A stretch of DNA of 33,254 bases, taken from the IMG/VR virus record IMGVR_UViG_3300034073_002507, positions 1 through 33,254 of that record; one strand, written 5' to 3'. The notes beneath the pieces are model-generated. The model did not search any database, had not been told where the DNA came from, and worked only from the letters and a program-made list of their open reading frames with translations. A program made the position numbers and the translations under genes. The DNA comes from a virus. Shown piece by piece: positions 1 through 33,254 of this stretch. Numbering within the stretch: the stretch's first letter is position 1; the number at the start of each line of letters is the position of its first letter.

Positions 1-589
1 CATTTGAACCCTCTACAATTTGATTACAATACCACAAACCGATACCTGCTGCATCTATAATATCATCATCATCTAAATATTCTGGTAAATTGTTAAAGTA
101 TTTTTTAACAATCTCTTGCACTCTTCGCTTCCTTTCCTTCTTTAACTTTACAGTGAGAGATCCTTTTTCTCCATTGTCGGCTATAATCTGTTGTTCTTTT
201 TTATTTAAATTCTTATAGCCGATCCCGGATTTCCAAACAAGTGGATTAACATCAGTTACGCTACATCCGTAATTATTTAGAACACCCCAAGAATATCCAA
301 TAATATATGAAATTATTCTGCTTGTTTCAAAATTTTGTATATATATTGATTGCTCGATTATTGCTAATTTTGGTTTATATTCCTTGTATACTTTTTTAAG
401 TTCAATATCAATAACAGAAAATTTTGCTGATGCCCCTTTGTATTCTTTATAATTTATTTTACCGCAGGCAAAAATTTTAATCTGCGATGATTCAATATCA
501 TAAATAACCCAAGCAAGTGAATGCGATGCGGGGTCTATTGCAATCACCCTTGTATTTTTTACCGAAGAAACTAGTTTGGAGATACTCAC
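1..589 (-). CDS. ruvC: RuvC-like Holliday junction resolvase, 3' end cut by window edge
   Basis: This gene would cut branched DNA (Holliday junctions) during phage recombination, replication or packaging. I translated it by hand: 196 codons are open from a GTG start at 589 to base 2 with no stop, so the C-terminus lies outside the window. The RNase H-fold pattern of RuvC is clear: VIAIDPASHSLAW with the first catalytic Asp at D19, LAIIEQS with Glu at E79, and DDDIIDAAGIGLW with the last acids near D176 and D179. The middle segment YIQNFETSRIISYIIG is typical of phage and bacterial RuvC. The GTG start lies inside the ATGTGA that ends the upstream zinc-finger gene, giving a short coupling overlap. 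The next ATG in frame would lose the first motif, so GTG is favoured. Family assignment is firm; the exact start is inferred. Confidence 0.85.
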   Translation of the reverse strand, partial: MSISKLVSSVKNTRVIAIDPASHSLAWVIYDIESSQIKIFACGKINYKEYKGASAKFSVIDIELKKVYKEYKPKLAIIEQSIYIQNFETSRIISYIIGYSWGVLNNYGCSVTDVNPLVWKSGIGYKNLNKKEQQIIADNGEKGSLTVKLKKERKRRVQEIVKKYFNNLPEYLDDDDIIDAAGIGLWYCNQIVEGSN

Positions 590-897
590 ATCTGATCCCC
601 TCTGGCTTGCTGCTCGGACCAGCCCCAAGACATAAGACGCTTGACAAATCTTTCTCGTTTACAATTTTCACAAATTTTTTCCTTGTTATACTTGGATAAG
701 ATTGTCGTACATCCATCTGTTTTACAGATTCTTTTCTTATTCTTGTTGTTCTTCTTTTCATAATAATTGGCAAGAAGATTTTTATTAGTGACAATTCGCC
801 TACACTCTGGAGAGCAATATATAGCATTATAGACTTTAGCTATAAATACCTTATTGCATTCAGGGTTAGAACATTTCTTCTTTTCCTTCTTGTACAT
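586..897 (-). CDS. small double zinc-finger protein
   Basis: About 103 residues of unknown function. Two metal-binding clusters are visible: CSNPEC followed by YCSPEC about 20 residues later, then CKTDGC and ICENC. The C-terminus ends in a helix-like stretch, FVKRLMSWGWSEQQARG. The protein is basic, so nucleic-acid binding is a fair guess. I start it at the ATG at 897, preceded by GGAG very close to the start, rather than at a GTG at 927 that has no ribosome site. Even so it overlaps the end of the upstream nuclease gene by 32 bases. Downstream it joins the RuvC-like gene through ATGTGA. Position between a nuclease and a resolvase suggests a recombination accessory role, but this is inference. 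Confidence 0.7.
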   Translation of the reverse strand: MYKKEKKKCSNPECNKVFIAKVYNAIYCSPECRRIVTNKNLLANYYEKKNNKNKKRICKTDGCTTILSKYNKEKICENCKRERFVKRLMSWGWSEQQARGDQM

Positions 898-1609
898 TCT
901 CCGACCAACATAAAGCTGCCAAATCACAAGAACTGCAATGTTGCGAAGTTCTCTTGTAAGGGCGCTCGGGTATCTGTTTATTCAGATAATTATTATAAAT
1001 TTTTGTATATTTTTCAAATAGTTTGTTAATGAATTTATCGTCTTTTTCAATGTAAATTGGTAGTATCTCTTGATTGTTTTTATTTTCGTAAATAACATAA
1101 CCGGAGTCAAGATTTAAGCAGCGCATATAAATCTGTGCTTGCCTGTAATGCTCATCCTTTGGTTTATTGTAAAGCTGTCTGTAGTGGAAGCCTTCTGAAC
1201 TAATTGATTTTAATTCAATAAGCTTATGTCCATACCAATCAATGATACCATCTGCTGTGCCTTCAATTGGGGGAGAATCATGAGTTACTGGAATTTCTTC
1301 CTCAACTAAGATTCCCATGTCTCTAAAATAGCTATATAGCCTATCATGAACCGCATGCCCATTATCAAAAATTCTATATGTTTGGGGATTAAATGACGAT
1401 GTTACTTCAACGCCATTAAACAAATAATACCAATATCTTGCACATTGATTTGTGTAGCTTGGATGAAAACCACTTACCTGCTTGTAAACTGGTGCATTTC
1501 TCTTAGCAAGAAACTCATCAATGCCTTCAGTAATAGTTTTTCTTATTTCAACCTTGACATCTTTTGCCAATGGCTCTTTCTTTTCCTTTAATTTCTTTAA
1601 TGATTTCAT
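866..1609 (-). CDS. Cas4-like PD-(D/E)XK exonuclease with Fe-S cysteines
   Basis: A 247-residue nuclease of the Cas4/RecB type, probably processing DNA ends for recombination. The PD-(D/E)XK core is visible as GTADGIIDWYGHKLIELKS: D120, then E132-x-K134, followed by the supporting Q157 in HYRQAQIYM. A conserved-looking histidine segment GHAVHDRL sits near residues 84-91. Four cysteines that would hold a 4Fe-4S cluster bracket the core: C56 (QCARYW) and C225, C228, C234 (HCSSCDLAALCW). This layout (one Cys before, three after) is the hallmark of Cas4 and AddB-type nucleases. No CRISPR array or cas1/cas2 is present, so this is a phage replication or recombination nuclease rather than part of a local CRISPR system. 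It starts at an ATGA overlap with the upstream gene. Confidence 0.85.
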   Translation of the reverse strand: MKSLKKLKEKKEPLAKDVKVEIRKTITEGIDEFLAKRNAPVYKQVSGFHPSYTNQCARYWYYLFNGVEVTSSFNPQTYRIFDNGHAVHDRLYSYFRDMGILVEEEIPVTHDSPPIEGTADGIIDWYGHKLIELKSISSEGFHYRQLYNKPKDEHYRQAQIYMRCLNLDSGYVIYENKNNQEILPIYIEKDDKFINKLFEKYTKIYNNYLNKQIPERPYKRTSQHCSSCDLAALCWSENVQEGKEEMF

Positions 1610-1929
1610 TGGTTGTAGCCTCCTTTAGCGGCCAGTTTTAGCGCGTTAATATTTTCGGATAGAGCTTCATACATAGTTTTCCAGATGTCGTTTACAAATT
1701 TGTCTTGCTCAGACATCATTGTTGATTTTCTCTTAAACATCTGGGATTTAACAATCATCATTGTTCTATAAGCGGCAAGAATATTGGCATATTTAACAGC
1801 CTGTAATCCAACATAATGATCTGGATTCTGAATAATATCTTCAACTATACGAAGGCATTCAATAAACTCATCAGCCTTATCTCCCATATGGGAAGCAAGA
1901 ATTTCTTTATTGATTAGAATGTCCGGCAT
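1606..1929 (-). CDS. conserved-looking alpha-helical protein, function unknown
   Basis: I do not recognise this 107-residue protein. It reads as mostly helical, with no cysteine cluster, signal peptide or membrane segment. It begins MPDILINKEILASHMGDKADEF and ends LAAKGGYNQ. The start ATG at 1929 is preceded by AGAAAGGGAT, a reasonable ribosome site, and it overlaps the end of the upstream 71-residue gene by 23 bases. Its stop overlaps the start of the Cas4-like nuclease gene as ATGA, so the two are likely translated together. A partner or regulator of that nuclease is possible but not shown by the sequence. Confidence 0.7.
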   Translation of the reverse strand: MPDILINKEILASHMGDKADEFIECLRIVEDIIQNPDHYVGLQAVKYANILAAYRTMMIVKSQMFKRKSTMMSEQDKFVNDIWKTMYEALSENINALKLAAKGGYNQ

Positions 1930-2122
1930 CGGATCCCTTTCTACCGTAATTGTATTTAATAAGATCTTCTGCCATCACAACCGCTTTCTTTTCTGTATAT
2001 GATTGTAACCCAACGAGCCATTTCGCAATGTACACCCCAAAGTATACACCATCATCCCAGTTAATTGTGATGCCAAATGCCATCCAGCCAACTAATCTGT
2101 CACAAAAAAACTTAAATTTCAT
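1907..2122 (-). CDS. small hypothetical protein downstream of the methyltransferase
   Basis: A 71-residue protein of unknown function, rich in aromatic residues (FKFFCDRLVGWMAFGITINWDD). The longer reading frame extends upstream through the methyltransferase gene, but the ATG at 2122 has a strong ribosome site, GGGAGG seven bases upstream, and gives an 11-base overlap with the methyltransferase stop (TAA at 2114-2112). That start is therefore preferred. The hydrophobic stretch around VYFGVYIAKWLVG is short and amphipathic rather than a clear membrane helix. Confidence 0.65.
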   Translation of the reverse strand: MKFKFFCDRLVGWMAFGITINWDDGVYFGVYIAKWLVGLQSYTEKKAVVMAEDLIKYNYGRKGSDAGHSNQ

Positions 2123-3482
2123 AGATTTTCCTCCCAATCCATTCTGCAACTGGACTCGCCACAGCATTACCGCACATTTTATATCTATTGGTATCCGCCA
2201 CAGGTTTTCCATCCTGATAGTATTTCGTATGCTCATCTGGAAATCCCATCAACCTTTCACACTCAAGTGGGGTCAATCTTCTGAGCAATAAATCAGGTGT
2301 CATAACTCCATGCTGTGAAATTGTATCAAGAGTATACGATGGATCGTTTTCATCACCAAAACCTTTCCCTTGCGGTCCGGCCTTGTCTGATCGACCAATA
2401 ATTGTTCCTTGAATTGGGATTGCAATATGGTCAGCTGAATCAATACCAATTCTTAATGTGCGATAAATATTTTCACTGATAGCATTATTGTATCCGTCAT
2501 AGGCAAGAACATTGTTGTCTACTCCAACCATGGGGACTTGATTTCCACCAGTACCCATTCTGTGCTGTAGTGTTGGGGCAATTTGATCTTCGTATATTCG
2601 TGCATCCCCCACCCTTGTAGCATCAAGCACAAAAGGTCTTTCAATTGCTACCCCGACACCATTTTGCCCATATAAACATTGCGAAACATTATATGAATGC
2701 ACCGGATCTTGCTTTAAATGAAAAGATATCGGTTCACAAACAACATTTCTTTCTGGGCGTTTATAATCAGTTGCGGCTAGCGTTACTCCGCCTTCTGTCC
2801 ATTTGGCAAATCCTGACTGTCCATAGAGGATAGGTTGATCAATGTTTGTCTTAGCGGCTCTGGCAGAATGTTTCCTTTCTTTTCTGCTCTTCTTAATATT
2901 CCCCTCGCTGTCTTTGGGGACAGGTAATATTTGTTCGGTACATCTTGAAGCGGTTCTAGAATCGTAACAAGCAAGCAAGAAGATTCTTCTTCTACGCTGG
3001 GCGACTCCGAACCATTGTGCATCCAAGATGTGCCATTCAAGGACCAATGCCCCGATGTTTGCCATTTCGTCAAGGACTTTTGCGAAGTCGTTTCCTTTAT
3101 TGCTTGTGAGGGCTCCGGGGACATTTTCCCAGATTGACCATTTTGGAAATTCATTTCCAGTTGCATCTCTCATCTCCTTTATAACTCTAATTGCCTCATA
3201 GAATAAGCCTGAGCGTGAACCCTCAAGCCCTCCACCCTTGCCAGCAACCGATAGGTCTTGACAAGGAGAACCAAAAACGATGCAATCTACTGGCTTTAAT
3301 TCTGCACCATTTACATCTTGAATATCCCAATATTTTGGCACATTGGGCCAATGCCTTTGCAACACAGATTGACAATGCTTATCCCACTCAACCTGCCAGC
3401 TACAATCCCAGCCAGCATTCTCCATTCCGATATCAAATCCGCCAACACCTGCAAACAGCGAACCAAAAGTTTTTTTATTCAT
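2112..3482 (-). CDS. dcm: C5-cytosine DNA methyltransferase, orphan
   Basis: A 456-residue DNA (cytosine-5)-methyltransferase that would transfer methyl groups from SAM to cytosine in a specific site. All core motifs are present in order: motif I SLFAGVGGFDIGMENAGW (8-25), motif IV GSPCQDLSVAGKG with catalytic C74, motif VI WENVPG (E119), motif VIII QRRRRIF (Q162), then a variable target-recognition region of about 200 residues, motif IX RRLTPLECERLMGFP and motif X RYKMCGNAVASPVAEWIG. No restriction endonuclease lies beside it, so it is most likely used to protect phage DNA from host restriction. It overlaps the upstream nuclease gene by 8 bases. Target site cannot be read from sequence. Confidence 0.93.
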   Translation of the reverse strand: MNKKTFGSLFAGVGGFDIGMENAGWDCSWQVEWDKHCQSVLQRHWPNVPKYWDIQDVNGAELKPVDCIVFGSPCQDLSVAGKGGGLEGSRSGLFYEAIRVIKEMRDATGNEFPKWSIWENVPGALTSNKGNDFAKVLDEMANIGALVLEWHILDAQWFGVAQRRRRIFLLACYDSRTASRCTEQILPVPKDSEGNIKKSRKERKHSARAAKTNIDQPILYGQSGFAKWTEGGVTLAATDYKRPERNVVCEPISFHLKQDPVHSYNVSQCLYGQNGVGVAIERPFVLDATRVGDARIYEDQIAPTLQHRMGTGGNQVPMVGVDNNVLAYDGYNNAISENIYRTLRIGIDSADHIAIPIQGTIIGRSDKAGPQGKGFGDENDPSYTLDTISQHGVMTPDLLLRRLTPLECERLMGFPDEHTKYYQDGKPVADTNRYKMCGNAVASPVAEWIGRKIYEI

Positions 3483-3774
3483 ATTCCGAGCCTTTTATAA
3501 GTTCTTTGAATACTTCCCACTCCACTATAGCAACCTTCGTTTCGGAATCTTGCCCAAATACGACAGAAATACAAGGATAACGATAATTTGATTTCCAAGA
3601 GTTTTTCCGGTGCTCAAGCCAATTTTCATGCGTAAGAGTAAATGATTTCCCATTGTGTTTATAGTCAACAAGAAACTTATTCAAAGTGGCATCGCCCTTC
3701 TTTACGCCCCGCCCAGAGTTTTTAACTCCCTTAGCCTTATCTTTTTTAATTTCTTCCTTCTCTGTTCGTTTCAA
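3475..3774 (-). CDS. putative PD-(D/E)XK nuclease, Hjc-like Holliday junction resolvase
   Basis: A 99-residue basic protein. The run NSGRGVKKGDATLNKFLVDYKHNGKS, split here as NSGRGVKKGD (19-28) and FLVDYK (34-39), matches the Hjc/VRR-type nuclease core: Ser/Gly-rich turn, D28, then D37-x-K39. A hydrophobic strand CISVVFGQD and a second strand KVAIVEW follow, as expected for this fold. It probably cuts branched or recombining DNA, alongside the RuvC-like protein further downstream. The start appears to be TTG at 3774, in a TTGA overlap with the MazG-like gene's stop; no better in-frame start lies nearby. Assignment is by motif reading only and could also be a generic RecB-like nuclease. Confidence 0.55.
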   Translation of the reverse strand: MKRTEKEEIKKDKAKGVKNSGRGVKKGDATLNKFLVDYKHNGKSFTLTHENWLEHRKNSWKSNYRYPCISVVFGQDSETKVAIVEWEVFKELIKGSEYE

Positions 3775-4103
3775 CGATTATCTCCAGAGCCGTGAATAAC
3801 ACCTCTATCATTGCGATCTTCTAACTTCTTAAGATTTTTAATAGCAACTTCATTAAAAGAAACATTTAATTCTGTAGCCAGCATTGCGCAATACCAAAGA
3901 ACATCGCCAAGCTCATCAATCACTTGTTGCTTTCTTTCAAATGTTAGCTCCATGTTATCATCGCGGATCATTTTCTTAATTTTACCGGCAACTTCTCCAG
4001 CCTCTGAAGCCAATCCAAGAGCAGTATAAATGACCCCAATGGTGGGGTTTTGCGGATACTTCGCAGTTTTACACGCCCTAAATTGATAATTAGAAAAATC
4101 CAT
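3771..4103 (-). CDS. MazG-like nucleoside triphosphate pyrophosphohydrolase
   Basis: An all-alpha NTP pyrophosphohydrolase of about 110 residues, hydrolysing (d)NTPs, or possibly (p)ppGpp-related or damaged nucleotides, to monophosphates. The metal-binding EXXE...EXXD pattern is clear: ASEAGEVAGK with two Glu, then about 27 residues on DELGDVLWY with Glu and Asp. Phage MazG proteins of this kind are linked to control of host nucleotide pools. I prefer the ATG at 4103 (protein MDFSNYQ...), which has GGAG six bases upstream and lies just after the recombinase stop. An ATG at 4115 is also possible, with AAGGTG upstream and an 11-base overlap. Confidence 0.85.
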   Translation of the reverse strand: MDFSNYQFRACKTAKYPQNPTIGVIYTALGLASEAGEVAGKIKKMIRDDNMELTFERKQQVIDELGDVLWYCAMLATELNVSFNEVAIKNLKKLEDRNDRGVIHGSGDNR

Positions 4104-4104
4104 T

Positions 4105-5025
4105 TCACTCTCCATTTAGAATCACCTTTTCAATCGCTTTTCTTTCCTTATCAGACAATTCAATTGAGCCAAGACCATTCCACTTACTATCTTGATAAGT
4201 ATACCACGCGCCTTTTCTTTCAATTATATTCATCTCAACCGCAATGTCAATAAGCTCTCGATCTATATCAATCTTACCTTCTTGGGGAAGAACATAGTAG
4301 TAGCCGTTTGTACCGATGCTTGGAGTCTGTTTTGATTTTTCAATAGTCCAAGTTGCCTTTTGACTAGTGATGAGATTGCTCTTATCCCTCTCCATTTCAC
4401 TCTTAGACATAGACAAGAAAAGCTTAATAATATTGTGCATATTGTGGTGGACTGTATTGCCCATCTTGCCCTTTGTCACAGCAAACATTCCGCTAAGATC
4501 AACTGTCTGATGGGCAATAAAAAGCATAATATTCTTCTCTTTGTGCAGGTAGTTTACCAACTTCTGTAGGAAAAATCCTTGCGATCGTGACTGCAAACCC
4601 ATTGCTTTGCCGCCCTCTGGCTTATCATAAAATTCTTCCTTGATGATGTTAGAAATACTATCAAATAGGAAGATATGTTTTTCTTCCTCATGAGTCAGGT
4701 ATTGATGAATATTCTTTAAAATATCTTCTACAACTGTTGATTGAATAACTACAATATCATCAACATCAATCCCGCACTTCTTTGCATACTCATCATTGTA
4801 AGACGATTCAGAATCAACAATAACCGGCCGATAGCCCATCTTCTGGGCTTCTGCAATAATTCTAAAACACATTGTTGTTTTACCAACAGACGGTGTTCCC
4901 CAAAATAGATGCGTTGCACCAGTATTCAACCCTCCACCAAGAGCTCTATTTAATCCAATGCTCGGCGTAGGAATAATCTGATGCGTTGGCATCAGATCGC
5001 CTTTTCTTTTATCTACAATTAACAC
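4105..5025 (-). CDS. recA: RecA/UvsX-like recombinase
   Basis: A 306-residue ATP-dependent strand-exchange protein that would pair homologous DNA in phage recombination and recombination-dependent replication. Visible parts: an N-terminal substrate-setting segment SIGLNRALGGGLNTGATHLFWG, Walker A GTPSVGKTT (43-51), catalytic Glu in VIVDSESSY (E73), Walker B HIFLFDSIS (117-125), and a probable DNA-binding loop region around EGGKAMGLQSRSQGFF. It is shorter than bacterial RecA (about 350) and lacks its long C-terminal tail, as in phage versions. The start is taken as GTG at 5025 because GGAAGG lies eight bases upstream; an ATG at 4992 with AAAAGG is the alternative. Confidence 0.85.
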   Translation of the reverse strand: MLIVDKRKGDLMPTHQIIPTPSIGLNRALGGGLNTGATHLFWGTPSVGKTTMCFRIIAEAQKMGYRPVIVDSESSYNDEYAKKCGIDVDDIVVIQSTVVEDILKNIHQYLTHEEEKHIFLFDSISNIIKEEFYDKPEGGKAMGLQSRSQGFFLQKLVNYLHKEKNIMLFIAHQTVDLSGMFAVTKGKMGNTVHHNMHNIIKLFLSMSKSEMERDKSNLITSQKATWTIEKSKQTPSIGTNGYYYVLPQEGKIDIDRELIDIAVEMNIIERKGAWYTYQDSKWNGLGSIELSDKERKAIEKVILNGE

Positions 5026-5039
5026 TCAGGTGTCCTTCC

Positions 5040-5061
5040 GTGAATAGAAATATACTATCAC
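5040..5061. repeat. imperfect inverted repeat upstream of the recombinase gene
   Basis: GTGAATAG and CTATCAC face each other across a 7-base AT-rich spacer, with one extra base in the left arm. It spans the stop codon of the upstream glycosyltransferase gene and most of the 32-base gap before the recombinase gene. It could be a small mRNA hairpin or a protein-binding site. It lacks a G+C-rich stem and U-tract, so it is not a standard terminator. Confidence 0.3.
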
Positions 5062-6104
5062 AAGGGCGTGACAGTGTTGAGCCATTCATTAATCTTTTTA
5101 GACTCCTCTTCAAAATCAACTGCCGCTTTAAAATGATTATATGCATCTACTGACATAGAATTTAAAAGCTCTTCATCTGCAGAAATAGATTTAATTTTAC
5201 TGACTGCATCATCAATGCTCATTTTATCCAGATCAATACAATTTTTATCACTAAATAATTCCTCAGCTAATTGATCTTTATAAAAACTGCTTCGTATAAT
5301 AGTTGGCTTGCCGCAAGCATATGCATTATATAAAATATGACCATAGCCATCTCCGCCGTGCTTAACATGAAAAACCATATCATTGTCTTTCATTGAATTT
5401 GCTAATGCAACAGGTCCAGCAAAATTACCATCACGGCATTGGCCGCCATATGATTTTAAATTATAGTTATCAGCAGCAAGCTCTGTTTCTAGCTTTACAA
5501 AATCATCCCAGCCATATCTAGTATATTGAAGAATATTAATATAACTGCTAATTTTTTTATTTGGCTTATGATAAGAAAAATTGAATACATCTAAATCAAA
5601 TTCTTGGTGATAATACATTGCATTATATTCCGGATCAGATTTTGGCTTTACAGAGGCTAAAACATTTCTGCCAAATAGCCAATCATCAGACCAGTTATTG
5701 CCTACTTGAACAATTAATCTTGCTTGAGGTTGATATTTACGAATTAACTCTTCATACATTTGAATGTGCCGAGGTATTGATGCGATAATAAAATCAAATT
5801 TCATTTCCTTAAATGTATCAAATGTAATGGCTTTATGGGTTGTTAAATTACCGGGATCATAGACATGATATATCCCGCTTTCCTCATTGGATATGGTATT
5901 TAATAACGGAGTATTATCAGCAAGACTAGTGCATTCAATATCTAAAAATTGTCTGGCGGTGTCAAGTTGATTATTGATTCCCCAATATCCATTGTTGAAC
6001 CATTCCATCCCGATTGGTCGATAGATTGGGATACCCAAACGATTTTCAAATAACATCACGAGCGATCTAAGTAATGAATTGTGATGAAAATCAACAAAGA
6101 TCAT
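5058..6104 (-). CDS. glycosyltransferase, GT-B fold
   Basis: A 348-residue putative glycosyltransferase. The C-terminal half has the donor-binding pattern of GT-B enzymes: MVFHVKHGGDGYGHILYNAYACGKPTI, where a Gly-rich turn and the acid-free YNAYACGKP helix sit where sugar-nucleotide is bound. The N-terminal half contains Rossmann-like strands (KFDFIIASIPRHIQ, QARLIVQVGN). It is the last of three adjacent glycosyltransferase genes and overlaps the previous one by 14 bases. No signal peptide or membrane segment is visible, so it acts in the cytoplasm. Acceptor and sugar are unknown: virion protein, host glycan or DNA are all conceivable. Confidence 0.72.
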   Translation of the reverse strand: MIFVDFHHNSLLRSLVMLFENRLGIPIYRPIGMEWFNNGYWGINNQLDTARQFLDIECTSLADNTPLLNTISNEESGIYHVYDPGNLTTHKAITFDTFKEMKFDFIIASIPRHIQMYEELIRKYQPQARLIVQVGNNWSDDWLFGRNVLASVKPKSDPEYNAMYYHQEFDLDVFNFSYHKPNKKISSYINILQYTRYGWDDFVKLETELAADNYNLKSYGGQCRDGNFAGPVALANSMKDNDMVFHVKHGGDGYGHILYNAYACGKPTIIRSSFYKDQLAEELFSDKNCIDLDKMSIDDAVSKIKSISADEELLNSMSVDAYNHFKAAVDFEEESKKINEWLNTVTPL

Positions 6105-7092
6105 TCAAGAAACTTTCCCATTGCTTGATTATTTTTTTCTTACCGAAGTGCTCAATGGCAAAACTTCTCTGCTGAGAGCTTATTTGAGTTGCATAATCAT
6201 AATCTTCAATCAACCTTGTTGTCGCTTCATTCATTTGTTCAACACTGTCACACACTATTCCGCCAATTTGATTGAGTAGATCTTCAACCTCATAAAAATC
6301 AAAATTATAAATAATATTTGCAAGCCTACTGTTGATAGCAACAATTGGAGTGCCGGTCATTAATGCTTCTATAAAAGAAAGTGTATATGATGCCGGAGCT
6401 GTGCCGCCATAAATCATTGCTCTTGCTTCCTGCATTTTTTGTATCTGCATATCATACGGAATGCAACCACCATTAAATTTTCCGATATCATCATTGCCCG
6501 GTCCATACACGATTCCGTTAAATTTTTCTATTACCGGCATAATTTGATCATAATGGCAATGGTCTCTTCGACCTTTTAAGCTTTGAGAAAATGTTAATAC
6601 GCTATTTGTTTGGCCGCTCCAGTTTGATAACTCATCTTCGTCTTTGTAAAATCTAATAAGCGCGTCTTCACCAAGATAATTTGGGATGTTTCGCTCTTTA
6701 GGAGAATATCTAACAATCTTTAAGCCATCTCTTCTATGCTCAGAAAGAGTTTCTTCTGTAATAGCAATTGATTGCCCGATAGTTCTCCAAATAACTTTCT
6801 TATGCCGCATCTTTTGCCAATTTTCTGTAATAACAGTCGGTGAATGCATCACGATAATTACATCAAATGGATCAATCAATTCTTGTGGAATATTTGTCTT
6901 GGCGGTTTGGGTTGCTAACCTAGCCCAATCTTCATAATATTTTGCTTCCGGCACACCCGGTCTTGGCAAAGTAATATGTCCTCTTGGATCAATATAAGCA
7001 CCATTAGAAAATACTTCATGCCCAAGATCCGTCAATAATCTTAATTCATCATATTCCAAAATAGAATGACAGCTAATATAATGTATTTTCAT
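6091..7092 (-). CDS. glycosyltransferase, GT-B fold (family 4-like)
   Basis: About 333 residues. It starts MKIHYISCHSILEYDELRLLTDLGHEV, a typical GT-B N-terminal strand-helix. The C-terminal region has YGGTAPASYTLSFIEALMTGTPIVAINS, matching the conserved E-x7-E-like donor-site helix of family 4 glycosyltransferases (here SFIEALMTGTPIVA). The ATG at 7092 is preferred over a GTG at 7116: GGAG lies eight bases upstream and the ATGA overlaps the stop of the preceding glycosyltransferase gene. Cytoplasmic by sequence. It lies between two other glycosyltransferases, suggesting that the three add successive sugars. Confidence 0.8.
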   Translation of the reverse strand: MKIHYISCHSILEYDELRLLTDLGHEVFSNGAYIDPRGHITLPRPGVPEAKYYEDWARLATQTAKTNIPQELIDPFDVIIVMHSPTVITENWQKMRHKKVIWRTIGQSIAITEETLSEHRRDGLKIVRYSPKERNIPNYLGEDALIRFYKDEDELSNWSGQTNSVLTFSQSLKGRRDHCHYDQIMPVIEKFNGIVYGPGNDDIGKFNGGCIPYDMQIQKMQEARAMIYGGTAPASYTLSFIEALMTGTPIVAINSRLANIIYNFDFYEVEDLLNQIGGIVCDSVEQMNEATTRLIEDYDYATQISSQQRSFAIEHFGKKKIIKQWESFLNDLC

Positions 7093-8141
7093 TTTACAGA
7101 CTCCAGTATTTTCCACATTCTATCAATATATTTTTCTGAAACCTTTTGCCAAGTCATATTATTCCCAATCCACATTGCGCTTTTATAAGTTTTATCTGCA
7201 ACTTGATCATAATTATTGGCAACATATTTCATTTTGTCGCAAAGATCATCAAAACTCGGCTTAGCCCATTGACCACAACCAACATATAAACCAAAAAGAG
7301 TGCTACTATCCCATTCAAAATCTAATGGCACAGACATATCCGCAAAATCTGTGCATGCTAGGACATTTGTACAGATTGTTGGAATTCCCTTTGCAATAGC
7401 TTGAAATGGTAGATTACCCCACCCTTCTCCGCTTGTTGGGAACAAAACGCAATCGGCTTTATCATAAATTCTTGCCAATTCAGCATGAGATACTTCTTCA
7501 TCAATCACTGTAATTCTAGGGTGATTGATACCCATTTTGTCATCACCAAACCACATTCTGGCATCTGGAGGGCCGTTGGATTTGTAAATTAATCTAAAGT
7601 CTTCATTTCTGCCATATGTTTTTAGGAAAGCATCTACAGCCATTTGAGAATTTTTTCTTGTCGCTGGTGAGCCAATAGAAAGGAATGTAAATTGTCTATG
7701 TGGCGATCTTTTCTTGGGGAAATAAAGTTCAGGGTCAACACCTAGTTTAAACTCATACACCGGCTTTTTAATTCCAGAATTAATAAAAACATCTTGCATT
7801 GCCTTACTGCATGTCCAAACTTCATCCATTTCATTGCATTTCTCAACCCAATTTTTTGGTAATTGATTGGTTTCCCAGAAAGTAAATCCAACACTGTAGC
7901 GTTGTGATTTAACAAATGTATCTGGAATTGAATGATTTATTACAATTTCATTTATATGATCTTCTTTTGAAAAGTAGCCAACCCCAATACCCATTTGCAA
8001 TCTCCCAATTTCATTTGGTAATTGGGGCTTGCTTCTTCTAATTGGCAATCCAGACCGGGAAATATGCTCGTAAAGACAGTCTGGGGTATAACCATATCCC
8101 TCACTGAATTTAGGAATTTGATTATCAGACCAAACAAGCAT
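7089..8141 (-). CDS. glycosyltransferase family 4-like protein
   Basis: A 350-residue GT-B glycosyltransferase. Key parts: FTFLSIGSPATRKNSQMAVDAF (start of the donor domain), RLIYKSNGPPDAR, HAELARIYDKADCVLFPTSGEGWGNLPFQAIAKGIPTICTN, given here in pieces: the segment PTSGEGWGNLPFQAIAKGIP is the classic family 4 donor-binding signature with E of SGEGWG and Q/E region of the following helix. The N-terminal acceptor domain includes GFTFWETNQLPKNW, often seen in family 4 enzymes. It begins the three-gene glycosyltransferase set. No ribosome site is visible before ATG 8141; a -10-like element six bases upstream may give a leaderless message. Confidence 0.88.
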   Translation of the reverse strand: MLVWSDNQIPKFSEGYGYTPDCLYEHISRSGLPIRRSKPQLPNEIGRLQMGIGVGYFSKEDHINEIVINHSIPDTFVKSQRYSVGFTFWETNQLPKNWVEKCNEMDEVWTCSKAMQDVFINSGIKKPVYEFKLGVDPELYFPKKRSPHRQFTFLSIGSPATRKNSQMAVDAFLKTYGRNEDFRLIYKSNGPPDARMWFGDDKMGINHPRITVIDEEVSHAELARIYDKADCVLFPTSGEGWGNLPFQAIAKGIPTICTNVLACTDFADMSVPLDFEWDSSTLFGLYVGCGQWAKPSFDDLCDKMKYVANNYDQVADKTYKSAMWIGNNMTWQKVSEKYIDRMWKILESVK

Positions 8142-8147
8142 AGAAAA

Positions 8148-8158
8148 ATTTTATCATA
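8148..8158 (-). promoter_or_regulatory. candidate promoter -10 for the glycosyltransferase set
   Basis: In the 24-base gap before ATG 8141 the minus strand reads TATGATAAAAT, containing TATGAT (8158-8153) and TAAAAT (8153-8148). TTGTAG lies 18 bases upstream of TATGAT, a poor -35. There is no Shine-Dalgarno sequence, and TAAAAT ends exactly six bases before the ATG, the spacing expected for a leaderless transcript. Inferred from sequence only. Confidence 0.35.
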
Positions 8159-8165
8159 GTAGAAG

Positions 8166-11100
8166 TCATTTTTGAGCTACAAGATTCTTTCTTTTAATAA
8201 AATCATTAACGGTAATAAGAGCATCTGACGATGCCAACTTGTATGAGTCAATTCTTACTAATGGATTTTTTTCATCAATCTTGTCAATTTTAGCCGCATA
8301 CCAAGCATTTTGTTTAAGAATGCCCTTTACCTTTTTTAATACGCTGGCGAACACGACAATCTTAAACATTCTCTTACCATCCCAACAATAAATATTGCCC
8401 ATATCAAATCCGCGAGATGTTTTGAACAATCTAAGATTAAAGATATACAACAATGTTTTATCATTATCTACATCTCCAAGACCATGATTGTATAACCATG
8501 CATATTCATGATTGAGCCCTTGCATCTTTAGTTTAATAAAATCATGTAGTGGGGTATCAACATAATTATACGCATCACAGAAGTGGTGCAATGTTCTATC
8601 GCCAATCAATGCATAGATATGATCTCTTGTTGATAATTCAGTATTTCGCTCTGCAAATATTGTTGCAGAACCAGATAAGTCCTCTAGTTCAATTCGGAGA
8701 TATTGCGGAGTCTTTTTAGTTGATCTAACAATTGCTTTCACCAGCATTAATGGTGAGTTTGTCTCATGGAAATCAACTAGTTTATCAACAGCATCATCGA
8801 TTTCATTCTTCTCAGTATCTTCAATTGAGAAGCCAAGTATCGGCAGATAATATCGTTTATGGTCAAACTGAGACGCATACCCAAGAGAAGCAAAAGCCCC
8901 AATCTTGTCAAAGTTTTCTCTTAATGGCTTTTTAACCGCACTCTTTGAGCACTTGGCATCAAACTCTTCATAACAACTGAACGGTCTCTTAGCAAGGATT
9001 TCTGCAATTGCTGCTCGACCACAGGCTAACACATTGGATAGACCAAACCGAATGGCTGGCTTTTCTGCTGAGTAATCAATAGAAAAGAATTCATCCGACA
9101 AATTAACATCCGGCGGTAGAATCGGGATATCAAGACGCTGAGCTTCCATAAGATAGGCGGTGATCTTTTCACCAACATCTTCATTGAACAACAAAGCCCA
9201 AAGATATTCAGATGGGTAGTTGACCTTTAACCACATGGTTTGATAAGACAACATTGAATAGGCAACCGCGTGAGATTTATTAAACATATACAAAGCCGAG
9301 AGTTCAAACTCTGACCACATTTGTTTTGCCTCTGATTTTGGCAGGATGGAATTATTGATAAACTTATCTTTGTACTGTTCAAATTCAGCCGCGTCACGCT
9401 TTTTACCAATAATTTTCCTTAGTTTATCAGCATCTGACCATGAAAAGCCAGATAGCTTTACACACATTTGCATCAACTGCTCTTGGAAAATAACCGTGCC
9501 GTATGTCTCTTCCAGAATTGCCTTAACTGACTCGTCTGGGTAATAGGCAGGGTCAATTCCCTTCTTGCAGTTAATATAGCGCTCACCCTGTGAGAGCAAA
9601 GCGCCGGGTCTAACCAAGGCGTTTGAGACAACAAGATCATTAAAGTTGTCAATACCCATACGCTCAATAAGATTACGATAGGCAGCAGCATCTGTCTGGA
9701 ATACGCCAACGGTATTGCCCTCATTAAAATTCCGGTACACTTCGGGGTCATCCAACCCCAGAGAAAGTGCTTCTACATCTGCCCCATAACGCTTCCTAAT
9801 CATTCCTAAAGCGTCTTTAATCACAGATACGGTGCGAAGCCCCAAAATGTCAATTTTAATAAGCCCAACCGCCTCTGCGTCGGTCATGTCAAAGGCTGTC
9901 ACAACCGCCCTGCCCTCACCATCGGTGTCTTTTCGTGTCTCAATTGGGCAGACTTGTGTGAGTGGGATTGACGATACGACCATGCCAGCCGCATGTACGC
10001 CTGCATTACGCACACGCCCTTCTAGGCGCTTGGCAAGCTTTGGCACATCGGGATACTTTGAGCAGAACAATTTGCCCTTCGGCGTGGTCTGTAATTCTTC
10101 AATAGTCTCAAAATATGGCGTGATGTTATTGGTTTCCTTGTAGGGAACTTGTAGAACGCGAGCAACATCTTTAACCGCACTCTTTGGCTTATATGTGCCA
10201 AATGTGGTGATGGCCGCAACATTATCTTTACCCCAGCGCTCAATCAAATAAGACCGAACCTCTGTTCGCCTCTTATCCTCAAAGTCCAAGTCAATATCTG
10301 GGTAGTCGTTGCGCTCTGCATTAATAAATCGTGCAAACAACAAATTGTATTTCACAGGATCAACCTTGGTAATCTCCAGCAAGTACGCCAGCACACTACC
10401 GCCGACTGAGCCTCTTCCTGTTCCTCTACCAATACCGTTATTATCCGCCCATTTAATCAAATCCCAAACGATTAAGAAATAATCGGCAAATCCAAGTTGT
10501 TTAATAATCCCCAGCTCTTCGTAGAGTCGAGTCTTATACTCATCCCCAAGCCCCAGCTCTTTGAGCCGGAATTCAGCCATCTCTTTTAGATAATCATCCG
10601 AGTTAAGCGACTTCATGTACTTGGGCAAAAGATTGCGGCGCTTTTCAATTTTGGCAGTACATTTTTCTGCCACCTCTACGGTATTTTCTAAAATGTCTGA
10701 GCGATCATAACCGGCATCTTTAAACCAGCCAGCAATCTCTTCTGCTTTAGCAACATAAGGATTAATCTCATCAAATCGCAATTGGCGCTCAGGATACATC
10801 TTATTAAGCTTTTTTATGATATCCGTTTCGGCTTTATCAAACTTTGCCGCTTCTTGCTCAGCGTGTCTCAATACTGCTGGCGAGAAACCAGGATATTGAG
10901 ATACGCACAACAGGACTTCCTCACACCCCTTGTCGTGTGCGCTAGGGAAGTGGCAGTCTGCAGTCGCAACTACTTTTTTATTATAAGCACTGGCTAACTG
11001 AATAAGGCCATCATTAATCTTGTTACCGTTCCATGCTTGTACTTCATAATAGAAATCATCTTTAAAAATCTTTATGAAGCGTTCTGATAATTGTTCCGCC

Positions 11101-11558
11101 CTAGAGAAGTTGTCTGATTCAATTGCTCTAGAGATGGAACTAGCCATGCAACCCGACAAAGCGATGATATCGTCATCAACCAAGTCCTCTAGTAGTGCAA
11201 AGTCAATTCTTGGTTTATAATAAAAATTATCGGTCCAGCCAATCTTGGACATTTTAAATAGTTTCTCAAGACCGGCATTTGTCTTGGCAAGAAGAATTAA
11301 GTGGTGTCTTTCATGTTTACCATCATCATCACCGCTGATTGACGGAACGAAATATGCTTCGACACCAAAAAGAGGCTTTACTTTATTAGCGACACAAGCC
11401 TCTTGAAAACGCAGTACGCCAGCCATTGAGCCATGATCTGTGATTGCGGCAGCATATTGACCATTGATGCTTGTAATTTTAGCGATCTCTTCTGGCGTTG
11501 ACATCCCATCAAGCAGTGAGTATTCAGAATGGCAATGCAGGTGAACAAAGTTGTTCAT
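8166..11558 (-). CDS. dnaE: DNA polymerase III alpha subunit (DnaE type)
   Basis: A 1130-residue family C replicative polymerase, almost full bacterial length (E. coli 1160). The N-terminal PHP domain keeps its likely metal ligands: HLHCHSEYSLLDG (H8, H10, D17), TDHGSM (D41, H42), GVEAY (E67), SGC (C137) and ADCHF (D201, H203). An intact PHP set is associated with metal-dependent 3'-5' proofreading in many bacteria. The polymerase core has GRGTGRGSVGGS (378-388), PDIDLDFED with catalytic D421 and D423, and IKIDILGLR with D570. A helix-hairpin-helix-like and OB-like C-terminus follow (RIELEDLSGSATIFAE). I see no clear QxxLF clamp-binding motif. Start overlaps the HAD gene stop as TAATG. Confidence 0.95.
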   Translation of the reverse strand: MNNFVHLHCHSEYSLLDGMSTPEEIAKITSINGQYAAAITDHGSMAGVLRFQEACVANKVKPLFGVEAYFVPSISGDDDGKHERHHLILLAKTNAGLEKLFKMSKIGWTDNFYYKPRIDFALLEDLVDDDIIALSGCMASSISRAIESDNFSRAEQLSERFIKIFKDDFYYEVQAWNGNKINDGLIQLASAYNKKVVATADCHFPSAHDKGCEEVLLCVSQYPGFSPAVLRHAEQEAAKFDKAETDIIKKLNKMYPERQLRFDEINPYVAKAEEIAGWFKDAGYDRSDILENTVEVAEKCTAKIEKRRNLLPKYMKSLNSDDYLKEMAEFRLKELGLGDEYKTRLYEELGIIKQLGFADYFLIVWDLIKWADNNGIGRGTGRGSVGGSVLAYLLEITKVDPVKYNLLFARFINAERNDYPDIDLDFEDKRRTEVRSYLIERWGKDNVAAITTFGTYKPKSAVKDVARVLQVPYKETNNITPYFETIEELQTTPKGKLFCSKYPDVPKLAKRLEGRVRNAGVHAAGMVVSSIPLTQVCPIETRKDTDGEGRAVVTAFDMTDAEAVGLIKIDILGLRTVSVIKDALGMIRKRYGADVEALSLGLDDPEVYRNFNEGNTVGVFQTDAAAYRNLIERMGIDNFNDLVVSNALVRPGALLSQGERYINCKKGIDPAYYPDESVKAILEETYGTVIFQEQLMQMCVKLSGFSWSDADKLRKIIGKKRDAAEFEQYKDKFINNSILPKSEAKQMWSEFELSALYMFNKSHAVAYSMLSYQTMWLKVNYPSEYLWALLFNEDVGEKITAYLMEAQRLDIPILPPDVNLSDEFFSIDYSAEKPAIRFGLSNVLACGRAAIAEILAKRPFSCYEEFDAKCSKSAVKKPLRENFDKIGAFASLGYASQFDHKRYYLPILGFSIEDTEKNEIDDAVDKLVDFHETNSPLMLVKAIVRSTKKTPQYLRIELEDLSGSATIFAERNTELSTRDHIYALIGDRTLHHFCDAYNYVDTPLHDFIKLKMQGLNHEYAWLYNHGLGDVDNDKTLLYIFNLRLFKTSRGFDMGNIYCWDGKRMFKIVVFASVLKKVKGILKQNAWYAAKIDKIDEKNPLVRIDSYKLASSDALITVNDFIKRKNLVAQK

Positions 11559-12100
11559 TATTTCTCCAAGTCAATGTCGTATAGTGATTCAATAGTGTCA
11601 AATTCATTCCAGTATTTTTGATTATAGCTTTGCGCTCTTAAATAACATTTCACCCCCGCTTCTTGTAAAATTTTAATTTCTCTTGGATTATCTTCAATAA
11701 CAAATAATGGGTCTATCTTTTTAATATAAGAAATCTTTTCTCCCATTTTTGCAAACTGAGGTGCTCTTGTATTGATGTTCCAATCATTCAGCCAAGGCTC
11801 TGTTTGCGCTACAGCGTTAGGCTGCCTTCTTGCTGTAACAATATGAATATCATAACCTAATGCAAACCAGTAATTTACTTGATGCCAAGCATCTTGATAT
11901 GGCTTCATATTTTTCCAAAAAAGAGGTTCATTAAATATCTTTAGAATATCTTCATCTTCGGTATCAGATATAATCCACTTCTCTAAATCAATATCTTCAA
12001 CTGGTACACCATGAGATGATACAACATCAAATAATGGCGTAGCAATGTCAGCAATTACGCCATCAAGGTCAAGCGCAATCGCTTTATTTACAAGTTGCAT
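11558..12100 (-). CDS. HAD-family 5'(3')-deoxyribonucleotidase-like phosphatase
   Basis: A 180-residue HAD-superfamily hydrolase, probably removing phosphate from (deoxy)nucleoside monophosphates. Motif I is ALDLDGVIADI with nucleophile D11 and acid D13; motif II is IHIVTARR (T89); motif IV is FVIEDNPREI with E136 and D137; a Lys between them (AKMGEKISYIKK) serves as motif III. The short size and YDIHIVTARRQP pattern fit the NT5C-like family seen in many phages. It lies between the tRNA and the polymerase gene and has AAAGG about seven bases before the ATG. With the MazG-like protein it suggests phage control of nucleotide pools. Confidence 0.78.
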   Translation of the reverse strand: MQLVNKAIALDLDGVIADIATPLFDVVSSHGVPVEDIDLEKWIISDTEDEDILKIFNEPLFWKNMKPYQDAWHQVNYWFALGYDIHIVTARRQPNAVAQTEPWLNDWNINTRAPQFAKMGEKISYIKKIDPLFVIEDNPREIKILQEAGVKCYLRAQSYNQKYWNEFDTIESLYDIDLEK

Positions 12101-12113
12101 TTTATTCCTTTCG

Positions 12114-12187
12114 TGGAGACAAAGGGAATTGAACCCTTAACCTTCTGCTTGCAAAGCAGATGCTCTCGCCAATTGAGCTATGTCCCC
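12114..12187 (-). tRNA. tRNA-Ala (anticodon UGC)
   Basis: A complete 74-base cloverleaf can be folded by hand. Acceptor arms are GGGGACA and TGTCTCC, including the G3-U70 pair that is the identity mark of alanine tRNA. D arm GCTC/GAGC with loop AATTGGCGA; anticodon stem TCTGC/GCAGA with loop TTTGCAA (anticodon TGC); variable loop AGGTT; T arm AAGGG/CCCTT with loop TTCAATT; discriminator A. The 3' CCA is not encoded (CGA follows). It sits in the gap between the ssDNA-binding-protein-like gene and the HAD gene on the same strand, and presumably is processed from the operon transcript. Confidence 0.95.
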
Positions 12188-12194
12188 TACCTTA

Positions 12195-12839
12195 TTACCA
12201 GCTATCCTTAGCCAACTCACCAGTTGTCAGATAAACCTGCTGTTTTTCATAAGGCAATGTCATATAAACATTGCCAAGATCATGCAGAGTCAATTCCTTA
12301 ATCTGCTCATTTGGCTCACCAACTGCCAGCGGAATAAGGCTGTAGTTGGTATCTGAAGCGCCAGAGCCTGTTCTGGAATACTTATAAAAGCGGTCAGTGA
12401 TTGTTCCAAACTCCTTAGCGTATTCCAAAAGGGTCAAACCAATATGGCGTTGATTGAATGTTGTATCAAGCACTCTGGCTTCCCACTTGTTGGGCTCAAC
12501 CTCAACTGCAACATTGATAAGTAGGTGAGGCTTTGCTCTCCAAGCCTTATCATGAACGGCTTGTTCGCTACCCCAGCAACGATAATTAAATTTCTCAAGC
12601 GAGGCAGTAGAAGCAACCTTCCACTTCCAATTTACTGGCGAAACGATTACCGGAACCGTAATTCCAGTTCCAACCTTTTCGTCGTAGTTTGCGCTATCCT
12701 CAGTAAGTTCCTGCAAGAATCTAATCTTGAAAGAATCTCCTGATTGCAGAGAGAAAAATTTTCTCGCTCCGCTCTTACCCTGTGTAGGGGCGACTTGCTT
12801 TTCCAAGTCTTTTAGTGTTTTAACTGATGTGAATGTCAT
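12195..12839 (-). CDS. putative single-stranded DNA-binding protein
   Basis: A 214-residue protein probably coating single-stranded DNA. Evidence is partly positional: it follows helicase and primase genes and precedes the polymerase gene. The sequence fits an OB-fold phage SSB: KFFSLQSGDSFKIRFLQEL (a strand-rich opening), basic-aromatic segments such as WKWKVAS and FNYRCWG, and HLLINVAVEVEPNKWEARVLDT, a pattern often seen in phage replication-associated ssDNA-binding proteins. Unlike bacterial SSB it has no strongly acidic C-terminal tail; it ends ELAKDSW. The ATG has TAGGAGAAAAC upstream, overlapping the stop of the primase gene. A general recombination or structural role cannot be excluded. 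Confidence 0.5.
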   Translation of the reverse strand: MTFTSVKTLKDLEKQVAPTQGKSGARKFFSLQSGDSFKIRFLQELTEDSANYDEKVGTGITVPVIVSPVNWKWKVASTASLEKFNYRCWGSEQAVHDKAWRAKPHLLINVAVEVEPNKWEARVLDTTFNQRHIGLTLLEYAKEFGTITDRFYKYSRTGSGASDTNYSLIPLAVGEPNEQIKELTLHDLGNVYMTLPYEKQQVYLTTGELAKDSW

Positions 12840-12847
12840 GTTTTCTC

Positions 12848-13744
12848 CTATATGATGTTATTTTTGTTGTTTATACTGTGTGTTATTTCTGTTGTATTCA
12901 TATCACCAGGGTCTTTACACCCTGCTGATATTTGCGCAGAATAGATTTTTTTCCCTCTGCACAAACCTATTATAGCATCTCGCATGGCGTTGCCAGCGTC
13001 ATCTGCGTCAGAAAAAATGGTGATGCTATCAAAATATTTTCGCAATAATGATGCTTGATGGTTTGAAACTTGAGCGCCCAATGTTGCAACAACATTCGGG
13101 AATCCTGCTTCATAAACTTTCATCGCATCAACACTGCCTTCAACGACAATTACATCGGTGTAATGTTTTGCATTCTGAATATTAAATAATACATCTGCTC
13201 TCTTGAATCCCTTGTTGTAGAGATAGCGAGGCTCTTGATCTGGCGATATTGCTCGACCAATAAGACCAACAATCTTATATTGATGATTTCTCACTGGGAT
13301 AACAATTCTATTTTTGATTTCTGAAAAACCAATCTCAAAGTATTGAAGCGTCTTAGGACTGAGACCTCTGTCAATAAACGGCTGTATCTTTTTAATATTC
13401 TCTAAATTATTATAGTCCACCCCTATAGCAGAGATATCTATGTCCTTTTCCTGCTGAACAATGAAGCCAGCATCAATGACGCTTTGTAATTCTACCGGAT
13501 CAAGCTTAATCTTTGATTCAAACGAGCGGCCGCTAACATGACGATATAGTTGTCTAAAATTGCCCTTTTTACCGCACGATGGATTAAAACACTGCCAAAG
13601 TCCTGTAACCGAATTGATATAGAAAGATGGCGTATTTACATTTTTATGAAATGGGCAGAAAATGACATATTCAGAACCACTTGATGAATGAATATCTAAA
13701 TGATATTCCTCAAGGAAGCTCTCAATGTCATCCCTGAGATTCAT
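12848..13744 (-). CDS. dnaG: DnaG-type DNA primase
   Basis: About 298 residues; it would lay down RNA primers for the polymerase. The N-terminal CHC2 zinc domain is visible as CPFHKNVNTPSF and LWQCFNPSCGKKGNF (Cys-x2-His ... Cys-x4-Cys). The TOPRIM catalytic domain follows: VIVVEGSVDAMKVYEAGF with the catalytic Glu, then ATLGAQVS and ITIFSDADDAGNAMRD with the D-x-D pair. It is much shorter than bacterial DnaG (about 600), missing the C-terminal helicase-binding domain, as in compact phage primases. I choose the ATG at 13744 (17-base overlap with the upstream gene); ATG 13789 would overlap by 62 bases. Neither has a clear ribosome site. Confidence 0.88.
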   Translation of the reverse strand: MNLRDDIESFLEEYHLDIHSSSGSEYVIFCPFHKNVNTPSFYINSVTGLWQCFNPSCGKKGNFRQLYRHVSGRSFESKIKLDPVELQSVIDAGFIVQQEKDIDISAIGVDYNNLENIKKIQPFIDRGLSPKTLQYFEIGFSEIKNRIVIPVRNHQYKIVGLIGRAISPDQEPRYLYNKGFKRADVLFNIQNAKHYTDVIVVEGSVDAMKVYEAGFPNVVATLGAQVSNHQASLLRKYFDSITIFSDADDAGNAMRDAIIGLCRGKKIYSAQISAGCKDPGDMNTTEITHSINNKNNII

Positions 13745-13913
13745 CTGTGAATACGATTTTAAACTTGAATATGTTCTTGTCTTTATCATAATCTGTAAAT
13801 AATTTTGTTGATCCTGTTAATCCGTTTTTCTTTCTTGCTTCTTCTTCTAACCATGGTCTAAGCCTAGCTATTGTTTCAACATCAATTGCTGCTCCAGTAA
13901 TAACATTATCCAT
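13728..13913 (-). CDS. small hypothetical protein between helicase and primase
   Basis: A 61-residue protein (begins MDNVITGAAIDVETIARLRP, ends KIVFTDESQG) that I do not recognise. Its start at 13913 overlaps the helicase stop as TAATG, which supports translation by coupling and rules out the longer upstream reading at 13958. It has an acidic-basic helix (LRPWLEEEARKKNG) followed by a strand-like C-terminus. Position suggests a replisome accessory, but nothing in the sequence shows this. Confidence 0.6.
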   Translation of the reverse strand: MDNVITGAAIDVETIARLRPWLEEEARKKNGLTGSTKLFTDYDKDKNIFKFKIVFTDESQG

Positions 13914-15130
13914 TAGAAATCCCACTCCTCTGACCATTTTCCGGTCTCTAGATTCCATCTAAGATAAAACGCAAAGTGCGTTGCTCTTCTTACTTTTCTT
14001 GATACCACTTGGAATAAATCAGATGATGGCTCTCTGTGGATGGCCAACACCAAGTCAGCATCGTAAGCCAACTGTTTACTCCAAGCGACCTCTTCAAGTT
14101 CCGGCGGTCTTTCAGAATGACCTTCGGACATTGTTACTGCGGCGACATCAATAATTGGCACTGCATTCTTAACAGCCAATCGTTTAAATGCCTTAGAGAG
14201 ATTCTTTGCCTTCTCTGTTTCTGTCTTAGCGCCTGACGCATCATCAAATAGTCCGTGATAGTCAAGAATAACCAAGTCAGGATGATATTGATCAATCTTG
14301 GCTTGCACCATCATTTGGTCTGCTGTTTCAAGGCCTTCTGATGTAACGAGATGAATTGGATGCTTGCCTTCAAATGTTTTCTGAGCCCATTCTTCATAAG
14401 CATCAACAATTGCTGGATTAGCACGAACAAGGTCTGTATTATTAAATGATGTATCGCCGTTGGTGAGCAATGTATCAAGTCGTTGACCTTCTTGTTGCTT
14501 GTTCATCTCAAGCGAAATAATCAGTGGTCTATATCCAGCCCTCCATGCATTTACTGCAAACAGTCTTGCAATAAATGATTTGCCAACACCTGTCCAGCCA
14601 AGTAACACGATGAAGTCACCCGGTTGCCAGCCTCCAAATGTTTTATCAATAACACTAATACCACTTGGGATGCCTAAAAAATCACTCTGATCGCGTTCAG
14701 AACGCTCACGCAAATCTTTTACACGGTCTTGCCATTCACCAGCCAAGTCGCTATCTTTAAGAGTGCTAGAAAACTTGTAAAGCTTTGATGTTTGTTCCAT
14801 TAAGAATGACAGCGCATCTTTAGCCCCAAGTTCATTTAAGATATTATTTGACTTAGATACAACAACCCTTGTTTGATAAGCAAGGGATTCACGCTTCGCT
14901 TCATCAAGATAATATTTTAACGGTTCAGGAGTCGAGACAAAATCAAAGTCTGGAAAATGATGTTTAATAGTATCCTTAGACGGAACTTTACCGTGATCAT
15001 CGTGATGCTTTACAACGAAACCCCAAATATCTTTGTACTCTAGAAATACATTCTCAGCGCCTTCACTAATCGCCTCAATATAGTTTCCGCTATCAACAAT
15101 TGCATTAAGCAATCTAACTTCGTAATTCAC
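13913..15130 (-). CDS. dnaB: DnaB-type replicative DNA helicase
   Basis: A 405-residue hexameric helicase of the DnaB family. The C-terminal RecA-like motor is clear: SGISVIDKTFGGWQPGDFIVLLG (split, 157-178), Walker A GWTGVGKS (178-185), catalytic Glu in ISLEMN (E208), Walker B DLVILDY (285-291), then an ELEEVAWSKQLAYDADLVLAI region matching the motif with a sensor-like position before the final strands. The N-terminal 130 residues are helical, like the DnaB primase-interaction domain but short. It starts at GTG 15130, overlapping the previous stop as TAGTG with GGAG five bases upstream. Primase and polymerase follow in the same transcript. Confidence 0.9.
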   Translation of the reverse strand: MNYEVRLLNAIVDSGNYIEAISEGAENVFLEYKDIWGFVVKHHDDHGKVPSKDTIKHHFPDFDFVSTPEPLKYYLDEAKRESLAYQTRVVVSKSNNILNELGAKDALSFLMEQTSKLYKFSSTLKDSDLAGEWQDRVKDLRERSERDQSDFLGIPSGISVIDKTFGGWQPGDFIVLLGWTGVGKSFIARLFAVNAWRAGYRPLIISLEMNKQQEGQRLDTLLTNGDTSFNNTDLVRANPAIVDAYEEWAQKTFEGKHPIHLVTSEGLETADQMMVQAKIDQYHPDLVILDYHGLFDDASGAKTETEKAKNLSKAFKRLAVKNAVPIIDVAAVTMSEGHSERPPELEEVAWSKQLAYDADLVLAIHREPSSDLFQVVSRKVRRATHFAFYLRWNLETGKWSEEWDF

Positions 15131-15438
15131 TATTGCTCCATTCTTCTTTTTGTTTCCTGTACTATGCTAATAAACTTGTCTCTAGATTTTTTCTCTAAAA
15201 TCACATGATCAATATATTTCTTTGATTGGACTGCAAAATCAAAGACAATAAAAGGACCTGGGTTTACTTTTGTAAATTCGTCTATTGCATCAAATAGAAC
15301 CTCTCTATTATAAAAATCAGCAAGCGCATCACACACTTGCTCTTGACGAGGACTATCCGGAACGAATAACTTACTTCGCTTCTTGCAACAACTTACGAAG
15401 TGTTGCATCACTTCTGGACCAGTTAGATTTTCTGACAC
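15130..15438 (-). CDS. hypothetical protein upstream of the helicase
   Basis: A 102-residue protein of unknown function. It has a CC pair (FVSCCKKRSK) and an amphipathic C-terminus (DHVILEKKSRDKFISIVQETKRR). The GTG start at 15438 has AGAGGTGAAGA directly upstream; an internal ATG at 15408 is an alternative and would reduce the 68-base overlap with the WhiB-like gene. Its position directly before a DnaB-type helicase, with a TAGTG junction, is where many phages keep a helicase loader, but it is too short for a DnaC-type ATPase and has no Walker motif, so that role is speculative. Confidence 0.6.
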   Translation of the reverse strand: MSENLTGPEVMQHFVSCCKKRSKLFVPDSPRQEQVCDALADFYNREVLFDAIDEFTKVNPGPFIVFDFAVQSKKYIDHVILEKKSRDKFISIVQETKRRMEQ

Positions 15439-15676
15439 TCTTCACCTCTTTCCATGTTTTATTTAAAAAATCCCATTCTGAGATGCCAGCATTTACACCA
15501 GTAAAAAACTCTTGGCTAAGAGCATTTGCAAGGCATGAAGGTCTTACCGTACATGCCTTGCAACCCTCTTTTGCATATTCAATATGTTTTATGTTATAAG
15601 ACAGCCAATGCTTAGAATTTTTATCCTTAATACAGACTGCAGATTCTTGCCATGCCTGATTATGACTGCTTTTCAT
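15371..15676 (-). CDS. WhiB-like iron-sulfur transcription factor
   Basis: A 101-residue protein with four cysteines at 15, 39, 42 and 48, i.e. C-x23-C-x2-C-x5-C, the spacing that holds the Fe-S cluster of WhiB proteins. TGVNAGISEWDF stands where WhiB proteins have the G-V/I-W-G-G turn, here degenerate, followed by a basic C-terminal tail (KEVKSVRKSNWSRSD) that could contact DNA. WhiB proteins bind the principal sigma factor and tune transcription; they are confined to actinobacteria and their phages. The start at 15676 is chosen because the longer frame upstream is a shadow of the preceding gene. Strong clue to host. Confidence 0.8.
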   Translation of the reverse strand: MKSSHNQAWQESAVCIKDKNSKHWLSYNIKHIEYAKEGCKACTVRPSCLANALSQEFFTGVNAGISEWDFLNKTWKEVKSVRKSNWSRSDATLRKLLQEAK

Positions 15677-15866
15677 TATCAAGCTCTTGAAGTTTTGCTT
15701 CAATCTGAGAATCAATTGATTCCCAAAGCTTTGCCCATGCTTCTGCATCATCAAGGGACTTAGCTGATGTTCTTGCACCCGCATCAAGTCTCAGCGATTC
15801 ATAGTTACCAAGATTCTTGGTAATGCCAATTGATGCCCAGATTTCAGTGCCGTTATTTTCTTTCAT
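15660..15866 (-). CDS. small conserved-looking hypothetical protein
   Basis: A 68-residue protein beginning MKENNGTEIWASIGITKNLG and containing NYESLRLDAGAR. The strand-turn pattern IGITKNLGNYES-RLDAG resembles small proteins I associate with actinobacterial and other phage replication modules, but no function is known to me. AGGAG lies six bases before the ATG and overlaps the stop of the MerR-like gene. The C-terminal half is an acidic helix (LDDAEAWAKLWESIDSQIEAKLQ). It overlaps the WhiB-like gene by 17 bases. Confidence 0.65.
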   Translation of the reverse strand: MKENNGTEIWASIGITKNLGNYESLRLDAGARTSAKSLDDAEAWAKLWESIDSQIEAKLQELDNEKQS

Positions 15867-15874
15867 GGTATCTC

Positions 15875-16312
15875 CTATTTGTGTAGTTTGACTTTTTGAT
15901 TTAGTGTTTTGATTTTAGTTGCTACAAATCCGCGAGATTTATTAACAGGTCTCCCCTGCACCCTACCGTTGAAAAATTCAACGATATCATATACATCAGA
16001 TTCCTGATAATATCTCCAGCTTTTATAGCCCTTATATGCTTCACCAAACTTCTTTGGTGAGGCAATAAGATTTTTTCTCTCATATTTACGGAGAGTATTT
16101 GGCTGTCTGCCAACTATCTTAGCAACCTCTCCAACGGTATAGATCCTTTTAAGCAACAAATCTGAAGATTTGAGCGGAATGTCAATAATAGAATCATCAA
16201 GAAGATTAACAAGTGTAATCTTTGATGTGCTTTTATTAACTTTTTTTACCTTTACAAAATGATTTGCATAAATGTAAAATTTATTTGTAATGACTTTATT
16301 CTGGAACAACAT
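15875..16312 (-). CDS. MerR-like helix-turn-helix DNA-binding protein
   Basis: About 145 residues. The central part RIYTVGEVAKIVGRQPNTLRKYERKNLIASP (split: RIYTVGEVAKIVGRQPNTLR, then KYERKNLIASP) is a winged helix-turn-helix of the MerR/excisionase type: a strand, the TVGEVAKIVG helix, the recognition helix around PNTLRKYE, then the wing (KSWRYYQESDVYDIVEFF). The N-terminal 50 residues are strand-rich (FVKVKKVNKSTSKITLVNLL). The C-terminus is basic. No cysteine metal site is seen, so it is a MerR-like reader rather than a metal sensor. ATG 16312 has GGGAG just upstream and overlaps the previous gene by 17 bases. Possible roles: early/late gene regulator. Confidence 0.7.
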   Translation of the reverse strand: MLFQNKVITNKFYIYANHFVKVKKVNKSTSKITLVNLLDDSIIDIPLKSSDLLLKRIYTVGEVAKIVGRQPNTLRKYERKNLIASPKKFGEAYKGYKSWRYYQESDVYDIVEFFNGRVQGRPVNKSRGFVATKIKTLNQKVKLHK

Positions 16313-16535
16313 AGCGCTCCCTAACCGGTAGAAAACCAAACTCTCTAAGAATACCGTTAAGTTGCTTTAATTCAACATCTCCGCCTCTTGCACACCCAAC
16401 ACATGAGAATTCAACCCACATTGTTTTAAGAGCGTAATATTGAATCCCAGCCAGCATTTTATTATTACAATGCGAACAGCGGATATCATGTTGAATATAA
16501 TATGCCTTTAACTCTGGAATACTAATTTTGCTCAT
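16296..16535 (-). CDS. small zinc-ribbon protein
   Basis: A 79-residue protein with two CxxC knuckles: IRCSHCNNK (C20, C23) and FSCVGCARGG (C45, C48), spaced 21 residues apart as in a zinc ribbon. The rest is helical with no other recognisable domain. It starts at an ATGA overlap with the metallophosphoesterase gene. It could bind nucleic acid or act as a small adaptor to RNA polymerase, like several phage zinc ribbons; no direct evidence. Confidence 0.7.
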   Translation of the reverse strand: MSKISIPELKAYYIQHDIRCSHCNNKMLAGIQYYALKTMWVEFSCVGCARGGDVELKQLNGILREFGFLPVRERYVVPE

Positions 16536-17701
16536 TGATCAAGCCAGCAGTTATACTCCGCTGTCACCATTCCTTTCTCTGGGTGAACGAACAATAGAGT
16601 TTGTGATGGTCTTCCAACTGCGGCAAGTGTTTCTGCAGCATATGTATTGACAGATTCCGGACTGCCAGAAATTCTTAACTGAACAGTATTGAATGTCATC
16701 TTTGTTGGGGTGTGAAAGTGTCCAATATAAATATCATCAAAGTCTTCATCAACCGCACCGATTTTCCAGCCATAAGCTTTCTTTTGGAAAGCATAAAACG
16801 ATGAAAGGCTTCCAAACTGATCTCCATGACATAGTAAGGCTTTATATTTGCCAACCTTATCAACAGCATACCAGTGACGCTCACCTCTACCGTCTGGAAT
16901 AATGAACTTAACTCTTGGTTCTTTTTCAAACATTAATTGAGTAATCCGATAGAGCATTCTGTCACCGTTTGTCTCTGGATCATGATCTCTTCTGGCTCTT
17001 CCGCCAATTGCGCCATGATTACCAATAACACCGACAAATGTTACCTTTTCAAAATTTTCCAACATGATGTTGATAAAATTCTTCATAATCCTAGGACCAT
17101 CAACTGTAATTTGTCGATACAAGCCTCCATCAACAAGGAATGATTGTCCCGGAAATATAAGTTCCCCCTCAACAATATCTCCCAGCGCCCAGATTCTTAA
17201 TTCATTAACAGGATGATCTTTACGCTGAATATTGGTAAGGTGAACAATCTTTTCTGCAAATTTATAGATTCTTTCTTCACAAATTTGCGAATTATAATCT
17301 GGTGTAATTTTAGCCAGCTGCCAATCGGAAAGAATGGCAACAGCCACTTCCGGTGTTCCTTTACTTTTTGCAATCTTTGGTTTGGGGATTTTCACCTTCT
17401 TGGAAGAATCAATATCTTCCTTGACTGCTCTGAAGATTGCATCTACAAAGTCATCACTCTTCTCTTTTACTTTCTTATATTCAGTAAGAAGTTTGGAGTA
17501 AGCAACTTTTAATTCGGCATCAGTCTTAGGGACTTTGCCTGTCACTGGATTTACTGGCACTTCAAATAACCCTTTCTCTCTTCTATATTTACATAGACCG
17601 CCAATATCAATTGACTTCCGACAGTCTTTGTCGGCGTATTTGTGATTGGCGGCTTTTGGTTCAAACTGCTGGTTGCAGCCTTCTGCTTCGCATATTTTCA
17701 T
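16532..17701 (-). CDS. calcineurin-like metallophosphoesterase with N-terminal zinc finger
   Basis: A 389-residue two-metal phosphoesterase, perhaps a nuclease. N-terminal zinc finger: CEAEGC (C4, C9) with C27 and C37. A helical linker (60-110) leads to the catalytic domain: VAILSDWQ (D126, Q128 where many members have His), LGDIVEG (D175), GVIGNHG (N228, H229), LLCHGDQ (H292) and IGHFHTP (H328, H330). All ligands of the dinuclear site are present except that the first D-x-H reads D-x-Q. Phages often carry such proteins near replication genes; relatives include SbcD/Mre11-type nucleases, but no SbcC partner is in the window. It is the first gene of the DNA-metabolism half after the HNH insertion. 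Confidence 0.85.
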   Translation of the reverse strand: MKICEAEGCNQQFEPKAANHKYADKDCRKSIDIGGLCKYRREKGLFEVPVNPVTGKVPKTDAELKVAYSKLLTEYKKVKEKSDDFVDAIFRAVKEDIDSSKKVKIPKPKIAKSKGTPEVAVAILSDWQLAKITPDYNSQICEERIYKFAEKIVHLTNIQRKDHPVNELRIWALGDIVEGELIFPGQSFLVDGGLYRQITVDGPRIMKNFINIMLENFEKVTFVGVIGNHGAIGGRARRDHDPETNGDRMLYRITQLMFEKEPRVKFIIPDGRGERHWYAVDKVGKYKALLCHGDQFGSLSSFYAFQKKAYGWKIGAVDEDFDDIYIGHFHTPTKMTFNTVQLRISGSPESVNTYAAETLAAVGRPSQTLLFVHPEKGMVTAEYNCWLDQ

Positions 17702-17766
17702 AAGGATTTATCAACTCCCATGGCAAGGATATCACATACCTGTCGTGAAATTGGGCAAACTTTCAT
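17698..17766 (-). CDS. 22-residue mini-ORF coupled at both ends
   Basis: Between the HNH gene and the metallophosphoesterase gene lies a 23-codon frame starting MKVCPISRQVC and ending GVDKSL. Its ATG overlaps the HNH stop as ATGA (17766-17763), and its stop overlaps the phosphoesterase start as ATGA (17701-17698). It fills the whole gap. Two cysteines seven apart are its only feature. It may be a real peptide, a coupling device that carries ribosomes to the phosphoesterase start, or chance. Only weak purine-rich sequence precedes it. Confidence 0.35.
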   Translation of the reverse strand: MKVCPISRQVCDILAMGVDKSL

Positions 17767-18173
17767 TTTTTTCTCTGGATATTTTTTGCAAAATTTCTTT
17801 TCTTAGTGTGAGGCTTATTATTATAAGCCATCTCCCGCAATTTTTTACGGTGTTCATCAGATAATTTAATTCCTTCACGATGGATTGCACTATGCTCTTT
17901 ATGGGAGCAAAGAAAAAGATTGTCTATTCGGTTATCAATTTTAATTTCATTGATATGATGTACGGTTTCCCAAGCCTGTAGAAACCTACCAAGATACTTT
18001 TCCATTACAAGTCGATGCTCATATGTATATCCACGAATATTTTTAGGATGATCTGGTTTTAGCACCCGGACATATCCTTTATCATCAATATACTTTCCAC
18101 CGCGATAATTTGGACTACCCTCACCAGTTGGAGCCCTGTCATTCCATTTAACATCATTTCTTTGAGATGCCAA
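17763..18173 (-). CDS. HNH homing endonuclease
   Basis: A 136-residue free-standing HNH endonuclease. The nuclease core reads YTYEHRLVMEKYLGRFL (H53), VHHINEIKIDNRIDNLFL (H72, H73, N75, N85) and SHKEHSAIHR (H91, H94), the usual H-N-H order. The C-terminal SDEHRKKLREMAYNN looks like a NUMOD-type DNA-binding helix, and the N-terminal strand segment YIDDKGYVRVLKPDHP is common in this group. No ATG exists upstream of the core, so TTG at 18173 is the likely start. It sits exactly between tail genes and replication genes, behaving like an inserted selfish gene that has not broken its neighbours. Confidence 0.85.
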   Translation of the reverse strand: MASQRNDVKWNDRAPTGEGSPNYRGGKYIDDKGYVRVLKPDHPKNIRGYTYEHRLVMEKYLGRFLQAWETVHHINEIKIDNRIDNLFLCSHKEHSAIHREGIKLSDEHRKKLREMAYNNKPHTKKRNFAKNIQRKK

Positions 18174-18184
18174 TGTTGGTTTTC

Positions 18185-18862
18185 TCAGACAATGCCTCCA
18201 ATGTCCTCAACATACATTTGCAACTCCCTAGTCCCAGATGAAGCTGGAACACTGTATGCTGGGGCATTTGCTGAACTTAATCCCTGGAATCTATTCACTG
18301 CTGCAAAGAATGATCTGTTTGTAAACCCAGCACCATCACTTGCAATTACAACAGAATGAGTGCCAGCACCAAATCTGCTGTCATATGAATTATTTCTGAG
18401 AGCAATATCGCTAATTGTTGCACCAGCACCGGCAGTTGCAACATTGATATAAGCAAAGATAGGCGGTGTAAATTCCGCAGAGTAGATCATTGTATTGACC
18501 CCGCCATGAGTGCCGTGATGCAGAGACACAACATAATAGGCATCCTCTGCTCCCTTTGCATCAACAACAAACCCCGTAAAGTTTAAAACGACACGGTAGT
18601 AACGATTCCCTTCAATTGAAACCCTTCTATCAGCACCACCAGTTCCAGTCTCATCTTTAAGCGCAATGATTTCATGCGTTGCAGAAAAGTCTGTGAAATT
18701 GCCACTACCAGAAGTAACAGATTTATACTTTTTAATACCTTGCGGCCGGTCATCAGTAGCCTCTTTAACCTGCTGGATATTTGTTGACATTTGCTGGAGG
18801 CGCTCCCCAGTAATTGGGCTACCGTCTGTCCATGAAACAACTGAATAGTTCTCGTATGCCAT
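18185..18862 (-). CDS. tail fibre or minor tail protein
   Basis: A 225-residue protein, probably a virion surface component. It begins MAYENYSVVSWTDGSPITGERLQQM, an opening I associate with minor tail or appendage proteins of actinobacterial phages; an N-terminal segment of this kind attaches the protein, and the rest would form a beta-rich head domain (RYYRVVLNFTGFVVDAKG, YYVVSLHHGTHGG, SVVIASDGAGF). It is rich in Gly, Ser, Ala and Val, with no cysteines. It is the last gene of the tail set. No ribosome site of normal spacing is seen; a perfect TATAAT lies six bases before the ATG. Confidence 0.7.
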   Translation of the reverse strand: MAYENYSVVSWTDGSPITGERLQQMSTNIQQVKEATDDRPQGIKKYKSVTSGSGNFTDFSATHEIIALKDETGTGGADRRVSIEGNRYYRVVLNFTGFVVDAKGAEDAYYVVSLHHGTHGGVNTMIYSAEFTPPIFAYINVATAGAGATISDIALRNNSYDSRFGAGTHSVVIASDGAGFTNRSFFAAVNRFQGLSSANAPAYSVPASSGTRELQMYVEDIGGIV

Positions 18863-18868
18863 TTACCT

Positions 18869-18874
18869 ATTATA
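18869..18874 (-). promoter_or_regulatory. candidate -10 element, leaderless start
   Basis: The minus strand in the 14-base gap reads GGTATAATAGGTAA then ATG. TATAAT is a perfect -10 hexamer, ending six bases before the start codon, so transcription would begin at or next to the ATG. The AGG between them is too close to serve as a normal ribosome site. No good -35 is seen 16-18 bases upstream. Confidence 0.4.
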
Positions 18875-18876
18875 CC

Positions 18877-19431
18877 TCAATTTTTCTTCACTCTAATAAC
18901 GGTATCCAAATATGAAGGACCATATTTAAAATACCAATGATCTGGTTCGCAATAAAAATAAAAAGCATATGCCACCATATTTGTTTCCGGTTCGGGAAAA
19001 TCTTCCCTCCAGTGTTCTTGAGCATTACCATACATGAAAAGCGCTTCGTTTTCTTTAAGCCTATATGGTTTATTTTCAACCCATAAATCCCAAGGCTGTT
19101 TTTGAAACAGGCAATAATCTATTGTATACTCGCAAGCATTATCATCTTTGTGTTTCCACAACCTAGCCTTTTCAGTTTCATAAATAACTAAAAGATTCCA
19201 TGATGGTTTTAATGTTTCACTTTTAAATTTTTCTTTTGCCATCGGAAGAAGAAGATTAGCCCCCTCATTTAAAACTTCTGTATTTGCCCACTGATATCTT
19301 CCAAAACCATCTGAATAGGCGGAGCCTTCGTTATTAATCCATAAATTAATAGCATACTTCTGTAAGGCACGAAAATAATATTGATCAAATACATTTTTAA
19401 CAATAAATGGATCTTGAATTGTTTTTACCAT
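18877..19431 (-). CDS. putative 2OG-Fe(II) oxygenase (prolyl-hydroxylase-like)
   Basis: About 184 residues, read as a double-stranded beta-helix oxygenase. In the frame numbered from the upstream TTG, the metal motif H-x-D is H99-x-D101 in LWKHKDDNACEYTIDYCLF, and the distal histidine is H145 in MYGNAQEHWRED, followed by a hydrophobic strand NMVAYAFYFYCEP. The order and spacing fit 2-oxoglutarate/Fe(II) dioxygenases that act on protein side chains, but I do not see the usual Arg/Lys that binds 2-oxoglutarate about ten residues after the distal His, which lowers confidence. ATG 19431 overlaps the previous stop by 7 bases. Its place three genes after a proline-rich fibre gene makes a fibre-modifying hydroxylase possible. 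Confidence 0.55.
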   Translation of the reverse strand: MVKTIQDPFIVKNVFDQYYFRALQKYAINLWINNEGSAYSDGFGRYQWANTEVLNEGANLLLPMAKEKFKSETLKPSWNLLVIYETEKARLWKHKDDNACEYTIDYCLFQKQPWDLWVENKPYRLKENEALFMYGNAQEHWREDFPEPETNMVAYAFYFYCEPDHWYFKYGPSYLDTVIRVKKN

Positions 19432-19646
19432 TTCTGTAGTGGGCAAGAAGCATTTTGCAATTTAACTTTAGATGTCATAATACACCCGCACTCCCGGCAT
19501 TGCTTTGTAAGTTTTATAAACCTATCGCAAGAAGAACAAATCTGTAGTCGCAACCCAGCAGTTTCCTCATTGATTTTTTTACCAGAAACAATATCCCACG
19601 GTCTCGTTTCGCCAATTTTCTTCTTGTACTCTGACCAAGCTGACAT
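19425..19646 (-). CDS. small zinc-ribbon protein of the SAWxEYK type
   Basis: A 73-residue protein: MSAWSEYKKKIGETRPWDIV, then a linker and a metal site ICSSC, CRECGC and a final C before PLQKW. Small proteins with this same layout (an aromatic-basic N-terminus, 'R-P-W-D', then CxxC...CxxCxC and a C-terminal CPLGKW-like end) are common in environmental tailed phages, often beside sugar- or protein-modifying genes; their function is unknown. ATG 19646 is preferred to the TTG at 19658. It lies between a glycosyltransferase-like gene and an oxygenase-like gene, so it may help recruit one of these to its target. Confidence 0.7.
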   Translation of the reverse strand: MSAWSEYKKKIGETRPWDIVSGKKINEETAGLRLQICSSCDRFIKLTKQCRECGCIMTSKVKLQNASCPLQKW

Positions 19647-19650
19647 AATA

Positions 19651-20667
19651 TTATCCAATATAACTTTCTTTCCACTCTCGCCACCAGAGCTTTTTACCTA
19701 TTGATATTTTATCATATGAATTCCATGAAAATGGATGACCTGAGATATTTTGATAGTCGCCCATATTTATCCAATGATGTGTATTATTTTTTCTTTGATT
19801 TATATTTCTATGAATTAAACCAGAATATGTACTTCCTATAGTGCCAATAAAATCTTCTGAATTACACATGATTAACATGCATATTAAATCAAATGATAAT
19901 TTACTTGCAATTGATAATTGTTTAAAATCAGACAAAAAATTATCTTTTATTATATTATCAATATAAACAACATCTCCATAATTTAATGCAATTTTTGAAT
20001 CTAATTCATCAGTAGATACAGCTATTAAATTAGATGACTGTTTTAATTTAAAAATAGCAGAATCGTATTCTTCTTTTTTAACAGAATATATCATTGATTT
20101 AAAATCAGTCTGACGCAGATGAATCCCCGAAAATTTTCCTATTTGATCAGATATCATTTTTGCGAATTCAACATATTCTTTTTTGAATACAATTTTTCTT
20201 AATTTTCTATTAAAAGATTTTGTGCGATTAAAAAACATTATTGAATAATAAGAAAGATTGTTATTAAAATAATATGATTTGGATTGATCCAAAATCAATA
20301 AAGATCTCCCCTCTGCAAATTTGTCAATATCTTTATCACCTGAATCTACTTGAATAAACCTATCCATAAGATTTGAAATATTGATTTGATGACTAGATGG
20401 CGTTTTTATTAAATATTTTGAAAAATAAATTTTATCCCTGTTTGGGATTTCAATAAAATCTGTAATATAGTTATTTTTTTCTTCAAATGAATTTGAATAA
20501 CTTGGTAGTTTTATTACCCCATGAATATTTATAATATCATTAATTAAGTATGATATACCGACCGCTAATTCTAAACTTATTAATTGATTAAATAACCCAC
20601 CATTCCATAACCTATATGCGGTATTTTTATTTAATTTGATTTTATGCTCTCTCCAAGGCGAATTCAT
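19651..20667 (-). CDS. putative fucosyltransferase-like glycosyltransferase, very AT-rich
   Basis: A 338-residue protein. FSGIHLRQTDF resembles the H-x-R-x-x-D motif I of alpha-1,2/O-fucosyltransferases (GT11, GT65, NodZ-like). The second conserved area of these folds appears as NLIAVSTDELDSKIAL and SFDLICMLIMCNSEDFIGTIGSTYSGLIHRN, split here as FDLICMLIMC and FIGTIGSTYSGLIH, where the Ser/Thr-rich turn would bind GDP-sugar. Sampled lines of the gene are only about 18% G+C against about 33-45% in its neighbours, and it is rich in Asn, Lys, Ile and Phe, suggesting recent transfer. It begins with a TAATG overlap. Sugar and acceptor are unknown. Confidence 0.6.
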   Translation of the reverse strand: MNSPWREHKIKLNKNTAYRLWNGGLFNQLISLELAVGISYLINDIINIHGVIKLPSYSNSFEEKNNYITDFIEIPNRDKIYFSKYLIKTPSSHQINISNLMDRFIQVDSGDKDIDKFAEGRSLLILDQSKSYYFNNNLSYYSIMFFNRTKSFNRKLRKIVFKKEYVEFAKMISDQIGKFSGIHLRQTDFKSMIYSVKKEEYDSAIFKLKQSSNLIAVSTDELDSKIALNYGDVVYIDNIIKDNFLSDFKQLSIASKLSFDLICMLIMCNSEDFIGTIGSTYSGLIHRNINQRKNNTHHWINMGDYQNISGHPFSWNSYDKISIGKKLWWREWKESYIG

Positions 20668-20864
20668 TATGGGGCAATAAAGTCATTTCCATCCCAAATC
20701 CAGCCTGGTATTACTTCAGGTCTGTTTGTAACATCAATTACAATTGGAGCACTTTGCAATCCCGCAGACCAAGATTGACTTCTCTGACCATCAATTTCGT
20801 CATCAAATTGAAGCTGCATAAAAACATCCCCTTCTGCAATAAAAACAAATCTTTTTAAAGCCAT
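20667..20864 (-). CDS. small conserved tail-associated protein
   Basis: A 65-residue protein starting MALKRFVFIAEGDVFMQLQF and ending PGWIWDGNDFIAP. Small phage proteins with a FVFI-EGDV opening and a P-GW-W-G-F ending are usually found next to tail-fibre genes, where they may be tail assembly or tip proteins; exact role unknown to me. The ATG has the strongest ribosome site in the neighbourhood, GGAGG four bases upstream, and an extended -10-like element lies in the 34-base gap before it, so this may begin a separate transcript covering the glycosyltransferase and oxygenase genes. Confidence 0.65.
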   Translation of the reverse strand: MALKRFVFIAEGDVFMQLQFDDEIDGQRSQSWSAGLQSAPIVIDVTNRPEVIPGWIWDGNDFIAP

Positions 20865-20888
20865 TATTCCTCCGTTTTAAACAAGTAT

Positions 20889-20897
20889 ATCATAGCA
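20889..20897 (-). promoter_or_regulatory. candidate extended -10 promoter
   Basis: The minus strand reads TGCTATGAT just after the fibre gene: TGn followed by TATGAT, one mismatch from TATAAT. There is no recognisable -35 at 16-18 bases, which extended -10 promoters do not need. It lies about 25 bases before ATG 20864 with its GGAGG site in between. Confidence 0.35.
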
Positions 20898-20898
20898 A

Positions 20899-22272
20899 TT
20901 AACCAATACAAATATTATTCTCAAGACAAATAAATCCATCAGGGCACGGCGGATTGCATACTGGAGCGGTGGGTGTCGGAGCAACTGGTGTCGGAGCAAC
21001 TGGAGTAGGCGCAACTGGTGTCGGAGCAACTGGAGTAGGCGCAACTGGTGTCGGAGCAACTGGAGTAGGCGCAACTGGAGTCGGAGCAACTGGTGTAGGC
21101 ACTGGTGTTGGGGTAGGTACTGGTGTTGGAGTAGATCCACATTGTGATAAGCATATCTCTATATAGCCAGATCCAGTCCATAAGATGGCATATACATCTG
21201 TACCATCATATCTAAATGACCAAGCATAATTTGCATTGTCAAAATAGTTGGCTGTATTTGAATAATACACGCCATATCTTGCTAAATCTATTGCTAAAGT
21301 ACCAGTTGTTGATCCAATTCTTGCTATATTAGTTGCTGTAACATCTTCCGCCTGCAAGTCATTATTACCAATCAATAATCCACCAGCTTCAATAGTTCCA
21401 CCATTATCTGCACTTATTGTCATTGTTGCAAACCCATTTGCGGAAAGACCGACCAGATCTCCACCCACGATATCCCAATTTCCAATAGCTCCAGCTGTTG
21501 CTGTGACAATGCCAGTTACTTCAAGAGTATTATTAGAAAATGTAATCCGATTATCAGAATCAATACCAACTTGAAATATTCCAGGCTCCCAATAATTTAA
21601 GTTATCAATATAAATATTTGCAACTTGGACATCGCCATCAATTTGAACACCTGAACCTATATAAACATATCCATTAACTGTATCAATACCATCGCCCTGT
21701 CCACCAATTACAATCTCATCACTATTCCAATAATTATTGCCATCAATAAACAATGTATCTGCCTGAATTGCACCCCTAATTACTGAACTATCAAATACTG
21801 CATCGCCGGCCCATGTAATAGCCCAGCCAACTGTTCCGATACCAGTTATAATTCCATTTGATGCAATAGTTCCGTCAAAGTTGTTGCTAGATATAACCGT
21901 ATTAACAAGCACTACATTTGCAGATAGTAGATCGGCAGTAATTGTTCCAGCAAGAATGTTGTTTGCAGTAATTGTATTTGCGGCAATTTCATTACCAGTA
22001 ACACTACCTGCAATAATATGAGCATTACCGTTTACAATACCCGGTTGAAGCACGAGACCTGATGGCTCAAGAATTGAAGAGTTAACTGTTGAAATAATAA
22101 ATTGTTTGAACCCGTTTTGATTTAATTCTTGTCGATAAACTCTATTTGGACCTCCAATATTCCCAAAATCAAAATCAAATATTGAGTATGCAGATGTGTC
22201 AATTAAAGATGAATTAACTCCGTCATGATTATGACCTCCGCCGGGAAAGAAATATATATTGGATTCATTCAT
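20899..22272 (-). CDS. tail fibre with Pro/Thr-rich repeats and cysteine-rich tip
   Basis: A 457-residue fibre. The N-terminus has FFPGGGHNHDGVNSSLI, a common segment in phage tail fibre and baseplate proteins, then long runs of short strand repeats (SVTGNEIAANTITANNILAG, TITADLLSAN) suggesting a trimeric beta-structure. The body ends near residue 375 with a compact domain (WSFRYDGTDVYAILWTGSGY). A stiff linker follows: PTPVPTPTPVPTP then eight VAPTP units, and last a small domain CNPPCPDGFICLENNIC, with four cysteines like an EB or EGF knot. Such a tip on a proline-rich stalk would hold a binding module away from the tail. Many Thr and Pro residues in the stalk are candidate sites for glycosylation or hydroxylation by genes just downstream. 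Confidence 0.82.
   Translation of the reverse strand: MNESNIYFFPGGGHNHDGVNSSLIDTSAYSIFDFDFGNIGGPNRVYRQELNQNGFKQFIISTVNSSILEPSGLVLQPGIVNGNAHIIAGSVTGNEIAANTITANNILAGTITADLLSANVVLVNTVISSNNFDGTIASNGIITGIGTVGWAITWAGDAVFDSSVIRGAIQADTLFIDGNNYWNSDEIVIGGQGDGIDTVNGYVYIGSGVQIDGDVQVANIYIDNLNYWEPGIFQVGIDSDNRITFSNNTLEVTGIVTATAGAIGNWDIVGGDLVGLSANGFATMTISADNGGTIEAGGLLIGNNDLQAEDVTATNIARIGSTTGTLAIDLARYGVYYSNTANYFDNANYAWSFRYDGTDVYAILWTGSGYIEICLSQCGSTPTPVPTPTPVPTPVAPTPVAPTPVAPTPVAPTPVAPTPVAPTPVAPTPVAPTPTAPVCNPPCPDGFICLENNICIG
20981..21100. repeat. tandem 15-base repeat, 8 units (30-base higher order)
   Basis: On the plus strand eight units begin GCAACTGG. The first six alternate strictly between GCAACTGGTGTCGGA and GCAACTGGAGTAGGC, giving a 30-base pattern; the last two swap their halves. 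Related but less regular ACTGGTGTTGG units continue to about 21131. Encodes VAPTP repeats of the fibre stalk. Copy number is likely to vary by slippage. Confidence 0.92.
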
Positions 22273-22274
22273 AA

Positions 22275-25200
22275 TTATGAAACCTGCCTAAGAACCATTT
22301 GCTGGGTAAAATTATTACCTATCGTTCTATTATATGATATCACCCAATAATCAGTATTTGTAATTCCAAGAGCTGTAAATGTTGTAATCCTTACCCGATC
22401 TCCAAGCTGAATTTTTGGCATTATTACACTCGTAATGTTTAAAATTGGCACTGGAATTTGTGTTTTAGAGATAATAAAATCAGCAATCTTTTGTGCATGA
22501 ACAGCATCATTAATAAAGTTACTTTGAATTGTTATATCTTTAAGACCATATTTTTTAATACTTTCAGTAACGGATGCTGTCTGTGATTTAATGTCAGAAT
22601 TTTGTTCTGAAATTTCAACCGGAATACCAGCAATTGATGTAGCGTATGGATAGCGCGTTTCACGATCTTCACCAGCAAGCATAACAATTTTTTCAACTGG
22701 AGCTGTATTTGCCGCAGCAATAATTAGCTCTGCGCCATAAGCATATGGAATGTATTTATGAATCTCAAGAAGATCTGGCTCATCTATTCTAATTGCTGTT
22801 ATGAATGGGGTCTGAACATTAAATGCTGGCGCTTTCTGGAATGAGACATTAAAGTATTTAACCTCTCTGATCTTTGATGCATTTCCGTTATCAATGGAAT
22901 GAGAAGTGGGGTTTGTTTGAAACTGCCCTCTTTCAAGATTATTAAATGAATTACCAGTTTTAGAATTATATTTAATTATTTCGCTACCGATCTTGATATA
23001 TCCAGCGTTTGGAAATGGGATATCGCTGTTTGATGAATAATATGCAACATTTGCATTAGATGTAAGATTTGCAGAAAGAGTAACAGTGGTTATTGTCGTA
23101 TCGTTTTCAACATTCCAAAGGGCTTGACGGGCATCTAATGCTTTCTGCAAACCAGATAGCGGAACATCAACTTTATTACACTGGAGCTGAACTGTGTAAC
23201 TCCCATCAATAATATATGTTGAATCGCTTAGCGTTGTTTGGACATTTGCATGCTGATCAATTGATGTTTCAAAGAATCTGTAGAAGTGTTCATACTTGGC
23301 TTTACCCAGTTCATCAATATACAATCGACCAATATCCGCAAAGGTAATATCATCAATTATCTGTTTTAAGCTAGAGTTATTTCCATACAAAAATGCAAAG
23401 TTTGTTAATGGCTGAATCTGAGATTCCGAATACCTATCTTTAACTTGTTTTGTAGTTAAGAATTGATTATAAATTTGGAATTCATCAACTATGAAACTTC
23501 TAATTGTTGATGGGGCTACTTCACCAACATTCGCTGTGAATGACGCTCCACGGCCGCCTATTGTGATATCAGAAACAAATGCAATCGGAATCCCAGTCAA
23601 AACTGTATTTGATTTTAAATCACCGTTTACATAATAGTAAAGACTTGATCCATCAAATGTTGCGACAATATGGCTAAATACACTATTTGAAAGTGCTGTA
23701 TTGGAAGACACCGTTTCAGTTGTAACAACAGAGTTTGCTAATGTTTTTATCTTAAATCCATTTGAAGAGCTGTTGTTAAAAAATTCAAAGCCGCTTGTTG
23801 GTGAACTATTAGCCCAAGTGCTAATATATTCACCATCGCTATCAAATGAGCCAGCATTAAACTTTCCATAAAATTCAACTGTCCATCTGCCAGTGTAGAG
23901 AGAAGAGTTTGAATTTGTAATGTTAATACTATCGTGCATCGGGATTCTAATATATGCATTAGACTCCAATAATACTGATCCATCTTTCGTTTCAGACACT
24001 AAACCAGTTGGCTGACTGAGTTTTGGATTATTTATATAAACACCGTTATTTCGCATATGATATGCATTGGCAACAGTAAGATCCTGTGAAGCATTTCTTG
24101 TTCCGATTGAATCAAATGTTGCTATTGTTGTGCATTCATTTGCAGTTACAATGGTATCAGAACCGGCTCCAACAACTTTATAAAGTGCAAGTCTAAAATT
24201 AGAAGATGCCCCACTGTTATAAGAATGATAAAACTCAATCCTTATTTTTCTTGGAACACCGGCTGTTAAATTGACCGTGCTACTTTGAAGTCTTGTATTT
24301 GATTCATAAGTATTCCACTTATTTAAAATAAGCGCATCATCAAGATATAGCCTTACTCCTCCGCCAGTAATATAAATAACTAAGTTTTGATTTCCACTTG
24401 CCAACGGAATATAATAGCCATCAATAACGCCATTATAATAATCTGAATAAACTGTTTCATTTGTCCCAGTAAAAGAATAATCTACCAATTGAACAGCATT
24501 TGAAGAGTTTGATGAAATATTTTTAGAAAGTGCAACAAATGATGGGCTAACAAATCTTGTCTCTCCAAGAGCCAAATCCATCTTTGTCAATTGTCGATCT
24601 AAAGCATCAGCCAATATATCTTTAACAGAAATGTCTTTTTTATTTGATGGCATTCCCCAAAATCTTGCCCGTAATCCATTAGATGGGATAATATCATTTC
24701 CGCTTCTATCAATAGTTTCTTCTTTAAATGAATAACTGGCTATTGCGCCTCTTTCAAGAGCGCCTTGAGAATATGTGCTTAATTTTTCAATATCTGCTTG
24801 AGGGAAGTTTGATCTCATCAATAGATTTTTTACTGCATCTCCGACATACGAATTCTGTAAAAGAAAACCATATTTGATTGTTTTTTCAACCAAATACTTA
24901 GTCCAATCCTGCATCGTTGCTCCAACCGTCATGGATGATGAAGCAGTATTCCATTCATCAATATAATATGTTCCATTTTTTACATATTCATACACTTCAA
25001 ACTTTACAGAAGATAGTGAGCTGTGAGATGTAGCCGTTGTCCCAGCATAACCGCGTTCAACAACATTTAATGTATCTGGGAGCGTTACACCAGAGCACAA
25101 GATAAGTTCCTCAGATTGAGTTCCCTTATCTAAAATAACAACAAAATAATTTCCAGCGCCGCCAGATGGGAATACCGTAGTGTCATTAACTATTAAACTA

Positions 25201-26207
25201 GTTGTTGTTGAATTTGCATTTGCTGTTAAGAATGTATCAAGATAAACATTATCTATGTAATCATCAGATGGCTTTTTAATTCTCCAACCTGAATAGATAT
25301 CAACTTTTAACTCTTTTTTAAGATACTTGCCATAATCTGAATTATTATCAAAGATATTGAACTTTTTAGTTGTATTATCAAATTCGACAGATGCAGTCCC
25401 CATCTCACTGCCGCCAATCGGCAGACTTGTCTCATGCACATCCCTAGTCCTATTGAGCGACATTGAAATTACATAATCGCTCATATCTTCTTCATACAGT
25501 GGAACAACTTCTTGTATCCGTGCATTATCTGACGGGTTGCGAGTGCTATGAGCAACAACTCTTATTTTTGCTATATTTTGTGTAGATAAAGCAGGTGATA
25601 AAATGTGTTCTTTATAATATGTATTTAATGGAATTAAATCGCTAAAAGATACAACAACATTATTGGATGCATCATAAGCGTAAATTGTATAATTTGCTAT
25701 TCTTCCATAATATTCAGATGTAACAATCTTTATCTTATTTACTTTTCTAGCTGTAAATGTAGCTTCAATATATGGATCTGTAATAAATCCATATCCTGTA
25801 TATGTTCCATGCAAAGAAGCGTTGCTTTGACTACCAGACCACCACCCAAACTCTAAATTGCCGCCAACCTGTGTATTTGCAAGATCTGTCGTTATTAAAG
25901 ATGGCATGGTGTACCAAGTGCCATCTGCCTTTATAACATCGCCATCCTTGTCCTTAGCGCCTGCTACACCCCATGTAAACGATTGCCTTTCAATCCCATT
26001 AAAAGCCTCAGAAGCTGAGAAGTAGAACCCAATTTCGGGGTATGAAGTATTAGCATGAGCGCTGTTAGTCGTCACAGCAAGATTATCAAGATGGCGACTA
26101 TCTAACCAAGTCACTACTACTTTTGGCTTAATCTTTTGCGCCTTAGCCGCAATAGCGGTATTAAAGTCTGATGACAGGTCTTTATTGTATTGATCAACTG
26201 TAATCAT
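22275..26207 (-). CDS. large tail hub/adhesin with PA14-like and LamG-like domains
   Basis: A 1310-residue tail protein. Its first 250 residues are beta-rich with a galactose-binding-like look (WYTMPSLITTDLANTQVGGN, KIRVVAHSTRNPSDNARI). A region near 250-540 and the C-terminal 250 residues (ending with LGDRVRITTFTALGITNTDYWVIS, split here at 20) read as the tail-hub scaffold found below the tape measure gene. Two insertions look like carbohydrate-binding modules: a PA14-like domain near 572-679 (YSFTGTNETVYSDYYNG, VRLYLDDALILNKW, RKIRIEFYHSY) and a LamG/concanavalin-like domain near 740-912 (GRWTVEFYGKF, HIVATFDGSSLYYYVNGDLK, SFIVDEFQIYNQFLT). It starts with a TGATG overlap. Likely receptor contact and baseplate role. 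Confidence 0.75.
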   Translation of the reverse strand: MITVDQYNKDLSSDFNTAIAAKAQKIKPKVVVTWLDSRHLDNLAVTTNSAHANTSYPEIGFYFSASEAFNGIERQSFTWGVAGAKDKDGDVIKADGTWYTMPSLITTDLANTQVGGNLEFGWWSGSQSNASLHGTYTGYGFITDPYIEATFTARKVNKIKIVTSEYYGRIANYTIYAYDASNNVVVSFSDLIPLNTYYKEHILSPALSTQNIAKIRVVAHSTRNPSDNARIQEVVPLYEEDMSDYVISMSLNRTRDVHETSLPIGGSEMGTASVEFDNTTKKFNIFDNNSDYGKYLKKELKVDIYSGWRIKKPSDDYIDNVYLDTFLTANANSTTTSLIVNDTTVFPSGGAGNYFVVILDKGTQSEELILCSGVTLPDTLNVVERGYAGTTATSHSSLSSVKFEVYEYVKNGTYYIDEWNTASSSMTVGATMQDWTKYLVEKTIKYGFLLQNSYVGDAVKNLLMRSNFPQADIEKLSTYSQGALERGAIASYSFKEETIDRSGNDIIPSNGLRARFWGMPSNKKDISVKDILADALDRQLTKMDLALGETRFVSPSFVALSKNISSNSSNAVQLVDYSFTGTNETVYSDYYNGVIDGYYIPLASGNQNLVIYITGGGVRLYLDDALILNKWNTYESNTRLQSSTVNLTAGVPRKIRIEFYHSYNSGASSNFRLALYKVVGAGSDTIVTANECTTIATFDSIGTRNASQDLTVANAYHMRNNGVYINNPKLSQPTGLVSETKDGSVLLESNAYIRIPMHDSINITNSNSSLYTGRWTVEFYGKFNAGSFDSDGEYISTWANSSPTSGFEFFNNSSSNGFKIKTLANSVVTTETVSSNTALSNSVFSHIVATFDGSSLYYYVNGDLKSNTVLTGIPIAFVSDITIGGRGASFTANVGEVAPSTIRSFIVDEFQIYNQFLTTKQVKDRYSESQIQPLTNFAFLYGNNSSLKQIIDDITFADIGRLYIDELGKAKYEHFYRFFETSIDQHANVQTTLSDSTYIIDGSYTVQLQCNKVDVPLSGLQKALDARQALWNVENDTTITTVTLSANLTSNANVAYYSSNSDIPFPNAGYIKIGSEIIKYNSKTGNSFNNLERGQFQTNPTSHSIDNGNASKIREVKYFNVSFQKAPAFNVQTPFITAIRIDEPDLLEIHKYIPYAYGAELIIAAANTAPVEKIVMLAGEDRETRYPYATSIAGIPVEISEQNSDIKSQTASVTESIKKYGLKDITIQSNFINDAVHAQKIADFIISKTQIPVPILNITSVIMPKIQLGDRVRITTFTALGITNTDYWVISYNRTIGNNFTQQMVLRQVS

Positions 26208-27277
26208 CAGACCTCCTCAAGTGAAAGTGAGCAATCAAAATAGTATACATCATCAACCAAGTCTCTTCTTATAAGATTCTCAGAATAATTAGTTATAAAA
26301 ACATCTACATTTTCTTCTGTATATGGCGTTGTACCGTTTTCATCTTGCTTAACTATTGTAAGCGTATGAACATCTCCATCTTTTGATTTTTTCTTAATAA
26401 AATTACGAGATGCTCTTAAGTCAACTGTTTTAGTTTCATAATTTGGTATAAATCGCCACTGAAGATTAAAGACTCTTTTACCGCCTGCTAAAGATGCAGT
26501 ATTTTTATAATACCTTGATGTATCACCCTGCCAGTTGTTATTTTCTATATATATCGGAGCAACTGCAACATCAAGCTGTCTATTTTGATTTGTAAGAGGT
26601 ATACCATCAAGCATTAGAAGTGTTCTAATAAGGCTAAAGTCTGCAGTAATTGAATCACTAAACCTTATTGCTTGAGCAATAATATTTGTATTACTGAATA
26701 TTGTAATTTTTGCAGAAACAAGAATGATATCCCCAGCTACTGTAAGATTTACATTGCCGCTCATTGAAGAGCTTATAAATTTAATTAATCTGCCTAGAGC
26801 TGTAAGATTTGATGTTACAGATATTGAAGAAATTCCAAAGGCAGTCTTTGAAATTGCCGCTGTGAGATTAGAATCCCCAGTTGCAGATACCGATGCCAAA
26901 GCTATCTTGAATATAGAAACTGAAGCATTTGAATTTGCTTGGATCGCAGATTGAGCAAATGCAATCTTTGCTCCAGCAACTGTAAGATTTGATGTTGCAG
27001 ATATTGAACATTCCGCAAGTTTTACTCTTGTTCCAAGAGTTAATGTAGCTCCATCGCAAACTATGTTTGCCGAAGCATACGCAATCTTTACTATTGATAT
27101 AGAAGTATTTGAATTGGCATCAATTTGTGATGAAACAAATGCAATCTTTTGTGATTGAACAACAACATTTGATTCAATCTGAATTGAGGCGGCAATTGCT
27201 CGATAATCATCTGGGGTAAAGAAATCTATACCGCTAGAAAATGGATCAGAAAAGCTAAAGATGCTATTAGACGACAT
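26207..27277 (-). CDS. tail protein with nine 20-residue repeats and a Dit-like C-terminal domain
   Basis: A 356-residue protein. Residues 31-210 are nine repeats of exactly 20 residues with the consensus S-I-x-A-x-S-N-L-T-x6-K-I-A-F-A-S, e.g. SISATSNLTVAGAKIAFAQS and AIQANSNASVSIFKIALASV; this looks like a beta-solenoid or stacked beta-strand shaft. Residues about 215-356 form a separate domain that matches the next upstream gene's protein (ETKTVDLRASRNF/EKTIDGRKARDYL; YSENLIRRDL/YSETLIRRDI; YYFDCSLSLEEV/YYNVNMTLVEA). By place after the tape measure gene and before the hub, it is probably a distal tail protein. Confidence 0.72.
   Translation of the reverse strand: MSSNSIFSFSDPFSSGIDFFTPDDYRAIAASIQIESNVVVQSQKIAFVSSQIDANSNTSISIVKIAYASANIVCDGATLTLGTRVKLAECSISATSNLTVAGAKIAFAQSAIQANSNASVSIFKIALASVSATGDSNLTAAISKTAFGISSISVTSNLTALGRLIKFISSSMSGNVNLTVAGDIILVSAKITIFSNTNIIAQAIRFSDSITADFSLIRTLLMLDGIPLTNQNRQLDVAVAPIYIENNNWQGDTSRYYKNTASLAGGKRVFNLQWRFIPNYETKTVDLRASRNFIKKKSKDGDVHTLTIVKQDENGTTPYTEENVDVFITNYSENLIRRDLVDDVYYFDCSLSLEEV
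26648..27187. repeat. nine 60-base coding repeats (20-residue units)
   Basis: Periodicity is exact at the protein level: Ser6-Asn7 of each unit recurs at 36-37, 56-57, 96-97, 116-117, 136-137 and 156-157, with diverged units at 71-90, 171-190 and 191-210. Nucleotide similarity is visible as repeated ACTGTAAGATTTGATGTT-like and GCAATCTTT words on the plus strand. Diverged enough to be old, yet no unit has lost its length. Confidence 0.85.
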
Positions 27278-27279
27278 AT

Positions 27280-27696
27280 TTATGCCTCAACCAGAGTCAT
27301 ATTGACATTATAATAAGCACATTGATTTGGAATATCCCGGCGAATCAATGTCTCAGAATAAGAATCAATATAAACATTTGTATTATAAAAAGACTCAGAT
27401 GGGTCAAGCTTTATTGATAATGGTAGACTTGATGGCGTTCGTGCTAATTGAAGCAAATAATCTCTTGCCTTTCTACCATCAATAGTTTTCTCATGAGAAT
27501 TTGGCAAATATTGAAAAGATAGGCTGTATGAATATTTATTGTTTTTAATAAATCTTCTTTTATTCCCATTAGCAAGTTCTGAGGAAACAGAATTAATTCT
27601 AAATCCTCCATCAAATACACGACCATGTTCAGTAATTTCTTGTCCATTTATGACAATCAAATGAGTAATTCCTGGCTGTTGATTTTGTATCGTCAT
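27280..27696 (-). CDS. small distal tail protein, paralogue of the next gene
   Basis: A 138-residue protein following the tape measure gene (TAATG overlap). Strands KYSYSLSFQYLPNSHEKTID and the end SYSETLIRRDIPNQCAYYNV align with the C-terminal domain of the 356-residue gene that follows, so the two arose by duplication or domain sharing. Size and place suit a distal tail or tail-completion protein that binds the tail tube end. It has no repeats of its own. Confidence 0.65.
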   Translation of the reverse strand: MTIQNQQPGITHLIVINGQEITEHGRVFDGGFRINSVSSELANGNKRRFIKNNKYSYSLSFQYLPNSHEKTIDGRKARDYLLQLARTPSSLPLSIKLDPSESFYNTNVYIDSYSETLIRRDIPNQCAYYNVNMTLVEA

Positions 27697-30600
27697 TACA
27701 ATCCCTGATTAATACCGCTGTAACTTGTGAATGTTCTGGATTCAAGACCGGCCGCTTTTTGATTTCTAGGGACAACATTCACATTGTATTCTTTCATCAT
27801 TGACTTGAACCATTCTTCTTGACCAATAAAGTTTTCAACCTGAATATTAACAGTGCTTACACTATTTACAGAAACGCCATTAACTGGTGGGGTTGAAGAC
27901 CTAGGAGTGCTAAATCTTGAAGGAACATATCCACCCATTTTATACTTAGGTAGACTATAGTTATTTAATTTTGTTAATGTAGCAACTCCAAGTCTTTTAA
28001 CAGCTGCGGCATTAAGGACAAACTCTCCGCCATGTAAAATTGCAGGAATTTCTCTTGTAGTCGGAGCATTTAAGTAACCACCAGTTTGCATTCTTGCCAT
28101 TAATGCTGCTCTTCTTGCCGCATCTGCTGTTGGGAATCTAATTCCAGTCCCAGTTGGAGCTGGCCCCATAATAGTTGTTATTCCAGAAGTTCTTGTGGGC
28201 ATTGCACCATATGGGGTGACAACATATCCACCAGTTCCAGCACCACCACCAGCTCCAGAACCAGCAGCATCCTTTGCAGCGTCTGCAGCAGCGTCAATGG
28301 CTGCCTTTAATTCAATCCATTTCTTAATTGCAGGATCCAACAATCCAAGCATCTTATTGCGAAGATCCTCATTATATTTAAGAGTCTTTTCAAATTCACG
28401 TTTAATAGTTTCATTGCCATCAGCAATTGCATCTGCAAATACTTTTGTTGGATCTGAATCTGCGAACGCTTTTTCAAATGGTGTAATAAATGCTGTTTTT
28501 ACTTCAGAAAGTAATGTTGTAAATATACCAAGAACTTCTGTCTTGAATGTACCTGTTTCGCCTCTAATACCACCAGTTATTTCACCATATTTTTCAATAA
28601 TTTCGGGAGCTGATGTTTCAAATTTGCCGCCAATATCAACAAGCATTCCAAGCGTAATTCCAATGACAGAATCAGACATCTGCTTGGTAACGCCAAGGAA
28701 TGTGTTATCTGCTTCTGATCCAAGACCGTATTTAGCTTGAGCAAGACCAACTAATTCATCAAGAGGTCCAGCAAATGCACCAAGGGCTTTTCCGAAATCA
28801 TCAACAGTATTTGGCATACGCTCAGCAATTGTTGTGCTAAATTTCTCAAACATCTTTCCGAATTCAAGATTATTATTATCAGCATATTGCGTTGAAAGAT
28901 TTCTCAATTCCATTAACTGAGCTTCATATTGCTCTATTGTGACTGGAGCAATTCTAGTAATATGTTCTGCGGCATCTTGGAATTTCTCCATTGATTCATC
29001 AAAGAATCGGCCAGCCAATTCACGGGCTTCATTGATTGCTTCTCTAAGCGCTTCAAGGTTTTCTTTTGCTAAGTCTTTTCTTCTTGATTCATCTAATGAT
29101 GCCAACTCTTGGTTTGATTCCCTAGCAGCATTGATTTCATCCAGATCCATAAGTCTTGCATCGTCAATACGACCTTCATAAATAGCCAATGCGCGATTTC
29201 TTACATATTGTTGCTGTCTCAAAGAAGCATCATCAATAATCTTTCTACGATTTACTTCATACTCTTTCTTTCTAGTAAGTGATTCTTCTGCCTGCTCAAG
29301 CTTCATCAGTGTTCTAATCTGAATATCAAAAACCTTCAGCGCGGATTCTTTTTGCTTATTTAGAGCCTTAGTTGATTCAGAAACAAACTTCTTTATTGCC
29401 TGAGAGAAGCGGTCTACAACGAAATCATAAAGTCTTTGAGCAGCGTCTTCTAATCCCTCTTTAATTTTATTTTTAATTTTATCCATTGCATCTTCAACAC
29501 CATCTGTGTTTCCAAGAGCATTTGTAATAGCTTCATTACCGGCTTTGCCAAATTTTGTAGCTTCTGTTTTTACGCTTGGGATACCTAAAGTAATTGCATT
29601 TGTTGATTTTTTAACTCCAAGAGATGCTGCCTTATCAAGACCTTTTGTAACTACATTTCCAACACCTTGCATTGCTTTTGTAGCAAAGTTGCCTATACCC
29701 TGTATAGCGCTCTTACCAATATCAAACACTTTACCAACAATTGGAATTTTAGAAAATGCATCAAGAACTTTACTAATAGCAGTAACAATAACTTTAACAA
29801 TACCTACACCCATCCCGATGAATAGATTGATAACCCCTTTAGCAACTGAAGCAACGCCAGCAATTAGGAATTTAAATGCATCACCCCAATTGCCTTTGAA
29901 AATACTGACGACTGCCATAACGATGTTTATAATTCCATACATGTATGGCTGAATGACTCCGATAACAAATTGCTTAATCAGGCCAGCAACAAATTCAACT
30001 GCTTTTGATATCCCAATAAATATATTTGCAATTCCAGAACCAGCGGCTTTTGCACCATCACTACCACGACCAAACTGTGCAAAAAGATCCTGAACCGGTC
30101 TAATAACTTCCGATATTGCATCTTTAATAAGATTAAATGCCTTCTTTAATGAATCCCAAGCTGCAGTTGCTCCTCTAATCTTATCCATGTTTTTAATAAC
30201 AAGGAATACAACAGCAGCAATACCTGCAATGACTGCCCCCACACCGCTAAATAGTAATGCCATTTTAAATATTTTTGCTGAAACTGTTGCTAATTTAAAT
30301 CCTTGAGCTAAACCACCAATACCCGCTTTTAATTTTCCAAAGATAGTTACCTTACCGCCAAGACCTTCTACTTGTCGAATATAAGCTTCAATTGAACCTG
30401 TAGCTGATTGCCATGCTTTTGATTGACCAAATATTGATGATATACCAACACCTGCCGCTTGAGCAATACCAGCGCCTGTTGATGGAGCGCCAGCAGCAGT
30501 GGTTCTCATTGCTGAAATAAGACCTCTTGCTCTGCCAGCCCCTTCTTTAGCAACATCCATTCCAATACCTGCACGAGCAATAACACCGCGAATACCACCA

Positions 30601-33254
30601 CGAGCAACACCTAGAGCTCTTCTTTCTGAAATCTCACGACCTCTTCTAAAGAACCGTGTTGCACTTGTATCGCTAAAATCTTGAGTAATTCCGGCTCTTT
30701 CAAGGAATGGCTGTCTACGCATTTGAGTAAATAATTGAGCAACTGGATCTTTTGGACTTATAAAACCCTTGGGTCCCGGAATTACTCCAGTAGCGAATGG
30801 TGTGACCCCTTTTTGTATTAATTCTTGCGCAGTCAATATTTGAAGGGCTCTTCCGGCATCTGGGCTAAGAATTGGTCTACTTAAACCAGTTTTACTTGGA
30901 ACTCCAAATTGAGTACCTGCGCCCTTTGCTCTAGCCCCTAAAGCAAATTGTTTCTTTGCAGCGTCTACCGCTCTTTGAGGCAGTTTCATTGCGGCAGCAA
31001 AAGGATCAACGCCAGCCGCAGCCCCAGTTATTGGCTTTAAAGCGCTTGCAGTTTTAGTCTTAGAAATATAATTTTCATAAAACTTATTTATAGAATCTTT
31101 TGCCAAAATCGCACTTCTTCCAAGACCAACAAAACTACCATCAAGATTTTTTAACTTGGGAAAGAATCTTGCAATTCCCAAACCGACTTTACCAACGACT
31201 GCTTGAAATGTACCCATTGCGAGAATAATTGGACCAAGGCTTGCTAAGAAGCTTCCAACTGCAAGAATTAAGCCAAGAATTCTTTGCCTTGTTTGCTCAA
31301 AGGCTGGGGACATCCATGTGTTGTACATACCCACAACTTTTTCTGAGATTTTTTCAATTGTTGGAGCTAATCTTGCAATTAAATCAGCTGCAAATAGTCT
31401 GAATGCATTTTTAATTTTTTCAATACTAGCGGCCGTAGTTAAAAGGGATCTTTGCAATTCAGCGTCTGCTAATTGAGCAGCATTAGCGCCGCCAGCAAGC
31501 TGAATCATTAATGCTCTACCAGCCTCTGATTTAACTTCTGAAATAATATCTATGCCTTCGGCTTGCTTCTTTTTGACAACAAATTCGCCAACTGCGTCTC
31601 GCATAAATTTGGCATTTTCAATATCTTGTTTTTTAATTACTAATTCTTTTCCAGCCTCAATTTCAATTATTTGACCAGCAGTAGCTGTTGCAATTCTTGC
31701 AACATTTCCAATGTCTTTAAATGATCTTATTGTTTTTGGAACAATTGTGTTATTAAAATTAACAAAACTTTTAGCAGCATTTTCTGCAACAGCAACCAGC
31801 TGCACTTCAGCAGATGCTGTTGCTGGAGGGACTTCTCCTAAGTAACCAGCTGTTTTTTCTAACTCTTCATTAAATGCATTAAGCTGCTCAATAGCCAAAT
31901 ACATTCTTGGGCCTTGGCGTTTTTCAAACAAATCAGACATCAATCTAAGAGCGCCTTCTGGACCTGCTTTTGAACGGAGAACCGTTCTAAACATTTTAAC
32001 TGTTGCATCTAATCCAATAAGACCAGTTTTTGTAGAAAGTGTAAAATCATTTTGAGCATCACCAAGAACGCCATACTCTTTGGCAAGTTTATTAATCATG
32101 TCAGAGTTTTGTTTAGTTGGAGCTAATAATCTCTGGAGTGATACTTTAATTGAGTTTGAAGATGCTCCGATATCAAGACCGGCAGCTTTCATTGGAGCAA
32201 GTAGTGCGGCGGCTTCTGTCATTGATATACCAAAGCTTGTAGCCATTGAACCAACTTCTGGCAAGGCATCGCCAAGGTCTCTTAATGTCAAAGCAGTGGC
32301 GTTTTCAATTGCATTGAACAAATACATTTGCGCTCTTGCAGCTTCAATAGCCCTTGTCTCTCTTTCTCTAGCAGTTGTAAGACCAGTTAATGCTTTATTA
32401 GCATCTAATGCTCTTTTTGATTGGAAGTAAAGTGCTTGAGTAAGATCTTGAGCGCCTTTGATATCCATCGTGCCAAGTTTTTCCAATTGCAGCGTTATCT
32501 CCGTAAGAGATGCAATATTATCTTGAGAAGTAATACCTAATTCCGCAAAGTCTGCGCCGATAGATACGACCATTTGTTTGGCAACACCAAAAGTCAAAGA
32601 CATTTGTGTTAATACAGTATTAAGATCATTAAAGTTTTTAACAAATAATTTTGCATTTTCAATATCTTGCGGCCTTATCAAATCTCCAAATGCTGCATCT
32701 CTTACACCTGTAATTTTTTGCGCAGCAATATCAAGTGTCGGAGCAACATTCTCAACAACCTTTGTTAATCTTGTTAATTGAACATCGACTTCTTTAAATG
32801 TCTGTAATCCGGTTCTGGCAAAAGTTGCAAGCGGTAGTGTTAAGTTAATTAACAAGCTTCTACCGACGAACTGCGCATCTTTACCAAGTTTTGACATTCT
32901 CAAAGAAATGTTTTGGAAATCAGAGCCGATAGCTCTTAACCTCATGCCTCTAAATGTTTTAGAAAATCCTTGCAATTCTCTTGTTGTTAATCCAATAGAG
33001 CGACCAAGAGCAGTACTTTCTCTACCAGCTAGAGTATATGCATTTCTTAATGTGGATAAATCAGCCGTAATTCTTCTTTGCTCAGCACTTAAAACTCTTT
33101 GATTTTGAATCAATCCCTTAATTGATTTAGCATGCTGATCTACACCACGGGATGTAATTCCAAGAGCCTTATTGACAGCCCTTGTCTGGGCATCCATTTT
33201 GGACATTGGCACATTAATGCCGCGTAATGTATTAGTAAGATTTCTAAGAGAGGC
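27696..33254 (-). CDS. tape measure protein, 5' end beyond the window
   Basis: The tape measure sets tail length and is fed into the cell with the DNA. The frame is open from 27696 to the last base (ASLRNLTNTLRGIN precedes the first GTG at 33212), so the true start is outside and at least 1,852 codons exist. The N-terminal third has the phage tail tape measure core (FKEVDVQLTRLTKVV, FGISMTEAAALLAPMKAAGLD). Hydrophobic stretches lie near 31205-31285, 30188-30264, 29900-29945 and 29770-29835. A charged coiled-coil-like region spans about 28950-29480. The C-terminus carries the family ending ILHGGEFVLNAAAVKRLG and a GGY-rich tail. The next two genes are distal tail proteins. Very long, consistent with a siphovirus. 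Confidence 0.93.
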   Translation of the reverse strand, partial: ASLRNLTNTLRGINVPMSKMDAQTRAVNKALGITSRGVDQHAKSIKGLIQNQRVLSAEQRRITADLSTLRNAYTLAGRESTALGRSIGLTTRELQGFSKTFRGMRLRAIGSDFQNISLRMSKLGKDAQFVGRSLLINLTLPLATFARTGLQTFKEVDVQLTRLTKVVENVAPTLDIAAQKITGVRDAAFGDLIRPQDIENAKLFVKNFNDLNTVLTQMSLTFGVAKQMVVSIGADFAELGITSQDNIASLTEITLQLEKLGTMDIKGAQDLTQALYFQSKRALDANKALTGLTTARERETRAIEAARAQMYLFNAIENATALTLRDLGDALPEVGSMATSFGISMTEAAALLAPMKAAGLDIGASSNSIKVSLQRLLAPTKQNSDMINKLAKEYGVLGDAQNDFTLSTKTGLIGLDATVKMFRTVLRSKAGPEGALRLMSDLFEKRQGPRMYLAIEQLNAFNEELEKTAGYLGEVPPATASAEVQLVAVAENAAKSFVNFNNTIVPKTIRSFKDIGNVARIATATAGQIIEIEAGKELVIKKQDIENAKFMRDAVGEFVVKKKQAEGIDIISEVKSEAGRALMIQLAGGANAAQLADAELQRSLLTTAASIEKIKNAFRLFAADLIARLAPTIEKISEKVVGMYNTWMSPAFEQTRQRILGLILAVGSFLASLGPIILAMGTFQAVVGKVGLGIARFFPKLKNLDGSFVGLGRSAILAKDSINKFYENYISKTKTASALKPITGAAAGVDPFAAAMKLPQRAVDAAKKQFALGARAKGAGTQFGVPSKTGLSRPILSPDAGRALQILTAQELIQKGVTPFATGVIPGPKGFISPKDPVAQLFTQMRRQPFLERAGITQDFSDTSATRFFRRGREISERRALGVARGGIRGVIARAGIGMDVAKEGAGRARGLISAMRTTAAGAPSTGAGIAQAAGVGISSIFGQSKAWQSATGSIEAYIRQVEGLGGKVTIFGKLKAGIGGLAQGFKLATVSAKIFKMALLFSGVGAVIAGIAAVVFLVIKNMDKIRGATAAWDSLKKAFNLIKDAISEVIRPVQDLFAQFGRGSDGAKAAGSGIANIFIGISKAVEFVAGLIKQFVIGVIQPYMYGIINIVMAVVSIFKGNWGDAFKFLIAGVASVAKGVINLFIGMGVGIVKVIVTAISKVLDAFSKIPIVGKVFDIGKSAIQGIGNFATKAMQGVGNVVTKGLDKAASLGVKKSTNAITLGIPSVKTEATKFGKAGNEAITNALGNTDGVEDAMDKIKNKIKEGLEDAAQRLYDFVVDRFSQAIKKFVSESTKALNKQKESALKVFDIQIRTLMKLEQAEESLTRKKEYEVNRRKIIDDASLRQQQYVRNRALAIYEGRIDDARLMDLDEINAARESNQELASLDESRRKDLAKENLEALREAINEARELAGRFFDESMEKFQDAAEHITRIAPVTIEQYEAQLMELRNLSTQYADNNNLEFGKMFEKFSTTIAERMPNTVDDFGKALGAFAGPLDELVGLAQAKYGLGSEADNTFLGVTKQMSDSVIGITLGMLVDIGGKFETSAPEIIEKYGEITGGIRGETGTFKTEVLGIFTTLLSEVKTAFITPFEKAFADSDPTKVFADAIADGNETIKREFEKTLKYNEDLRNKMLGLLDPAIKKWIELKAAIDAAADAAKDAAGSGAGGGAGTGGYVVTPYGAMPTRTSGITTIMGPAPTGTGIRFPTADAARRAALMARMQTGGYLNAPTTREIPAILHGGEFVLNAAAVKRLGVATLTKLNNYSLPKYKMGGYVPSRFSTPRSSTPPVNGVSVNSVSTVNIQVENFIGQEEWFKSMMKEYNVNVVPRNQKAAGLESRTFTSYSGINQGL

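Follow-up and report, generated by a model that had tools for sequence, protein, structure and literature searches.

The 33,254-nt siphovirus fragment, termed the window below, carries what is likely a dedicated cassette for the modification of a fibre stalk. A 2OG-Fe(II) oxygenase-fold enzyme (OG) would hydroxylate prolines of the stalk, an adjacent glycosyltransferase would glycosylate it on hydroxyproline or threonine, and a zinc-ribbon protein (ZnR) would serve as an adaptor. Such a cassette had been proposed in the original prediction, and it is supported by the fold of OG and by the co-occurrence of the enzymes and Pro-rich repeats in both directions of search; that the stalk prolines are the substrate is what we infer. 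To our knowledge no phage system of this form has been described.

The locus and its fibre stalk

Every gene of the original prediction was found in its place on the minus strand (Table 1), including the 65-residue protein directly behind the fibre gene. Homologs of this small protein occur in a minority of cassettes (11 of 63 contexts in its own neighbour cluster). The second fibre-type protein is kept in the closest relatives of the window with 39–66% identity. Purifying selection acts on the genes (for OG, a dN of 0.16 against a dS of ~2).

Table 1. Genes and stalk features of the putative modification cassette and its flanks
Feature	Position	Strand	Remarks
Minor tail protein	22275–26207		phrog_10359, E 1e-13; fibre gene directly behind
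Fibre-type protein, 457 aa	20899..22272	-	C-terminal Pro/Thr-repeat stalk; presumed substrate
Pro-rich stalk, aa 380–437 of fibre	20962..21135	-	STPTPVPTPTPVPTP + (VAPTP)8 + TAP
Short Cys-rich tip, ~20 aa	20902..20961	-	CNPPCPDGFICLENNICIG; kept in relatives
65-aa small protein	20667..20864	-	weak phrog_14370 match
Glycosyltransferase	19651..20667	-	protein O-fucosyltransferase (POFUT)-like; HLRxTD motif
ZnR	19425..19658	-	DUF6171 zinc-ribbon protein
OG	18877..19431	-	putative prolyl hydroxylase with a 2OG-Fe(II) oxygenase fold; H94-x-D96 + H140
Second fibre-type protein	18185..18862	-	next gene of operon

The fibre possesses the eight exact tandem copies of VAPTP that had been read from it (aa 395–434), preceded by STPTPVPTPTPVPTP, and Tandem Repeats Finder reports a period of 15/30 at 20972–21100 (score 226). 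The repeat occupies the C-terminal end of the protein, with only the Cys-rich tip CNPPCPDGFICLENNICIG beyond it. A POFUT1 consensus in this tip was unsupported, the segment CPDGFIC having no Ser or Thr ahead of the next Cys. Contig L001 carries an identical VAPTP repeat. Across loci the stalks vary (VAPTP, TPTP, VPVP, VTP), Pro being constant and Lys absent; lysyl hydroxylation of the stalk was rejected on this ground. Thr is the commonest residue ahead of Pro. In the stalks of L016, L044 and L032, which are accompanied by a POFUT-like gene, just 11–25% of the prolines follow a Thr; the constancy of Pro, together with the few prolines after Thr in L016 and L044, points to Pro. The difference in repeat composition between transferase classes is only suggestive (p 0.056).

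The oxygenase, the zinc ribbon and the transferases

The OG open reading frame (18877–19446, 189 aa) starts at TTG, whereas the start of its homologs falls close to the next ATG (19431), from which the protein has 184 aa. The iron ligands had originally been named as H99, D101 and H145; the triad holds, being invariant in 52/52 relatives, and only the numbering shifts, to H94, D96 and H140. The same HxD…H residues are invariant in an alignment of 31 diverse sequences, and the HKDDNAC and HWR motifs are invariant among relatives. The AlphaFold (AF2) model (pLDDT 91.7) possesses the jelly-roll fold (double-stranded beta-helix) of the 2OG-Fe(II) oxygenase superfamily. Foldseek returned 574 PDB matches at E≤0.001, the best 50 of the 574 all being of the 2OG-oxygenase type, and the highest-ranking ones belong to prolyl hydroxylases, namely Dictyostelium PHD, PHD2, Pseudomonas P4H and PBCV-1 vCPH. 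The similarity is at the superfamily level (TM ~0.6), AlkB and SnoN also being near. The basic residue that binds the 2OG C5 carboxylate is not evident at its usual place ~10 residues beyond the distal His, where T150 stands instead of Arg/Lys; the candidates for this role are the invariant R45, K93, K95 and R142 (H+2).

By sequence, OG falls into no known P4H family, as it gave no match in Pfam or NCBIfam and none to any PDB chain. PHROG_2954 recognises it (E 2e-11); the name of that family, 'ferrochelatase', is a misleading label, its cyanophage genes sitting among 2OG oxygenases. A reading as an immunity protein was rejected, the Pfam Imm12 match (E 0.009) lying under the cut-off. A scan of bacterial and archaeal genomes from 84,980 species, in which either of two peptide patterns had to be present, confirmed no relatives of OG. 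The most probable activity of OG is the hydroxylation of stalk prolines.

The protein described as a zinc ribbon belongs to DUF6171 (PF19668; E 4e-6, 27.4 versus a cut-off of 27 bits), and its relatives score 28–30 bits. With a presence in 62/63 OG clusters, it is a near-constant partner of OG, and in one locus (L171), close behind a TP gene, it is fused to GT60. A canonical P4H-type protein, 2OG-FeII_Oxy_3 (PF13640; E 3e-17), the PDB matches of which are prolyl hydroxylases, lies near OG in 17 of 63 clusters. This protein and ZnR also occur behind VTP repeats without OG, and L572 and cyanophage S-SCSM1 each have OG fused to a member of this family.

The enzyme originally called fucosyltransferase-like proved to be POFUT-like by both profile and fold. 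Its profile matches human POFUT2 (E 2.8e-5), the GxHLRxxD and FIGTSxST segments lining up, and its AF2 model (pLDDT 82.6) matches POFUT1/2, FUT8 and NodZ in Foldseek. The GT-B fucosyltransferase fold and the HxR motif region of GT65/GT68 are thus both present, and the Pfam O-FucT cut-off is missed (15.6 versus 31.5 bits); judged by sequence, the enzyme is a distant GT65/GT68 relative outside the filed membership. Prion matches of the profile were dismissed as low-complexity, Tyr-rich chance. Three further GT-like genes are located at 5058–8141 of the window.

A transferase of one of three families lies close by in 53 of the 63 OG clusters (POFUT-like 28, GT60 17, a third family 10), and 10/63 are without any of the three. 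The GT60 genes of related loci, of which the window has none, score above the PF11397 cut-off (E 2.6e-20 to 5e-76). Members of GT60 include the Skp1 hydroxyproline-specific GlcNAc transferase Gnt1 and also a polypeptide GlcNAc transferase of T. cruzi (PMC6939170). GT60 genes also neighbour TP repeats in several contigs where the models used recognised no hydroxylase; hydroxylation is therefore not necessarily a precondition of glycosylation at every locus. A gene for GDP-mannose 3,5-epimerase, whose product matches the PDB enzyme at E 8e-90, is present at 20/25 loci with the POFUT-like enzyme only and at 0/12 with GT60; in the window's own group it was not found in four records, none known to be complete. 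With this epimerase nearby, the donor of the POFUT-like enzyme may be GDP-fucose or GDP-L-galactose.

Co-occurrence with Pro-rich repeats

A gene was scored as Pro-rich if it encoded at least 9 P in 24 aa, and such genes were sought on the strand of OG in the 4 kb upstream of it. The original prediction had asked whether the enzymes neighbour Pro/Thr-repeat fibres elsewhere: 60 of 63 IMG/VR OG clusters possess a Pro-rich upstream gene, a count of dependent units since 57/63 loci chain together through shared neighbour genes (phylogenetic linkage). The contigs of the remaining three end too early upstream. OG loci contain 494 further ORFs with a length of 150 aa or more, and just 4 of these are Pro-rich. 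In the reverse direction, IMG/VR contigs picked solely by (VAPTP)2 DNA carry OG in 65/78 cases. Among viral contigs chosen by other repeats, in sets that differ in GC, OG was found in 0/62 with collagen-type (GPx)5, 0/35 with (TA)6 and 1/63 with (TP)6; ZnR was likewise absent from the (GPx)5 (0/62) and (TA)6 contigs, and most TP-repeat genes are without OG. Collagen-like fibres, which lie upstream in some loci, were rejected as OG substrates on this (GPx)5 result. Another P4H-type gene is present in 6/62 of the (GPx)5 contigs.

Between the window's phage group and the remaining contexts no other flanking gene is common, and the transferase lies on the opposite side of OG, which indicates that the linkage survived transfer. 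A cultured phage that carries the cassette did not turn up: OG has only weak relatives in cyanophages, and the GT60 and ZnR matches from Xanthomonas and Stenotrophomonas phages come from unrelated genome regions.

Proposed function and alternatives

The fibre would end in a stalk of the polyproline type, built from xPro units (VAPTP/TP), and OG, using 2-oxoglutarate, Fe(II) and O2, would hydroxylate the prolines of this stalk inside the infected cell. The adjacent transferase, here a fucosyltransferase-like enzyme predicted to use a GDP-sugar and in other phages a GT60 or third-family member, would place sugar on the same stalk, either on hydroxyproline, as in Skp1 and extensins, or on threonine. 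ZnR would probably recruit the enzymes to the stalk, and the likely outcome would be a stiff, glycan-coated, protease-resistant structure. Points that weigh against this reading are T150 in place of the usual basic residue, fold similarity at the superfamily level, the linkage among loci and the GC differences of the control sets, the ten clusters without any of the three transferase families, the many TP-repeat genes without OG, and the failure to find hydroxyproline in PBCV-1 virions although the viral P4H is active. A more specific version is plausible though short of probable: OG makes 4-hydroxyproline, to which the transferase adds GlcNAc (GT60) or fucose or phage-made L-galactose (POFUT-like), ZnR docks the enzymes, and the repeat sequence (VAPTP, VTP, TP) works as a code that corresponds to the enzymes present, the product being an extensin- or arabinogalactan-protein-like glycorod.

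It is quite conceivable, if somewhat doubtful, that the transferase instead glycosylates stalk threonines directly and that OG is independent, stiffening the stalk through its prolines or acting elsewhere on the fibre. POFUTs act on Ser/Thr, Thr prevails ahead of Pro, and GT60 both includes the T. cruzi enzyme beside Gnt1 and occurs by TP repeats lacking a recognised hydroxylase; however, the Thr-poor contexts of the prolines in L016, L044 and L032 speak against it, and OG adjoins stalks without exception where the context allows. Recombination is frequent in tail-fibre regions, and cyanophage relatives of OG lie in 2OG-oxygenase arrays with no Thr/Pro repeats in the flanks examined, as might be expected if fibre, OG and transferase were one mobile tail module and the target of OG another fibre domain, a host protein or a small molecule. 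This we consider improbable, since collagen- and TA-repeat viral loci are without OG and ZnR and the link persists for fibres that fall into several families by their non-repeat parts, and also where the gene order has shifted.

That the enzymes alter the surface of the host, to exclude superinfection or to change a receptor, and lie in the tail region by accident is very unlikely. Phage glycosyltransferases often modify host glycans (PMC10955285), and the window has its three extra GT-like genes, but polypeptides are the acceptors of the protein O-fucosyltransferase and GT60 families, the position near the stalk gene is constant and a ZnR–GT60 fusion lies close behind a TP gene. Hardly credible is a repeat that is only a stiff polyproline spacer with decaying or irrelevant enzymes: although most (TP)6 viral genes have no recognised enzymes nearby, the catalytic residues are invariant and purifying selection is strong.

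The proposed stalk modification has partial parallels elsewhere. In the Skp1 pathway of Dictyostelium and Toxoplasma, PhyA, a prolyl hydroxylase that shares the fold of OG, is followed by the GT60 enzyme Gnt1; 6t8m heads the OG fold list and many phage loci have OG next to GT60, whereas the pathway modifies one proline of a regulatory protein rather than dozens in a structural repeat, and the window's phage has a fucosyltransferase-like enzyme instead of GT60. Extensins and arabinogalactan proteins of plants and algae share the AP/TP/VP units, the combination of prolyl hydroxylase and glycosyltransferases and a structural extracellular role, but use other enzyme families, whereas the phage genes sit compactly in a viral operon inside a bacterium. 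Cyanophage 2OG-Fe(II) oxygenases ('P4HA') are distant relatives of OG (25–30% identity), some near tail-fibre genes, and the function of such auxiliary genes has been called cryptic (PMC9301287); in contrast to the window, the regions examined hold no Thr/Pro repeat, glycosyltransferase or full cassette. Freeman and colleagues, as cited in PMC10955285, reportedly described in 2023 the glycosylation of virions by mycobacteriophage glycosyltransferases, likewise a case of a glycosylated phage particle; we know of no prolyl hydroxylase or Pro-repeat stalk in that system. PBCV-1 vCPH, like OG, is a small virus-encoded 2OG enzyme and is among its Foldseek matches, but comes from a eukaryotic virus. 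It is active and sequence-specific on Pro-containing peptides, yet hydroxyproline was not found in virions, and neither a role nor a substrate in the virion is known for this well-studied chlorovirus enzyme (PMC7019647).

In aquatic viruses, few auxiliary metabolic genes are as abundant as those for prolyl hydroxylases, and the way in which viruses use them has been described as 'cryptic' (PMC9301287). The present locus type names, in one operon, an enzyme, its probable substrate and the probable next step, and so gives these abundant yet unexplained enzymes a testable job. Much as plants modify proteins of their cell walls, many uncultured phages probably add hydroxyl groups and sugars to the stalks of their own fibres. 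If so, phages would make extensin-like glycoprotein stalks, with a bearing on receptor binding, protease resistance, protection from host defences and the oxygen dependence of infection, and would offer small operons for producing hydroxylated, glycosylated proline-rich proteins in bacteria.

Gene content of the window and the cassette

The window, a virus record of 33,254 bases, carries genes for a tape-measure and a minor tail protein, a DnaB-type helicase, a primase, and Pol III-like, RecA-like and MazG-like proteins, and from this tail and replication gene set it is assigned to a long-tailed phage. The cassette genes, all on the minus strand, are arranged head to tail, and the fibre is followed by a 65-aa protein, a 338-aa transferase, a 77-aa zinc ribbon (ZnR; DUF6171) and the 2OG-Fe(II) oxygenase-like protein (OG). 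The (VAPTP)8 stalk and the genes behind it are as described in the original prediction.

Features of the window
Feature	Position	Strand	Description
C5-cytosine DNA methyltransferase	2112-3482	-	PF00145, E=1e-60
Three glycosyltransferase-like genes in a row	5058-8141	-	one GT4-like (PF13692, E=3e-8; phrog_2170, E=2e-31), one weak PF13524, one without assignment
DNA polymerase	8166-11558	-	phage-borne, DnaE/Pol III alpha-type with PHP domain
OG	18877-19431	-	2OG-Fe(II) oxygenase-like
Fibre	20899-22272	-	C-terminal end STPTPVPTPTPVPTP(VAPTP)8TAP, then 20-residue Cys-rich tip

The first of the three glycosyltransferase-like genes is 71% and 67% conserved in two relatives; these genes may extend or supply a stalk glycan, or serve another target.

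Fold of the oxygenase

The residues originally named (H99, D101, H145) are correct, and become H94, D96 and H140 when numbered from the likelier start codon, the ATG at 19431. OG has no sequence match in Pfam, NCBIfam or PDB, and matches PHROG_2954 ("ferrochelatase") with E=2e-11. Aligning 31 diverse relatives, which share 42-77% identity with the window copy, shows the three metal ligands to be invariant and the motifs KHKDDNAC and HWR to be invariant or nearly so. The AlphaFold model built from this alignment (mean pLDDT 91.7) was compared with the PDB using Foldseek; the best matches include Dictyostelium PHD (6t8m), PHD2, Pseudomonas P4H and PBCV-1 vCPH, with AlkB and SnoN also among them and TM-scores near 0.6. 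The anticipated 2OG fold was thus found: membership of the superfamily is secure, the model favours a prolyl-hydroxylase-like enzyme, and such a fold is no proof of the exact substrate. No basic residue stands out as the usual 2OG-binding one; the invariant R142, two residues past the distal His, is a candidate. OG is almost certainly an active 2OG oxygenase.

PHROG_2954-type genes called ferrochelatase in Synechococcus phages S-SM1, S-PM2 and S-SCSM1 lie amid 2OG-Fe(II) oxygenase genes, one neighbour being labelled leprecan, and that annotation looks wrong.

Linkage of OG to proline-rich repeats

Relatives of OG are common in IMG/VR, where 370 stretches were confirmed; none was confirmed among 84,980 prokaryote species, at one genome per species, and cultured phages gave weak matches only. 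The OGs of the fetched loci formed 63 clusters at 95% identity. In 60 of them a Pro-rich ORF (9 or more Pro in a 24-residue stretch) precedes OG on the same strand, no further than 4 kb away, bearing out the proposed adjacency to Pro/Thr-repeat fibres, and the contigs of the other three end less than 2 kb upstream. Elsewhere in these loci only 4 of the 494 remaining ORFs of 150 aa or longer were Pro-rich. ZnR was found in 62/63 loci. After repeat masking, single-linkage clustering by similarity sorted the fibres into nine groups, three with several members (47, 3 and 3) and six singletons. The window's group (L001, L003, L085) has no non-cassette neighbour in common with other contexts and has the transferase before OG rather than after it, which means that the association has persisted through transfer and rearrangement. 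Most of the remaining contexts are chained through common neighbours, so the 63 clusters are not independent events.

In the reciprocal direction, IMG/VR was scanned with repeat DNA patterns, no enzyme being used for the choice, and loci with a usable downstream stretch were counted. Behind (VAPTP)2 were OG (65/78), ZnR (66/78) and any of three transferase families (68/78). The (VTP)4 loci held OG in 3/70, any of three hydroxylase families in 18/70 and ZnR in 18/70; (TP)6 loci held OG in 1/63 and GT60 in 10/63. Among collagen (GPx)5 loci OG, ZnR and transferases were all 0/62, with a P4H-type gene in 6/62, and (TA)6 loci gave 0/35 for all cassette families, the control repeat sets being of higher GC. 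By these counts VAPTP is a nearly diagnostic marker for the OG cassette, and the other Pro repeats go with related sets of enzymes.

The (VTP)4 scan also revealed a sister cassette lacking OG (e.g. L469, L488, L505, L508), in which consecutive genes encode a VTP-repeat protein, a zinc ribbon, a canonical P4H-type oxygenase and a JmjC/cupin-like oxygenase. Another repeat family, of APFFPPSFFAPPGFFAPP type, occurs in a gene downstream of OG in L031, L045 and L057 (e.g. L057:11760), and FFPP units in some stalks (L034, L053, L312).

Partner enzymes and the probable modified residue

The enzyme originally called fucosyltransferase-like is best described as POFUT-like. Its profile (19 relatives) matches human POFUT2 (E=2.8e-5) across GxHLRxxD and FIGTSxST, and its model (pLDDT 82.6) matches POFUT1, POFUT2, FUT8 and NodZ with large rmsd, hence at domain level only; the name reflects a score under the Pfam O-FucT cut-off. 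In OG clusters of other phages the transferase is POFUT-like (28), GT60 (17; PF11397, E down to 6e-43) or of a third family (10). A GDP-mannose 3,5-epimerase (phmmer E=8e-90) occurs in 30 clusters, in 20/25 POFUT-like-only versus 0/12 GT60-only loci (Fisher p=3e-6, uncorrected for relatedness), a split that fits a GDP-sugar donor for POFUT-like enzymes and UDP-GlcNAc for GT60; the search turned up no epimerase in the window's own group. Near OG in 17 clusters, usually immediately before it, stands a canonical 2OG-FeII_Oxy_3 protein with prolyl hydroxylases as its best PDB relatives. This protein takes the place of OG behind VTP repeats, and its family is fused to OG in L572 and Synechococcus phage S-SCSM1. 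In L171 (930-2132) a single ORF fuses ZnR to GT60, both parts over Pfam cut-offs. This ORF lies close behind a TP-repeat gene, and an HtrL_YibB-like gene (PF09612, E=1e-46) comes after it.

Across the stalks, which lack Lys, Pro is preceded by T (1983), A (914), V (312), P (100) or S (61), and it is the constant residue where units shift to VPVPVP (L016, L044). Of the amino acids present in the stalk, Pro is the one that such oxygenases usually modify. Stalk proline is probably the OG substrate, and the transferase probably acts on the same stalk. Its sugar acceptor may be hydroxyproline or Thr, both being possible because GT60 adjoins TP repeats without a recognised hydroxylase; the chances of hydroxyproline rather than Thr are about even. 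Extensin, AGP and Thr-linked glycosylation offer parallels, and virion glycosylation is reportedly treated by Freeman et al. in 2023, as cited in PMC10955285. GT60 includes both the Skp1 hydroxyproline-GlcNAc transferase Gnt1, which requires prior prolyl hydroxylation for activity, and a T. cruzi polypeptide GlcNAc transferase (PMC6939170). Viral P4H use has been termed cryptic (PMC9301287); the PBCV-1 P4H is active on peptides, yet hydroxyproline was undetected in PBCV-1 virions (PMC7019647). An open-access full-text literature search returned no described phage system of such form. The interpretation that this phage would hydroxylate and glycosylate its own fibre stalk through a dedicated cassette finds its support in comparative genomics and in the predicted folds.
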